55,016 nt of DNA from an uncultured Ruminococcus sp. (GTDB taxonomy: Bacteria > Bacillota > Clostridia > Oscillospirales > Ruminococcaceae). Under the pieces are notes generated by a model. That model did no database searches and was not told where the DNA came from. It saw nothing but the letters and a program-made list of their open reading frames with translations. This document shows, in pieces, positions 1 to 55,016 of the stretch (the stretch's first letter is position 1; every line of letters begins with the position of its first letter). Location: assembly GCA_902780695.1 (NCBI GenBank), contig CACZGM010000002.1, positions 1 to 55,016 of the forward strand, given 5' to 3'. The translations under genes were made by a program, and so were the position numbers.

Positions 1-63
1 CTTGAAAATACGCTGAAAGTGTATTTTTAAGGCTCTCCGAAGTCCGCATTGCGGATTTCGGAA

Positions 64-89
64 CAACAACTGCCATAAGGCAGTTGTTG
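64..89. other. Perfect 11-bp hairpin downstream of cysN
   Basis: Arms CAACAACTGCC and GGCAGTTGTTG enclose a 4-base ATAA loop. No T-tract follows, so it is not a classic terminator. A second, weaker inverted repeat (TCCGCA/TGCGGA) lies just before it around 43-56. Together they may stabilise the 3' end of the sulfate operon transcript. No gene is seen between 1 and 255. Confidence 0.5.
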
Positions 90-159
90 AGGACACATTT
101 ATTATAGCACATTCCGCCCGCTTTGTCTATATAATACCGTTTTGTATAATAACAAATAA

Positions 160-190
160 CCGCACAGATTGTTAGTCTGTGCGGCTTTTT
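160..190. terminator. Terminator after the sulfate-assimilation operon
   Basis: A 10-bp stem (CCGCACAGAT / GTCTGTGCGG, with one wobble) is followed on the plus strand by CTTTTT and on the minus strand by a T-rich TTATTTGTTATT. It lies 66 bases past the cysN stop and is the natural end of the long minus-strand operon. It could act in both directions. Confidence 0.65.
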
Positions 191-255
191 ACCATATATA
201 GCATAAAATATCTAACCGTGGCGGAAGCGGCGTGCGGGAGTTAATCGGCGGTTCC

Positions 256-2052
256 TCAAATGTATGCTCCCGAAATAAATATCCTGCGGTAAGTATCAAA
301 ATCCAGCCACTTTCCGGAAAGTTCCGGCAGCGTTTGTTCGCCGGCATTTTCGTACTCCGAAATAAACCGCTTCACATCTTCATCGGTCTTTGCAAGTACC
401 GCAAATCCGCGTCCGTTGACTATCGGAACAGTCCCATCGTATTCGTATTCGTCAAATGTCATCAGCCCTGTCACCTTTCGTCCGCGCACCCGAACGGCGA
501 CCCTGTCACGCATAACGATAATGTCGAGATCGTCGGGGTACGCATAGCTTTTTCCGGCTGTCGGTATCTCGTCACCGACCGTAAAGGTGCGCCGAACCGT
601 CTGTGTATGGAACACATTATAGCTGTTCACATCGTAGTAGAATTCCTCAAAGACATCACCGCGCGCGCGCAGCTTTCCGTCTGTGAATGCGGCTCTTTCG
701 TCAGCCGCGGCAGCCTTGTCCGATACGTCCTCCACAACTCCGCACGCGGCAGTCATATTCGTCACACGGTCAATGAGTATAAGCTCGCCGAGAGTCTTAT
801 GCAGCGCAAATCTGTCCGCCGGTATCGGCTCCGACAGCTTTATCGTGCATCGCGCAAGTCCGTTCTTTCCGAGCGTCGTCACGGATATATGTTCGCCGGT
901 GTTCACATCGACCGCGTATTTTATCGAGGTCACGACCGCAGGTATCAGCTTTGTTCCGAGCTTCACAAGATAATCCGCTCCGGCCGCAAGCTCACTGTCG
1001 TCCGTCCAGAGCAGCGATACATCGAGCGTACCGTAAGCCGCTATATTTTCGTCGGTCGTGATAACACAGCCGCGCGATACATCGACCTCACGGTCGAGCG
1101 TTATCGTGACAGGCTGACCGGCATAAGCATTATCCGCTTCCTTGCCGGCGGCAAGTATCCCGCTCACATCTGCGGTCTCGCCGCTCGGAAGTGTTTTCAC
1201 GGTGTCACCGACCTTTATGCTGCCTGCTTCGACCTGTCCCTGAAATCCTCTGAATGTGCGGTCGGGACGGCAGACACGCTGCACCGGCATATAGAACTTT
1301 TCTCCGCTTTCCGACTCGCTCACATCAACGTTTTCGAGATACGCAAGAAGCGTTTCGCCCGTGTACCACGGCATATTCACCGACTTTACGGTAACGTTGT
1401 CTCCCGCAGTCGCGGAAAGGGGAATGACCTTGACATCCGGCAGTGAAAGCTCTGCCGCAAGCTCGTTTATCTGCTTCAGTATCTCGCTGAAACGCTCCTC
1501 GCTGTATTTCACAAGATCCATTTTGTTGACCGCGAAAACATAGTGCCGTATTCCCATAAGGCTGCATATTCTCGCGTGTCTGCGGGTCTGCACGAGCACC
1601 CCCTGCGATGCGTCAACGAGTATCACGGCAAGCTGCGCGAAAGACGCTCCGACCGCCATATTCCGGGTATATTCCTCGTGTCCGGGCGTGTCCGCAACAA
1701 TGAAGCTGCGCGCCGAGGTCGTGAAGTAGCGGTAAGCCACATCTATCGTGATGCCCTGCTCGCGCTCTGCCATAAGTCCGTCGAGAAGCAGCGAGTAGTC
1801 GATCCCGCCGCCTGTGCTGCCGACCTTGCTGTCGAGCTCCAGTGCCTTTTCCTGGTCTGCGTAGATAAGTTTCGCATCATACAGGATATGCCCGATGAGC
1901 GTGGATTTGCCGTCGTCAACGCTGCCGCAGGTTATGAATTTCAATAATCCACGCGAAGAGCCTGCGCCCGCAGACCCGCTGACGCTTTCGCTATGAACAG
2001 GTGTACCGGCTTGCTGTCCGGGGCGATTATTCAGTTTATCAGAATGATTCAT
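256..2052 (-). CDS. cysN: Sulfate adenylyltransferase subunit 1 (GTPase, CysN) with an unusual C-terminal extension
   Basis: This is the GTP-hydrolysing subunit of the CysD/CysN ATP sulfurylase, which makes adenylyl sulfate (APS) from sulfate and ATP in the cytoplasm. The P-loop GSVDDGKST lies near residues 43-51, followed by DTPGHEEYTRNM and the base-recognition motif NKMD, all typical of EF-Tu-like GTPases. The start overlaps the cysD stop by one base (TGATG), showing translational coupling. At 598 residues it is about 120 longer than E. coli CysN (about 475). The extra C-terminal part (about 455-598) has no P-loop, so it is not a fused APS kinase as in CysNC. A Ser/Gly-rich tail of about 33 residues precedes the G domain. 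It is the last gene of the operon. Confidence 0.95.
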   Translation of the reverse strand: MNHSDKLNNRPGQQAGTPVHSESVSGSAGAGSSRGLLKFITCGSVDDGKSTLIGHILYDAKLIYADQEKALELDSKVGSTGGGIDYSLLLDGLMAEREQGITIDVAYRYFTTSARSFIVADTPGHEEYTRNMAVGASFAQLAVILVDASQGVLVQTRRHARICSLMGIRHYVFAVNKMDLVKYSEERFSEILKQINELAAELSLPDVKVIPLSATAGDNVTVKSVNMPWYTGETLLAYLENVDVSESESGEKFYMPVQRVCRPDRTFRGFQGQVEAGSIKVGDTVKTLPSGETADVSGILAAGKEADNAYAGQPVTITLDREVDVSRGCVITTDENIAAYGTLDVSLLWTDDSELAAGADYLVKLGTKLIPAVVTSIKYAVDVNTGEHISVTTLGKNGLARCTIKLSEPIPADRFALHKTLGELILIDRVTNMTAACGVVEDVSDKAAAADERAAFTDGKLRARGDVFEEFYYDVNSYNVFHTQTVRRTFTVGDEIPTAGKSYAYPDDLDIIVMRDRVAVRVRGRKVTGLMTFDEYEYDGTVPIVNGRGFAVLAKTDEDVKRFISEYENAGEQTLPELSGKWLDFDTYRRIFISGAYI

Positions 2053-2951
2053 CAGAAATACCCCTCCCTCTTTCTGCGCTCCATACTTCCCGCAGCCTCG
2101 TTGTCGATAACGCGTGATGTGCGCTCGGATTCCACGCTTGCAAGCGTTTCCGCGATTATGTCGTCAAGCGTTGCCGCGGTGCTTTCGATACCGCCGGTGA
2201 GCGGGTAGCAGCCAAGCGTTCTGAAACGCACGGACTTCATCTGCGGCACTTCACCGTCTTTAAGCGGGAACCTGTCGTCGTCAACCATGATGATATTGCC
2301 GTCACGCTCAACTACCGGACGGACAGCGGCGAAATACAGCGGAACGATGTCGATGTTCTCGCGGCGTATGTACTGCCAGATGTCCTTTTCCGTCCAGTTT
2401 GAGATAGGAAAGACGCGTATGCTCTCACCCTTGTTGATCTTCGTGTTGTAGAGCTTCCACATCTCCGGGCGCTGGTTTTTCGGATCCCACGCGTGTGAAG
2501 CGCTGCGGAAAGAGAAGATCCTTTCCTTTGCGCGTGATTTCTCCTCGTCGCGCCTGCCGCCGCCGAATGCCGCTGTGAAGCCGTACTTGTCGAGCGCCTG
2601 TTTGAGCGCCTGCGTCTTCATTATGTCGGTGTAGGCCGCACCGTGGTCGAACGGGTTGATCCCGCGCTTCACGCCGTCCTCATTTATGTATTCGAGCATT
2701 TCTATACCGAGCTTTTCCGCGGTCTCATCGCGGAATTTTATCATTTCCCTGAACTTCCACGTCGTGTTGACGTGCAGGAACGGAAACGGCGGTTTTTCGG
2801 GGTAAAATGCTTTGAGAGCAAGGTGCAGCATCACCGAGCTGTCCTTGCCTATCGAGTACAGCATGACGGGCTTTTCGCACTCCGCCGCGACTTCGCGTAT
2901 TATGTATATCGCCTCTGCTTCAAGCTCGTCAAGATGCGATAAACCGTGCAT
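2052..2951 (-). CDS. cysD: Sulfate adenylyltransferase subunit 2 (CysD)
   Basis: The catalytic subunit of ATP sulfurylase transfers AMP from ATP to sulfate. The PP-loop signature SIGKDSS lies near residues 33-39, and the family motif [15 protein letters not shown] is present. At 299 residues it has the family length. The start is set by AGGAG eight bases upstream of ATG. It begins 11 bases after the aprB stop and ends inside the cysN start codon, so aprB, cysD and cysN are read as one unit. It works with CysN to feed APS to the AprBA reductase encoded just upstream. Confidence 0.96.
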
Positions 2952-2962
2952 AACATCATCTC

Positions 2963-3277
2963 CTAATACTTGTTTGATTCTCTTGTGTCAACGGATATTT
3001 TAACGATACCGCCGTCCGGCTTCTCTATAAGCCAGTCGAGTATATCGCCGTGCTTTTCCGTGTGCATACGGCTGCCCATGCCTCCCATATCGGCACCGAG
3101 AAAGAACCGTATCGCGTAAACCGGACATTCCTTGATACAGCTCGTACAGCCCCAGCAGTCCCGCGGGTATTTTATATATGCGCGCTTTTCATCGTCAAGG
3201 GCTATGAGCGTTCCGGGGCATACGTCCCGGCATCTGCCGCAGCCGACGCATTTCAGTCTGTCTATCTCAATGCTCAC
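2963..3277 (-). CDS. aprB: APS reductase beta subunit-like ferredoxin (AprB)
   Basis: This 104-residue protein has two 4Fe-4S motifs: [12 protein letters not shown] (about residues 10-21) and [12 protein letters not shown] (about 42-53). It sits between aprA and cysD, so it is taken as the electron-transfer partner of AprA in reducing APS to sulfite and AMP. The GTG start (3277-3275) overlaps the aprA stop as GTGA, with AAGGAG upstream. A longer in-frame reading to 3400 would run back through aprA and is rejected. It is shorter than the AprB I know from dissimilatory sulfate reducers, so the C-terminal tail that wraps AprA is probably reduced. The role is inferred from context plus the clusters. 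Confidence 0.85.
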
Positions 3278-4929
3278 GGTGCGCTCACTCTCCTTAATAT
3301 TATCTCGGTGTCGCCGTTCACGGTTCTGGAATTTACAAATACGTTCCAGTGCTCGTCGTCGCGCTCCGGATAGTCGGTATTCTCCGCGAAGCAGTGCCAA
3401 CGGGTCTCATGCCGCGCTTTCAGATGCGCTATAACTGTCCTGCACACCGTAAGCCTTTCGCGCAGCTCGTAAATGTACATAAGTTCCTGCGCATCACCGG
3501 CACGCAGGCTGTCGGAAAGCTCCTGCAGCTGCACGATGCGTCTGTCCGCTTCGTCAAGGCTTTTCCCGGAGAAACGGTAGTTCGTCTTTATCCCGCCCGC
3601 ATAGCTGTCCATTACGGTCTGCATAGCTTCTTCGAGCTGTTCTGTCGAATAAGGGGGATCGCCAGCCGAAAGGAAGCGTTCTATTTCGCTTTCATGCTGT
3701 GATATTTCATCGCCGGAAACGGTTCCGGACGTTCCGTTTTCAAGATACCGCAGCATCGAATGTGCGGCTATCCCGCCTTCCGCAAGTGCGCCGGTAACGT
3801 ATTTCTGCGGAGCTCCGCCCGCAACATCTCCCGCCGCATACAGACCCTTTATCGTGGTCGCACGGTCTGCGTCTATCCAGAATCCGCTTGCTGTATGACC
3901 TCCGACGATGTACGGTTCGGTGCCTTCGATCTCAACGTTATGTTCCGACGGAAGCGCACCGCTCTCCAGCCATTTCAGCGTCTGCGACGGTGCCATATTC
4001 AGATACGCTTTCAGAAGCGACTGCTCCTGTTCGTGCGTTATGCCTTTTGTCTGCAGGTAACACGGTCCGCGTCCCGCGATATTCTCCGCGACGGTCCCGT
4101 AAACACGCTCCGAGGTGGTAAGTCCGTATTTCTGCTCATATACCTCGCCGTGAGCGTTCACCTGTTTCGCTCCGACACCCTGCGCAAGAGTTCCGGTGGG
4201 CGCTATCGTGTCCTTGCACCGAAGTGCGATAAAGCGCATCTCGAACGTGGTCATTTCCGCGCCGTGACGTATGCCCATAGCGTAGCCCGCGCCTGTGTTG
4301 AACGGGCAGTACCACATCTTGTGCCGCGAAAAGCCCGGATTGTTCGGCTTGTACAGTCCCGCGGCCCCGCCTGTTGCGACAAGCACCGCACCCGCTTCGA
4401 TAACGTAGAAAACGCCGTTTTCTATGCCTATGCCGAAAGCTCCGTTCACGCGGTTGTCCGTTACGGAAATGTCGATTATGTTCACGCGGTTGAGCACGGT
4501 TATGTTCGGTAATTTACCCACCATTCCCGCAAGCAGCGGCTTTATATTCTCGCCGTTTATCTTGATATTGCGGTTTCCGCGGGTGACGTACTTTCCGTTC
4601 TCGTCTCTGAGGATAACGAGACCCTCTTTTTCAAGGCGCTCCGTCACAGCGTTCAGACGTTCCGACATAGTGAGCAGCAGGTCGTCACGCGCTATCCCCG
4701 CGGCGTCCTTTTTGCAGTAATCCGCGTAATCCTGCGGTGTCCGTCCCTCGGTGATGTAAGCGTTGAGCGCGTTTACTCCCGCGGCAAGACAGCCGCTTCT
4801 TCTGATGTGCGCTTTCTCGCATATAAGTATTTTCTTATCCGAGTTCTCGGCGGCTGTGACAGCAGCATAGCATCCCGCAGTACCGCCGCCGATGATAAGT
4901 ATATCTGTCTTGATTATTTCGGTCTTCAT
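3274..4929 (-). CDS. aprA: APS reductase alpha subunit-like flavoprotein (AprA)
   Basis: This is a FAD flavoprotein of the fumarate reductase/succinate dehydrogenase/AprA superfamily. The dinucleotide-binding motif GGGTAGCYAAV is at residues 14-24, and the C-terminal helical domain ends with a W-H-C-F-A-E segment typical of AprA. It is expected to reduce APS to sulfite and AMP, taking electrons through AprB. At 551 residues it is shorter than dissimilatory AprA (over 600). No phosphoadenylyl-sulfate enzymes (CysC, CysH) are present, so the pathway goes straight through APS. It overlaps the upstream sulfite reductase gene by four bases (ATGA) and aprB by GTGA. The family is certain; the substrate is assigned from the cysDN and aprB neighbours. 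Confidence 0.88.
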   Translation of the reverse strand: MKTEIIKTDILIIGGGTAGCYAAVTAAENSDKKILICEKAHIRRSGCLAAGVNALNAYITEGRTPQDYADYCKKDAAGIARDDLLLTMSERLNAVTERLEKEGLVILRDENGKYVTRGNRNIKINGENIKPLLAGMVGKLPNITVLNRVNIIDISVTDNRVNGAFGIGIENGVFYVIEAGAVLVATGGAAGLYKPNNPGFSRHKMWYCPFNTGAGYAMGIRHGAEMTTFEMRFIALRCKDTIAPTGTLAQGVGAKQVNAHGEVYEQKYGLTTSERVYGTVAENIAGRGPCYLQTKGITHEQEQSLLKAYLNMAPSQTLKWLESGALPSEHNVEIEGTEPYIVGGHTASGFWIDADRATTIKGLYAAGDVAGGAPQKYVTGALAEGGIAAHSMLRYLENGTSGTVSGDEISQHESEIERFLSAGDPPYSTEQLEEAMQTVMDSYAGGIKTNYRFSGKSLDEADRRIVQLQELSDSLRAGDAQELMYIYELRERLTVCRTVIAHLKARHETRWHCFAENTDYPERDDEHWNVFVNSRTVNGDTEIILRRVSAP

Positions 4930-5789
4930 TCTGCATTTACCGCATTCAGTATCACTTCTCTGAACTTGTCATGTCCCACGCGGTCGAGCGTGAAGCGGAA
5001 CCGCTCGCTCGGATTGGCGTTCTGCGCGAAAAACTCAATTGCCGCATCGCATACACGCATCAGCGTGTCGTGATCCTCAATGAACGGAACTATCGGTTCG
5101 CCCTTTGCAATGCTGTTTCCGAAAAGTCCGCCGAATGACACGATATATCCGCTTTTCTGCTCCCATGCGTCTGTCGGGCAGGATTTAACGCAGCGTCCGC
5201 AGAAGTTGCATTTGCCGGTATCGACTGTGATCTTCCCGTCCTGCACGGTAATCGCGTTCACACGACAGACTTTTTCACAGACACCGCAGTGTATGCAGTC
5301 CTGTTCCTTCCACTGTACCTTTATGCCGCCCTTGATACCGAGGTCGTTTTCCTCCGCTTTGAGGCAGTTGTTCTGGCAGCCGGTGATGCCGAACTTGAAC
5401 TTGTGCGGAAGCTCGCGTCCGAAATAACGTTCGTCAAGCTCCTGTGCAAGCGCGTATGTGTCGATGCAGCCGCTCGGGCATATCGCACTGCCCTGACAGG
5501 CTGTTATCGTGCGGACGCGCGGACCGCAGACTCCGGGCTCCACGCCGCCCTCGCCGAGCGCGTTCTTCACTTCGTCGATCTGTTCGAGCTTGATGAACGG
5601 TATCTCGATGCTCTGGCGCGAAGTGAGGTGAACGTGTCCGTCGCCGTATTTCCCGGCGACCTCCGCTATTTTCGCAAGCTGTTCGGCTGTGACGTTACCG
5701 CCGACAACGCGCAGGCGCAGCGAAAAGTTGTTTTTCTGCTTCTGGCGCATGAAACCGCCTTTTTTGAGAGTTGAGTAATCGACTGCCAT
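4926..5789 (-). CDS. Siroheme/[4Fe-4S] sulfite reductase, small AsrC-like type with ferredoxin insert
   Basis: This 287-residue protein belongs to the nitrite/sulfite reductase family and should reduce sulfite to sulfide by six electrons. An N-terminal ferredoxin-like half domain is followed by the siroheme-4Fe-4S ligands: C-x5-C in ACQGSAIC and C-x3-C in GCQNNC. An inserted bacterial ferredoxin with two clusters follows (CIHCGVCEKVC and CNFCGRCVKSCP). The layout resembles AsrC-type and other short sulfite reductases. No AsrA or AsrB lies here, so electrons probably come from ferredoxin. The ribosome site AAAGG sits in the last codons of hemL. It lies between the siroheme genes and aprA, which fits a cofactor-enzyme unit. 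Confidence 0.88.
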   Translation of the reverse strand: MAVDYSTLKKGGFMRQKQKNNFSLRLRVVGGNVTAEQLAKIAEVAGKYGDGHVHLTSRQSIEIPFIKLEQIDEVKNALGEGGVEPGVCGPRVRTITACQGSAICPSGCIDTYALAQELDERYFGRELPHKFKFGITGCQNNCLKAEENDLGIKGGIKVQWKEQDCIHCGVCEKVCRVNAITVQDGKITVDTGKCNFCGRCVKSCPTDAWEQKSGYIVSFGGLFGNSIAKGEPIVPFIEDHDTLMRVCDAAIEFFAQNANPSERFRFTLDRVGHDKFREVILNAVNAE

Positions 5790-5793
5790 AATA

Positions 5794-7071
5794 TTATCCC
5801 TTTCTGTAATTTGCTGTTATTTCCGCTGTTTTTGCTATATCCTCATCAGTGTGCGCATAAGAAACGAACATCGCTTCAAACTGTGACGGTGCGGCGTAAA
5901 TGCCGTTTTCGAGCAGGTAATTGAAAAAATGCGCATACTGCGCTCTGTCGGCCGTGACCGCGCTTTCGTAATCCGTAACGGGCGTGTCGGTGAAGAACAC
6001 CGTCATCAGCGAACCGCAGCGGTTCACGTTAAGCCCCGCGCTTTTCGCTGCGTCTTCAAGCACCGCCGTCTTCCGGTCAAGCTCGCTGTAAAGACCGGGA
6101 GTCTGCTCTATCTGTGTTATCTGCGCTATCCCCGCCGCTGTCGCTATCGGATTGCCGGAGAGCGTTCCTGCCTGATATACCGCGCCGAGAGGAGCTACCT
6201 GCTCCATTATCCCGCGTTTTCCGCCGTAAGCCGCAAGCGGCATTCCGCCGCCGACGATCTTTCCGAGCACGGTCATATCGGGCGTTATGCCGTAAAATTC
6301 CTGCGCTCCGCCCGCAGACAGGCGGAATCCCGTTATAACTTCGTCAAATATCAGCAGAGCGCCGTATTCCGATGTGATGTCACGAAGCGTCTGCAAAAAG
6401 CCGTCCTTCGGCGGCACAACACCCATATTGGCGGCACAGGGCTCGACTATCACCGCGGCAATATCCTCACCGTATCTCTCAAACAAAGCCCGTACAGAAC
6501 CGATGTCGTTGTACCGCGCAAGAAGTGTGCTGTCCGTGAAACCGGCGGGAACTCCCGCACTGTCGGGTACGGAGCCTGTGAGCAGTCCCGAACCGCCCTT
6601 GACGAGAAGTCCGTCCGAATGTCCGTGATAGCAGCCGGCGAACTTTACTATCCTGCTGCGTTTTGTGTATCCGCGGGCAGCACGGACTGCGCTCATGACC
6701 GCTTCGGTGCCGGAATTCACAAGCCGCAGCAGCTCCATTGACGGGAAGTGCGACTGTATCTTCTCCGCGAGGATCACCTCGCCCTCGTGACACGCCCCGT
6801 ATGTGAGCCCGTTGTCACACGCGCGTCTGACCGCGTCTGTCACGGCGGGATGAGCGTGACCGAGAATGTCCGGTCCCCACGAACATACATAGTCGATGAA
6901 CTCGTTACCGTCCGCGTCGGTTATCCTGTCGCCGCGTGAGGAAGCGATGAACAGCGGCTCTCTGCCGACGCTCCCGAAAGCGCGGACAGGGCTGTTCACG
7001 CCGCCCGGCATCAGGTTTTTTGCTTTTTCAAACAATTCTGTTGATCTTGCTGTATTCATTCCTTTATCCAT
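5794..7071 (-). CDS. hemL: Glutamate-1-semialdehyde 2,1-aminomutase (HemL)
   Basis: This PLP enzyme converts glutamate-1-semialdehyde to 5-aminolevulinate. The PLP lysine is in VLGKIVGGGMP, with the aspartate in IFDEVITGFR; PGGVNSPVRAF near the N terminus is the family signature. Length is normal. Two starts are possible: ATG at 7071 (no clear ribosome site) or ATG at 7059, which overlaps the hemB stop as ATGA like the other junctions here, and which I slightly prefer. In this cluster the product flows to siroheme, because hemE is absent. Confidence 0.95.
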   Translation of the reverse strand: MDKGMNTARSTELFEKAKNLMPGGVNSPVRAFGSVGREPLFIASSRGDRITDADGNEFIDYVCSWGPDILGHAHPAVTDAVRRACDNGLTYGACHEGEVILAEKIQSHFPSMELLRLVNSGTEAVMSAVRAARGYTKRSRIVKFAGCYHGHSDGLLVKGGSGLLTGSVPDSAGVPAGFTDSTLLARYNDIGSVRALFERYGEDIAAVIVEPCAANMGVVPPKDGFLQTLRDITSEYGALLIFDEVITGFRLSAGGAQEFYGITPDMTVLGKIVGGGMPLAAYGGKRGIMEQVAPLGAVYQAGTLSGNPIATAAGIAQITQIEQTPGLYSELDRKTAVLEDAAKSAGLNVNRCGSLMTVFFTDTPVTDYESAVTADRAQYAHFFNYLLENGIYAAPSQFEAMFVSYAHTDEDIAKTAEITANYRKG

Positions 7072-8018
7072 TCCGCAGCATCGAGCGCGTGATATGTTAT
7101 GATGATATCCGCACCTGCGCGCTTTATTGCAATAAGGTTTTCGAGCACTATCCGCTTTTCGTCTATCCAGCCGTTCGCTGCGGCTGCTTTTACCATGCTG
7201 TATTCGCCGCTCACGTTGTACGCCGCTATCGGAAGACCGAAACGGTCACGGGCAGCACGGACAATGTCGAGATACGCGAGCGCGGGCTTTACCATTACCA
7301 TATCCGCGCCCTCGTCGATGTCGTCCGCGATCTCTCGGAGCGCCTCGCGTCCGTTGGTGACGCTCATCTGATATGTGCGCCTGTCGCCGAACGCGGGAGC
7401 GGACTGTGCCGCGTCACGGAACGGCGAATAGTAGCCGGACGCGAATTTCGCGCTGTATGAAAGTATCGGTGTATTTATGTGACCAGCGCTGTCGAGTGCC
7501 GAACGTATCGCGGCAACCCGCCCGTCCATCATGTCGGACGGTGCGATTATATCCGCACCTGCGTCCGCAAGACTTACCGCCATTTTCGCGAGCAGCGGGA
7601 GCGTATCGTCGTTCAGTATCTCACCGCGGCAGACAACTCCGCAATGCCCGTGTGAGGTGTACTCGCAGAGACAAACGTCCGCAATGACAAGCAGGTGCGG
7701 GTACTTCTCCTTGATATGACGCACCGCACGCTGCGTGATGCCGTTTTCGCTGTATGCTTCAGACGCGAGCTCGTCCTTGCGTTCCGGTATCCCGAATATC
7801 AGCAGTCCCGCGATGCCGCTTGCCGAGATGCGGTCAAGCTCCTCGTCAAGCCTGTCAGGTGACCATTGGTAAATGCCCGGCATTGAATCAACGGGAGCTT
7901 TGATGTTTTCGCCCTCCTTGACAAACACGGGGTATATCAGGTCTTTCACGGAAAGCCGCGTTTCCTGCACAAGCGAGCGTATCTCCTCACTTGCGCGAAG
8001 TCTTCTGAATCTTCTCAT
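7056..8018 (-). CDS. hemB: Porphobilinogen synthase / delta-aminolevulinic acid dehydratase (HemB)
   Basis: This enzyme condenses two 5-aminolevulinate molecules into porphobilinogen. The metal-site motif DVCLCEYTSHGHCG and the catalytic-lysine region MVKPALAYLD are present. At 320 residues it is full length. The cysteine-rich metal motif points to a zinc-dependent form (inference from family knowledge). It overlaps cobA-hemD upstream by ATGA and hemL downstream, so translation is coupled on both sides. Confidence 0.96.
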   Translation of the reverse strand: MRRFRRLRASEEIRSLVQETRLSVKDLIYPVFVKEGENIKAPVDSMPGIYQWSPDRLDEELDRISASGIAGLLIFGIPERKDELASEAYSENGITQRAVRHIKEKYPHLLVIADVCLCEYTSHGHCGVVCRGEILNDDTLPLLAKMAVSLADAGADIIAPSDMMDGRVAAIRSALDSAGHINTPILSYSAKFASGYYSPFRDAAQSAPAFGDRRTYQMSVTNGREALREIADDIDEGADMVMVKPALAYLDIVRAARDRFGLPIAAYNVSGEYSMVKAAAANGWIDEKRIVLENLIAIKRAGADIIITYHALDAAEWIKE

Positions 8019-9451
8019 TTTCTGTCCTCTTTTATAGCATCGGCAACACCCGCCGCAGTGTGCGGGAATGCCGTTATTATCGTATTTGATGTGTGCTGTC
8101 CGGCAGTTTCCGCTGTCTGTGCGCCTATGCAGACTATCTTCGTATCTGCGGAAACCGTGCTGCCGCTTTCAAAAAAACTCTGCACGCCCGACGAGCTTCC
8201 GAAAACTATGTAGTCGCTGTCCGTTGTGATCGGCGGCAATCCGCGGCTCACGGTGTCGTATATCTTTACATCATCGAAAGCTGCCCCGCGCTCGTCAAGC
8301 GTTTTGTTCAGCCCGTCCGAACCGCGCTCCGCACGCAGTATCAGCACCCGTCCCGTCACGCTGCCGGCTATTGCCTCTCCGAGATCACGGACGGTGTATT
8401 TTTCGGGAACAATGTCTGCGTATATTCCCGCCGCCGCGAGAGTTCCGGCAGTACCGCTTCCTACCGCTGCTATTTTCATACCCGCAAATTTCCGCAGGTC
8501 AATGCGTTTTTCGCGGCAGTGCTCAATGAAGATCTCCGCGCCGTAAGAGCTTGTGAAAGCTATGCAGCCATAGCCGTCAAGCGGGGGTATATCACGCTTT
8601 TTACCGATCGTAATATTGCTGTATCTGCGGATATCCGCGCCCTCGCTTTCAAGCAGGGAGCCGGCTTTTCCGGTGAATTTCCGTGTTCCGGTGACGGTGA
8701 CGGAAACGCCTGCAAGAGGAAGTTTTTTCGCCGTTCCCGCATAATCGAGAGCTGCCGTATCTCCGACAACTATCACCGCCGGAGCAGTAATTCCCGCTTT
8801 TTCTGCACGCTCCGCAATATCTGCGAGAGTTCCCCGGACGGTTCGCTGTCTTGCCGTACAGCCCTCCGAGATAACAGCGGCCGGCGTGATGCAGGGTTTC
8901 CCGGCGTTTATAAGACTGTCCGCGATATTGCCGAGGCTGTTCAGCCCCATAAGAAAAACGAGTGTTCCGCCGAGCAGTGCATACTGCGAAAAATCCTGTG
9001 TTCCGTCCGCCGTATGTGCCGTGATGACATGGAACGAACGGCTTGTCTTCCGGTGCGTCACGGGTATTCCCGCAAGCTCCGGAACAGCTATCGGCGATGA
9101 TATGCCGGGAATAACTTCATAAGCGATACCGTGCTTCCGAAGCTCGGATGTCTCCTCGCCGCCGCGTCCGAACACGAACGGATCACCGCCTTTCAGCCGC
9201 GCGACCGTATGTCCGTCAAGCGCCTTCCGCACAAGTACCGCGTTTATCTCGTCCTGCGCCGCGCTGTGCTTTCCCGCGCGTTTTCCGACGCATATAAGTT
9301 CCGCATTTTCCGGCGCATATTCAAGCAGGTTTTCGTCGATGAGCGCGTCATACACTATCACATCGCACTTTTGCAGCGCGTTCAGACCGCGCAGGGTTAT
9401 CAGATCATACACCCCGCAGCCTGCGCCGATGATATACACAAAGCCCGTCAC
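8015..9451 (-). CDS. cobA-hemD: Fused uroporphyrinogen-III C-methyltransferase / uroporphyrinogen-III synthase (CobA-HemD)
   Basis: Two enzymes are joined. The N-terminal half (about 1-240) is a SAM-dependent methyltransferase that makes precorrin-2: it has the YIIGAGCG start motif, LKGGDPFVFGRGGEE and PGISSPIAVPELAGIPVTHR. The C-terminal half (about 245-478) is uroporphyrinogen-III synthase, poorly conserved as usual, with FTSSYGAEIF and VFGSSSGVQSF. The fusion is common in Clostridia. The GTG start at 9451 places the glycine-rich motif where the family has it and has AGAAAGG upstream; a TTG at 9493 would extend the protein through the end of hemC and is less likely. It stops inside the hemB start. 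Confidence 0.92.
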   Translation of the reverse strand: MTGFVYIIGAGCGVYDLITLRGLNALQKCDVIVYDALIDENLLEYAPENAELICVGKRAGKHSAAQDEINAVLVRKALDGHTVARLKGGDPFVFGRGGEETSELRKHGIAYEVIPGISSPIAVPELAGIPVTHRKTSRSFHVITAHTADGTQDFSQYALLGGTLVFLMGLNSLGNIADSLINAGKPCITPAAVISEGCTARQRTVRGTLADIAERAEKAGITAPAVIVVGDTAALDYAGTAKKLPLAGVSVTVTGTRKFTGKAGSLLESEGADIRRYSNITIGKKRDIPPLDGYGCIAFTSSYGAEIFIEHCREKRIDLRKFAGMKIAAVGSGTAGTLAAAGIYADIVPEKYTVRDLGEAIAGSVTGRVLILRAERGSDGLNKTLDERGAAFDDVKIYDTVSRGLPPITTDSDYIVFGSSSGVQSFFESGSTVSADTKIVCIGAQTAETAGQHTSNTIITAFPHTAAGVADAIKEDRK

Positions 9452-9476
9452 AGCGCGCTCACCAGCCTTTCTGCCT

Positions 9477-10397
9477 TTATATCCACTTTTCAAAAAATGT
9501 TGAGTTTTTCAACCAATAATCTCTTGAGTGAGCTCCAGTCACCATGTGTTCTGCAAGTTTGAACCTGTTCTCAACACTATCGCTGTTATAATGCCATTTT
9601 TTCTGATCTCTTGTAAAAGTTAGCTTTATCTCTTTTTCAATATCTGTTTTCCAACATATTTCTGCAATAGCTCCCGCCGGTGACGAGCACCCTGCGTTCA
9701 GCAGTTCAAGCACCTTTCGCTCTGTCTCAAAGCACATGAATGTATCACGATCACTTATTGCGGACAAAGTTTTTGCAAGCTCACCGTCGCGCGACTGAAT
9801 TGCGATTATTCCCTGACAAGGCGCGGGAACGAGAGTGTTGAAATCAATTCTTGTAAAGTCAAATCTTTCGTCTGAGAACGCGCCAAGCCGCTCAAGTCCA
9901 GCCGCCGCAAGCACGATAGCATCGTACTGTCCGTCGGCTAACTTGTTGAGCCGAGTATCGACATTCCCGCGAATGTCGGTGATTATCGGGTCAAGGAACA
10001 ACTTACCGACACCGACCTCACGGCGTGTACTGCTTGTTCCGATGACCGGCTTTTCGGGGAGCTTCGCACCCCTGTTCGTGACAAGCATATCGTGTGCGTC
10101 CGCACGGGGAAGAACAGCACAGATGCACGTTCCCGCTGCGGGTTCAACCGGCAGGTCTTTTGCGCTGTGAACGGCAATGTCGATCTCGCCGTCAAGCATA
10201 GCTTTCTCGATCTCATCAATGAAAACGCCTTTCCCGCCGATCTTTCCGAGCGGCTTGTCGAGTACGATATCGCCCTTTGTCGTTATATGGACAAGCTCCG
10301 TTTCGATGTCCGGGAATGCCGCCTTGATTGCAGCGGCTGCCATTTCCGACTGTATCAGAGCGAGCTTGCTTTTACGCGTTCCTATCCTTATTTTCAT
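9477..10397 (-). CDS. hemC: Hydroxymethylbilane synthase (porphobilinogen deaminase, HemC)
   Basis: This enzyme polymerises four porphobilinogens into hydroxymethylbilane. IGTRKSKLAL opens the protein, HSAKDLP is in domain 1, and the cysteine in LNAGCSSPAGA holds the dipyrromethane cofactor. It overlaps the upstream cysG-N gene by 26 bases. The last 60 or so codons (9480-9660) are visibly more AT-rich than the rest, and the C-terminal domain ends in an unusual hydrophilic stretch, which may mark past recombination. The catalytic core is intact. Confidence 0.95.
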   Translation of the reverse strand: MKIRIGTRKSKLALIQSEMAAAAIKAAFPDIETELVHITTKGDIVLDKPLGKIGGKGVFIDEIEKAMLDGEIDIAVHSAKDLPVEPAAGTCICAVLPRADAHDMLVTNRGAKLPEKPVIGTSSTRREVGVGKLFLDPIITDIRGNVDTRLNKLADGQYDAIVLAAAGLERLGAFSDERFDFTRIDFNTLVPAPCQGIIAIQSRDGELAKTLSAISDRDTFMCFETERKVLELLNAGCSSPAGAIAEICWKTDIEKEIKLTFTRDQKKWHYNSDSVENRFKLAEHMVTGAHSRDYWLKNSTFFEKWI

Positions 10398-11013
10398 GCG
10401 CGGTCTTTATCCTTTCAAGCAGATCGTTGATATCGCTGTCGTCCGGCAGGACATCATCGAGCAGACACAGGTCTATAATTGCATCGGCAGCTTCGGCACG
10501 CTGTTTTTCCGTGACGAACATCTCTTTTATCCGGGGTCTGTATCCTGCGAGTATCTCTCCTATGCCGAGCGTAAAGCTGTCGAGTTCATCTTCAACTTTT
10601 TCACGCACGAACTTTGCGAACGCGGGAGCTGTCCCGCCTGTGCTTATGCCGATAGTAACATTTCCCTCCCTGACCAGAGCAGGGAAGTAGAACCCGCAGT
10701 TTTCCGGGTCATCAACTGTGTTTACAAGTATGTTCCGCCGCGTGCAGAGTTCGTATATATGCGAATTGAGCGCTCTGTCGTCTGTTGCGGCGATGACCGC
10801 GAACGCACCGTCAGCATCGCTGTCCGTAAATCCGCGGCGGATAAGCGTCACACCGTCAAGCCGTTCAAGTTCAGCGCATATTTCGGGAGCTGTCACCGTT
10901 ATGTCCGCGCCGTACTGCAGCAGCTTCTGCGCCTTTCGCAGAGCGACATTCCCGCCGCCGGCTATCAGTATCTTCTTATCTGCTATATCAATGAAAAAAG
11001 GGAAAAATGCCAT
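10372..11013 (-). CDS. Precorrin-2 dehydrogenase / sirohydrochlorin ferrochelatase (CysG N-terminal, Met8-like)
   Basis: This NAD-dependent enzyme oxidises precorrin-2 to sirohydrochlorin and may insert iron to give siroheme. The Rossmann motif is ILIAGGGNVALRKAQ, followed by VNTVDDPENCGFYFPA and the FALGISTGGTAPA-type segment (here VTIGISTGGTAPA). ATG at 11013 is chosen because GGAG lies seven bases upstream, in the end of hemA; the longer reading to 11040 sits inside hemA. The protein is 213 residues, matching single-domain family members. The C-terminal extension after about residue 150 follows the dimerisation domain. Confidence 0.92.
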   Translation of the reverse strand: MAFFPFFIDIADKKILIAGGGNVALRKAQKLLQYGADITVTAPEICAELERLDGVTLIRRGFTDSDADGAFAVIAATDDRALNSHIYELCTRRNILVNTVDDPENCGFYFPALVREGNVTIGISTGGTAPAFAKFVREKVEDELDSFTLGIGEILAGYRPRIKEMFVTEKQRAEAADAIIDLCLLDDVLPDDSDINDLLERIKTAHENKDRNA

Positions 11014-11017
11014 TTTA

Positions 11018-12109
11018 TCACTCCATGCCGGCAAAAACATTCAGTACCGCCGCAAACTGTGAGCTGTCAAGTCCGTCGCGCAGTCTGTAGATCATCTTGT
11101 CAAATGTGAGCGCGGACACGGCTTTTCCCGCTGTTTCCATTTTCGGCAAAAACGCGTGGAACGCCAGCTTTTTCAGCAGCCCGTCAAGCTCCTCGCTTAT
11201 TATCGTTTCCGCCTGTTCCGCCGCCGAGAGCCGCAGTTCGTTGCCACGCTTCGCAAGCTCCGCAAGGTCGTCTATCCCGATAAGCCTGATACCGGCGATC
11301 TCCGTTACGGTGCGTTCTATGTCCGGCGGCACCGCGAGGTCTATCAGCAGACGCGGCTTTCCGGTTTTAAGCGCCGCTTTCAGTCTGTCCGCAGTCACGG
11401 TGAAATGCGGGCTCGCGGTGGCACTTATTATGCAGTCCGCGTCGTTCATCAGTTCATAACGGCTGTCATACGGAACGGTCCGAACACCTTCATACTGCAT
11501 CGTCCCTGCCTTGTGGGCGCGTGCAGTCTGTGTTATATGCACGTTTGCATGGGGGAGAAGATTACGCAGTGTCGAGCCGCCTATCTGTCCGGATGCGCCT
11601 ATCATCAGCACATTCACATCTGCTCCGAGCTTCGCTGCTTCATTCGCGGCGATAGTCGCTGCGGACGCGGGAGTTTTCGACAGCGCGGTCTCGGTCTTTA
11701 CGCGCTTTGCGGCGGTAATTGCCGCCTGAAACACAGTGTTCAGCTCAAAATCCGTACTGCCGCTGTCCGCTGCCTCGCCGAACGCCTCCCTCACCTGCCG
11801 CAGTATCTCGTCCTCGCCGATTATCATTGAGTCGATGCCGCTTGCGACACGGAACAGATGACGCATAGCGCCCTCGTTTTCGTATGCCAGCAGATATTCG
11901 GATATACCGCTGCCGGCTTTTTCGGCAAGCAGTTTTGTGACCGTTTCCGTGTCGGCTTCCGTAAAATATATCTCCGTGCGCCCGCAGGTGCAGATTATCA
12001 CCGATGCGCCGAGTTTTCCGCGCAGTGCGGCGCGTTCGTCCGGACCGAACGACAGCTTTCCGCGCACAGGAACACCGGCGTTCCTGTAGTTAATGCCGAT
12101 CGCTTTCAT
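11018..12109 (-). CDS. hemA: Glutamyl-tRNA reductase (HemA)
   Basis: This enzyme reduces glutamyl-tRNA to glutamate-1-semialdehyde and commits glutamate to tetrapyrroles. The catalytic cysteine lies in ICTCGRTEIY; the usual asparagine of the TCNR motif is replaced by glycine. GEDEILRQVREAF is the family signature, and the NADPH-binding motif is MIGASGQIGG. At 363 residues it is somewhat short, with a reduced C-terminal dimerisation domain. It is the first of six genes that make siroheme, and starts 61 bases after cysA. Confidence 0.93.
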   Translation of the reverse strand: MKAIGINYRNAGVPVRGKLSFGPDERAALRGKLGASVIICTCGRTEIYFTEADTETVTKLLAEKAGSGISEYLLAYENEGAMRHLFRVASGIDSMIIGEDEILRQVREAFGEAADSGSTDFELNTVFQAAITAAKRVKTETALSKTPASAATIAANEAAKLGADVNVLMIGASGQIGGSTLRNLLPHANVHITQTARAHKAGTMQYEGVRTVPYDSRYELMNDADCIISATASPHFTVTADRLKAALKTGKPRLLIDLAVPPDIERTVTEIAGIRLIGIDDLAELAKRGNELRLSAAEQAETIISEELDGLLKKLAFHAFLPKMETAGKAVSALTFDKMIYRLRDGLDSSQFAAVLNVFAGME

Positions 12110-12170
12110 TTAGATCATTCCAATTCCTTTTCCAGACAGCCGCCCGGCGCACACCGCAATTACCGACCGT

Positions 12171-13229
12171 TCAGATGACCACGGTCTCTTCGCGCAGCGC
12201 GTTGTTTTTAAGCAGCTTCACATCGTCGCCGTGCGTGACGAAAATGCGGTAGATGAACACATCGACCTTTTCGCCGATCTCAACGGCAGGTTCGTCAAGC
12301 CCGCGGCGTGCGCTGAATGTGCTGTTGTTGCAGTTCACGGTCACTTCTATGCTGTTTCCGCGGAACTGCGCGTCCCTGACAACGCCCTCCACCGCCGAGC
12401 TCTTATACTTCTGAAACTCGTTCTTCTTCGTTATCTTTACAAATTCCGGACGGACTATCGCCTTGTCGTACTCGCCGATATCATCGAACGACCTGAAAGA
12501 CATATAGTCGGAGAGCTCCGAGGTAACACCGAAAAATGAAGACGTGAATGCGGTAGTCGGGTGGCGGTAAATGTCGATAGGCGTTCCCGTCTGATCTACC
12601 CGCCCTTTGTTTGTGACTATTATCTCGTCGGAGACTTCTATCGCTTCGTCCTGGTCGTGGGTAACGAAAATTCCCGTTACTCCGAGCTGGTGTATCATAT
12701 CCTTGAGCCACTTGCGGAGCTCCTGACGCACCTTCGCGTCTATCGCGGCAAAAGGCTCGTCAAGAAGCAAAACCTGCGGGTTGGGCGCAAGTGCGCGCGC
12801 AAATGCCACACGCTGACGCTGACCGCCGGAAAGCTGCGACGGATAGCGTTTCCCGAAGCCCTCAAGTCCGATCAGCTTTATAAGCCCGTTCACACGTTCA
12901 TTTATTTCCGCCTTGTTCATTCTGCGGACTTTCAGTCCGAACGCGATATTGTCAAACACGGTCATATAGCGGAACAGCGCATAGCTCTGGAACACAAAGC
13001 CTATTCCGCGCTCGCTTGCCGGAATGCCGTTCACGACCCTTCCGTCTATCTCGATCTCACCGCTGTCGGGCTTTTCGAGACCGGCTATCATTCGCAGTAT
13101 CGTGGTCTTGCCGCTTCCGGACGGGCCGAGAAGTGCCACGAGCTTTCCTTTTTCTATACCGAAATTAACATTGTCCGAAGCTTTGAAGCTGCCGTAGGAC
13201 TTGTTGATGTCCCTGAGTTCGATATACAT
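12171..13229 (-). CDS. cysA: Sulfate ABC transporter ATP-binding protein (CysA)
   Basis: The ATPase drives sulfate (or thiosulfate) import. Walker A GPSGSGKTT, signature LSGGQRQRVAFARAL and Walker B VLLLDEPFAAID are all present, followed by a TOBE-like C-terminal domain. The start at 13229 has AAGGAG seven bases upstream. It is separated from cysW by about 210 bases, whereas the other genes here are close-packed, so it may have a second promoter. Its partners are CysT, CysW and the binding lipoprotein encoded upstream. Confidence 0.94.
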   Translation of the reverse strand: MYIELRDINKSYGSFKASDNVNFGIEKGKLVALLGPSGSGKTTILRMIAGLEKPDSGEIEIDGRVVNGIPASERGIGFVFQSYALFRYMTVFDNIAFGLKVRRMNKAEINERVNGLIKLIGLEGFGKRYPSQLSGGQRQRVAFARALAPNPQVLLLDEPFAAIDAKVRQELRKWLKDMIHQLGVTGIFVTHDQDEAIEVSDEIIVTNKGRVDQTGTPIDIYRHPTTAFTSSFFGVTSELSDYMSFRSFDDIGEYDKAIVRPEFVKITKKNEFQKYKSSAVEGVVRDAQFRGNSIEVTVNCNNSTFSARRGLDEPAVEIGEKVDVFIYRIFVTHGDDVKLLKNNALREETVVI

Positions 13230-13439
13230 TACTTTTCTCCTTTTTGTCAAGCGTAAAAGTAAATGCAGCACTCCGTTCAGCGATCCGGAAACCGACCGTA
13301 CCCGTACCGCATTCCGTTGACAATATTACGGCAGCCATGCTACAAGACTACCACATTTTCTCCATATTGTCAATAGTTTTCGCGGTGCAGACACTGTTCT
13401 GCGGGCATTGCATTTCCGGTCAGGGTGCCGCATCTGATC
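13230..13439 (-). promoter_or_regulatory. Spacer between cysW and cysA with a weak promoter-like pair
   Basis: No gene is seen in these 210 bases. On the minus strand a perfect TTGACA (13373-13368) is followed after 17 bases by TAGTCT (13350-13345), a poor -10. It may allow cysA and the siroheme genes to be transcribed apart from the permeases, but it is a weak candidate. Confidence 0.3.
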
Positions 13440-14339
13440 TTACGACTGACTGTTTTCTCCTTTTTTCCGTTTGCCGACATATTCAACGATACTGCGCACT
13501 ATGAGTATCAATATCGCAAGAACCACAAGTATCGACGACACCGCGAACGCGGGCATGAACTTGTTGTCTCCGAAAAGTATCTCCACCTGTAACGGAAGCG
13601 TCACGGTCTTTCCGCGGAGATGTCCGGAAAGCACCGATACCGCGCCGAACTCGCCCATTGCACGCGCCGCGCACAGCACTATGCCGTACATCAGCGCCCA
13701 CTTTATATGCGGAAGAGTGATCCTGCGGAAGATCGTAAAGCCTTTTGCGCCCATGAGTGCGGCTGCTTCTTCCTCGTCCGTTCCCTGCGCGTCCAGAACG
13801 GGCAGTATCTCGCGTGAGATGAACGGAAAGGTTACGAACACCGTAGCGAGGATTATTCCCGGAACGGCATATACCACCATAAAGTCGATGCTCTCAAGGA
13901 AAGGATATATTACACTCTGCCTGCCGAATGTGAGTACGAATATAAGTCCCGCGATTATCGGGGAAACGGTCACAGGCAGGTCTATGAGCGTTACGAGGAC
14001 TTTCTTTCCGTGAAAGCGGAATTTCGATATCGCCCATGCCGCGAACAGTCCGAATACCGTATTGATAACGACAGCGATCACCGTTGCTTCAAGCGTGAGA
14101 AGGAGCGCACTTACGGTATCGGGATCGGAAATGGCTTCAAGATACGGAGCGAGTCCCTTGCGGAACGCTTCATATATTACCGTTATAAGCGGCATCACGA
14201 GCATTACGAAAAGGAACAGGACACTGACGGTTATAAGTATGATCTTAACTGCTTTTGAGCCGGCCGTTTTCGCGTGGATCTCCGTGCTTCCCTCACGGGA
14301 TATGACCGGCGCTGTTTTCTCCGCGTTTTCCGCTGCCAT
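13440..14339 (-). CDS. cysW: Sulfate ABC transporter permease (CysW)
   Basis: This integral membrane permease has about six transmembrane segments and the EAA-loop signature EEAAALMGAKGFTIFRRITLP. It ends with the charged tail typical of CysW. The upstream stop of cysT is one base before its ATG. It pairs with CysT to form the sulfate channel. The N terminus carries a cytoplasmic stretch of about 28 residues before the first membrane helix. Confidence 0.93.
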   Translation of the reverse strand: MAAENAEKTAPVISREGSTEIHAKTAGSKAVKIILITVSVLFLFVMLVMPLITVIYEAFRKGLAPYLEAISDPDTVSALLLTLEATVIAVVINTVFGLFAAWAISKFRFHGKKVLVTLIDLPVTVSPIIAGLIFVLTFGRQSVIYPFLESIDFMVVYAVPGIILATVFVTFPFISREILPVLDAQGTDEEEAAALMGAKGFTIFRRITLPHIKWALMYGIVLCAARAMGEFGAVSVLSGHLRGKTVTLPLQVEILFGDNKFMPAFAVSSILVVLAILILIVRSIVEYVGKRKKGENSQS

Positions 14340-14340
14340 A

Positions 14341-15171
14341 TCAGTGCCCCCCTTTCAGTATCTTCGAGTTTCCGATCTGTATCAGATTCACGAGAAACAG
14401 TATCAGAAATGCCGCCGCGAGCATAACAAGGGCTATCGCCGTGGCGCTCGGATAGTCATACTCCTGAAGCTCCGACATTATGATAAGCGGAGTTATCTCC
14501 GTTTCGTAAGGCTGATTTCCCGCAATGAAAACTACGCTTCCGTATTCACCGAGGCAGCGTCCGAACGCAAGTCCGAATCCTGTAAAAACAGCCGGACGAA
14601 GCTCCGGAAGAATGACCTTCCGGAATATGCGGGTACGGCTCGCTCCGAGTATTCCCGCGGCTTCTTCATACAGCGGGTCTATCTTTTCGAGAACGGGCTG
14701 CACTGTACGGACAACGAACGGTATGCCTATAAAGATCAGAGCTATCGTTATGCCGACGCGGGTATATGCGATCTTTATTCCCATATCCGCAAAAAGCCCG
14801 CCTATCCAGCCCGTATCCGCGTACAGCGAGGTGAGGGATATACCGGCTACCGCCGTGGGGAGAGCGAACGGGAGCTCTATCATTCCGTCAAGTATCCGCT
14901 TCCCCGGGAAGTCATAGCGCACCAGCACCCACGCGAGTATAACGCCCATCACCGCGTTTATCACCGACGCGATGAATGATGTAAGAAGGCTGACCTCAAA
15001 GCTCGCGACAACACGGGGTCGGGTTATGACTTTTATAATGTCGGAAAGATCCATTTTCGCTGTGAATACCACAAGAGAGGCAAGCGGTATAAGCACCATT
15101 ATGCTTAACAGCGCAAGTGTGATTCCCATTGAGATCCCGAAGCCGGGTATGAGACGTTTGTTTGTTTTCAT
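14341..15171 (-). CDS. cysT: Sulfate ABC transporter permease (CysT/CysU)
   Basis: This membrane permease has six hydrophobic segments. The EAA loop reads EEAAGILGASRTRIFRKVILPE, and GRCLGEYGSVVFIAGN is typical of CysT. The ATG at 15171 is chosen because AAGGA lies at good distance; the TTG seven codons earlier overlaps that ribosome site. It follows the binding-protein gene by about 80 bases and runs directly into cysW. Confidence 0.93.
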   Translation of the reverse strand: MKTNKRLIPGFGISMGITLALLSIMVLIPLASLVVFTAKMDLSDIIKVITRPRVVASFEVSLLTSFIASVINAVMGVILAWVLVRYDFPGKRILDGMIELPFALPTAVAGISLTSLYADTGWIGGLFADMGIKIAYTRVGITIALIFIGIPFVVRTVQPVLEKIDPLYEEAAGILGASRTRIFRKVILPELRPAVFTGFGLAFGRCLGEYGSVVFIAGNQPYETEITPLIIMSELQEYDYPSATAIALVMLAAAFLILFLVNLIQIGNSKILKGGH

Positions 15172-15253
15172 AATAATTATCCTTGTCTGCAAGTTATCCC
15201 CGCCATAGTGACGGGGATAAATCTTACGGAGAAAAGAAATACAGCTGCTAAGG

Positions 15254-16318
15254 TCAATCCTGCTCGTAGATCTGATCGAAGAGCCCGCCGTCCGCGAAGT
15301 GCTTTGCGAATGCTTCGTCCCAGCCGCCGAAATCGTTGATCGTCACGAGGTTTATGTTAAGGTCGAATGTATCCTTGAATTCCGCGAGGACTTTTTCATT
15401 GGAAGGACGGTAGAAGTTTTCGCCGGCTATCCTCTGTGCTTCCTCGGAGTAGAGATAGTTCAGATATTCCGTTGCTACCTCGCGTGTGCCGTTCTTGTCA
15501 ACTATCTTGTCAACGATAGCGACGGAGGGCTGTGCAAGAATACTGATGCTCGGAGTAACGATCTCATAATCGTCAGGGTATTCCTTCAGAGAAAGGAACG
15601 CTTCGTTCTCCCACGCGAGCAGCACATCGCCCTGCTTGTTCTCAACGAAGGAGTTTGTCGCTCCGCGGGCTCCGGAATCGAGCACAAGAACATTTGCATA
15701 GAGCTTCTTTATGTAGTCGATGATCTTTGTTTCGTCGTTGTTGTATTCCTTCTGAGCCCATGCCCACGCGGAAAGGTGGTTCCAGCGTGCGCCGCCCGAG
15801 GTCTTGGGGTTCGGTGTGATAATGCCGACATCGTCTCTTGCGAGATCGCCCCAGTCGAGTATGTTCTTCGGGTTGCCCTTTCTTACAAGGAACACGATAG
15901 TGGAAGTGTAGGGCGAGCTGTCAAGCGGAAATTCGCTTACCCAGCCGGGTTCGATAAGCCCCGCGTCCTGAACTGCCTTGACATCGTATTCGAGCGCGAG
16001 AGTCACGACATCGGCGGGATTGCCGTTTGCAACTTCAAGCGCCTGCTTGCCCGAGCCGCCGTGAGACTGCGTTATCTCAACGGTCGAATCGTGCTCCGAC
16101 TCCCAGTGCTTTTTGAAAGCCTCGTTGTATGCAGCGTAAAGCTCGCGGGTCGGGTCGTAGGAAACGTTGATTATCGAATAGTGTTTTCCGGTCTCGGGAG
16201 CTGATGTTCCCGGTGCCGTTTCATTTGTTGCCGAAGCGTTTGCGCATGATGTTGCTGCGAATAATGTTGTTATAAGTGCGAGTGAAGCCGCTGTTGTTTT
16301 AAATATTGTACCTTTCAT
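15254..16318 (-). CDS. sbp: Sulfate-binding lipoprotein (Sbp/CysP family)
   Basis: This extracytoplasmic substrate-binding protein is tethered to the membrane. The N terminus has a signal peptide with lipobox AATSC near residues 21-25, so Cys25 would be the lipidated residue. HGGSGKQA and NPKTSGGARWN are the sulfate-binding family signatures. The ATG at 16318 is set by GAGG nine bases upstream; the upstream in-frame ATG and longer reading lack one. Its ribosome site can pair with bases just after the leader peptide stop (see that entry), which suggests translational control. It is the first full gene of the operon. Confidence 0.93.
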   Translation of the reverse strand: MKGTIFKTTAASLALITTLFAATSCANASATNETAPGTSAPETGKHYSIINVSYDPTRELYAAYNEAFKKHWESEHDSTVEITQSHGGSGKQALEVANGNPADVVTLALEYDVKAVQDAGLIEPGWVSEFPLDSSPYTSTIVFLVRKGNPKNILDWGDLARDDVGIITPNPKTSGGARWNHLSAWAWAQKEYNNDETKIIDYIKKLYANVLVLDSGARGATNSFVENKQGDVLLAWENEAFLSLKEYPDDYEIVTPSISILAQPSVAIVDKIVDKNGTREVATEYLNYLYSEEAQRIAGENFYRPSNEKVLAEFKDTFDLNINLVTINDFGGWDEAFAKHFADGGLFDQIYEQD

Positions 16319-16327
16319 TTTTGAATA

Positions 16328-16375
16328 CCTCATTTCGTTATTTCTGATGTTGTTGGATCGATGAACGCAATGAGA
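16328..16375 (-). promoter_or_regulatory. Possible hairpin masking the sbp ribosome site
   Basis: In the minus-strand RNA, UCUCAUUGCG (16375-16366) can pair with CGAAAUGAGG (16337-16328), which contains the sbp Shine-Dalgarno. Nine of ten positions pair (one U-G, one G-A mismatch). The 5' arm begins three bases after the leader peptide stop, so a ribosome held at the leader's Cys or stop codon would cover it and free the site. Seen in sequence; function is inference. Confidence 0.45.
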
Positions 16376-16377
16376 AC

Positions 16378-16422
16378 TCAACAGCGTGCTATACCTCCGG
16401 ATTTGCCTGAAAGTATTTTCAT
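16378..16422 (-). CDS. 14-residue leader peptide ending Arg-Cys-stop
   Basis: This small ORF in the sbp leader reads MKILSGKSGGIARC and stops with TGA. AAGGA lies ten bases before the ATG. It sits about 60 bases after the transcription start predicted by the strong promoter at 16484-16512. The only cysteine codon is the last sense codon, and cysteine is the end product of the sulfate pathway this operon serves. The peptide is likely regulatory rather than functional as a protein. It is too short for normal gene callers; confidence rests on the ribosome site, position and the final Cys codon. Confidence 0.55.
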   Translation of the reverse strand: MKILSGKSGGIARC

Positions 16423-16483
16423 AGATGTCTCTTCCTTTTACCTACTTTTCATATCTCTTTGATATGTTTTATTTCATGAGCCA

Positions 16484-16512
16484 ATATTATCACTTTCTGC
16501 GCCTGTTGTCAA
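16484..16512 (-). promoter_or_regulatory. Sigma-A promoter of the sulfate operon
   Basis: TTGACA (16512-16507), a 17-base spacer and TAATAT (16489-16484) with an extended TGA just before it. It is the best promoter upstream of sbp and predicts a leader of about 155 bases. Upstream bases (16513-16650) hold no gene. Confidence 0.8.
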
Positions 16513-16659
16513 TAGCCCCGTTCAAATTTTGTAGTTTGTCACATTGTTTTTGCATATATTCTGAAACTTTTTGTTGAAAAGCCAACAATATCTATATGCT
16601 ATCTCGGAATAATCGTCTGCCAAAAATGCGGTTCACCTCCGGACCTTATCCGCCGGCAA

Positions 16660-16701
16660 AAAGAAAAAGGCCACCGCGGAGCAGTAAGCTCCCCGGTGAC
16701 C
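16660..16701 (-). terminator. Terminator of the phage-derived operon
   Basis: On the minus strand GGTCACCGGGGAGC pairs with GCTCCGCGGTGGCC around a TTACT loop, followed by TTTTTCTTTTT. It lies 27 bases past the endolysin stop. Confidence 0.88.
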
Positions 16702-16727
16702 AATTGATCCTGTATTGCCTTTTTGTA

Positions 16728-17495
16728 TTATCTGTCCGGTGCGGAAGCGGAAATGTCGGAAACGTCCACCCAGCTGAAAAGCTCCTTCAGCAGAACTCTG
16801 CCCTCTCCGGCTTTTGAGATCGTATATACCCGGCTTTTTCCCTTGAATCTTGCCGGTATCGCCACACCTGTCCCCGAGTAGCATCTTGCCGAACTGCGGA
16901 TATAGACCCTGTCCCCTGCGGAAAAGGATCTTCCGGGCTTAGCCGGTGCCGCTGCCGGGTAGGAGATATACGGACACTCAAACCAGTATTCCCAGCCGAA
17001 ATCTCCGAGCCCCGAAAGCACAACACCGTCGCCTCTCGCGCTCAGCGTACATTCGATAACATTGCCGTTTCCGGCGTAGATTCCGACGTGCGGACTGCTT
17101 CCGCAGTAAAGGATAACACCCGGTCGCTCCGGGAGCGTGTCGATACTGCCCTTTACCCTTGCCTGCGAGAACATCATACCCGCGTTCACGTCCGGAAAAC
17201 CCGCCGCGCCGTATTTTGGGGAACCCGTGCCTCCGTCCGGTCTGCCGCTCCAGTAGTATGACTTTATCAGCCCCACACAGTCGCAGCCGTAATATCCGCT
17301 TTCTGCAAGCTCTTCAAGCTGTCTGTAACGTGTGTCCGTGTAGCCTGTCCCCGTCTTTGTACCGTATATCCGGCGGAGCTGCGCGATATATGCCGGAGTT
17401 ATCCGGCGCATTATACCGCCCCACATATAAGCTGTATCGAGCGCAAGCGCCTTCTCCGCGTGCTTCACAAGTCCCTCAGCAGTGTAGATCCCCAT
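16728..17495 (-). CDS. Phage endolysin, NlpC/P60 peptidase with SH3-like tail
   Basis: This 255-residue cell-wall hydrolase has an NlpC/P60 core with catalytic cysteine in YYGCDCVGLIK and histidine in PHVGIYAG. The C-terminal part (about 190-250) looks like an SH3b-type wall-binding domain. The start at 17495 follows AGGAGG by nine bases and overlaps the end of the holin gene, so a longer reading to 17552 is rejected. It is the last gene of the operon and should release particles by cleaving peptidoglycan stem peptides. Confidence 0.88.
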   Translation of the reverse strand: MGIYTAEGLVKHAEKALALDTAYMWGGIMRRITPAYIAQLRRIYGTKTGTGYTDTRYRQLEELAESGYYGCDCVGLIKSYYWSGRPDGGTGSPKYGAAGFPDVNAGMMFSQARVKGSIDTLPERPGVILYCGSSPHVGIYAGNGNVIECTLSARGDGVVLSGLGDFGWEYWFECPYISYPAAAPAKPGRSFSAGDRVYIRSSARCYSGTGVAIPARFKGKSRVYTISKAGEGRVLLKELFSWVDVSDISASAPDR

Positions 17496-17808
17496 TGCCG
17501 CTGTCCTCCTTTCCGCCTTCCTGTCCGCCGAGCATATCTCCGAGCGTTTCAAGCGCCGTGTCCACCCACGCGGAAAACACCCGGAACGGAAGTACAGCCG
17601 CTATCAGCGGGAACTTCCCGCAGAACATATCATACACCGCACGGAGCTTTATCTGCCCTGTTTTTCCGCCGAGCAGCTTCTCGGCATACGCCACGGCGAA
17701 TTTGAGCCATTCCGCGATACGCCCGCGCTCGTTTACCGCGAGATATACCGCAGAAGCGAGAGCGGCAGCCGCTCCCGCAATGATCGGAATTAATTCGTTT
17801 ATCTGCAT
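17476..17808 (-). CDS. Phage holin, LLH-like
   Basis: This 110-residue protein has one N-terminal membrane helix (about 5-26), followed by an amphipathic region with WLKFAVAYAEKLLGG, which resembles the LLH family of phage holins. It lies between XhlA and endolysin, the expected lysis position. GGAGG sits five bases before ATG. The C-terminal tail is charged and overlaps the endolysin start. Confidence 0.78.
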   Translation of the reverse strand: MQINELIPIIAGAAAALASAVYLAVNERGRIAEWLKFAVAYAEKLLGGKTGQIKLRAVYDMFCGKFPLIAAVLPFRVFSAWVDTALETLGDMLGGQEGGKEDSGNGDLHC

Positions 17809-17809
17809 T

Positions 17810-18094
17810 TCACCCTCCGAAAATGCGCGAAAAAAGCACTGTGCCGATACCGCCTGCGAAAGCGCCGATAACCGCCGCTGCCGCGGATTCCCATCGTCTG
17901 GCGGGACGGCTCTCGATATCGGTGACCTTCCTGTCGATACGGTTCATATCCGAACGCATCTGTTTCAGCTCGACGACCACTTCTCTTATAGAAGCAACTA
18001 TGTCGTCTATCCTGTCAACGCGTCCGCTCAGATTCTCAAGACTGTTTTCGGCAGCCGTTATCCGTTCGCGCAGTTTAACATCGTTCTCGTCCAT
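17810..18094 (-). CDS. XhlA-like haemolysin / holin accessory protein
   Basis: This 94-residue protein has an N-terminal coiled coil (about 5-60, heptads around LENLSGRVDRIDDIV) and one C-terminal membrane helix (about 69-92). This matches XhlA, the small lysis helper of PBSX-type phages. Its ATG overlaps the stop of the gene before it (TAATG), and it precedes the holin by one base. Confidence 0.8.
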   Translation of the reverse strand: MDENDVKLRERITAAENSLENLSGRVDRIDDIVASIREVVVELKQMRSDMNRIDRKVTDIESRPARRWESAAAAVIGAFAGGIGTVLFSRIFGG

Positions 18095-18753
18095 TACATT
18101 TCTTCTTCCTCTTCGTCCGAAACGGGGAAAGCGAACCAGAATCCTGTTGTGCTGTACATCATCGCAAGTCTGAATATCTCGCCGTCAAAGCTCACAAGCT
18201 GATTATGTTGAGAAGACGATTCTGTGCCGAACGCGATATACAGGCTCGGGAAGAGCTTACCGTTGATGACATCGGGGTATTTCGTGATGCAGTATTTTCT
18301 TCCGTTTGTGTAAACCGGGAACCTCAGCTCCGCACGGCTTTCAAGTGTCGGTGAACCAACATACGCCACTGAATCACCGGAGTCGTGAAACAGAATCCCG
18401 ACATTGTCCTCGTTCAGAGCATATATAAAACATGTGTATGACTGTCCAAGGTCAAGGAATGTAACGGTCTCGTCAGTGCTTTTGTGACATCTTATAGTCC
18501 GCCCGCTGGCGAACCCATAACTTCCAATAAAGTCAATGATTGTATTGCCGTTGAAAAAGCTCTCCATACGGCATGTCGTGCTTCCCGTATAAAGAAAGCG
18601 TATGCCCATTGTATGCTGCGTGTCGCAGTAAACGGTATATCCGTCCCTGTACCAGCCTGTAAGTGTTTCGATCGCGGACATAAGCAGCTCGATGCAGTCT
18701 GCCGCAGTCCCCGAAGGAATGACTATGCTCTGTTCATTCAGTGTGTGTGCCAT
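18094..18753 (-). CDS. Phage tail-region protein of unknown function
   Basis: I do not recognise this 219-residue protein. It is soluble, rich in Thr/Ser/Tyr and beta-prone, and ends with an acidic tail of five glutamates and Met. The start MAHTLNEQSIV at 18753 overlaps the preceding stop (TAATG), with GGGAGG upstream. Its place between the fibre cassette and lysis genes suggests a host-contact or fibre accessory protein. Confidence 0.7.
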   Translation of the reverse strand: MAHTLNEQSIVIPSGTAADCIELLMSAIETLTGWYRDGYTVYCDTQHTMGIRFLYTGSTTCRMESFFNGNTIIDFIGSYGFASGRTIRCHKSTDETVTFLDLGQSYTCFIYALNEDNVGILFHDSGDSVAYVGSPTLESRAELRFPVYTNGRKYCITKYPDVINGKLFPSLYIAFGTESSSQHNQLVSFDGEIFRLAMMYSTTGFWFAFPVSDEEEEEM

Positions 18754-18983
18754 TATAAAGCTGTACCTCCCGCTCTTGCGTAATTCACTGCCGGCATCGC
18801 GGCAAAGCATATACCGTTTACGAATACCGGCTCCTTCTGTTTTGCCGCGCCCGTTATTGCCGAGCCCGTGCGGTCATGCGCCGTGAAACCTTCGAGAAGC
18901 GACTCCGGAGTCACGGTGTCCCCGGTAAGGTCAAGTCTTACCGTATTTCCTGTCACGACCTTGTTTACATTAAGTTCATTCAT
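18753..18983 (-). CDS. Small phage tail-fibre-like protein
   Basis: This 76-residue protein contains VTPESLLEGFTAHDRTGSAITG, a pattern often seen in small repeats of Firmicutes phage tail and fibre proteins. GGGAGG precedes the start. It overlaps the genes on both sides by a few bases and is part of the tail-tip module. No enzyme motif is seen. Confidence 0.7.
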   Translation of the reverse strand: MNELNVNKVVTGNTVRLDLTGDTVTPESLLEGFTAHDRTGSAITGAAKQKEPVFVNGICFAAMPAVNYARAGGTAL

Positions 18984-19212
18984 CTGTCCGACCTCCCACG
19001 GTGAGAGTTATACCGCCCGCATCATTCGGCTGCTCGGTCAGCGGTACAGCCTCCACCGTCACATTGTCCGTCATACGATAGTTCTTTGTCCGCAGTATCA
19101 CCGGCCTGCCGAGCTGCGGGACCACGGTATATTCTCCCGTGTATTCCGGCATTATGCCGATCTGCGCGTTTATTCTTCCCTCACCGCCGACAAGTACGTT
19201 TATTCTGTCCAT
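18976..19212 (-). CDS. Small phage tail-module protein
   Basis: A 78-residue protein with MPEYTGEYTVVPQLG and KNYRMTDNVTVEAVPL. Such 'EYTGEY.V.P....T..KRMTDNVTV' patterns recur in small tail-tip proteins of Firmicutes phages. It likely forms a small beta domain. It overlaps the next gene by eight bases. Confidence 0.7.
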   Translation of the reverse strand: MDRINVLVGGEGRINAQIGIMPEYTGEYTVVPQLGRPVILRTKNYRMTDNVTVEAVPLTEQPNDAGGITLTVGGRTDE

Positions 19213-19219
19213 ACCATCC

Positions 19220-19558
19220 CTACCTTATCTCAAAGCGTGCTTCTTCCGGTACGCCGGCAAGCGTATCGCAGTCCCTGCTGCCCCTCGCCGTAAGAGTATA
19301 AAAATACCCGCCGAACGGTATGTCCGTGTCCTCCGGCATAAGGCTGAAAATCAGCGTGCCGTCGGGGAACTGGTCAAAGCCTGTGAGCGTCTTTGATATT
19401 GCACTTTCCTCTCCCCTCACCGGAAAGACATCGAGGGTGATGCGTGTCGAGTCCGGAAATATAACGGTGTCACCCGTGTCCCTGTCCGTGAACACAAACG
19501 GTATATCCGCCCTGTCCCCCCTCGGCACGGTTATGTTGCAGCCGTCTGTTATATACAT
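19220..19558 (-). CDS. Phage baseplate-like protein (BppU N-terminal-like)
   Basis: A 112-residue protein starting ITDGCNITVPRGDRADIPF and continuing with alternating beta strands. This resembles the N-terminal domain of phage upper baseplate proteins, which binds the tail and presents fibres. GGAGG lies five bases before ATG. The assignment is by pattern only. Confidence 0.6.
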   Translation of the reverse strand: MYITDGCNITVPRGDRADIPFVFTDRDTGDTVIFPDSTRITLDVFPVRGEESAISKTLTGFDQFPDGTLIFSLMPEDTDIPFGGYFYTLTARGSRDCDTLAGVPEEARFEIR

Positions 19559-19570
19559 TCTGACCTCCTC

Positions 19571-21706
19571 CTATTTTATCAGCACTTCAATGTGCGTTTC
19601 ATCAAGCCTTTTCAGCATCTTCACGCCGGTATTGCGGAATGTGACATGACCGATGCCGTTTCTTGCGGAAACGAACCCGCCTGCTCTGCAGCTCCCGTCA
19701 TCGACGACAACGAGCCTGCCGACAAGTCCCACCGGCGACCACTCTTTTCGCTGCGAACGCGGAACGTATTCCCTGCCGCTGTCGAAATCATCGGAAAGCA
19801 CCTGCTCACCGTCTTCGTCAAGCTGTACAGTGCCGAAGATATCCTTTTTGTATCTTCCCTGCCAGTACAGTTCAAAGTCGTTGCCCGTCACCGACGGATT
19901 GGCGGAAACAATGCCGTCGATATCGTCACCGTCCGCAAGCCGTATAAGATCACCGTCAAGGGACACGAGCCTTCCGCGCCTGTCCTCATCTTCGGGATTG
20001 CCGTCCGCCCACTCGAAGTATTCCGCATAGTCGGCACCGTTTGTCATATATGCCGTCGCATACATATATCCGTTCGACGATATAACCGCCGAAACGTTAT
20101 TGCTGCCGACATAGAACACATAGCCGGGCTTCTGCGAAGTATCGACTCCGTACCCGCATACGAGAGAGTAGGACGAGTTTATCAGGTGATCGTTGCCCGC
20201 GACAACATTGTTGTTCCCCACGACGGTGTTTCCGTAGCCGACGACCGCGTTGTACGCTCCGCCTACCGTGTTGTGGGAGCCGGCGATCATGTGTCCCGCG
20301 CCGGAAAACTCATTGTAGTTTCCGTGTACTATGCTGTAATTATCGTTTGTGCCGGAGTTGTTTGCTCCGCCAACATTTGTGTAGCCGCAGTTTTCAAGCG
20401 TGTTAAGCTCGCCCTCAAGATGATTGCACCCGCCGCCTGTGCCGATGATCCTGTTCGCCCAACCGGATCCGGTGTAGGTATTGAAATTCTCGTTCCTGTT
20501 GCCGAGGTCTTCTCCGACGCCCGGCCTTATCGCGTCTATGCGCTTCGTGGTCTGCGTTCGTACCTCCGACGCTGCGCCCGGTGACGAGCCGGGAGCAATA
20601 GACCCGCAGCACTCCGCTGCCGTGCAGATCACATCGTGGTAATTGCGGTAGCGCCATTCATAAGACGTGACAACGCCGATAATGCCGCTTCGCTGATCCA
20701 CGTCCCCACCGGTGAACATAAGCGCGTCGCCCGGGTCAATAGCCGGGTCTCCCATAATCCTCGCCCGGACTCCGCGCTGCATGAATGTCTTGATATAGTC
20801 GAGCCAGTCCTCGTTCGCGTTTTCGCATACCGCGGCTGTCTTACCGGCGAGCAGCGGGTTCTTTTCGAGCACATAAGCCGCCGGAGCCGCCTGCTCGTCC
20901 TGCGCCGTGAACGTCGAAACATAGCAGGCGATATCGTTCCCCGCGTAGGCCGTGAGATATTTGATATACGCTCTTGTGTCCGTCACATAAATGCTTTCGC
21001 GCTCCGCAGCGGTGACCGTCCTGCTTGTTATTATCGCTCCGCCCGAAGTACCGTATATCGCCGGTATGACCGAAAGCCGCGAATCCCTGCCTATGACCGC
21101 ATACCCGCAGACGAGTGCCGCGCACCACATGACCACATCTCTGTATGTCTGCATCTGCCTGTCCGTGGCACTTACCCTCAGAGTGCTGTTCGGCATACCG
21201 GCAAGGCTGTTCAGCCCGACGGAGCACCCCACCGCGCAGTCAGTGCAGGCTGCCGCGATAAGCTGCGCGGGCGTTCCGACAGTATTCCTGAATGTGTCCG
21301 ATATGTCGCGGTCGAGCTTCACACCCGCGTCGTAAGCCACGATACCGAGAATGTTCTTCCTTCTCACCGAAAGTATCGGGTCAACGTAAAACGTGCCGAG
21401 CGGCACCTGCTGCTCCGTGTTGCCTGCGGTCTTAAGATAATAGCTTACCGTGACCGACGCGTCCGTAAGGTCGATGCCGAGAGCATTGTCTGTGAAGAAA
21501 GAAAGTTTGAGACAGGCTATGTTGAATGTCCCCACGCGGTATTTTTCGCCGCAGAGCTCCTTTGATACCGAGAGCGAATCCTTGACGAGAACACTGTCCG
21601 TTATCTCGTAAACCGTTCCGTCTGCGAGTGTGAGTGTGCCGTATATCCTGTCCTCTCTCGTCTTTAAGGCGAGCGCGTCTATATAATCCTGTCCGACATT
21701 ATACAT
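19571..21706 (-). CDS. Tail-tip/fibre protein with YadA-like head repeats and a self-cleaving Peptidase_G2 chaperone domain
   Basis: This 711-residue protein is probably the receptor-binding fibre. The first ~375 residues resemble a tail-tip hub. Residues ~410-520 are Gly/Asn-rich repeats (HGNYNEFSGAGHMIAGSHN and similar) like the left-handed head repeats of trimeric adhesins. Residues ~555-711 match the intramolecular chaperone/autoprotease domain of phage fibres (ADYAEYFEWADGNPEDEDR, SPVGLVGRLVVVDDG). Such domains trimerise the fibre and then cut themselves off. The start has GAGG upstream. It follows a DUF6711-like gene and precedes small tip proteins. Confidence 0.82.
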   Translation of the reverse strand: MYNVGQDYIDALALKTREDRIYGTLTLADGTVYEITDSVLVKDSLSVSKELCGEKYRVGTFNIACLKLSFFTDNALGIDLTDASVTVSYYLKTAGNTEQQVPLGTFYVDPILSVRRKNILGIVAYDAGVKLDRDISDTFRNTVGTPAQLIAAACTDCAVGCSVGLNSLAGMPNSTLRVSATDRQMQTYRDVVMWCAALVCGYAVIGRDSRLSVIPAIYGTSGGAIITSRTVTAAERESIYVTDTRAYIKYLTAYAGNDIACYVSTFTAQDEQAAPAAYVLEKNPLLAGKTAAVCENANEDWLDYIKTFMQRGVRARIMGDPAIDPGDALMFTGGDVDQRSGIIGVVTSYEWRYRNYHDVICTAAECCGSIAPGSSPGAASEVRTQTTKRIDAIRPGVGEDLGNRNENFNTYTGSGWANRIIGTGGGCNHLEGELNTLENCGYTNVGGANNSGTNDNYSIVHGNYNEFSGAGHMIAGSHNTVGGAYNAVVGYGNTVVGNNNVVAGNDHLINSSYSLVCGYGVDTSQKPGYVFYVGSNNVSAVISSNGYMYATAYMTNGADYAEYFEWADGNPEDEDRRGRLVSLDGDLIRLADGDDIDGIVSANPSVTGNDFELYWQGRYKKDIFGTVQLDEDGEQVLSDDFDSGREYVPRSQRKEWSPVGLVGRLVVVDDGSCRAGGFVSARNGIGHVTFRNTGVKMLKRLDETHIEVLIK

Positions 21707-21718
21707 ATATCACTCACC

Positions 21719-22084
21719 TCAATACTCTGCGAGACGTGCGCTTATCTCCCACCAGCTCGAATTCTCGCTCATGTTCTGGTGCTGGTAGAAGTCGGACTTC
21801 ACGCTCTCTGCGTACATATCGCAGTCAACATATCCGCCCGTCGCCGGGTCGAGCATACTGACGTGCAGCAGCACATCGGCAAGCTGTGTGTTCAGCGGCG
21901 ACAGCGAGCTTCCCGGTATCCTCCACTTCACTTCGCACACCTTTACAGCGTGCCGCACCCTGTTCCTGTGTACGATCCCCGTCTCGTCGTATCTCCCGCT
22001 GTCCGAGCTCTCGATATCGCGTGTCGTGACGGAGTAATAAAACGGTGTCGGGAGCACCGTGCCGTTTACTTTAATAAAATACAT
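21719..22084 (-). CDS. Small phage tail protein (DUF6711-like)
   Basis: This 121-residue protein starts MYFIKVNGTVLPTPFYYSV and has DIESSDSGRYDETGIVHRNRV. It looks like the small proteins found between tape-measure and tail-tip genes in Firmicutes siphophages. It likely belongs to the distal tail. GGGAG precedes its ATG. No catalytic residues are evident. Confidence 0.7.
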   Translation of the reverse strand: MYFIKVNGTVLPTPFYYSVTTRDIESSDSGRYDETGIVHRNRVRHAVKVCEVKWRIPGSSLSPLNTQLADVLLHVSMLDPATGGYVDCDMYAESVKSDFYQHQNMSENSSWWEISARLAEY

Positions 22085-22096
22085 ATCATTCTCCCG

Positions 22097-22618
22097 TTAT
22101 CCGTAAATGCCGTTGGTGATCCTGTTTCTGCGCATATTGAAGCGGTTCACGGCCTCACCTATCCTGTCCCCGTCAAGCTCCACTGTCGTGGTGATATTCA
22201 CGGGTCTTGTATCGCCGTCGCTGCCGCTGCTTGCCGCGCCTATCACAGTCTCGCTCTTTTCGAGCTGCATGACCTCTGCCGTATGCGATGACACTGCCGG
22301 GAATATACTGTTCACGTTTAACCCGCTCGTCAGCGGCATCACCGCTCCGCCGCTTCTCCAATCCACAAAAGGAAATGATACCGACGGCGTACCCGATGAT
22401 GTTTCCGCAGGCTGCACGGTGCTGTTATGGGCATTCTCACCGTTATATACCGTGTTCACACCGACATTCACAAGACCGTCAAACGCCTTTGTGACTTCCT
22501 CACCGGCTTTTACCGCATCGCTCCTGAATTTCTCCAGCGAGGTCTCTGCCTCCGCAAGTCCGCGGCTGAATTCCCCGGCATCGGCGGATATTTTGATATT
22601 AAGTTCTTCAACTGTCAT
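22097..22618 (-). CDS. Miniature tape-measure-like protein
   Basis: The position, directly after the tail-assembly chaperones, and both ends point to a tail tape measure. The N terminus (IKISADAGEFSRGLAEAE) resembles tape-measure starts, and the C terminus (TVELDGDRIGEAVNRF and then MRRNRITNG) resembles their ends. The protein is only 173 residues, while siphophage tape measures are usually several hundred to over a thousand. The middle has no long coiled coil or membrane helices. It is either a true minimal ruler for a very short tail or the product of an in-frame deletion that kept both ends. AGGAG precedes the start, and the gene overlaps the chaperone by 11 bases. Confidence 0.65.
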   Translation of the reverse strand: MTVEELNIKISADAGEFSRGLAEAETSLEKFRSDAVKAGEEVTKAFDGLVNVGVNTVYNGENAHNSTVQPAETSSGTPSVSFPFVDWRSGGAVMPLTSGLNVNSIFPAVSSHTAEVMQLEKSETVIGAASSGSDGDTRPVNITTTVELDGDRIGEAVNRFNMRRNRITNGIYG

Positions 22619-22934
22619 TTTCAGATTCTCCTGTTTGCTCCGAAAGCCGCCTGTTGAGCCGGCCGGCTATCTTCATAAACTCGCTCTTGCCGCCGTCCGC
22701 CGGCATTTCCGCCTTTCGCCCGAACGCCGCTTCCGGTGTTTTCGGGAACCTCTGCGGAGCGTTGAACGCAGCAAGCACAAGCGCCCCGATGTTGAAAGCG
22801 AGGAGCTCGTTTTCGCGTATTTCACCGGCTCTTGCGTCACGTCCCGCCGCGATAAGCTCGTCAAGCTCTGCCGCGGTAAGCTCCCATAATCCGGAGATAT
22901 CGCGCGTATAGCGCAGAGCCTCACGCCGGAGCAC
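22608..22934 (-). CDS. Tail-assembly chaperone, T domain (read mainly by -1 frameshift)
   Basis: This 108-residue open frame starts at a GTG but continues upstream without a stop into the -1 frame of the preceding gene. A ribosome that slips at 22970-22976 would read on through CGG AGC GGT into this frame, giving a G-T fusion of about 224 residues. This is the lambda G/GT arrangement, where the fusion recruits tail-tube subunits to the tape measure. RELIAVLRREALRYTRD and LTAAELDELIAAG fit a helical chaperone. Independent start at 22934 is less likely because no ribosome site is seen. Confidence 0.8.
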   Translation of the reverse strand: MLRREALRYTRDISGLWELTAAELDELIAAGRDARAGEIRENELLAFNIGALVLAAFNAPQRFPKTPEAAFGRKAEMPADGGKSEFMKIAGRLNRRLSEQTGESENDS

Positions 22935-22939
22935 CGCGA

Positions 22940-23281
22940 TCAGCTCCCGGGCGCTTCCGAAACCGCTCCGAAAAAACCGGATACCCTGAGCGCCTGAGCG
23001 ATATGTTCGTTAAGCTGTGCGAGTGTTCCACCTGCGCTGATAAAATCGTCTATGACGGCATATGCTTCACTGCGTGCGAATTCCGGGCGCAGACCCTCGA
23101 TCAGAGCGTAAACGAACTCGGCGACCGTGCGTATCTCGTCCATGTGCTCCGCTGCCCTGTAAACGGACATTCCGAGCCTTTCCTCCAGTCTTGCAGCCGA
23201 AAGCGCGGTAAGCCTGAGCAGATATGTTCTGTCTCCCGCGGTAAGCTCGGTATATGGCAGAGCCGCTGTGTTTTCTTTCAT
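22940..23281 (-). CDS. Tail-assembly chaperone, G-like
   Basis: This 113-residue helical protein sits between the tail tube and the tape measure, the standard place for the chaperone G. LPYTELTAGDRTYLLRLTA and LEERLGMSVYRA fit that family. AGGAGG is seven bases before ATG. The last codons carry the slippery run GGT-TTT-TTC, and the frame ends at TGA (22942-22940). Confidence 0.82.
   Translation of the reverse strand: MKENTAALPYTELTAGDRTYLLRLTALSAARLEERLGMSVYRAAEHMDEIRTVAEFVYALIEGLRPEFARSEAYAVIDDFISAGGTLAQLNEHIAQALRVSGFFGAVSEAPGS
22970..22976 (-). promoter_or_regulatory. Programmed -1 ribosomal frameshift site
   Basis: The heptamer T-TTT-TTC is in the right register (0-frame GGT TTT TTC GGA). 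After a -1 slip the next codons are CGG AGC GGT TTC, which run without a stop into the 22608-22934 frame. CGGAGC directly after the site can pair with GCTCCG about 35 bases later, a possible stimulatory stem. Confidence 0.85.
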
Positions 23282-23388
23282 GGTGATACCTCCTGTTCAC
23301 TGTTTCTTCTCCGCGCGGCAGATCCGCTTCCCCTCCCGCCTGCGGCAGGAGAGAAAACGGAAAATATGCGGTTCGCGGAAAAACGGTC

Positions 23389-23823
23389 TTATGACCCGCT
23401 GTTATCCCCGCTGTAAACGAGGGCGGTGTTGGGAATGGAGACAATGCTGAATTCCATGACCCCGTCCGCTTCCATACGCTTTATCTTTGTGGCGACCTGT
23501 CCCGACCATGTGAAGTATGTGCCGTCCGGGAACTGCACCTTCTGCGTGACGGAAGCTCCCGACAGCTCCACGGCTCTTGCCGCGGCGAAAGCGGCAGCGG
23601 TCTGCGCCGCCGTTACATTCGGGTTTTCTTCTGCGCTGTTGTAGTAAAAATCAAATGTGAGATCGTCGTATTTGTAAAGCCCGGCAATATAGCGGTGCGC
23701 GGTGTCAAGCAGGTTCGTCACCTCGCGCTTTTCGCGCGTTCCGCCAAGCTCGGGCGTGGACTTAAGTCCGTAAAGGTTCTGCCCGTTTAAGAAATAGGCA
23801 GTTCCCGAAGAAAGCAATTCCAT
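23389..23823 (-). CDS. Major tail tube protein
   Basis: A 144-residue protein located between the tail-completion genes and the chaperones. ELGGTREKREVTNLLDTAHRYI, KYDDLTFDFYYN and the final MEFSIVSIPNTAL fit a siphophage tail-tube beta sandwich. The start at 23823 has GGAGG upstream, and an in-frame ATG five codons earlier is rejected because it overlaps that site. The 100-base spacer after it contains a small GC-rich inverted repeat (near 23336-23354). Confidence 0.75.
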   Translation of the reverse strand: MELLSSGTAYFLNGQNLYGLKSTPELGGTREKREVTNLLDTAHRYIAGLYKYDDLTFDFYYNSAEENPNVTAAQTAAAFAAARAVELSGASVTQKVQFPDGTYFTWSGQVATKIKRMEADGVMEFSIVSIPNTALVYSGDNSGS

Positions 23824-23886
23824 ACTTCTCCTCCTCAATAATAGTCGTCAAGCTGTGATGAGACTTTTTAAGCTATGTTAACGCCG

Positions 23887-24000
23887 CGGGGCGTTCCCCG
23901 CCGCGAGCCGGCTGCGTAAGCCGGTGCCGTCTGCACAATGCAGGATGCATTGGCAGTGGTCACCAAAAGCGCACACGATGTGCGCATAAAAAGTGACCAC
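23887..24000. repeat. Cluster of four consecutive hairpins between tail genes
   Basis: Inverted repeats follow one another: CGGGG/CCCCG (23887-23900), CCGGCT/AGCCGG (23908-23924), CAATGCA/TGCATTG (23936-23952), and a nested pair where GTGGTCAC/GTGACCAC (23956-24000) encloses GCGCACA/TGTGCGC. No convincing ORF covers it. It interrupts an otherwise tightly packed operon and could be a structured RNA, an RNA-processing site or a small mobile palindromic element. Confidence 0.65.
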
Positions 24001-24031
24001 AGAAAGACAAAAGCGCGAAGGCGCCGCTGCA

Positions 24032-24388
24032 CTACAGCGACACTGTTCTGCCGGTAGCTTCATCTACACCGAAGCGGTACCTCATGCACATTCTCGGCAC
24101 CTTCTCATCCGTGATGAGCTGTGAAAAGCTGCGCTTAAGACCCCTTTCCGCGAGAGCGGCGTTTACCTGCAAAGCAAGTCCGCGGACGTTTTCGGCAGTG
24201 CCGGCGTAAATGTCCGTCTGCATTGTAATGATGCTGTATCTGTCTCTGCCGCTTAAAATAACGGCGGAAGAGTTGCCGAGCTCGGAGAGGACGATGCACG
24301 GCAGCGGAACATCATGATCTGCAAACGACAGTTCAACATCGGCTATCTCACCGAGAATATCCGCAATAACAGGTAAATAATCCTTCAT
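24032..24388 (-). CDS. Tail completion/terminator-like protein
   Basis: A 118-residue protein with PVIADILGEIADVELSFAD and SGRDRYSIITMQTDIYAGT, the pattern of small siphophage tail-terminator proteins that cap the tail tube. The start at 24388 is set by GGGAGG. Position between the gp10-like gene and tail tube agrees. Confidence 0.72.
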   Translation of the reverse strand: MKDYLPVIADILGEIADVELSFADHDVPLPCIVLSELGNSSAVILSGRDRYSIITMQTDIYAGTAENVRGLALQVNAALAERGLKRSFSQLITDEKVPRMCMRYRFGVDEATGRTVSL

Positions 24389-24389
24389 A

Positions 24390-24692
24390 TCAGACACCTC
24401 CCACAGCAAGCTCGAACACGGTCTGCGCACAGCTTCGCGCGTACTCTGCGGCATTGCCGAGAAACGGCTTGGGACGCCTGTTTATGCCGCCGAACTCCAC
24501 GCAAGGCGCATACGGCACAAATGTACCGATAACAGCCGTGTCCGTATTTTTCGCTCTGTTGTGTTCTCTGCGGAGCGTTATGCTGCGCCTGAGCCTTCCT
24601 GTCCGCACCGGGCAGTGCTCTTTCGCGTGGCTGAACGCAAGCTCACCGAGCGTCATTACAGCCGTGTTTATTTCGGTCGTGTAATCCTTCAT
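24390..24692 (-). CDS. HK97 gp10-like tail/neck protein
   Basis: A 100-residue protein with CPVRTGRLRRSI, PYAPCVEFG and RRPKPFLGNA, the recognisable pattern of HK97 gp10-like proteins at the head-tail junction. It overlaps the preceding gene by four bases and ends one base before the next start. Confidence 0.85.
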   Translation of the reverse strand: MKDYTTEINTAVMTLGELAFSHAKEHCPVRTGRLRRSITLRREHNRAKNTDTAVIGTFVPYAPCVEFGGINRRPKPFLGNAAEYARSCAQTVFELAVGGV

Positions 24693-25003
24693 AAGCGCTC
24701 CGTCCTTACCGTAAGATGCCCCGGATATCTCTCAACCTGCATTACCCTGCTGTCGGGAGCATCACCGAATACCCCTGCGAGGTCGCCGCACTTAACGCCC
24801 GCTTCCCTGCGCAGGATCAGTGTCGCGCCGGAACTTGCGGTCTGCCCTCTGCGCTCGTCGGAGAGCGTTTCCTTTGACGGAAACACCTCCGCGTAAACGA
24901 AGCCGAGCAGCGCAGGGTCGCGCTTCCTGCCGACATATCCGCTGTCGGCAAGAGCGTTTGAAAAGATGTTGACGCGCTTTATCCTGCATTGTGTCAGCTG
25001 CAT
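24689..25003 (-). CDS. Head-tail joining (stopper-like) protein
   Basis: A 104-residue small beta-rich protein with DPALLGFVYAEVFPSKETLSD, positioned between the connector and gp10-like gene, where the head-tail stopper normally lies. The start lies in the last codons of the connector. Function by position and pattern. Confidence 0.65.
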   Translation of the reverse strand: MQLTQCRIKRVNIFSNALADSGYVGRKRDPALLGFVYAEVFPSKETLSDERRGQTASSGATLILRREAGVKCGDLAGVFGDAPDSRVMQVERYPGHLTVRTERL

Positions 25004-25305
25004 TTCACCGCCCCCACCTTTCTCGGATAGTTTTTCAGGCGCTGCTTCATATCGTCGGTGATAAGCGAGGAAAACGACACGGAGATGTCGTTCTCCGTGC
25101 GTTTTGTCTCACCTTCGTTCCCGAGACGGTTGTACATTTCGAGAGCAAGCTGTATCTGCATATCGCCGAGGCGCTCCGGCAGTGTATCCCTGCCGATATA
25201 GTCGAGCAGCGTGTTCTCCGCGTTTTTCAGCAGCATTTCGAGCTTTAGATCCGAGCTTCTGTCATCGGGCGGGAGCAGAACGCGCAGTGATCCTATCTTG
25301 TTCAT
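24994..25305 (-). CDS. Head-tail connector (adaptor) protein
   Basis: A 103-residue, largely helical protein with LKNAENTLLDYIGRDTLPERL and QLALEMYNRLGNEGE, the pattern of phage adaptor proteins that sit under the portal. GGAGG is nine bases before ATG. No portal gene is present in the window, which makes the adaptor an orphan. Confidence 0.75.
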   Translation of the reverse strand: MNKIGSLRVLLPPDDRSSDLKLEMLLKNAENTLLDYIGRDTLPERLGDMQIQLALEMYNRLGNEGETKRTENDISVSFSSLITDDMKQRLKNYPRKVGAVKCS

Positions 25306-25328
25306 AAGGCTCTGCCTCCGTCGCTTTC

Positions 25329-26243
25329 TCAGCTGTTGCTTTCGCCGCTGCCGCCGTTCTCACCGTTCCCGCCTTCGCCGTTGTTTTCGGGCTCGGTGAC
25401 TTCCTCCTCGGTAGGCTCTCTGTCGAAGCATACCGCGATAGCCTTCTTTTTCTTGTCAAAAACAAAGATATCGTGATACAGCAGACCCTCAACGAGAGTA
25501 CCCGCGATACCGGGCGGATCCTTGTGTATCTTGTAGTCCTGGAGCTTTACGGGTGCGGGAGCGCACATCGGGTGAGTGATGATGAACGCCGTGTCCTCGG
25601 GAAGTCTGCGCTTGGGAACCGCGATTATCGCAACACCGTCGCAGTCGCCTACCATGCCCTTGTAGATGACTCTGTCCTGCGCAAGCTCGGTCGCCTTTGT
25701 GAAAGCGTTGTCCTTCTTGAGCAGCTCGATAAAGCTGTTGGAGCAGAACGCCACGCGTCCCTCAACGGGAAATTCCTCGTCCGTGATCGCTGTGTTCGCC
25801 TCAACGAAAGTGGCGTATGCGTTCTCGGAGGAAAGCTCCTTCTCGATAGTCGTACCGGCGTTGTCCGCAAGAACACCGAAACGGTAGGTATCTATCGCGG
25901 GGATTATCACCTGTTCGATCTGACGCTGGAGCGCCTTGCCTGCGTTTCTCACGCCCTCGGGCGAGTCGGACTCATAGGTCTTGTCGATAGTGAAGGTAAA
26001 GGATTTCTGCTGTGTCATCTGCATCGTCTGCACGGTGTCTTCGAGTTCAACGGGCTCGCCGTATCTGCTCATTCCGCCTGTGGGATCATAGTCGTTAAGG
26101 GGCGCGGTATCGAGCGAATATACCTTTACGCTCTGCGCATTGCCGAATTCCACATCGTTGTTTGTTCCTGCGGTAGAGAGAAGACCTCTTCTGATGACCT
26201 CATCTACCTGAGACGAATACTTTTCCGCTAAATTGATTGCCAT
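25329..26243 (-). CDS. Major capsid protein
   Basis: A 304-residue capsid protein. MAINLAEKYSSQVDEVI starts it; KSFTFTIDKTYESDS, ERQIEQVIIPAIDTYRF-type segment, and the C-terminal block from FIITHPMCAPAPVKL to the DPPGIAG region are typical of a phage capsid family. The start at 26243 has AAGGAG seven bases upstream. A Glu/Gly/Asn-rich tail follows residue ~285. The preceding gene is a scaffold. A terminator-like hairpin lies between them, as if expression were tuned. Confidence 0.85.
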   Translation of the reverse strand: MAINLAEKYSSQVDEVIRRGLLSTAGTNNDVEFGNAQSVKVYSLDTAPLNDYDPTGGMSRYGEPVELEDTVQTMQMTQQKSFTFTIDKTYESDSPEGVRNAGKALQRQIEQVIIPAIDTYRFGVLADNAGTTIEKELSSENAYATFVEANTAITDEEFPVEGRVAFCSNSFIELLKKDNAFTKATELAQDRVIYKGMVGDCDGVAIIAVPKRRLPEDTAFIITHPMCAPAPVKLQDYKIHKDPPGIAGTLVEGLLYHDIFVFDKKKKAIAVCFDREPTEEEVTEPENNGEGGNGENGGSGESNS

Positions 26244-26279
26244 GTTTTTTCTCCTTTTCAATAATTGTTTCCGGGCAGC

Positions 26280-26313
26280 AAAAAAGCACTCCCCGGATAT
26301 TTCCGGGAAGCGC
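26280..26313 (-). terminator. Intrinsic terminator between scaffold and capsid genes
   Basis: On the minus strand GCGCTTCCCGG pairs with CCGGGGAGTGC around a 6-base loop and is followed by TTTTTT. It lies inside the operon, between scaffold and capsid, so read-through would need partial termination or antitermination. Confidence 0.75.
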
Positions 26314-26350
26314 CCATGATGATATGAATGCCGCCGTGCTTTGTTTCCGT

Positions 26351-26833
26351 TCAGACTCCGAGTCCGTCAAGGAAAGCGTCCTTTGCTCCGTTGTAAACGT
26401 GCTTCGGAGTACCGCCTCTGAGGCGCGTGTTCACAGCCGCGGCAACCGCTTCCTCAAAAGCCTTTGTTACTGCGGCGAGACTTTTCCCGCACTCCTCCTT
26501 GCCGGAGTAGTTGAGGCAAGCCGCAAGCTGCTTGGGAAGTCCCGCTTCCGCGAGAATATCGGCGGCATCTGCGATAAGCTCACGTCTTTCAACGGCGGCT
26601 TCTCTCTCCGCAAGTTCCTTCTCGCGCATACTGCGCTTGTGCTCCGCACGTTCCTTCTCGGACATTCCGGAGAGCTTTTCCGCCTCGGCGAGCTTTTTCT
26701 TCAGCTTCTCGCATTCGGCGTTCACTTTCTCATCGAGTTCCGCCTGCGAGTACAGCTTTTCGTCCTTTTCCGCAGTCTCCGTATTTCCGGCAGCTGTCTT
26801 TTCCTGCTCCGGTGCTGTTTTGTTTTCCTGCAT
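26351..26833 (-). CDS. Phage scaffolding protein (DUF4355-like)
   Basis: A 160-residue, strongly coiled-coil, charged protein with KLKKKLAEAEKLSGMSEKERAE, followed by a helical C-terminal domain (GLPKQLAACLNYSGKEE). This is the pattern of phage capsid scaffolds and lies just before the capsid gene. AGGAGG is eight bases before ATG. It is the first gene of the operon: a promoter and attenuator lie directly upstream, and there is no portal or terminase gene before it. Confidence 0.82.
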   Translation of the reverse strand: MQENKTAPEQEKTAAGNTETAEKDEKLYSQAELDEKVNAECEKLKKKLAEAEKLSGMSEKERAEHKRSMREKELAEREAAVERRELIADAADILAEAGLPKQLAACLNYSGKEECGKSLAAVTKAFEEAVAAAVNTRLRGGTPKHVYNGAKDAFLDGLGV

Positions 26834-26854
26834 TTATCTGTCCTCCTTTCGGGT

Positions 26855-26894
26855 AAAACTAAAGAGCCGCGAACGTATCATCGTTCACAGCTCT
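26855..26894 (-). terminator. Leader attenuator hairpin of the phage-derived operon
   Basis: In the RNA AGAGCUGUGAACG pairs fully (with two U-G wobbles) with CGUUCGCGGCUCU around AUGAUA, followed by UUAGUUUU. It lies between the promoter and the scaffold ribosome site. Confidence 0.7.
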
Positions 26895-26905
26895 CTGCAT
26901 TTTAC

Positions 26906-26934
26906 ATATTATCACACTTTTGAATGACATTCAA
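26906..26934 (-). promoter_or_regulatory. Promoter and palindromic operator of the phage-derived operon
   Basis: TTGAAT (26934-26929), 17 bases, TAATAT (26911-26906) with extended TGA. A perfect palindrome TGAATGACATTCA (26921-26933) overlaps the -35 and spacer and is a candidate repressor site. Confidence 0.7.
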
Positions 26935-26990
26935 TGACATCTTTACAAAAATCCGGGATTTTTTCAGAATTTTATTTCGTATCTCACGCT

Positions 26991-27248
26991 TTACTTTTTC
27001 TTTCCGAACTTGTAAGCCGCCACAGCAGCCGCTCCGCAGGCTCCCGTCACCGCAATAGCGGCAGCAAAGCCCTTGAATCCGGTACCCGGGTTAACATTAT
27101 CGTCTCTGCCGTCCGTCTCATACAATTCTTCCGGAACCATTCCGTCGTTTACGTTACTGCTCAAATTGCTTTCCGGAGTTCTGAACCGCAGTCTGAATGA
27201 GAACTCTGCCCTGCTTACAGAAGGAGAAATGCGGAAAAGATCGTTCAT
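26991..27248 (-). CDS. Small surface protein with NPGTG-type anchor signal, probably a truncated gene
   Basis: This 85-residue frame ends with DDNVNPGTG, a hydrophobic helix of about 18 residues and KFGKKK. This is the layout of a sortase-type wall-sorting signal with NPGTG in place of LPXTG. There is no signal peptide at its start, so it may be the 3' remnant of a larger cell-wall protein. No clear ribosome site precedes ATG. It sits between the phage-derived operon and the tRNA promoter, at a likely insertion scar. Confidence 0.5.
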   Translation of the reverse strand: MNDLFRISPSVSRAEFSFRLRFRTPESNLSSNVNDGMVPEELYETDGRDDNVNPGTGFKGFAAAIAVTGACGAAAVAAYKFGKKK

Positions 27249-27315
27249 ACCGGCATTTTATCCGGCAATCAAACTCATTCCCAAAAATGCGATTAAAAAA
27301 TTTTTTAAAAAAGTG

Positions 27316-27344
27316 TTGACAAACCGAAAAAGATGTGATATAAT
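27316..27344 (+). promoter_or_regulatory. Consensus sigma-A promoter of tRNA-Leu
   Basis: TTGACA (27316-27321), 17 bases and TATAAT (27339-27344), with the extended TGA element. It lies about 28 bases before the tRNA. Confidence 0.9.
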
Positions 27345-27372
27345 ATAACAGTCATCAGTGAGATGACCACCT

Positions 27373-27458
27373 GCGGAGGTGGTGGAATGGCAGACACGCT
27401 ACTTTGAGGGGGTAGTGGGCGTTAGCTCGTGTGAGTTCAAGTCTCATTCTCCGCACCA
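27373..27458 (+). tRNA. tRNA-Leu (anticodon GAG)
   Basis: A class II tRNA: acceptor GCGGAGG pairs with the 3' TCTCCGC, the anticodon loop TTGAGGG gives GAG, a long variable arm follows, and the T arm contains GTTCAAGTC. The CCA end is encoded (27456-27458). tRNA-Leu genes are frequent integration sites, and here an integrase remnant lies 350 bases downstream. Confidence 0.95.
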
Positions 27459-27476
27459 GCGAATAGCTGATAACAG

Positions 27477-27517
27477 AGCCGTTTGTGGGCAATACCACAG
27501 ACGGCTTTGTTATTTTG
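27477..27517 (+). terminator. Terminator after tRNA-Leu
   Basis: AGCCGTTTGTGG pairs with CCACAGACGGCT around GCAATA and is followed by TTGTTATTTTGT, 18 bases after the tRNA. Confidence 0.85.
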
Positions 27518-27578
27518 TCTGACAGCAGGAACCTCTCGTTCTAATGAAATTCTAATGAATTATCACGGCAGCGATAAG

Positions 27579-27609
27579 GCTCTCACAGTTTCGGCTGTGA
27601 GGGCTTTTT
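27579..27609 (+). terminator. Second terminator-like hairpin
   Basis: A stem with arms starting GCTCTCACAG and ending CTGTGAGGGC, then TTTTT. It may be a backup or may belong to a transcript removed by an insertion. Nothing gene-like is seen from 27610 to 27723. Confidence 0.75.
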
Positions 27610-27723
27610 GCGTGTTAAAAAGATGCGCGATTACACTATATGTAATTTGTATATCATTGTTCGCGCACGGTATATTTATCACAAACCTGCGAATAACAGA
27701 AACGAGGCGTCCTTTTATATTAT

Positions 27724-28206
27724 AATAGTATACCCTACCGTTGTCTCCCCGTCTCCGGCATGGTATATATAGGAAAAAGTCCGCAGGGACAACTCCTGCG
27801 GGCATAACATTATTCCTCGTTATCGTCTGCCCTGTTATACAGTCCGGCGAGTTCAAGCGCATCTATCCTGCGCCTTTCCTTGCTTATATGCAAGTAGATG
27901 TTGCTCGTGGTTTTGATGTCGCTATGCCGAAGCCAACTCTTTATACGTTCGATATCCCACCCGAGATCATACAAAACGCTTGCCGCCGAGTGCCTGAGAT
28001 CATGGAAGCGCATGTGCGGCAGACCGGCTTTCTCAAGCACCGCGCTGAACTTGTTCGAGATATAGTCCGGCGGTAGAATTCACCGTTCGGGCGGCTGAAC
28101 GCATATCCGTAGTCCCTGTAAGCGGAACCGAGAAGCTTCTTGTTCTCTTCCGCCTGTGCTTTCAGCTTCAGCATGATATCCCTGAACTCCGGCAGCAGCT
28201 CGAATA
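27724..28206. repeat. Direct repeat, left copy (pairs with 39597-40088)
   Basis: Starts AATAGTATACCC and ends CTCGAATA. It is nearly identical to 39597-40088 apart from scattered changes, an ~8-base indel near 27805-27815 and a one-base deletion near 28070. It contains a minus-strand terminator hairpin (near 27779-27803) and the end of an integrase gene. The two copies frame the STAS island. Confidence 0.9.
27810..28206 (-). pseudogene. Truncated, frameshifted tyrosine integrase
   Basis: This is the last ~130 codons of an integrase nearly identical to the intact gene at 39688-40866. It keeps HDLRHSAASVLYDLGWDI and the NIYLH tyrosine region, but lacks everything upstream and has a one-base loss near 28070 that breaks the frame. 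Homology with the intact copy stops abruptly at 28206. It is a scar of an older, related element or of recombination. Confidence 0.9.
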
Positions 28207-28333
28207 GGCAGAAATGAATAAATATGCACTTTCGCGCGTCTGAAAACTATGGAGACCATTTTATGTATTTTTCATTTGCCCTAAACACGAAATACACAAG
28301 CAGTTGAATTCCGTGTCTTTTGCCGCAAAACGG

Positions 28334-28362
28334 TTGAAATTATACAAGAAATGTGATATAAT
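28334..28362 (+). promoter_or_regulatory. Promoter of the STAS cluster
   Basis: TTGAAA (28334-28339), 17 bases, TATAAT (28357-28362) with extended TGA. It lies about 110 bases before the first STAS gene. The rest of 28207-28470 shows no gene. Confidence 0.8.
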
Positions 28363-28470
28363 AATTTATATGTATATAATCGCTATTATCTTAGCGAACA
28401 CCTTCTAATCCGGCAAAAAGACATCACATAAGAAAGGACAGCCTTTCTGATACAGAACAATGAGGAACAC

Positions 28471-29766
28471 ATGGAAAATTTATTCAACTTAGACGACATC
28501 GAGGTAGATGCAGAGCTTTTAGAGCGTGCAAATCCGATCTTCAACACAGCCAAAATGACGCTTTATCAGCTGGCGGCATCGGGCGACGAGGACTCGGCGC
28601 GTATGGTGGAAAAGCTGGGACTTACCGAAAGCACTCAGAACAGCACTACAACAAAGTCGGACGCGGTAAAGCTCCTGATAGAGAGCCTGCTTATGGATAT
28701 GAGATACCATACCATAGAGAAGCTTGCTATGGAGGAGGGCGATTTCACAGAGATTGATCTTCCCTGCGGTTATCTTCCGAAGGCGTTAAGATATACAAGA
28801 GCAGGTCACAGATTCATAGGACTTGATCTTCCGGCTACTATTGCAGAGGTCGAGCCTGCTGTAAACGCTCTTCTGAATGATGAGCAGAAGAAAATGGTGA
28901 AATTTGCCGGTGTCGATGCCACGAACTATGAATCGCTGAAGTCCGCGCTGTCCGATGTGGAGGGAAAAGTCGTTATTACCACAGAGGGTCTTATGGTCTA
29001 TTTCAACGACTCGGAGATCGGCGCACTCTGCGATAATGTGAAGAAGATACTTGACGAACACGGAGGCTGCTGGCTCACGATCGACCCCGAGTGGCTTGTG
29101 GCTTATGTCCTCATTGTACAGGCTATTCTCGGAGACAAAGCGCTGGAAGCTCTCGCGTCAATGCAGAAAAGAGTGGAGGATCAATCGGACGTGGGCGTAA
29201 AGGGCAGCACTCTGGTGGTTTTCCCGAAGCCCGACATTACGGAAGACATCAAAAAAGCTATGGGATTTCTGGCAAAGCACGGTCTCAAAGCCGAAAGAAA
29301 GATCGTTGCAGATAATATGCCCGAACTCAAAGTGTTTGAGAAGCTGAGTCCCGAGCAGACAGCAGCTGTAAAAGCAGCTATGAAGAACAACGCCTACTGG
29401 AAGATAACATCTATGGGCGCGGCTGCGGCAAGAGAGTGCATAGATACGGGAGACATTGCTGAAAAGAATTTTGATGTCAAGGCACAGCTCGAAGGTGAAA
29501 AGCTCTGCATTTCCCTGATAGGCAGGGTCGATTCGCTTACCGCTCCCAAGATACTGTCCTTCTATGAAAATACAGCCAAGGAAAAGAACATAAAAGCAGT
29601 GTCTGTTGACTGCGAGGAGCTTCAGTATATCTCGTCTGCGGGACTTCGCGTACTGCTCATAATGAAAAAGAACTCCGAAGAAGGTATGTCTCTTGAAAAT
29701 GTTAAGCCGGAGATAATGGAAATCTTGGAGACTACCGGATTTGATTCCATATTCTTTGAGAAATAA
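28471..29766 (+). CDS. Carboxyl-methyltransferase-like (LCM/PPM1-type) protein fused to a C-terminal STAS domain
   Basis: Residues ~1-330 resemble the leucine carboxyl methyltransferase family of SAM-dependent enzymes: EIDLPCGYLPKALRY fits the SAM-binding region, and VVITTEGLMVYFN fits the EGLxxYL motif. Residues ~335-431 are a STAS domain with ISSAGLRVLLIM, the region that holds the phosphorylated serine in SpoIIAA-type proteins, and the end block EILETTGFDSIFF. The GAGG site is five bases before ATG. It is the first gene of a cluster in which STAS is fused to different enzymes. The methyl acceptor is unknown; regulation through the STAS domain is inference. Confidence 0.82.
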   Translation: MENLFNLDDIEVDAELLERANPIFNTAKMTLYQLAASGDEDSARMVEKLGLTESTQNSTTTKSDAVKLLIESLLMDMRYHTIEKLAMEEGDFTEIDLPCGYLPKALRYTRAGHRFIGLDLPATIAEVEPAVNALLNDEQKKMVKFAGVDATNYESLKSALSDVEGKVVITTEGLMVYFNDSEIGALCDNVKKILDEHGGCWLTIDPEWLVAYVLIVQAILGDKALEALASMQKRVEDQSDVGVKGSTLVVFPKPDITEDIKKAMGFLAKHGLKAERKIVADNMPELKVFEKLSPEQTAAVKAAMKNNAYWKITSMGAAAARECIDTGDIAEKNFDVKAQLEGEKLCISLIGRVDSLTAPKILSFYENTAKEKNIKAVSVDCEELQYISSAGLRVLLIMKKNSEEGMSLENVKPEIMEILETTGFDSIFFEK

Positions 29767-29827
29767 GATTTTTTTCATTTCACTATCCGAACAGACTCTT
29801 GTTCCTAAGCAATAAAGGAAAGATTTT

Positions 29828-30108
29828 ATGAAAAAATAACCTCAATTGCAATCGCATTTATAACAGCGGCTGGAAGTACAGCCGCAGCTGCCGCTTATGC
29901 TGCAGAACAGGGCGGTAAAACGATAGCCGCTGTTGCAGCGCCCGGAGCCGTCGGGCTTTATGGCTTGGAAGTGCTCAAAGCGTTTTTAGAGGTACCCTAT
30001 ATCATCGATGCCGAAGTTTCCGGTGGTATTACAGACAAACAGATCGGCAAGATCTGCGAAAATACAAGCATCAGATTCTGCGGCAGCCTCAACGCTGTCT
30101 CAAAATAA
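29828..30108 (+). pseudogene. Small secreted-type protein broken by a one-base shift in a poly-A run
   Basis: AAAGGA precedes ATG at 29828. The start reads ATG then six A and TAA, so it stops after three codons. With seven A the frame would continue for about 90 codons to TAA at 30106-30108, giving MKKITSIAIAFITAAG, an alanine-rich signal-like segment, and a short mature part with two cysteines. The intact downstream frame and good ribosome site suggest either a recent pseudogene or slippage on the A-run. I do not recognise the family. Confidence 0.55.
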
Positions 30109-30145
30109 ACAAGATTTACTCGCTGAAGACGAAAGGAGTACAAGC

Positions 30146-31348
30146 ATGACTATCAACAACAAAGACGGAAAAATGATTATCGCCCTTGAAGGCAGAATAG
30201 ACACCAACAATGCGGCACAGACCGAGAGTGAGATTTTCGCGGCAGTTGACGGTGTAAGCGGCGCAGATATCATCATCGATGCCGAAAAGCTCGAATACAT
30301 ATCCAGTGCGGGACTGCGTGTGCTGATGAAGCTCCGCAAGAGCATCGGCAAACCTCTGCCGGTCATCAATGTTTCACGCGATGTGTATGATATATTCGAG
30401 ACGACTGGCTTCACGGAGCTGTTCGATGTGCAGAAGACAATGCGTGAGCTGAACATAGACGGCTGTGTTCAGATCGCTTCCGGGGGTCAGGGCAGGATAT
30501 ACCGCATTGACGACGAAACTATCGTAAAGGTATTCTGCAACGGCGGTATTATCCCGCTGGATTATGTACAGGAAGAGCTCAATAACGCAAAAGCGGCATT
30601 TGTCGCCGGTGTTCCCACAGCAATATCTTTTGATACTGTGAAATGCGGCGAATATTACGGGATCATTTATGAGATGATAAACTCAAAGACACTCTCAAAG
30701 GCTGTGGTTGATGAGCCTGAAAAAATAGAAGCATTTGCCGAGAGATATGCCGCGTTCATTAAGGATTTCCAGTCCATACACGTTCCCGACGGGAAATTCA
30801 AGCAGTCAAGGGATATCTACAATCAGAAGATAGAAGCTCTCAGAACATATATAACCGAGGATGAGCTTGCGGTCATGCACGAGATTGCCGACAGCATACC
30901 CGTTACCGATACGCTGATACACGGCGACCCTCACTCCGGCAATATAATGATCAAGGACGATGAGCTGATGTTCATTGATATGACAGAGGTCAGCTACGGA
31001 CCGAAATGCCTTGACAACGGCGCGATATTCAGAGATCTTATCTCTGCGGCACAGAATACTCCCGAAGCCTGTGAGCATAATATGGGACTTCCCGCACAGC
31101 TTTCCGCACAGCTCGGACAGCTCTTTTTCATGAAGTATTCCGGCATAAGCGATCCCGCACAGCTCGGAGAATATCTTAAAACAGCAGGTCTTGTTTCCGC
31201 ATTCAATATAGGTGCAAACATCGGAGCTTACGCAGCTGTAAATGAAATGGCAAGGCAGAAGATGCCCGGTGTTGTCGAAAGACTGATTCGCGGCGTTATC
31301 ATTCCTAACAAGGACGCTCTGAAATATCTTCTTTCGGCACAGCAATAA
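30146..31348 (+). CDS. STAS domain fused to an aminoglycoside/choline-kinase-like phosphotransferase (copy 1)
   Basis: Residues 1-~105 are a STAS domain (ISSAGLRVLMKLRKS, DIFETTGFTELF). Residues ~110-400 are a kinase of the APH/choline kinase fold: a glycine loop GGQGRIYRI, lysine in IVKVF, catalytic HGDPHSGNIMI and metal-binding FIDMTEV. The catalytic residues are present, so it is probably active. The ATG at 30146 follows AAAGGAG by seven bases; an earlier ATG frame is rejected. 137 bases of its STAS part (30200-30336) match 33522-33658 with only one change. The substrate is unknown. Confidence 0.85.
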   Translation: MTINNKDGKMIIALEGRIDTNNAAQTESEIFAAVDGVSGADIIIDAEKLEYISSAGLRVLMKLRKSIGKPLPVINVSRDVYDIFETTGFTELFDVQKTMRELNIDGCVQIASGGQGRIYRIDDETIVKVFCNGGIIPLDYVQEELNNAKAAFVAGVPTAISFDTVKCGEYYGIIYEMINSKTLSKAVVDEPEKIEAFAERYAAFIKDFQSIHVPDGKFKQSRDIYNQKIEALRTYITEDELAVMHEIADSIPVTDTLIHGDPHSGNIMIKDDELMFIDMTEVSYGPKCLDNGAIFRDLISAAQNTPEACEHNMGLPAQLSAQLGQLFFMKYSGISDPAQLGEYLKTAGLVSAFNIGANIGAYAAVNEMARQKMPGVVERLIRGVIIPNKDALKYLLSAQQ

Positions 31349-31423
31349 AAGAAGGAATGTAATAGCAGCATACGATTGATTTTTTGAATGTATATATTCA
31401 CTTGACTTGAATGGAAACCAGCT

Positions 31424-32608
31424 ATGAACATAAAAACTGAAAACAACACACTGACTGTTTTTCTTGAAGGCAGGATAGACGCAAACAACGCAGCACAGAC
31501 CGAAAATGAAATATTTACAGCAGTTGAGGGTAAGTCAGAAAATATCATCATTGACGCTGAAAAGCTCGATTACATATCAAGTGCGGGACTTCGTGTGCTA
31601 ATGAAGCTGCGCAAAAGCACAAACAAGCCGCTGCTTGTGATAAACGTTTCGCGTGATGTATATGATATTTTTGAAACTACGGGATTTACGGAACTGCTCA
31701 ATGTGAAGAAGGCTCTGCGCGAAATGTCTGTAGATGGCTGTGAATTTATCGGTGCGGGAGCTTACGGAAAGGTCTATAGTATTGACCCCGAAACGGTTGC
31801 CAAGATATACCGTCCCGAAGTATCGCTTGCATTCGTTGAGCACGAAAGAAATGTATCGCAGAAAGCTTTCCTGCTCGGAGTGCCTACTGCGATAAGCTAC
31901 GATGTGGTGAAATGCGGCGGCTGCTATGGTGTGGTATATGAGCTTGTGAACGCGCAGACTGTGGGAAATGTGATAAAGAATGACCGCGAGCGTGTTGCGG
32001 AGCTTGCCGGACGCTGTGCGGAACTGCTGAAAAAACTGCACAGCATCGAGGTACCGGATGATTCGGAGCTGCCGAGCCGCAAACAGAACTATTACGACTG
32101 GCTGAATGGGATTGCGGAATTTCTCACACTGAAAGAAATTGAAAAGATAAGAACATTTATTGCAAATATCCCCGATCGCAGGAGTTTCCTGCACGGAGAT
32201 TTTCACGCAAAGAACATTATGCTCCAGAATAATGAATTTGTGCTGATAGACATAGGCGATGCGGCATACGGACACCCGATCTTCGATATAGCGACACAGA
32301 TACTTGCGTATGTTCTCTTTCCTTCAAATACGACTCGCACAAGAGAGCAGATCGAAGGATATCTGGGCTTTAATGCGGACGATGTCGGCAAATACTGGGC
32401 TGCGTTCTGCTGCACTTATTTCGGTATAACTCCTGACAAGATAGGCGAGATAACACAGAAATATCTTGCCTACGGTTTGCTTTTGATGTCATTCCATAGT
32501 ACTATGGTAGCGGGAAAGGACGAAGAAACGCTCAAGCCTCGTGTTGACGCAATTGTCAGGGGTAAGCTGATCCCTGCAATAGATACAGCTCAGCCATTGG
32601 ATTTTTGA
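31424..32608 (+). CDS. STAS domain fused to an APH-like phosphotransferase (copy 2)
   Basis: Same layout as the gene before it: STAS 1-~105 (ISSAGLRVLMKLRKS, DIFETTGFTELL), then a kinase with AGAYGKVYSI, lysine in VAKIYRP, LHGDFHAKNIML and LIDIGDAAYGHP. The kinase half is clearly diverged from copy 1, while the STAS half is conserved. This suggests a shared STAS partner and different phosphotransfer targets. Spacing to the phosphatase gene is 12 bases. Confidence 0.85.
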   Translation: MNIKTENNTLTVFLEGRIDANNAAQTENEIFTAVEGKSENIIIDAEKLDYISSAGLRVLMKLRKSTNKPLLVINVSRDVYDIFETTGFTELLNVKKALREMSVDGCEFIGAGAYGKVYSIDPETVAKIYRPEVSLAFVEHERNVSQKAFLLGVPTAISYDVVKCGGCYGVVYELVNAQTVGNVIKNDRERVAELAGRCAELLKKLHSIEVPDDSELPSRKQNYYDWLNGIAEFLTLKEIEKIRTFIANIPDRRSFLHGDFHAKNIMLQNNEFVLIDIGDAAYGHPIFDIATQILAYVLFPSNTTRTREQIEGYLGFNADDVGKYWAAFCCTYFGITPDKIGEITQKYLAYGLLLMSFHSTMVAGKDEETLKPRVDAIVRGKLIPAIDTAQPLDF

Positions 32609-32620
32609 GAGGTATGGAAT

Positions 32621-33433
32621 ATGTTAAAGCAAAGAATTGACCTTCCCGGTGTGGGAAATGCCCGTGAACTCGGCGGTTATATTATCGGGGATAAGATAGT
32701 AAAAAAGGGCGTTCTGCTGCGGACTGCGGGACTGAGCAGTGCGGCTCCCGCAGCGATCGACAAATTGCATAACGAATACCGCTTGCAGACTGTCATAGAC
32801 TTTCGTATGACAGGTGAATGTCAGTCAATCCCGGACCCTGAAATTTCCGGTGTGCGGAATATCCACCTGCCCGTTATCGAAATGGATGATTATCCCGTGC
32901 AAGATCCTGAATTGACTGCAAAATTTGCGAACGGCGGCGATAGAATGGAGATGTTCGAGCTGTCGTATAAAGCGGGAATGTTGGGCTCCGACATCTATGT
33001 AAATTTTCTTCTCGGCGAAAGGGGCAAGAAAGCATACCGCGAATTCTTCCGTATCCTGCTCGGTCACGACCCCGAAAATGGCGCAATTCTGTGGCACTGC
33101 ACCGACGGCAAGGACAGAACTGGGTGCGCGGCGATGCTGATACTCTCGGCGCTCGGCGCAAGCCGTGTGACTATCATCGCGGACTATATGCTGACGAACG
33201 AATACAATACCGCGCAGATAGAAGCCGTGCGGCAGAAGACAGCTGCGTACCCGATGCCGCCCGAAAAGCGTGAAGCGCTGCTGTTTATGTGCGGAGCGGT
33301 AGTCGAGAAATATATGACAAACGCGATAGACACGCTTAATGAAAGATACGGAAGTGTCGAAGGCTATCTTCGTGAGGAACTGAATGTCGGAAACGTGGAG
33401 CTTGAAGAGCTTCGCAAGAAATATATCAACTAA
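32621..33433 (+). CDS. Tyrosine-protein phosphatase (LipA/Y_phosphatase3-like)
   Basis: A 270-residue phosphatase. The active-site P-loop HCTDGKDRTG fits CX5R with the extra D-K-D of the bacterial tyrosine/lipid phosphatase family. N-terminal LPGVGNARELGGY and LLRTAGLSSA are family marks. It sits between two STAS-kinase fusions, which suggests it reverses or completes their reactions. Confidence 0.9.
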   Translation: MLKQRIDLPGVGNARELGGYIIGDKIVKKGVLLRTAGLSSAAPAAIDKLHNEYRLQTVIDFRMTGECQSIPDPEISGVRNIHLPVIEMDDYPVQDPELTAKFANGGDRMEMFELSYKAGMLGSDIYVNFLLGERGKKAYREFFRILLGHDPENGAILWHCTDGKDRTGCAAMLILSALGASRVTIIADYMLTNEYNTAQIEAVRQKTAAYPMPPEKREALLFMCGAVVEKYMTNAIDTLNERYGSVEGYLREELNVGNVELEELRKKYIN

Positions 33434-33467
33434 TCGGTCCACTTGTTTTTGAAAGGAGTACCGGATA

Positions 33468-34646
33468 TTGAAAACCACTACCGAAAACAAAACACTTACT
33501 GTCTTCCTTGAAGGCAGGATCGACACCAACAATGCGGCACAGACCGAGAGTGAGATTTTCGCGGCAGTTGACGGTGTAAGCGGCGCAGATATCATCATCG
33601 ACGCCGAAAAGCTCGAATACATATCCAGTGCGGGACTGCGTGTGCTGATGAAGCTCCGTAAGAGCATTAACAAGGAGCTGCCTGTAATCAATGTATCGCG
33701 TGATGTTTATGACATCTTCGAGACAACCGGCTTCACGGAGCTGCTCGATGTGAGAAAGGCGCTCCGCAAGGTGAATACCGAGGGTATGACGCTTATCGGC
33801 AGCGGTTTTACCGGTGATGTTTACCGTATGGACGAGGAAACGGTCATAAAAGTGTTCCGACCAACGATCAGCTTTGATATGATCATAAGCAAAGAAAATC
33901 AAAAAGCACGGAACGCCTTTGTTGCAGGAGTCCCTACGGCCATTCCCTATGATGTCGTTCGTGTGGGGGATTGCTATGGAACAGTATATGAAATGCTCGA
34001 CGCGAAAGATCTTGTGAGCGTTATCGCGGAGGATAAAACACATCTTGACGAGCATATCAAAAAGTTTGCTCAAATCGTAAAGAATATGCACTCGATCAAG
34101 GCAGATCCCCAAAAATTCGGCTCTGTGAAATATGAATCTATCGGAGCGCTGCCTTATCTTGCGTCCGTGCTTAACGATGAAGAAATGAAGAAGGTGAAAG
34201 CGTTATATGAGAGCATTCCCGACCGTGATACTTTCATACATGGCGACTGTCACCTTGGGAATGTAATGGTTCGTGACGGGGAGATGATGTTTATAGACCT
34301 CGGAACGGCAGGCACCGGACACCCGGTATTCGATATGGGAAGTATGTATTCACTTTTCGTTGATCGTGCGAATGATAATGAAGCAATAGCCGCAAGTCCT
34401 GTGCTGCGTCCATTCACGAAAGACGAAATAAAGAGGATATGGAACGTGTTCATTCGTACATATCTCGATACTGATGACGAGGAGATCATCACAAAAGCCG
34501 AGCAGCAGATCGAAGCGACTTCGCTTGCAAGACGGCTGTTTATGGTCATAGCGATCCCCGGTTCGCTCACTCCCGAAACTCTCGCCGCGATGAAGCGGAG
34601 ACTGTTCTCGCTGTGTGACATCGGTCTCGGAGATATATGTTTTTAA
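33468..34646 (+). CDS. STAS domain fused to an APH-like phosphotransferase (copy 3)
   Basis: Starts with TTG (33468), nine bases after GGAG; no ATG is near. STAS 1-~105 is nearly identical to copy 1 in DNA. The kinase half has GSGFTGDVYRM, lysine in VIKVFRP, IHGDCHLGNVMV and FIDLGTAGTGHP. The last codons overlap the next STAS gene by ten bases. Confidence 0.85.
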   Translation: MKTTTENKTLTVFLEGRIDTNNAAQTESEIFAAVDGVSGADIIIDAEKLEYISSAGLRVLMKLRKSINKELPVINVSRDVYDIFETTGFTELLDVRKALRKVNTEGMTLIGSGFTGDVYRMDEETVIKVFRPTISFDMIISKENQKARNAFVAGVPTAIPYDVVRVGDCYGTVYEMLDAKDLVSVIAEDKTHLDEHIKKFAQIVKNMHSIKADPQKFGSVKYESIGALPYLASVLNDEEMKKVKALYESIPDRDTFIHGDCHLGNVMVRDGEMMFIDLGTAGTGHPVFDMGSMYSLFVDRANDNEAIAASPVLRPFTKDEIKRIWNVFIRTYLDTDDEEIITKAEQQIEATSLARRLFMVIAIPGSLTPETLAAMKRRLFSLCDIGLGDICF

Positions 34647-34957
34647 TTGTGAAAGATAATTTCAATGCTGACGTGAAGCTGAATGATGATATTCTGAAAG
34701 TAGCTTTGACAGGTCGTCTTGATACTATCACTTCTCCCGGACTTCTTGCTCTTTATAGGGAAGCTGAAGCAAAAGCAAAGATAACAAACATCACAATTGA
34801 TATGAAGGAGCTTGAATACATATCTTCTGCAGGTCTGCGTGTGTTGATGATAATGAGAAAAGCGCTTGCCGACGGCAACAATTTCAGCATTGTCAATATG
34901 AATGATCAGGTACAGGAGATACTGGAAACTACCGGATTTGACACTATATTCTGCTGA
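34637..34957 (+). CDS. Stand-alone STAS protein (anti-anti-sigma-like)
   Basis: A 106-residue SpoIIAA/RsbV-like domain: LTGRLDTITSPGL, TIDMKELEYISSAGLRVLMIMR and QEILETTGFDTIF. It overlaps the STAS-kinase stop by ten bases, so the two are likely translated together. As a free STAS it may be the soluble partner or phospho-target of the fusions. No RsbW-type kinase or sigma factor is present in the window. Confidence 0.88.
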   Translation: MFLIVKDNFNADVKLNDDILKVALTGRLDTITSPGLLALYREAEAKAKITNITIDMKELEYISSAGLRVLMIMRKALADGNNFSIVNMNDQVQEILETTGFDTIFC

Positions 34958-34986
34958 TAAAACCGCTAAACAGATCATAAGAACAA

Positions 34987-35018
34987 AACCCGTCCGGTTG
35001 TGATATTCCGGACGGGTT
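34987..35018. terminator. Bidirectional terminator between convergent genes
   Basis: AACCCGTCCGG pairs with CCGGACGGGTT. T-rich sequence follows on the minus strand (TTTGTTCTT), serving the acyltransferase-like gene, and AT-rich sequence on the plus strand serves the STAS cluster. Confidence 0.85.
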
Positions 35019-35027
35019 GCAATAATA

Positions 35028-36296
35028 TTACTCGGGAAGAATAAAATCGTTTATCTCGAAATACTCCGGCGGTTCCTGTACACAATTTATCCCGTTCTCC
35101 GTAAGGATAGCGGCGAAGCGGTCGGTATATCTGCTGTCATCGTTTCGCTGCATTATGTTGATGCAGAAGTTCTCACCCGCCGTGAAAATTTCGATCGAAA
35201 TACCGCCGCTGAGTCTCATATCAAGTATAGGAATAAAATCGTATATGTATTTATCAAGCCCGCTGAACAGGACACGACCGGTGTAGCTTACCTCAAAGGT
35301 GTTCTGACCTATTCCGTTCAGCAGAAATTTCTTCATATACTCATGCTTTTCTGCGAGCGTAAGAGTTTTTATCTTCTTCTCGTTTTCAATATGTTCGTTC
35401 ACAGAAAGCACATCATTATCATCGTCCGCACGGACTATGATAGTTCCGCGAGCCATTGTGTTGAGCAGCTCGATGTCCCTGTTCTTCATTCTGCTTGTGT
35501 AGGGGATAGGAACGATATTCACATGGCACAGGTGGCTGTGCGGCTTGTTGAGAGCCTTTCTGTACTGGTGCTGCATACCGCAGACTATCGGCAGCTCGCA
35601 TTCCGGGTGAATATCGGATATTGCGCGGTACATAACAGAAGAAATAAAAGTTGCCGGGCTGCCATCAACGCTTGACGCAAACCTCATCATATCCTTCTGC
35701 TTTGCCTTGACGCGGAAGGAAGTCCATTTGTCTCTGCTTGTGTATCCTTCCGGTTGGTCGCCGAGTTTAAACACATCTATCGGGCAATAGCGTATACCCA
35801 GAGGAGTTGTTTCAATTGGTTCATCGGGGAACGGATAGTCGTCCGCTTCATCGGGCGGGATATCACTGCCGGGAAGGTTTATTCCCGATGTATCAAATTC
35901 TTCATCCGGGTGGAGGGTATGCAGATAGCAATACAGTAGGGTTTTGATAAACGGGAAAATACCGTTCCCATCTGTTATAAAGTGTGATGAATCCACACTT
36001 ATGCGATTTTTGTCATAAGTCAGCGCGAGCAGATGACCTGCGCTCTCAGTGCCTCCGAGCGGAATTGCTTTGCCGCCCGATGTTATCGGCAGAGGAGCGT
36101 CATTATGTATCATCACATATTCCTCGCCTCGCCGCACCAGCTTTACCGAGAAATACGGATAGCGGGTAATGGCAAGATCGGCGGCGCCTCTGAGCATATC
36201 GACATTTACAGGCTCCGTCATTTCAAAAATCGTCCTGATAGTGTTGTGCAGGTCTTTTTCTGCGGCATATATAAGGTTGTTTACTCTGTATTCCAT
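35028..36296 (-). CDS. Condensation/alcohol-acetyltransferase-like acyltransferase
   Basis: A 422-residue protein with SSHFITDGNG, the HxxxDG active-site motif of the condensation/BAHD/AATase superfamily, and DMRLSGGISIEIF near the end. It probably transfers an acyl group; substrate unknown. The start at 36296 has GAGG seven bases upstream; readings that start earlier pass through the promoter. It is divergent from the fused importer gene. Confidence 0.75.
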   Translation of the reverse strand: MEYRVNNLIYAAEKDLHNTIRTIFEMTEPVNVDMLRGAADLAITRYPYFSVKLVRRGEEYVMIHNDAPLPITSGGKAIPLGGTESAGHLLALTYDKNRISVDSSHFITDGNGIFPFIKTLLYCYLHTLHPDEEFDTSGINLPGSDIPPDEADDYPFPDEPIETTPLGIRYCPIDVFKLGDQPEGYTSRDKWTSFRVKAKQKDMMRFASSVDGSPATFISSVMYRAISDIHPECELPIVCGMQHQYRKALNKPHSHLCHVNIVPIPYTSRMKNRDIELLNTMARGTIIVRADDDNDVLSVNEHIENEKKIKTLTLAEKHEYMKKFLLNGIGQNTFEVSYTGRVLFSGLDKYIYDFIPILDMRLSGGISIEIFTAGENFCINIMQRNDDSRYTDRFAAILTENGINCVQEPPEYFEINDFILPE

Positions 36297-36330
36297 AAAT
36301 CTGCCTCGCATAAAATATTTTTCAAACGAG

Positions 36331-36359
36331 ATTATAACATATTTCCTCAAAACAGTCAA
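36331..36359 (-). promoter_or_regulatory. Promoter of the acyltransferase-like gene
   Basis: TTGACT (36359-36354), 17 bases, TATAAT (36336-36331). A weaker plus-strand pair for the importer (TTGATT at 36377-36382, then TAAAAG at 36399-36404) lies beside it. Confidence 0.85.
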
Positions 36360-36446
36360 CAATAAATGATAACCGGTTGATTTTTGTGGAAAATGTGATA
36401 AAAGATATATATTGATAGCAAGAAATCGCATAAGAACGGAGAGAAC

Positions 36447-39400
36447 ATGAGAAAAAGCACAAAGAAAGTTGATATTATCATTATCACGGTCATAATACTG
36501 TTGATCGCGGGTGTAGTATTACTTGCCGTTCTTCCGAAGCAGGAGCAGCAGGAAGACAGTGGTATTTCGGCGGCAAGGGAAGTCACAGTGTCTGACTACA
36601 ACGGAAAGCGCATCGGTGTACTTACCGGAACAAATTATGACGCGGTCACACAGGAATACTTTCCGGACAGCGAATGCCTTTATTATTCGGGGTATTCCGA
36701 TCTGAACGCAGCTCTGCTCGGAGGTAAGATAGACGGATTCCTCGGTGACGAACCTGTACTGAGATCTATTCATAATGAACAGCCGGAGATAGATTACGTA
36801 AAGGACAAGGTCACTGACAATCAATATTCTTTCGCTTTCCGCAAAAACGATGAAGCCGAAGCAAGGCTCTGCGCTCAGATGAATGAGTTCCTTGCGAAAC
36901 TGCGAAACAACGGTACTCTTGAGGACATGGAGCTGATATGGTACGGCAATGACGAGAGCAAAAAGACCGTGGATATGTCGGGTCTTGACGGCAAAAACGG
37001 TACAATACACGTTATAACCACCTCTACCGATGCACCGTTTTCGTATATCAAGGACGGAAAGAATGTGGGTTATGACATTGATGTGGTAGTACGGTTCTGC
37101 CGAGAATACGAATATGCGCTTGACCTCGGTGACGCGGATTTTTCCGCACGAATACCGGCTATCGAATCCGGGAAGTATGATTTCACCACCGCGATGAATG
37201 TTACCGAGGAGCGCAAGGAACAGGTACTGTTTTCAGATAAGGTAAGCGGCGGCGGGATCGCGCTTGCGGTAAGAGCATCCGACCTTTCATACAAAAATGA
37301 CATATCTCTCTCCGATTTCAACGGAAAGAGAGCCGGTATTGTTACCGGATCTTTTCATGATACTGTCATAAACAGAGTATTCCCGGATTCCGCAATATCG
37401 GAATACAACACTGTTTCAGATCTTATCACGGCTCTGACATCCGGCAAGATAGACTACTTCTTGAATATTACAGAGGGTGCGCAGGCTATCATAAAAGAAA
37501 GACCGGAGCTTACATATATAGATATGCCTGTCGAGCAGTTTTACATTGGTGCGCTGTTCCCGAAAGCAGAGACGAGCGATAAGCTGAGGTCGGAATTTGA
37601 TGAGTTCATAACAAGACTGAAAAGTGACGGTACACTTGATGAAATAATAGAGTATTGGAAAAGTGATGAGTCCTCCGGAAAGAATGTTGATATAAGCGGA
37701 CTTGACCCCATAAACGGAACGATAAACTTTGCCAACAACACTATAAATCCGCCTATGTCGTTTATTTCGGGCAGCGGGTTTGCAGGTGTTGAACCGGATA
37801 TTATGGTAAGGTTCTGCAAGGAATACGGGTACGGACTGAACCTGATAGCTGTCGATGTTGGCGGCATTTTACCCGGTATCGCAACGGGAATGTACGATAT
37901 GGCTATGAGCAATATGGTCATTACCGAGGAGCGTAAGGAGAGCGCAAACTTCTCTGTGCCGTATAATTCGGGTGAGCTTGTGCTTGTAATGCCGAAAGAA
38001 GCTGTAGACTCATACAAAGGCATATCTTATAGTGATTATGCCGGAAAAACTATCGGTGTCGGAACGGGAAGTATGTTCGATGTCCTCGTTGAAAACAGTA
38101 TTCCGAATGCCAAACTCATGTACTTCAACACATATCCGGATATGGTGACAGCCCTTGAAACAGGAAAGGTAGAAGCGATATGTATTGATGAACCTGTCAT
38201 AAAGTACATTATGGCGACCGAAGATCACGCCATTGACTATATAACTGAGCCTATTGAAGAATACAATTACGGCTTTGCTTTCCCTAAAACGGAAAAAGGA
38301 AGAAAACTCCGTGATGAGTTCAATGGATTTTTGAACAGAATAAAGACTGACGGCACACTGCTCAAAATAGAAGACAAATGGTTCAGTGCAGACGAAAACA
38401 GTCATACACTTCCGGAAATAGATAATTTCAATGCAGAACGCGGCATACTGAGACTTGCCACAGAAGCATTGAATATGCCGTTTGTGTATCTTGAAGAAAA
38501 CCATATAGCAGGGTATGAAATAGATATTGCGTACAGATTCTGCGAGGAATATGGGTACGGACTTGACATTACCGATATGAGCTTTGACGCGATAATTCCC
38601 TCGCTCACATCGGGGATGTGTGATTTAGGCTGCTCAAGTATGAATATTACCGAAGAAAGAGCGGAAAGCGTTTATTTTTCCGTCCCGGATTATACCGGCG
38701 GTGCGGTTCTCGCAGTAAGAAAGTCGGATATCGGTGGAACAACACGGTCTGTCCATTCCGAACAAAACATACTTGACAGCATCGCGGATAGCTTCGAGAA
38801 AAACTTTATCCGCGAAGACCGCTGGAAACTTATCCTTGACGGTATCGGCACGACCTGCCTTATAACCGTTCTTTCGGCATTGTTCGGCTCGGTGCTTGCG
38901 TTCCTTGTGTGTATGTTCAGACGGACGGGAAGCAGGCTTGCAAATACTATTTCCAACTTATATGTAAGGCTGCTGCAAGGTACACCGATAGTAGTTCTGC
39001 TGATGATACTCTACTATGTAGTTCTCGGTAAATCCGGACTTGAAGCGGTATGGGTGGCTGTGATCGGCTTTACGCTCAACTTCGGCGCGTATGCTTCGGA
39101 AATAATGCGTTCGGGCATCGAGAGCGTTGACGGTGGGCAGCGCGAAGCCGCGCTCGCCCTTGGATATAACGAAAATCAGGCGTTCTTTAAGTTCATATTC
39201 CCGCAGGCGGCTGTGCGTTTTTTGCCCGTATATAACGGCGAGATAGTATCGTTGCTTAAAAGCACTTCGATAGTCGGTTATATCGCAATTCAAGACCTCA
39301 CAAAAATGAGCGACATTATCCGAAGCCGCACTTACGAAGCGTTTTTCCCACTTATCGCTACAGCGATAATCTACTTCATTCTCGCTTGGATAAATTCACT

Positions 39401-39506
39401 GATATTAAAGCTGATTCTCAAAGGATTTGACAAAAGACATACCTCAAAAGACCTCCGCGAATCCCGGGAAAAAGTCATATATGGACATCAAGACTTTCTG
39501 CGATGA
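36447..39506 (+). CDS. Amino-acid ABC importer: three permuted solute-binding modules fused to a permease
   Basis: A 1019-residue protein. A membrane anchor (9-28) is followed by lobes of family-3 solute-binding proteins in the order L2 (48-165), L1 (184-275), L2 (286-407), L1 (422-517), L2 (527-648), L1 (664-758), then a HisM-type permease (about 795-1000) with EAA loop QREAALALGYNENQAFFKFIFPQA. In normal family members L1 precedes L2; here the chain begins with L2 and ends with L1, so modules may fold with neighbours. The usual ATPase gene does not follow; a terminator and an integrase do. It likely imports amino acids or similar molecules. Confidence 0.88.
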   Translation: MRKSTKKVDIIIITVIILLIAGVVLLAVLPKQEQQEDSGISAAREVTVSDYNGKRIGVLTGTNYDAVTQEYFPDSECLYYSGYSDLNAALLGGKIDGFLGDEPVLRSIHNEQPEIDYVKDKVTDNQYSFAFRKNDEAEARLCAQMNEFLAKLRNNGTLEDMELIWYGNDESKKTVDMSGLDGKNGTIHVITTSTDAPFSYIKDGKNVGYDIDVVVRFCREYEYALDLGDADFSARIPAIESGKYDFTTAMNVTEERKEQVLFSDKVSGGGIALAVRASDLSYKNDISLSDFNGKRAGIVTGSFHDTVINRVFPDSAISEYNTVSDLITALTSGKIDYFLNITEGAQAIIKERPELTYIDMPVEQFYIGALFPKAETSDKLRSEFDEFITRLKSDGTLDEIIEYWKSDESSGKNVDISGLDPINGTINFANNTINPPMSFISGSGFAGVEPDIMVRFCKEYGYGLNLIAVDVGGILPGIATGMYDMAMSNMVITEERKESANFSVPYNSGELVLVMPKEAVDSYKGISYSDYAGKTIGVGTGSMFDVLVENSIPNAKLMYFNTYPDMVTALETGKVEAICIDEPVIKYIMATEDHAIDYITEPIEEYNYGFAFPKTEKGRKLRDEFNGFLNRIKTDGTLLKIEDKWFSADENSHTLPEIDNFNAERGILRLATEALNMPFVYLEENHIAGYEIDIAYRFCEEYGYGLDITDMSFDAIIPSLTSGMCDLGCSSMNITEERAESVYFSVPDYTGGAVLAVRKSDIGGTTRSVHSEQNILDSIADSFEKNFIREDRWKLILDGIGTTCLITVLSALFGSVLAFLVCMFRRTGSRLANTISNLYVRLLQGTPIVVLLMILYYVVLGKSGLEAVWVAVIGFTLNFGAYASEIMRSGIESVDGGQREAALALGYNENQAFFKFIFPQAAVRFLPVYNGEIVSLLKSTSIVGYIAIQDLTKMSDIIRSRTYEAFFPLIATAIIYFILAWINSLILKLILKGFDKRHTSKDLRESREKVIYGHQDFLR

Positions 39507-39532
39507 CGGCAGGATAGAGCTGATTGGTAATA

Positions 39533-39572
39533 GTCCGCAATTTGAACCACTAAGTCCAGATTGCGGACTTTT
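39533..39572 (+). terminator. Terminator of the fused importer
   Basis: GTCCGCAAT and ATTGCGGAC form a 9-bp stem with an 18-base loop, then CTTTT, 27 bases after the stop. Confidence 0.7.
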
Positions 39573-39596
39573 CATTTCTCCGAACAGCCTTAAACA

Positions 39597-40088
39597 AATA
39601 GTATACCCTACCGTTGTCTCCCCGTCTCCGGCATGGTATATATAGGAAAAAGTCCGCAGGGACAACTCCTGCGGACATTACAATACATCATTGTTCCTCG
39701 TCATCATCTGCCCTGTTATACAGACCGGCGAGTTCAAGCGCATCTATCCTGCGCCTTTCCTTGCTTATATGCAAGTAAATGTTGCTCGTGGTTTTGATGT
39801 CTGAATGCCGGAGCCAGCACTTTATCCTCTCGATATCCCAGCCGAGATCGTACAGAACGCTTGCTGCACTGTGCCTTAGATCATGGAAACGCATATGAGG
39901 CAGACCGGCTTTCTCAAGCACCGCGCTGAACTTATTGGAGATATAGTCCGGGCGATAGAATTCACCGTTCGGGCGGCTGAACGCATATCCGTAGTCCTTG
40001 TAAGCGGAACCGAGAAGCTTCTTGTTCTCTTCCGCCTGTGCTTTCAGCTTCAGCAGGATATCCCTGAACTCCGGCAGCAGCTCGAATA
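39597..40088. repeat. Direct repeat, right copy (pairs with 27724-28206)
   Basis: This copy holds the terminator and 3' third of the intact integrase. Recombination between the copies would delete the 11.9-kb STAS/importer segment or release it as a circle. It may also mark the attachment end of the element at 39.6 kb. Confidence 0.9.
39646..39676 (-). terminator. Terminator of the integrase gene
   Basis: On the minus strand GTCCGCAGG pairs with CCTGCGGAC, then TTTTTCCTATATATACC. Eleven bases past the integrase stop. Confidence 0.85.
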
Positions 40089-40866
40089 CAGCGTTGCTAT
40101 CATCGGTCTTTGGCGTATCGCTGTGTATGAAGGATTTGATGCGGACTATGGTGCTTTTGATCTCGAAAGTATTGTTATCGAAGTCGATATTTTCCCATTT
40201 CAGCCCTATTATCTCCGAACGCCGCAGCCCGTAAAACAGTGTCATATAGACTATCGGATACAGCTCATGACCCTTGAACGCATCAAGTATCTGCTGTGCT
40301 TCCTTTGCGGTCTTGTAAGCTCGCTTCACCTGCTTTTCTCCTGCTCCCTTCGGAACTTTTACTGCCGCAGCGGGATTGGAAGCGATAAGCTCCAGTACAC
40401 ACGCATCGGAAAGACTGCCCTTTATAATGCTTGAGATCTTCTTGATCGAAGCATAGGACAGTCCGCCCCCGGTGCGATGATTGCCCTTTGTGTGCAGATA
40501 GCTGTAGAAGTCGAACACCACTTTAGGTGACATGGCTTCAAGGGTTGTCTTTCTCTCGTCGAAATAAGGGAGAATATGTGCCTCGGCACTTACCTCATAC
40601 GCTTCCGCAGAGCTTTGGGCGATCGTCTCCCGGTGTATCTGCAGCCATTCCCGCAGATAGTCCGAATACAGAACATCGTCCGACATCTCTCCGGTCTCAA
40701 GGTAAGAGTACTTTTTTATATAGTCATCAAGCTTATCCTTAAGAGCTTTCTTGTTGCCCTTTTCCTTGATACCTGTGGCCACCCACTTATATGCCCATCT
40801 GCCGTTCTTCTTATAGGAAAGAACGACGTACATAAATCCGTTTTTAACCTGAATACTTGCTTTCAT
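39688..40866 (-). CDS. int: Tyrosine-type site-specific integrase
   Basis: A 392-residue recombinase: an N-terminal Arm-type DNA-binding region (VLSYKKNGRWAYKWVATG), a SAM-like core and the catalytic domain with R in FYGLRRSEIIGLKW, H-x-x-R in HDLRHSAASVLYDLGWDI and tyrosine in SNIYLH. The start at 40866 follows AAAGG, which lies inside a perfect 20-bp palindrome. It should integrate and excise the element that contains it; its end lies next to the 39.6-kb repeat. Confidence 0.95.
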   Translation of the reverse strand: MKASIQVKNGFMYVVLSYKKNGRWAYKWVATGIKEKGNKKALKDKLDDYIKKYSYLETGEMSDDVLYSDYLREWLQIHRETIAQSSAEAYEVSAEAHILPYFDERKTTLEAMSPKVVFDFYSYLHTKGNHRTGGGLSYASIKKISSIIKGSLSDACVLELIASNPAAAVKVPKGAGEKQVKRAYKTAKEAQQILDAFKGHELYPIVYMTLFYGLRRSEIIGLKWENIDFDNNTFEIKSTIVRIKSFIHSDTPKTDDSNAVFELLPEFRDILLKLKAQAEENKKLLGSAYKDYGYAFSRPNGEFYRPDYISNKFSAVLEKAGLPHMRFHDLRHSAASVLYDLGWDIERIKCWLRHSDIKTTSNIYLHISKERRRIDALELAGLYNRADDDEEQ

Positions 40867-40874
40867 ATTTCTAT

Positions 40875-40918
40875 CCTTTCTGCCGGCAGAAAGGCATTGC
40901 GGTATTTTCCGCAATGCC
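40875..40918. promoter_or_regulatory. Palindrome and hairpin over the integrase ribosome site
   Basis: CCTTTCTGCCGGCAGAAAGG (40875-40894) is a perfect palindrome that contains the integrase Shine-Dalgarno. Next to it GGCATTGCGG/CCGCAATGCC (40893-40918) forms a second stem. Together they lie between excisionase and integrase and may limit integrase expression. Confidence 0.6.
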
Positions 40919-40931
40919 CTGCCTGCTGTTG

Positions 40932-41165
40932 TCACTGAATAATAACGATCTTACGCTCACCCTCGGGGAGTTCTGTGTTTGTCTGATGTGCAATATTGTC
41001 AAGAAGCTCTACCACGCCCATTTTGGGAATGATAAATTTCTTGCCGATACGCAGAGACTTCACCACTTGGGTCCTGAGAAGCTCATACGCCTTGAGTTTC
41101 CCTATGTGAAGGATTTCGCAAAGCTCATCGATAGTAAGTACGTCGCCGTAGTTTTCAAGTTTCAT
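40932..41165 (-). CDS. xis: Excisionase-like helix-turn-helix protein
   Basis: A 77-residue protein with LTIDELCEILHIGKLKAYELLRT, a MerR/excisionase-type winged helix pattern, and KSLRIGKKFIIPKMGVVELL. Next to the integrase, it is the expected directionality factor. AAAGGA precedes the ATG. Confidence 0.82.
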   Translation of the reverse strand: MKLENYGDVLTIDELCEILHIGKLKAYELLRTQVVKSLRIGKKFIIPKMGVVELLDNIAHQTNTELPEGERKIVIIQ

Positions 41166-41188
41166 AGCTAATTTTTCCTTTCTGTGTA

Positions 41189-41211
41189 CGCTGTCGAATC
41201 TTCCGACAGCG
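41189..41211. terminator. Hairpin between the helicase and excisionase genes
   Basis: CGCTGTCG and CGACAGCG form a clean stem with a 7-base loop; no strong T-run follows on the minus strand. It lies in the 109-base gap before the excisionase start and may be an attenuator. Confidence 0.4.
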
Positions 41212-41274
41212 AGTAGTTTTATTTCGTTGTCAGTCCCGCCATAAAAGACGGGAATGCGCCTTTACATATTTATA

Positions 41275-42978
41275 TTATTTAATTATTTCTTTGCTTGTTT
41301 GCGGTTTTAACCGGATACCACGGTACCCGTTCACGCTTTTGCCGTTCACTAGCAACCGGCATTTTTCTGCCCGCTGACCGATGGTTTTTGCAAAAACTTC
41401 GGAAAACTTTCGATCGTTTGTGAACTCCATAGCACCGCCGCAGAATGCGATGAATGCCTCGAAAAGCTCAGCCGTGGAAACCTTTTCGTCCGACGCGTCC
41501 TCTACACGTTCGCAGATAAATTCAATAACCGCACTTGTTTCGTCATCAGGTACGTAAGTAACCATGCTGTCTATTAGGGTCTGTGTCTCCAGTTCACCGC
41601 TGAACCGGTAATTCCGCTGAATCATCACGGGAGCATATTTGAAAAGACAGGTCGAAATGATCGCGCTGCCCTCGCTTGCGAGGAGGTCGCTCAGATGCTC
41701 AATCCTCGCTTCTTTCGGGACCGTGAAAGGAAAAACGAAGTATTTTATGCGCTCGTTCAACGCCTCGTCGTAATTGGTGCCGCGAAGGATAAAGTTAGAC
41801 GCTAAAATCACTTTCAGCCTGCTCAGTCTCATAGCCTTCACTTCTCCACCTTTGTGCTCTATCGGTAAGTCGTCCTCCGTGGAGCACAGGGACTTGAGGG
41901 GTGCAATCTCTTTAGGTTTCAGACGCTCATTTGGTACATCGTAGTAAGTAACAAGATTCGCGGCTGCCGCGAATCCCAATGAGAACCGGTCCTGGATCCG
42001 CGTAAAATTGAGCGGGAAGCAATCGCCCGGTGCCATCAGCTTTTTGAGGAGCGACAACAGCACGGATTTGCCCGAGGACGGCGCGCCAAACAGAATCGGC
42101 AAGCACTTCAGGCGCTTCGGCGTCAGCAAGAGCGCTGCCAGCTCCCAAAGGCGTTCGATCAGTGCCGCTTCGCCGCCCGTACAGGTGTGCAAGTAGCACG
42201 AAAAGTTCGGACATTGCTGCGCGCCCGCATATGCGGGCGATACGTGGTACGGAAGATAGTGGAAGCATCGCATGAAGGGGCTGTACTCGACGAACTGACC
42301 GGTGCGTACGTCTATGACACCGTCGAGCGTATCCACGAGATTATCGTCGATTTCGATAGTTTCGTCTGTTATGTCCGCAAACGTCATCAACAGCCCCAAA
42401 ACTTCGCTGATAATGCGCACTGATATGTCATCACCGATCACGCTCCGGCAAAACGCAGCTATCATCTGCTTCGCTGCGTGCTTCGTTTTGCGCTCGAAGT
42501 GCCTTCCGACACGAACATATAATTCGCCATTGGCTATCAGTGCGCCATGCTTTGCAGCAAAACCGCGCATAAGCTGCGATGGGTTTACCTTGACCTTTTG
42601 CAAGCTCGGCGGCGGGGCTTGCAGCTGCTGTCTTTCGCCCGTCGGGTCAGCCGGCAAGCGTTCCGCGGCGTTTGCCTTGAGGGTCGCGAGTATTCCTTTT
42701 GCCTCCGCAATCTGCATTTTGACTGGAGGCAGCAGCGGCTCGGGCGCTGAAAGGTCAGGCATCGGCGGTACCGGCGCGGACATTTGCGCCACAGGCATCT
42801 GCGGTACGGGTATAGGGGCTTCCTGCGTCGTTAAATCCGCGCTTTGCGGGTTCTCGTCGATGTGAATAAAAGGCTTCACCACATCGTGAATAAACGGCTT
42901 TATGACCGTTCGGGAGACTGCTTCTGCGTTTCCGCAGTCGGTTGTTTCCTTTGTAATTGTGTGTGTAGAAGTGTTCAT
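41275..42978 (-). CDS. Phage/plasmid-type SF3 replicative helicase (D5-like)
   Basis: A 567-residue protein. Residues ~50-110 are Pro/Met-rich and low in complexity. The C-terminal half has Walker A GAPSSGKSVLL and a Walker B-like VTYYDVPNE, followed by KVILASNF, as in superfamily 3 helicases of phages and satellites. A primase catalytic motif is not obvious. It likely opens the origin of the integrative element. AAAGGA precedes the start by eight bases. Confidence 0.82.
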   Translation of the reverse strand: MNTSTHTITKETTDCGNAEAVSRTVIKPFIHDVVKPFIHIDENPQSADLTTQEAPIPVPQMPVAQMSAPVPPMPDLSAPEPLLPPVKMQIAEAKGILATLKANAAERLPADPTGERQQLQAPPPSLQKVKVNPSQLMRGFAAKHGALIANGELYVRVGRHFERKTKHAAKQMIAAFCRSVIGDDISVRIISEVLGLLMTFADITDETIEIDDNLVDTLDGVIDVRTGQFVEYSPFMRCFHYLPYHVSPAYAGAQQCPNFSCYLHTCTGGEAALIERLWELAALLLTPKRLKCLPILFGAPSSGKSVLLSLLKKLMAPGDCFPLNFTRIQDRFSLGFAAAANLVTYYDVPNERLKPKEIAPLKSLCSTEDDLPIEHKGGEVKAMRLSRLKVILASNFILRGTNYDEALNERIKYFVFPFTVPKEARIEHLSDLLASEGSAIISTCLFKYAPVMIQRNYRFSGELETQTLIDSMVTYVPDDETSAVIEFICERVEDASDEKVSTAELFEAFIAFCGGAMEFTNDRKFSEVFAKTIGQRAEKCRLLVNGKSVNGYRGIRLKPQTSKEIIK

Positions 42979-43000
42979 AGTTTAAGTCCTTTCTTATCAT

Positions 43001-43038
43001 GCCCGCCGGGCGGGCTTGGTTGACGGCGCCGCGGCGCC
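43001..43038. repeat. Two adjacent GC palindromes before the helicase gene
   Basis: GCCCGCC-G-GGCGGGC (43001-43015) and the perfect palindrome GGCGCCGCGGCGCC (43025-43038), in the leader of the helicase gene. They are strikingly GC-rich next to an AT-rich flank (43050-43115), which would suit an origin or operator. The rest of 43039-43289 has no complete gene; a stop-terminated stretch near 43140-43235 (plus strand, ending ALKWLLS) could be the tail of a lost gene. Confidence 0.45.
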
Positions 43039-43289
43039 ACTGTTTAGTGATCACGCTTTCATTTTACTGCATTTGAAATTCTTTTTCTCGTAAATATTTT
43101 TCCAAAATTTCCCGCACTTAGGGAAAGGAGATAATCTACCACCATCAGAGGCTCATTCTTACCCTCGACGAAGACCTTGATGCGGACTATAACGGGATAA
43201 TGAGGATAAATGCTCTGAAATGGCTGCTCTCCTGAATATCAGAGCAACCGCTATGTTGTAAAAAACTACTATTTTCAAAATGCGTATTC

Positions 43290-43318
43290 TTGACTTGCCA
43301 TACAATGTGTGGTATTAT
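43290..43318 (+). promoter_or_regulatory. Promoter of the type I restriction-modification operon
   Basis: TTGACT (43290-43295), 17 bases, TATTAT (43313-43318) with extended TGG. It lies about 55 bases before the hsdM start. Confidence 0.78.
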
Positions 43319-43372
43319 ACTATATATAATAGCATTGTCATATCCTAAAAAATACGAAAGTGAGCCTTTACT

Positions 43373-44935
43373 ATGATCGACAATAAAAAGGAACAGGAAC
43401 GCGCGGAACTTCACCGCACTATATGGTCTATCGCCAATGATCTCCGTGGGAGCGTTGACGGCTGGGACTTCAAGAACTATGTTCTTGTCATGCTGTTCTA
43501 TCGCTACATATCCGAGAATCTTACGAATTACATAAACGCGGGTGAGATCGAAGCGGGTTCTGAGGGCTTCGATTACGCCTTGCTGTCGGACGAAGAAGCC
43601 GAGACTGCCCGTGAAGATATGGTACAGACAAAAGGCTTCTTCATTCTCCCGAGTCAGCTTTTCTGCAATGTGCTGAAAAGAGCGGATAAGGACGAAAACC
43701 TGAACGAGACCCTTGAAGGGATTTTCAGAAGCATCGAGGGTTCCGCACAGGGCTGTGAGAGCGAGGACGACTTCAAGGGACTGTTCGACGATTTCGATGT
43801 GAACAGCAACAAGCTCGGCGGTACGGTTCCCAAGAGAAACGAGCGCCTTGTAAAGCTCATGAACGGCGTTGCTTCAATGCAGCTCGGAGATTACAAGGAC
43901 AATACTATCGACGCGTTCGGTGACGCTTACGAGTACCTTATGGGTATGTATGCTTCCAACGCGGGTAAATCCGGCGGCGAGTATTACACCCCGCAGGAAG
44001 TTTCCGAGCTTCTTACGCGGCTTGCGACTTCCGGCAAGACGGAAGTAAACAAAGTGTATGACCCCGCCTGCGGTTCCGGCTCGCTTCTGCTGAAAGCCGC
44101 AAAGGTTCTCGGCAAGGATAAAGTGCGTCAGGGCTTCTTCGGGCAGGAAATAAACATCACGACATACAACCTCTGCCGTATCAATATGTTCCTGCATGAT
44201 ATTGACTACGACAAGTTCGATATTGCGCACGAAGACACTCTGACCGAGCCGCAGCACTGGGACGACGAGCCTTTTGAGGTTATCGTATCAAATCCCCCGT
44301 ACTCGATAAAGTGGGAGGGCGACGCTAATCCGCTGCTGATAAATGACCCGCGTTTTTCGCCTGCGGGTGTGCTTGCGCCGAAATCGAAAGCCGACCTTGC
44401 GTTCATCATGCACTCACTTTCGTGGCTTGCAAACAACGGCGCGGCTGCTATCGTATGCTTCCCGGGCGTTATGTACCGCGGCGGCGCGGAGCAGAAGATA
44501 CGCAAATACCTGATAGACAACAACTTCGTTGACTGCATCATTCAGCTCCCCGACAACCTTTTCTACGGTACATCTATCGCAACCTGTATCATGGTGCTGA
44601 AAAAGAACAAGACCCAGAACAGCACCCTTTTCATAGACGCGTCGAAGGAGTGCATCAAGGTCACGAACAGCAACAAGCTCACCGAGGATAACATATCAAA
44701 GATCGTTACCGCGTTCAGCGAGCGCAGCGACGTTGAGCATTTCTGCCGCCTTGTAGAGAATAACGAGATTGCGGAGAACGAGTATAACCTTTCAGTCTCA
44801 ACGTATGTGGAGCAGGAAGATACCCGCGAGGTCATTGATATTCACGTTCTTAACGCCGAGATAGCCGAGATCGTACAGCGGGAAAACGTGCTGAGGGCGG
44901 AGATTGACCGTATTGTAGCTGAAATAGAGGGATAA
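43373..44935 (+). CDS. hsdM: Type I restriction-modification methyltransferase subunit (HsdM)
   Basis: A 520-residue N6-adenine methyltransferase. An N-terminal helical HsdM domain is followed by the SAM motif [13 protein letters not shown] and catalytic NPPYSIKW. Together with HsdS it methylates one adenine per strand of the target. [14 protein letters not shown] is a family mark. GC content is like the neighbouring chromosome, in contrast with the next two genes. Confidence 0.96.
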
Positions 44936-44938
44936 ACC

Positions 44939-45766
44939 ATGACTAAATGGGAAGTCGCGAGATACTTAATTGATGCAAAAAAATGCGTTGATAGTATTTT
45001 GTATATTGCAAGGCACAAGAAATCATTATACAATATTGATCTAAGGAAGAAAACATCTTCAATTTTAAGAGAGTTCTATATTAATTGTTGTGTAGTATTA
45101 GATGAAACAAAGCAAAAAATAGAAATGTGCAAAAATAGCGAAATAATCAAAAGAGTATACTACGAAAGAGACAAGGATAAAGCACATAAGGATTCTGATT
45201 ATAAGCCTTTAAAATTTGATACTTTTACTGAGTTATCTTCAATAATGAAAAAACAGCTTCGAGAAGTATTCGTTTATTGTAAAGACGTTTTGCCTGATAA
45301 CATAACACTTGATTATGTCCCTCACGATAAGGAACTATTTAGATTTGTAAATTCAATATCTCCAGAAAAAGAACAAGAGATTCTTCAGAAAAAACATCCA
45401 CTATATGGAAAAATGTCAAGTACAAATCCAAATGATATGATTATTAGAAAAGTTTTTCAGGATACAGAGGACATTAGAAATATGACCGAAGATGAAAAAG
45501 ATAAATATGCCGTTGTTATAGAAAATGGACTTAACCTATTTGAAGGACTGCAAAATCGGCAGGATTCTATAATAAGATTTAATGTTCTATCAGGTTATAA
45601 TGCTTGGTGTTCTTTTAAGAAAGATAGCGTAGAATGGATAACAAAAATGACTGTATTAGGTTTGCTTGACATTTACTCTATGCCACAATTACCAGATCCT
45701 GAAAATAAGGAAGCTATGGAAGAAGTTAGAAAAATATTTGGAGGTCTATTAAATGACCAAACTTGA
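44939..45766 (+). CDS. Unknown AT-rich gene inside the hsd operon, with a HEPN-like R-x5-H motif
   Basis: I do not recognise this 275-residue protein. It is mostly helical and charged. YERDKDKAHKD contains R-x5-H, in the form of the HEPN RNase motif, after about 70 residues of helices; this is a short motif and may be chance. GAGG precedes its ATG three bases after the hsdM stop, and it overlaps hsdS by 14 bases, so it is part of the operon. The DNA is much more AT-rich than hsdM and hsdR. Phage-sensing anticodon nucleases such as PrrC sit in the same kind of place inside type I loci, but no ATPase domain is seen here. Confidence 0.7.
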   Translation: MTKWEVARYLIDAKKCVDSILYIARHKKSLYNIDLRKKTSSILREFYINCCVVLDETKQKIEMCKNSEIIKRVYYERDKDKAHKDSDYKPLKFDTFTELSSIMKKQLREVFVYCKDVLPDNITLDYVPHDKELFRFVNSISPEKEQEILQKKHPLYGKMSSTNPNDMIIRKVFQDTEDIRNMTEDEKDKYAVVIENGLNLFEGLQNRQDSIIRFNVLSGYNAWCSFKKDSVEWITKMTVLGLLDIYSMPQLPDPENKEAMEEVRKIFGGLLNDQT

Positions 45767-46997
45767 ACAACTGATAAAAGAGCTTTGCCCCAACGGGGTG
45801 GAATATAAACCAATAAATAAATGTGTCAAAAAAACTGACAGAATTAACTGGAAATCGGAAACAAACAGTTTTCAGTATATTGATCTTACTTCTGCTAATA
45901 GAGAAACCCATTTAATAGAAGATACAATTACTATAAATTCTGATAATGCACCAAGTCGGGCACAGCAAATAGTAAGAGAAAACGATATTCTATTAGGTAC
46001 AACGAGACCTTTATTAAAAAGATACTGTCTTATTACAAGTGAATATGACAATCAAATATGTAGTACTGGATTCTGTGTTCTTCGTGCGAAAACAGACGTT
46101 GTTTTAACAAAATGGTTATATCATAATATATCATCTACAGACTTTTTTACTCATGTGGAGAAGTATCAACAAGGGGCAAGCTATCCTGCTATTTCAGAGA
46201 AAGATGTAAAAAGCTATAATATCCCTGTACCGCCTTTAGAGGTACAGGCTGAAATTGTCAAGATACTTGACGAATACAGTACAAGCGTAACTGCCTTACA
46301 GCAGGAACTTGAAAATGAGCTTACAGCTCGTAAAAAGCAGTACGAATACTATCGAGGCCTCCTGTTAGACTTCGGTGTCCACGGGGGGGCAAAATATGAA
46401 CATAGCTGGAAAACAGTCATAGAAATATTTGATATTCGTAATGGATATACACCGTCGAAAGCCAATAAAGAATATTGGGAGAACGGGACTGTTCCGTGGT
46501 TTCGTATGGACGACATTAGAGAAAACGGCAGAATACTATCATCTGCAATGCAGACGGTAACAATGGAAGCAGTAAAAAATAAACCGTTTCCCGCTAATTC
46601 AATAATAATATCTACGTCTGCAACAATAGGCGAACACGCTTTAATAACAGTAGATTTTATGTCAAATCAAAGGTTTACTTGTTTAACACTAAAAAATGAA
46701 TATAAAGATAAATATGATATTATGTTTGTATTCTACTACTGTTTTGTGTTAAGCAAGTATTGCTTGGAAAACCTCAATCAAAGCAGTTTTTCATCGGTTG
46801 ATATGACGAAGTTCAGTAAATTCAAGTTTCCGCTTATTCCTCTTGAAGAACAGAGGTGCATTGTATCAATCCTTGACCGCTTTGACAAGCTCTGCAACGA
46901 CATTTCCGAGGGCTTGCCTGCGGAGATAGAGGCAAGACGGAAACAGTATGAATATTATAGAGATAAATTATTATCTTTTGAGGAAGTGAAAGCATGA
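45753..46997 (+). CDS. hsdS: Type I restriction-modification specificity subunit (HsdS)
   Basis: A 414-residue subunit with two target-recognition domains (about 15-165 and 220-370). Each is followed by a conserved helical spacer with KQYEYYR (LTARKKQYEYYRGLLL and EARRKQYEYYRDKLL). The DNA target is set by these domains. A run of seven G (46383-46389) lies between the two halves, at about residue 211; a one-base change would cut the protein to a half-size subunit. The recognition regions are AT-rich and look exchanged. GGAGG precedes ATG, and the stop overlaps the hsdR start (ATGA). Confidence 0.94.
   Translation: MTKLEQLIKELCPNGVEYKPINKCVKKTDRINWKSETNSFQYIDLTSANRETHLIEDTITINSDNAPSRAQQIVRENDILLGTTRPLLKRYCLITSEYDNQICSTGFCVLRAKTDVVLTKWLYHNISSTDFFTHVEKYQQGASYPAISEKDVKSYNIPVPPLEVQAEIVKILDEYSTSVTALQQELENELTARKKQYEYYRGLLLDFGVHGGAKYEHSWKTVIEIFDIRNGYTPSKANKEYWENGTVPWFRMDDIRENGRILSSAMQTVTMEAVKNKPFPANSIIISTSATIGEHALITVDFMSNQRFTCLTLKNEYKDKYDIMFVFYYCFVLSKYCLENLNQSSFSSVDMTKFSKFKFPLIPLEEQRCIVSILDRFDKLCNDISEGLPAEIEARRKQYEYYRDKLLSFEEVKA
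46383..46389 (+). repeat. G7 homopolymer inside hsdS
   Basis: Seven consecutive G in the linker between the two HsdS halves. It is in frame now. Such tracts are typical slippage sites, though seven is short for high-rate switching. Confidence 0.8.
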
Positions 46998-49900
46998 GTT
47001 ATTTCAACATCATAGCCGCCACCAACGAAAACACCGTTGTTACCGAGTATATCCCCGAACCCCGCACTGCCGACGCATACCAGAGCGAAGCGCAGCTTGA
47101 AAAGGAGTTCATACGCCGCCTCGGTGAGCTTGGATATGAATATCTGACTATCCACAAGGAAGATGATCTTATTGCCAATCTCCGCGCGAAGATCGAGCAG
47201 CTTAACGGCTATACTTTCACAGAAAGCGAGTGGAAGCGCTTCTTTACGGAGTTTATCGCAAATTCCAACGAGGGCATTGTCGAGAAGACCAGAACGATAC
47301 AGGAAGACAACGTCAAGAACCTGAAACGCGACGACGGCTCAACAAAGAATATCACGCTTATCGACAAGAAGAATATACATAACAACTGCCTGCAAGTGAT
47401 AAATCAGTACGAAGTCGATACCGGCAAGCGTCAGAACCGCTATGATGTGACCGTGCTTGTGAACGGCTTCCCGCTTGTGCATATAGAGCTTAAACGGCGC
47501 GGTGTGCCTATCCGCGAGGCGTTCAATCAGATAGACCGCTATCAGAGGGACAGCTTCTGGGCGGGATCGGGTCTTTTTGAGTATGTGCAGATATTCGTGA
47601 TCTCCAACGGCACGAACACGAAGTATTATTCCAATACTACCCGTAAAAATGTTGAAGATGCAAACGGCAAGGGTAAGAGTGCAAAGAAGACCAAAACGAG
47701 CAACAGCTTTGAGTTTACATCGTTCTGGGCTGACGCAAACAATAAGATCATTCCCGATCTTGTGGACTTCACGAAAACGTTCTTTGCAAAGCACACTATC
47801 CTCAATATCATAACGAAATACTGCATATTCACATCGGAAAGCCTGCTGCTTGTAATGCGCCCGTATCAGATCGTGGCTACCGAGCGTATTCTGAACCGTA
47901 TCGAGATCGCCAACAACTACAAGAAGTTCGGTACCGTCGCAGGCGGCGGTTATATCTGGCATACAACGGGTTCCGGCAAGACCCTTACCTCGTTCAAGTC
48001 CGCAAGGCTCGCTTCTCACCTTGAATACATTGACAAGGTGCTGTTTGTCGTTGACCGCAAAGACCTCGACTATCAGACCATGCGCGAATATGACCGCTTT
48101 GAGAAGGGCGCAGCTAACAGCAATACCTCGACCGCTATACTGAAAAAGCAGCTCGAAGACCCGAACTGCCGCATTATTATAACTACTATTCAGAAACTCT
48201 CGACATTCATTAGCAAGAATCCCACACATGATGTATATGACAAGCGCGTGGTTATCATCTTCGATGAATGTCACAGGAGCCAGTTCGGTGATATGCACGC
48301 CGCGATCACAAAGAAGTTTAAGAAGTACCACCTTTTTGGCTTTACAGGCACGCCTATATTCGCCATGAATGCGGGTACTGGCAAGAATCCTAATCTCAGG
48401 ACTACGGAGCAGGCTTTCGGAGATCAGCTCCATTCCTACACCATAGTTGACGCTATAAATGACAAGAACGTTCTTCCGTTCCGTGTGGACTACATCAAGA
48501 CAATGGACAAGGAAGAGGACATTGAGGATGTCAAGGTATGGGATATTGACCGCGAGAAGGCATATATGTCCCCGAAGCGCATTTCGCTCGTAACATCGTA
48601 TATTTTAGATCACTTCAACCAAAAGACATACAGGAACGAGCGCACATACAGCTACAACGTCCTGACGAATGTTTCCGAGGTTGCGGAGTCCAAACGCCGC
48701 GAACAGGTAAAGGAGATCAAGCAGAAACAGCGTATCAGCGGTTTCAACTCTATATTTGCGGTATCTTCGGTACAGGCTGCGAAACTGTACTACGAAGAAT
48801 TCATGAAGCAAATGGCCGAGAACCCCGAAAAGGCGCTGAAGATCGCTATTATCTACAGCTACGGGGCTAATGAGGAAGACCCGGACGGGATTCTCGACGA
48901 GGAAAACCCCGAAGATACCTCTGCGCTCGATTCCACATCGCGGGATTTCCTTGAAAAAGCCATATCCGACTACAATAAGCAGTTCAACACCAACTACGAT
49001 ACATCGAGCGACAAGTTCCAGAACTACTACAAAGATGTATCGCTCCGAATGAAGAACAAAGAGCTTGATATGCTGATCGTAGTCAATATGTTCCTTACGG
49101 GCTTTGACGCTACCACGCTCAATACGCTGTGGGTAGATAAGAACCTGAAAATGCACGGTCTGATACAGGCTTATTCCAGAACCAACCGTATTCTTAATTC
49201 TATCAAGACATTCGGTAACATAGTGTGCTTCCGGAACCTGAAAAAGCGAACAGATGCAGCTATCGCCCTGTTCGGTGATAAGGAAGCGGGCGGTATCGTC
49301 ACCTTGCAGAGCTTTGACGACTACTACAACGGCTACGAGGATAAAAAGGGCAGACACGTTGACGGCTATGTGGATATGATAGACCGGCTGCTGACGGAGT
49401 TCCCGCTTGATGAGCCTCAGATCACAGGCGAGGAACGCCAGAAGGAGTTTATCGTGCTTCTCGGCGCTATCCTGCGTATGCGTAATCTGCTTGTGAGCTT
49501 CGATGAGTTTGCAGGCAAGGAGATCATCTCCGACCGCGATTTTCAAGATTACCTTGGACGGTATCAGGATTTGCGCGACGAGTGGAACGAACGCCGCAAG
49601 AAAGGCAATCTTACCGACATTGATGATGATATTGTATTCGAGATCGAGCTTATCAAGCAGATCGAGATCAACATCGATTATATACTTATGCTTGTGGCGA
49701 AATTCCATGACAGCCATTGCAGTGACAAGGAAGTGCTTATCACTATCCGGAAGGCTATAGAATCAAGCCCGGAGCTGCGCAGCAAGAAGCAGCTCATAGA
49801 GACCTTTATCGCAGGCATAAACGACGTTGACGACGTTATGAATGAATGGCACATTTTCGTTGCCGAGGAACGCGAAAAGGCTCTTGCGGCGATCATAGCG

Positions 49901-50098
49901 GAAGAAAAGCTCAAAGATGAAGAAACAAGAGCTTTCATTGAAGGCTCTTTCCGTGACGGCGGTATCAAGACTACGGGTACTGATATTGACAAGATTTTGC
50001 CTGCAGTATCACGCTTCGGCGGCGGAAATCGCAAGGAGAAGAAAGAAATTGTTATCGAAAAGCTGAAGGCTTTCTTTGAGAGGTTCTGGAATATTTGA
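46994..50098 (+). CDS. hsdR: Type I restriction endonuclease subunit (HsdR)
   Basis: A 1034-residue motor-nuclease. The N-terminal nuclease domain has the VHIELKRRGVPIREAFNQI segment (the acidic and lysine residues of the PD-(D/E)XK fold). The helicase part has Walker A HTTGSGKTLTS, the DEAD-type DECHRSQFGD and FTGTPIF. It translocates DNA and cuts far from the site. The start follows a GAGG ribosome site and overlaps hsdS by four bases. Confidence 0.96.
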   Translation: MSYFNIIAATNENTVVTEYIPEPRTADAYQSEAQLEKEFIRRLGELGYEYLTIHKEDDLIANLRAKIEQLNGYTFTESEWKRFFTEFIANSNEGIVEKTRTIQEDNVKNLKRDDGSTKNITLIDKKNIHNNCLQVINQYEVDTGKRQNRYDVTVLVNGFPLVHIELKRRGVPIREAFNQIDRYQRDSFWAGSGLFEYVQIFVISNGTNTKYYSNTTRKNVEDANGKGKSAKKTKTSNSFEFTSFWADANNKIIPDLVDFTKTFFAKHTILNIITKYCIFTSESLLLVMRPYQIVATERILNRIEIANNYKKFGTVAGGGYIWHTTGSGKTLTSFKSARLASHLEYIDKVLFVVDRKDLDYQTMREYDRFEKGAANSNTSTAILKKQLEDPNCRIIITTIQKLSTFISKNPTHDVYDKRVVIIFDECHRSQFGDMHAAITKKFKKYHLFGFTGTPIFAMNAGTGKNPNLRTTEQAFGDQLHSYTIVDAINDKNVLPFRVDYIKTMDKEEDIEDVKVWDIDREKAYMSPKRISLVTSYILDHFNQKTYRNERTYSYNVLTNVSEVAESKRREQVKEIKQKQRISGFNSIFAVSSVQAAKLYYEEFMKQMAENPEKALKIAIIYSYGANEEDPDGILDEENPEDTSALDSTSRDFLEKAISDYNKQFNTNYDTSSDKFQNYYKDVSLRMKNKELDMLIVVNMFLTGFDATTLNTLWVDKNLKMHGLIQAYSRTNRILNSIKTFGNIVCFRNLKKRTDAAIALFGDKEAGGIVTLQSFDDYYNGYEDKKGRHVDGYVDMIDRLLTEFPLDEPQITGEERQKEFIVLLGAILRMRNLLVSFDEFAGKEIISDRDFQDYLGRYQDLRDEWNERRKKGNLTDIDDDIVFEIELIKQIEINIDYILMLVAKFHDSHCSDKEVLITIRKAIESSPELRSKKQLIETFIAGINDVDDVMNEWHIFVAEEREKALAAIIAEEKLKDEETRAFIEGSFRDGGIKTTGTDIDKILPAVSRFGGGNRKEKKEIVIEKLKAFFERFWNI

Positions 50099-50113
50099 TC
50101 GCGTAATACAGAT

Positions 50114-50227
50114 ATGAGAGACAATTCTTCATTCATGTACACAAATGAAGAACTTGACTATGACTTCGATGCTTTCTTCTATAATGGAAGAGATAAGAAG
50201 AAACGGAAGGCAGGATCGTATGTCTGA
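50114..50227 (+). CDS. Possible 37-residue ORF after hsdR
   Basis: MRDNSSFMYTNEELDYDFD continues to YNGRDKKKRKAGSYV and stops at 50225. It is acidic then basic and looks protein-like, but no ribosome site is seen. It may be a gene remnant. The remainder of 50099-50457 contains a 12-bp palindrome GTTGTTAACAAC (50401-50412), a possible operator for the next gene, and no other gene. Confidence 0.25.
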   Translation: MRDNSSFMYTNEELDYDFDAFFYNGRDKKKRKAGSYV

Positions 50228-50457
50228 CTGGCAGGAAGCTTTATCTCCGCGAAGGTCTTTTTTTCTTTACCTTTGTAGTATATATGAATTACTATACTTT
50301 CGGGTAACAAATCATATCCGGCATTAAACCAAAGTAGAAGATGAAAGTATCGCCAACAATGAACCGGCAGATACAGATCAGAGTCATAATAAACAGTCGT
50401 GTTGTTAACAACCGGTTTACGAAATTATAGAAAGAGGAAAAGCATTTTACTGTTGAT

Positions 50458-52695
50458 GTGCTGAATACCATAATGGAAAACTTATATTATATTTTTTCAA
50501 TAGATTTTGGAATCAAAACAGCGATAAGCGAATATTATGAACAAGCCGGCGTTTTCATCTCCCAGACACTCGGGAACCGTCTGCATGATATTATAGAGGA
50601 TGTGCTCAATAAAACCGAAGGCAAGAATTTTTCCGGAAATCTTATAATCGAAAACAGCGAAGAAAATCATTTCTCACGTAATTTTTTTATTTCTTCGCTA
50701 TATGATGCTGCCGTACTTATTTCTCCCTCAAAGGCATTTACCTCAAATTATTTTACTAATTATTTCCAGCTTTATGATGCGATGACTGAAGCGGTCTGTC
50801 CTTATGTTTTAGATGAGGCAAAACTATATGATATGAATTTAAAACAGCTCGAATTTGCCAATTACATCAATCCTATTTCGACAACAAAAGTCACGGGCAG
50901 AACTCCCGATGAAAGAATTTACCAAAGATATCTCCTTTGGATTATAGAACGATACTTCGTCAACGACCAGTTCAGGAAAGATACAGCAACAGAACTTTTC
51001 CACGGCTTTTGCAGGGACAAGTTCATTTACGGTCTGGATTATAACAAAAACAGTTTTTCCAAGCGTTTTAACACACTTTTTTCTGACTATCTGGTCGGGT
51101 TCTGGGGCATTACGAACAAAACAGAAACAACCGACACTAAAAAGGGCGATAAGGACAAATTGATCGATATAGACTATTACAGTAAGATTTTCGGACATAA
51201 CGGTCTTATCGAAAATCTGAAAAATAAAAAGATTATTGACCTCTCGTATAAAGAAAGCGATCCGCCCCGTATAATAATCGACCGCATCAGATTAGCGGCT
51301 TTTATTAAAGGATTCGAGCTGAAATACGGATATAATATAGTAAAAATACTGACTGACCCTGACTATGCTTATGTGAGAAACGATGAAAGAGGCTACAGCA
51401 ACGGGATCGTTCTTGAAGCCTTATTAAACAGGCTCAGCCTTGCTCTTAATCCGGTTTTGTTGCACAGTATCAGCCTGGAGCTTCACGGGATATCTGCCAA
51501 TATATCACAGATAATAACGGCAGTATATACCCATATCTTCAAATTGACGGATATCAGCCGGTATAAAAAGGAAAAACCTGATGATTGCTATAAGAATCTC
51601 ATTATTAAAATACATAATTTAGCAAACGATACCAATCAAATCAGTCCTGACTATTCTCATAACGTATTTGAGAGTTTTTATATGAGGGTACTGCTGTATG
51701 AATACACGATCAGTCAAGGGCTATGTACACTTCCGGATCCGTTCATCAGCAGAAAAGAAAGCAACAGCAAATACATAGATCGATTTCTCTCATTTCAGAT
51801 CGACAAAGACAAGGCAGACCGTCTGCGGTCACAGAGTATCTCGCTGGATTTCAGCCGTAAAGAATACGAAAAGTTGGATCTTCTGGACAGAGACAGCTAT
51901 GATAAATACAGTGATGGGATAACGCGCTTTGAAAGAGAGGAACAAAAAAGGGCGGAAGAGGATGAACTAATAAAAAAAGCTATCGAAGCTATATTGAAAA
52001 AAGCGGCGGGAGCAAAAGACCGCGCCCAGGAAGATGACAGCAATTCCGACAGCACCTGTGACGAAAATGATATCTGCACAGACGCACCCGAAACAATTGC
52101 AATCCCTGAACCGCTGCCGAACTTTATAAAAGCAGATGACAACTGCATCGAACTAATTGACTTTTATAAAAAGAACAAGTCTGATATAATCAAATTCATA
52201 GAAAGCGGCAATGGGAAAAAGAAGGTACCCCGCGACAATATCCTTGATAACTACAAGCACGTTTTTTACATGATCAACGTCCTGTGCGGGGACAGAACAG
52301 ACGGACTGACGGTATTCCTCTGCTTCTTCCTGTACTACAGCCTTGAAGATCTCAAGGTCATGCGGCATATGTATAATTCCGACAGAAATACAGAGCCAAC
52401 CGTGAAAACTAATATTGCGTCCAGGCAGATAACGCTGAAAGAAAAAGCAGGGCTTATGGAAATACTGAACCGTATGCTGATATGTGTATCCGGAAAAAGC
52501 GGCAATACTATTATAAATGATATCTATCAGCGGCTGAACGATCACATAACTTCTTTAATCGTAAAAGACGATGTCTATCTGACGAACAAAAAACTGGCTT
52601 CATTTTGTGCAAATATCGAAGCCTGGTCAGCAAACGAGATCAAAAATGCTTTAGATAATAAAGCAAGCAAAGACCGGACAGGCAGCGATAACTGA
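50458..52695 (+). CDS. Large protein of unknown function beside the restriction operon
   Basis: I do not recognise this 745-residue protein. It looks soluble and largely helical, with no signal peptide, no P-loop and no nuclease motif I can name. A charged coiled region (about 490-525) is followed by an acidic linker (about 525-555) and a second helical domain (about 565-730, around VFYMINVLCGDRTDG). The start is uncertain: GTG at 50458 or ATG at 50473; neither has a good ribosome site. Its place next to the hsd operon, in an accessory region, makes a role in defence or its control possible, but this is only context. Confidence 0.75.
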   Translation: MLNTIMENLYYIFSIDFGIKTAISEYYEQAGVFISQTLGNRLHDIIEDVLNKTEGKNFSGNLIIENSEENHFSRNFFISSLYDAAVLISPSKAFTSNYFTNYFQLYDAMTEAVCPYVLDEAKLYDMNLKQLEFANYINPISTTKVTGRTPDERIYQRYLLWIIERYFVNDQFRKDTATELFHGFCRDKFIYGLDYNKNSFSKRFNTLFSDYLVGFWGITNKTETTDTKKGDKDKLIDIDYYSKIFGHNGLIENLKNKKIIDLSYKESDPPRIIIDRIRLAAFIKGFELKYGYNIVKILTDPDYAYVRNDERGYSNGIVLEALLNRLSLALNPVLLHSISLELHGISANISQIITAVYTHIFKLTDISRYKKEKPDDCYKNLIIKIHNLANDTNQISPDYSHNVFESFYMRVLLYEYTISQGLCTLPDPFISRKESNSKYIDRFLSFQIDKDKADRLRSQSISLDFSRKEYEKLDLLDRDSYDKYSDGITRFEREEQKRAEEDELIKKAIEAILKKAAGAKDRAQEDDSNSDSTCDENDICTDAPETIAIPEPLPNFIKADDNCIELIDFYKKNKSDIIKFIESGNGKKKVPRDNILDNYKHVFYMINVLCGDRTDGLTVFLCFFLYYSLEDLKVMRHMYNSDRNTEPTVKTNIASRQITLKEKAGLMEILNRMLICVSGKSGNTIINDIYQRLNDHITSLIVKDDVYLTNKKLASFCANIEAWSANEIKNALDNKASKDRTGSDN

Positions 52696-52855
52696 TCTTA
52701 AATTGCAGAAGCTATAATATCCGTTTCCACCTCCTAACGCAATACATTTTGATACGGTCTCATCATCAAGCCATATACGGTTATCCTCCCGCGAAAACGC
52801 AATATGCGATTTATCCTTGAAATTAGTAAAAATCAATTTTATTGCATAACTTATA

Positions 52856-52884
52856 TTGATTTTCCCGTTTATGTATGATACAAT
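52856..52884 (+). promoter_or_regulatory. Promoter of the alcohol dehydrogenase gene
   Basis: TTGATT (52856-52861), 17 bases, TACAAT (52879-52884) with extended TGA. The 240-base region before the gene has no other clear feature. Confidence 0.8.
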
Positions 52885-52934
52885 TAAGAAAAATATTCTT
52901 ACCCGACAACGGCATATTACGGAGGTAAATAATA

Positions 52935-54113
52935 ATGGAAAATTTCAATTTTTACAGCCCCACAGAGTTTGTCTTCGGCAAAGGCTGTGCTGTGGAGGCC
53001 GGACGTTTAGTGAAGAAGTACGGCGGAACAAAGGTGCTGATACATTACGGCGGAGGCTCTGCTGTAAAGTCGGGGCTCATTGATAAAGTGAAAAAGTCGC
53101 TGGCGGACGCAGGAGTTCCGTACTGCGAGCTTGGCGGAGTTCAGCCCAATCCGCGCGATACACTTATTTACAAGGGTATAGAGCTTGGCAGGAGCGAAGG
53201 TGTTGACATCGTTCTCGCAGTCGGCGGCGGTTCAGTCATAGACTCCGCAAAAGGTATAGCCCTCGGTATTCCGTATGACGGCGACTTCTGGGATTTCTAC
53301 AGCGGAAAAACACCCGAAAAAGCCCTTCCTGTCGGAACGGTACTCACCATAGCCGCAGCGGGAAGCGAGGGTTCGGGAAACTCTATCGTCACAAAGGAGG
53401 ACGGTCTGCTTAAACGCGGCGCACGCAATGACATACTCCGCCCGAAGTTCTCTATTATGGATCCTGCGCTGACGCAGACGCTTCCCGCGTATCAGACAGC
53501 TGCAGGCTGCACCGATATAATGGCGCATATATTCGAGCGCTATTTCACCAATACCCCCGAGGTCGAGATAACAGACCGTCTCTGCGAGGCAGTGCTGCTC
53601 ACGATGATAAAGGAAGCTCCCCGTGTTATTGCAGATCCCGACAATTACGAAGCCCGCGCCAACATCATGTGGGCGGGAATGATCGCACACAACAACATCT
53701 GCGGTGTGGGCAGACAGCAGGACTGGAACAGCCACAACCTGGAGCATGAGCTTTCAGCGCTGTATGATGTGACCCACGGCGCGGGACTTGCAGTGATGAT
53801 GCCGGCATGGATGGAGTATGTATATAAGCACAATGTTCTGCGGTTCTGCCAGATGGCAACGAGAGTGTTCGGCTGTCAGATGGATTATGAGAATCCCGAA
53901 GCTACTGCAGTCGAGGGCATACGCCGTTTCCGCTCATTCCTGCACTCCATAGGTATGCCGATAAACTTCGCGGAACTGGGTGCAAAGGAAGAGGATATCC
54001 CTGTGCTTGTTGAGAAGCTCGGCATCGGCAGCGGCAAGCGCGCAGGTTTTATGGAGCTTGACAGAAACGACGTGACCGAGATTTACAGAATTGCGGCTCA
54101 CGCATCACTTTAA
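52935..54113 (+). CDS. Iron-containing alcohol dehydrogenase (butanol dehydrogenase-like)
   Basis: A 392-residue enzyme of the Fe-ADH family, most like YugJ/BdhA-type butanol dehydrogenases. The nucleotide-binding motif is AVGGGSVIDSAKGI, and the metal site is formed by CTDIMAHIFERY and NLEHELSALYDVTHGAGLAV. It probably reduces aldehydes to alcohols with NAD(P)H during fermentation. GGAGG precedes ATG. Confidence 0.92.
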   Translation: MENFNFYSPTEFVFGKGCAVEAGRLVKKYGGTKVLIHYGGGSAVKSGLIDKVKKSLADAGVPYCELGGVQPNPRDTLIYKGIELGRSEGVDIVLAVGGGSVIDSAKGIALGIPYDGDFWDFYSGKTPEKALPVGTVLTIAAAGSEGSGNSIVTKEDGLLKRGARNDILRPKFSIMDPALTQTLPAYQTAAGCTDIMAHIFERYFTNTPEVEITDRLCEAVLLTMIKEAPRVIADPDNYEARANIMWAGMIAHNNICGVGRQQDWNSHNLEHELSALYDVTHGAGLAVMMPAWMEYVYKHNVLRFCQMATRVFGCQMDYENPEATAVEGIRRFRSFLHSIGMPINFAELGAKEEDIPVLVEKLGIGSGKRAGFMELDRNDVTEIYRIAAHASL

Positions 54114-54143
54114 GTGGAATAGTTCACTTATTTCTTCGTCCGC

Positions 54144-54269
54144 ATGCTGCACCGAAAACCTTGGCATAAAGAGGACGAATACCCTTATCCCTCAGCTGAT
54201 GTATTGCCTGAATATCTTCGCGGCAAGGCAATATTCATGAAAGCTGCCAAAAAAGAAAAAGCTGTGTAA
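54144..54269 (+). CDS. Possible 41-residue ORF
   Basis: It begins MLHRKPWHKEDEYPYP and contains VLPEYLRGKAIFMKAAKK; it ends in the stem of the terminator. The composition looks coding, but no ribosome site is visible; it may be the end of a lost gene. Confidence 0.3.
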   Translation: MLHRKPWHKEDEYPYPSADVLPEYLRGKAIFMKAAKKEKAV

Positions 54270-54291
54270 CCGCAATGTTTACACAGCTTTT
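54257..54291. terminator. Bidirectional terminator
   Basis: GCTGTGTAA pairs with TTACACAGC, with A-rich sequence before and TTTT after, so it can serve the dehydrogenase and the convergent amidotransferase gene. Confidence 0.85.
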
Positions 54292-54335
54292 GATTATGGC
54301 AAATATGCTCATGAACGCAACAACGTTTCCGAAAG

Positions 54336-55016
54336 CTAAAAGTATAGACCCTCGTATTCAAGCACATCTGCGTAGTTCATAAGCTCTTCCGGTTCGTAGA
54401 GAAGCTCTTCGATCTCATCAGCTGTAAAGCCGTTTTCGTAGAGCAGATCAACATAGCAAGGATCGACTCCGAAGCAGCCGGCGAACTCTTTCAATTGCTC
54501 TATCTGAAAATCATCATGAAGAGTCCGGCGTGGGAATGTGTAGAATTTCGCGAAATCGCTGTACGAATAAAACTCCGAGCGCTCAATATTTCCGTTTGCG
54601 TCTATTCGCAGGATATTTCCGAGCATCGTTTTTATTTCAGTTTTTGGTGCTTTTGACAAGCCTATCCGCCGCAGAGTCCTGTCAAGGATTTCCTTTGTGC
54701 TTGCATATAGATAAAACCCATGCGCGTGGAATTTGTAAATGCACAACGGATTGTTGCCGCGGACGAAATATATTCCGTCCGAATCATCAAGTATCGTAAA
54801 AACGAACGAGCATATCAGATCTTCTGCCATGTCTTTTATTGAATTAAAATCAAGACTTCCTGCGCTTTCGAGAAGCTGAACTGCGATATAACTGTCTGTC
54901 TGAATGTATGATTCAGGCAGGCTTTTTTCTTTTCGCAGCAACTTATCGTTCGACAGCACACCGTTGTGTGCAAGGGCAAAATTATTGTTTCCTGCCCTGC
55001 CCGGAAACGGGTGGTT
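54336..55016 (-). CDS. Class II glutamine amidotransferase-like protein, 5' end beyond the window
   Basis: The frame stays open to the window end. The first visible residues include NNFALAHNGVLSND, the mark of class II amidotransferases (GATase_6/7 family). A GTG at 54959 is an internal valine, not the start. The tail (about the last 70 residues) with CFGVDPCYVDLLYENGFTADEIEELLY is helical. The catalytic N-terminal cysteine lies outside the window. Confidence 0.78.
   Translation of the reverse strand, partial: NHPFPGRAGNNNFALAHNGVLSNDKLLRKEKSLPESYIQTDSYIAVQLLESAGSLDFNSIKDMAEDLICSFVFTILDDSDGIYFVRGNNPLCIYKFHAHGFYLYASTKEILDRTLRRIGLSKAPKTEIKTMLGNILRIDANGNIERSEFYSYSDFAKFYTFPRRTLHDDFQIEQLKEFAGCFGVDPCYVDLLYENGFTADEIEELLYEPEELMNYADVLEYEGLYF

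What the first reader, a model, noticed from the sequence alone, without database searches (positions are those of the whole stretch)
16728..26934. Self-contained capsid-tail-lysis operon without portal, terminase or protease
The operon starts with its own promoter, palindromic operator and attenuator directly before the scaffold gene. It has scaffold, capsid, adaptor, stopper, gp10-like, terminator, tube, chaperones, fibre and lysis genes, all with intact frames. Portal, terminase, head protease, integrase, repressor and replication genes are missing, and host genes flank both sides. Such a set could build particles but not package DNA in the usual way. It may be a domesticated particle (protein delivery, gene-transfer-like or bacteriocin-like) rather than a decaying prophage, since no frame is broken.
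Basis: partly seen in the sequence, partly recalled or inferred. Interest (0 to 1): 0.85.

Follow-up and report, generated by a model that had tools for sequence, protein, structure and literature searches.

The report
Split-locus gene transfer agent, rumen Clostridia
What looked like a phage capsid-and-tail gene set with no way to package DNA is one part of a conserved, scattered, phage-derived system in a group of gut bacteria: its packaging motor and its likely switch sit elsewhere in the same genome, so the cells probably make virus-like particles that carry pieces of their own DNA.

Summary
The operon at 26833-16728 (minus strand) is real, with intact frames. It is not alone. Of 60 species-level genomes of the genus, 17 carry it (capsid 74-100% identical). 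The same 17, and none of the other 43, carry a packaging cassette on another contig: mini-TerS, TerL and portal (one cassette cut by a contig end). Four more genomes found by capsid alone have it too. The mini-TerS resembles the core and C-terminus of terminase small subunits and lacks the N-terminal part. A third locus, an S24-type repressor divergent from a sigma-region-4-like activator, is in 16 of the 17. Both structural loci share a promoter element, 20 of 21 regions each. Genes are under purifying selection. TerL, portal and capsid each form one clade, sister to prophages of the genus. The tape measure is only 132-201 aa. Best reading: a vertically inherited, siphovirus-like gene transfer agent, distinct from the podovirus-like FpGTA of Faecalibacterium (PMC12946183). 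No particle, packaged DNA or transfer has been shown; a PBSX-like killing role is not excluded.

The parts
26925..26940 (-). tandem 10-bp direct repeats ATGTCATTGAATGTCA: activator-type element shared with the terS-terL-portal cassette on another contig
26905..26916 (-). -10-like TGTGATAATATG after the repeats
   Evidence: position read from sequence
   Evidence: z -1.7
26351..26833 (-). scaffold, 160 aa (DUF4355/Gp46, phrog_172)
   Evidence: 21 of 21 genomes
25329..26261 (-). major capsid protein, 310 aa (phrog_422); conserved start probably at MAINLAEK
   Evidence: 21 of 21 genomes
24994..25305 (-). head-tail adaptor (PF05135, phrog_132)
24689..25003 (-). stopper / head completion protein, 104 aa
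   Evidence: AlphaFold2 + Foldseek
24390..24692 (-). HK97 gp10-like tail completion protein (PF04883, phrog_5)
24032..24394 (-). tail terminator (phrog_78)
23389..23838 (-). tail tube protein (phrog_158)
   Evidence: omega median 0.08
22940..23281 (-). tail assembly chaperone A (phrog_183)
22608..22934 (-). second chaperone-position gene (phrog_2066, unknown function)
   Evidence: position
22097..22618 (-). very short tape measure, 173 aa
   Evidence: phrog_2854 N-terminus; 132-201 aa in the 18 genomes where read
21719..22084 (-). distal-tail-position protein (PF20458 DUF6711, phrog_1194)
19571..21706 (-). tail tip / fibre, 711 aa (phrog_23052; Peptidase_G2 autoproteolytic domain)
19220..19558 (-). 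accessory tail-region protein, 112 aa
   Evidence: matched in 9 genomes; several contigs end before
18094..19212 (-). three variable accessory genes (78, 76, 238 aa)
   Evidence: matched in 6, 6 and 3 genomes
17810..18094 (-). 94-aa protein (phrog_937, named hemolysin)
   Evidence: matched in 7 genomes
17476..17808 (-). holin-position protein (phrog_36029; weak PF09682)
   Evidence: matched in 6 genomes
16728..17498 (-). NlpC/P60-like endolysin
   Evidence: E 0.014, under cut-off; in the operon of 7 genomes; genome-wide matches in 15 of 21
27373..27458 (+). tRNA-Leu(gag), divergent neighbour of the operon; not part of it

Best explanation
The operon is the head-tail-lysis locus of a gene transfer agent (GTA)-like system encoded at three or more genomic sites. 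Locus 1 (window) makes a small siphovirus-like particle with a very short tail. Locus 2 (contig C40: mini-TerS, TerL, portal) supplies the portal vertex and the packaging motor; the mini-TerS has lost the DNA-binding domain, so packaging would start without a specific site and take random chromosomal DNA. Locus 3 (contig C143: XRE-S24 repressor divergent from a DUF1492/sigma-region-4-like activator) is the switch: when the S24 repressor is inactivated (probably by DNA damage) the activator is made, binds the TGTC repeats before both structural operons and turns them on together; holin and endolysin release the particles. SHOWN by sequence: the loci, co-occurrence, co-inheritance, selection, shared promoter element, absence of the TerS N-terminal part, intact TerL motifs. 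INFERRED: that the activator binds the repeats, SOS induction, DNA content, and delivery to recipients.
For: 17 of 60 genus genomes have the operon capsid; the same 17 and 0 of 43 others have the cassette TerL (Fisher 2.6e-15, not corrected for phylogeny). 4 of 4 further capsid-positive genomes have it. The mini-TerS ORF is in 21 of 21; its profile's best PDB match is a terminase small subunit (3zqp, E 7e-4) in two colinear pieces outside the N-terminus. TerL motifs kept, by eye, in the 19 full-length sequences; nuclease domain matches 2wbn, E 2.5e-31. Shared element upstream of 20 of 21 terS-terL and 20 of 21 scaffold genes; among 302 ORFs of 150 aa or more in 27 loci the 24 with the element were all TerL or scaffold genes; 0 in 200 shuffles. 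Repressor-activator pair in 16 of 17 positive genomes; 0 of the 18 other activator loci examined has the repressor beside it, 13 of them from negative genomes. Median omega 0.08-0.32 for the core genes except gp10-like, 0.36; no pair above 0.64. MCP-TerL Mantel r 0.88, guaB-MCP 0.95, guaB-TerL 0.91. TerL, portal and MCP each monophyletic (support 1.0, 0.99, 0.99) with the same prophage lineage as sister. Cassette neighbourhood conserved.
Against: No particle, packaged DNA or transfer seen; nearly all genomes are draft MAGs. Co-occurrence partly reflects shared ancestry. Lysin: read in the operon of 7 genomes; genome-wide matches in 15 of 21, some in prophages and in G015 only C-terminal; the operon ends of G004, G062, G082 and G086 show none by eye. 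In this very genome the repressor frame is shifted near residue 180 of 208; G024's TerL is in two frames; error or decay not told apart. Mini-TerS homology is statistically weak: Pfam Terminase_2 hits in 4 of 18 members, best E 0.001, under cut-off; hhalign probability 22%; the two pieces of the PDB match are weak singly. Tube-TerL distances do not correlate within type 1 (r -0.03, p 0.56). The element also occurs exactly at other places, including before a phage-like replication operon in G011.
Confidence: 0.8

Rival explanations
1. PBSX-like killing particle: it packages host DNA but does not inject it; the tail tip and fibre kill relatives, and lysis releases it as a bacteriocin.
For: Faster-evolving tip (omega 0.25) and accessory genes next to a very conserved capsid and tube; S24-type repressor; PMC12946183 leaves the same possibility open for FpGTA.
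Against: No sheath gene named by family searches; very short tape measure; capsid, TerL and portal are among the best conserved genes, which a killer tail would not need.
Confidence: 0.15
2. Decaying prophage remnant.
For: Derived from a phage lineage; a MuF C-terminal relic stays between tRNA-Leu and scaffold in G011 (63-67% to prophage MuF); frame faults in the G000 repressor and the G024 TerL.
Against: 21 species-level genomes with the same core order; omega well below 1; co-conserved second and third loci; host-like trees.
Confidence: 0.02
3. Phage satellite or mobile element that borrows portal and terminase from a helper phage.
For: A tRNA-Leu lies upstream in 13 of 23 operon loci scanned and far neighbours vary; IMG/VR lists fragments as viruses.
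Against: No integrase or replication gene recognised in operon or cassette; a phylogenetically matched cassette is always present; cassette in conserved host neighbourhoods.
Confidence: 0.03

Closest known systems
FpGTA of Faecalibacterium (PMC12946183; abstract, passages, sections 9 and 10 read)
   Same: Gut Clostridia; two dispersed operons with lysis genes in one; TerS without obvious DNA-binding domain; no replication genes. Capsid proteins of two loci with an FpGTA-I-like layout in an unnamed genus of this order are 36% and 34% identical to ours (L221, L227).
   Different: FpGTA is described as podovirus-like with TerS, TerL, portal, scaffold and capsid in one operon. Here terS-terL-portal is separated from scaffold-capsid, there are tube, terminator, chaperone and a short tape measure, and a repressor-activator locus is linked. 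The capsid tree puts L221/L227 far away. Whether L221/L227 are FpGTA itself was not testable (genomes unnamed).
RcGTA of Rhodobacter capsulatus
   Same: TerS lacking a specific DNA-binding domain (PMC7947584, passages only); siphovirus-like with short tape measure and dispersed loci (recalled). Our stopper model's best PDB match is an RcGTA particle protein (6tba), a fold shared with phage necks.
   Different: Not the same origin: SPP1-type portal, Terminase_3 TerL and DUF4355 scaffold from a Clostridia prophage lineage.
SPP1-like prophages of the same genus (G000:C91 and C8, G066:C59, G071:C33, G084:C35)
   Same: Sister lineage for TerL (57-59%), portal (49-55%) and MCP (62-69%); DUF1492-like activator just before terS, with TGTCC repeats and TAAAAT between them.
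   Different: Prophages have a full-length TerS (PF03592, 8e-42; that its N-terminus is the DNA-binding part is recalled), MuF (6.7e-16), and an 821-aa ORF at the tape-measure position in L139 (no Pfam tape-measure hit).
PBSX of Bacillus subtilis
   Same: Chromosomal particle; named in PMC12946183 as the other Gram-positive GTA-like system; repressor of XRE type (recalled).
   Different: One locus and myovirus-like (recalled); homology of parts not tested beyond the stopper fold.

Membership tests
Gene transfer agent | Phage-derived structural and packaging genes kept in the host genome, dispersed, without replication or integration genes | tested here: met
   definition as stated in PMC12946183
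Gene transfer agent | Vertical inheritance across a clade | tested here: met
   17/17 vs 0/43 (24, 25); Mantel with guaB (46); conserved cassette neighbourhoods (37). In the midpoint-rooted guaB tree G015 falls apart from the other 13 on a near-zero branch.
Gene transfer agent | Purifying selection on particle genes | tested here: met
   pairwise NG86, dS<1.5; small accessory genes weaker (78-aa gene 0.45); no usable pair for the 238-aa gene
Gene transfer agent | TerS lacking specific DNA-binding domain, intact TerL | tested here: met
   homology of mini-TerS weak in statistics (80, 82); DNA binding itself not tested
Gene transfer agent | Particles contain random host DNA too short to encode the system | not testable with these tools
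   needs particles
Gene transfer agent | Transfers genes to recipients | not testable with these tools
   needs culture
FpGTA | TerS-TerL-portal-scaffold-capsid in one operon, podovirus-like | tested here: not met
   split loci and siphovirus tail genes
Phage satellite (PICI-like) | Integrase/excision and mobility | tested here: not met
   none recognised in operon or cassette; integrase fragment lies beyond tRNA-Leu
Defective prophage | Broken frames, relaxed selection, no clade-wide conservation | tested here: not met
   exceptions: G000 repressor and G024 TerL frames

The most novel reading that the evidence does not exclude
A previously undescribed family of siphovirus-like gene transfer agents, arisen once in gut and rumen Clostridia from an SPP1-like prophage lineage, in which the packaging motor was moved to its own locus, TerS lost its DNA-binding domain, the tail shrank, and the phage's repressor and late activator were kept as a dedicated master switch for a dispersed regulon (perhaps with a DUF6291 protein as further member), driving DNA exchange among these bacteria.
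Probability: 0.6. Interest if true: 0.82.

Novelty: new variant of a known kind. Interest (0 to 1): 0.75.

Why it matters
PMC12946183 calls FpGTA one of very few GTA-like elements outside Alphaproteobacteria and the second in Gram-positive bacteria; it saw GTA-like packaging in Ruminococcaceae, Oscillospiraceae and Christensenellaceae but found a candidate operon in only one of four MAGs searched. The present case gives what looks like an independent origin, a near-complete parts list and a candidate promoter code that can be searched in other genomes. It makes GTA regulation in Gram-positive bacteria testable and offers a cause for gene exchange in gut Clostridia. It also warns that a 'portal-less prophage' may be one locus of a dispersed system.

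Tried and rejected
Decaying prophage, satellite and DNA-free particle readings were considered and set aside for the reasons given under rivals. The idea that the operon always sits next to sbp failed: no sbp hit in the other operon loci, several of which end too early, and far neighbours vary. A palindromic operator was not found; the element is direct repeats. No operon protein matches a portal family. A first portal comparison in a wrong frame was redone. Lysin as a universal part failed. DUF6291 as a universal part failed: 11 of 17 positive and 4 of 43 other genomes; of the 8 genomes scanned for the element, G061 and G074 have DUF6291 without a listed site and G002 has none. Rows dropped before counts: TerL of G024 and G007, tube of G083, Dit of G076, TerL of G024 and G007, the second capsid piece of G081. 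Literature was searched for 'gene transfer agent' with Clostridia, rumen, Bacillota, Ruminococcaceae, Firmicutes/PBSX, and tape measure/terminase: only PMC12946183 was close, so 'not described before' rests on these six searches of open-licence papers.
Full report
Observation. The window (contig C2 of genome G000, 3.29 Mb in 153 contigs) carries on its minus strand a 10.1-kb operon from a scaffold gene (26833) to an endolysin (16728). Pfam and PHROGs give scaffold, capsid, adaptor, gp10-like, terminator, tube, chaperone, distal-tail-position and tip genes, the last with a Peptidase_G2 domain; holin and lysin calls are weak. A gene of 173 aa at 22097-22618 matches the N-terminus of tape measures (E 4e-6), so the tail would be very short. 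The 104-aa protein after the adaptor had no family; an AlphaFold2 model from 16 sequences (pLDDT 81) matches neck proteins of RcGTA, phages and PBSX, two of them at E below 0.001.

Relatives. The capsid protein found 20 loci among species-level genomes, most of them Ruminiclostridium-labelled or unnamed Clostridia MAGs from rumen and gut, and 6 loci in IMG/VR, of which 3 were close. With the window this makes 21 genomes. The core order, scaffold to tip, is the same wherever it could be read; accessory genes after the tip vary. TerL, portal and prophage TerS have no tblastn hit in any of the 21 operon loci, which hold 0.4 to 13 kb upstream of the scaffold; only G011 has a MuF relic there. ORFs upstream, listed for 11 loci, read by eye as host or other mobile genes. 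A divergent tRNA-Leu lies upstream in 13 of 23 operon loci, window included (7 gag, 6 cag). The tape measure is 132-201 aa in the 18 genomes where it was read; the ORF at that position in a related prophage has 821 aa (L139), but Pfam does not name it a tape measure.

The missing genes. A portal family search over 60 genomes of the genus hit 45 of them, prophages included. Among the hits is a group of similar length and match range in 16 of the 17 capsid-positive genomes; prophage portals (G031, G000:C91, G066:C59) score even higher against the family, so the group is recognised by its cassette and tree. Its members lie in an isolated cassette flanked by host genes: a small ORF, TerL and portal. 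With that TerL as query over the same 60 genomes, 17 have it (15 at 62-100% identity, G024 and G007 by pieces of 70-74%), and these are the same 17 that have the operon capsid at 74-100%, on a contig other than the operon's. In G011 the operon is at 377 kb of a 619-kb contig and the cassette at 125 kb of a 212-kb contig. The other 43 genomes have neither; their best hits are at most 31% (capsid) and 44% (TerL). Extra copies at 62-66% (capsid: G000, G066, G071) and 57-59% (TerL: G000, G066, G084) sit in prophage-type loci on broken contigs. Type-2 TerL (60-64%) comes near that prophage range, so its class rests on context and on the tree. Four further genomes known only from their capsid all have the cassette (60-76%). 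Of 21 genomes TerL is full length in 19; G007 is cut by a contig end (its portal was not found) and G024 reads in two frames.

Mini-TerS. An ORF of one conserved family lies before TerL in all 21 genomes, 65-73 aa in the 18 extracted. It aligns with the C-terminal and, more loosely, middle parts of the prophage TerS and lacks its N-terminal region. A profile of 18 members has a terminase small subunit as best PDB match (3zqp, E 7e-4) in two colinear pieces, residues 81-99 and 123-161, each weak on its own. Single-member Pfam Terminase_2 hits are weak (4 of 18, best 0.001, below cut-off), and hhalign against two prophage TerS gives 22% probability over 36 C-terminal columns. The position before terL and the colinear match make TerS the best reading. 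[quoted passage not shown] TerL keeps GGRGS(C/S/G)KSS, the (Y/F)EE motif and three acidic nuclease motifs in the 19 sequences, read by eye (motif names recalled); Pfam Terminase_3 2e-32 and PDB 2wbn 2.5e-31.

Shared control. Upstream of both loci lies TGTC(A/C)TTG(A/T)(A/T)TGTC followed by a -10-like stretch: 20 of 21 cassettes (the G086 region was cut short) and 20 of 21 scaffolds (not G004). Among 302 mechanically called ORFs of 150 aa or more in 27 of the fetched loci, the 24 with the element within 450 nt upstream were all TerL (16) or scaffold (8) genes; 200 rounds of shuffling of the 42 regions gave none. In 8 genomes the pattern with at most one mismatch occurs 105 times against 19 for the reversed control; exact sites number 2-7 per genome. 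Further exact sites precede a DUF6291 gene in G000, G081, G082, G066 and twice in G011, but others lie at contig ends, where no promoter-like stretch is visible, or before a phage-like replication operon in G011, so the element is not exclusive.

Switch. In a sister prophage a DUF1492/sigma-region-4-like gene precedes terS, and between them are TGTCC repeats and TAAAAT. Searching with this activator and reading the places shows, in 16 of 17 positive genomes (all but G007), an activator at 56-100% to the better of two references, divergent from an XRE-S24 repressor (Peptidase_S24 2e-25). In 8 of the 16 some neighbours are shared and read by eye as polyamine genes. Of the 23 negative genomes with an activator match, 13 loci were examined and none has this repressor beside it; nor have 5 further loci from positive genomes. 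The repressor was not searched in whole genomes, so its absence elsewhere is not shown. That it responds to DNA damage is inferred from the S24 domain. In G000 itself the repressor frame is shifted near its C-terminus.

Evolution. Pairwise NG86 dN/dS medians (pairs with dS<1.5; 3 to 129 pairs a gene, none for g238): tube 0.08, capsid 0.09, TerL 0.11, portal 0.12, lysin 0.15 (6 pairs), Dit 0.16, adaptor 0.18, terminator and chaperone A 0.21, scaffold and stopper 0.24, tip 0.25, chaperone B 0.28, tape measure 0.32, gp10-like 0.36, small accessory genes 0.16-0.45. Tree distances correlate between the two loci and with the host gene guaB (MCP-TerL 0.88, guaB-MCP 0.95, guaB-TerL 0.91; within type 1: 0.47, 0.74, 0.65); tube-TerL within type 1 does not (-0.03). 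The 14 best guaB matches are the 14 positive genomes for which guaB was read in full; in the midpoint-rooted guaB tree G015 falls apart from the other 13 on a near-zero branch. Cassette flanks are conserved: 13 of 14 type-1 cassettes share neighbours on one side or both (names such as murD by eye; FRG by Pfam), and G015 and G022 share another site. FastTree trees of TerL, portal and capsid make the domesticated genes one clade each, sister to the same prophages. G011 keeps a MuF C-terminal relic between tRNA-Leu and scaffold, which fits an origin from a portal-MuF-scaffold phage order; a later recombination with a phage is also possible.

Comparison and novelty. Capsid relatives occur in 53 of 394 genomes of the order at E 1e-20, the close ones counted. 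Fifteen such loci were fetched and the ORFs of four listed; two of these four (L221, L227) show TerL-portal-scaffold-capsid plus 122, 606 and 315-348 aa genes between host genes, the layout reported for FpGTA I, and lie far from our clade. If these are GTAs, GTA-like systems arose at least twice from related phages in this order. Ours differs by the split between portal and scaffold, the siphovirus tail genes, and a linked switch. I call it a new variant of a known kind.

Limits. Drafts, nearly all MAGs; no expression, particle or transfer data. Co-occurrence p-values ignore phylogeny. Lysis genes were not found everywhere. GTA versus PBSX-like killing cannot be decided from sequence.

Noticed in passing
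window 27810-28174 and 39688-40935: Integrase C-terminal fragment (Pfam) and a 415-aa ORF that reads by eye as a tyrosine recombinase, on the 3' side of tRNA-Leu: probably remains of other elements using this tRNA, on the opposite side from the operon.
   Followed up: partly
window 28471-34646: Four neighbouring STAS-like proteins, some fused to kinase-like domains (by eye). The first is 89% identical to a protein next to the GTA portal in G024 (L082:3067-4356) and the second 47% to one near a further lysin on G000:C26 (L234).
   Followed up: partly
window 43373-50098: ORFs that read by eye as a type I restriction-modification set (HsdM, HsdS, HsdR).
   Followed up: no
L022, L023, L024 (IMG/VR): Fragments of these GTA-like loci are filed as uncultivated viruses; L022 carries two tRNA genes.
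   Followed up: partly
L221, L227 (genus g106 of the order): Isolated TerL-portal-scaffold-capsid operons between host genes with FpGTA-I-like layout.
   Followed up: partly
G000:C61, G081:C69, G082:C25, G011:C3 and C7, G066:C67: DUF6291 genes preceded by the shared promoter element, next to an htpG-like gene (by eye) in G081 and G011:C3; possible further regulon member.
   Followed up: partly
MCP of type-1 loci versus type-2 and prophages: Type-1 capsid proteins are 285-311 aa (one flagged copy 328), type-2 354-371 and prophage ones 364-367 aa: a C-terminal part seems to be lost in type 1.
   Followed up: no
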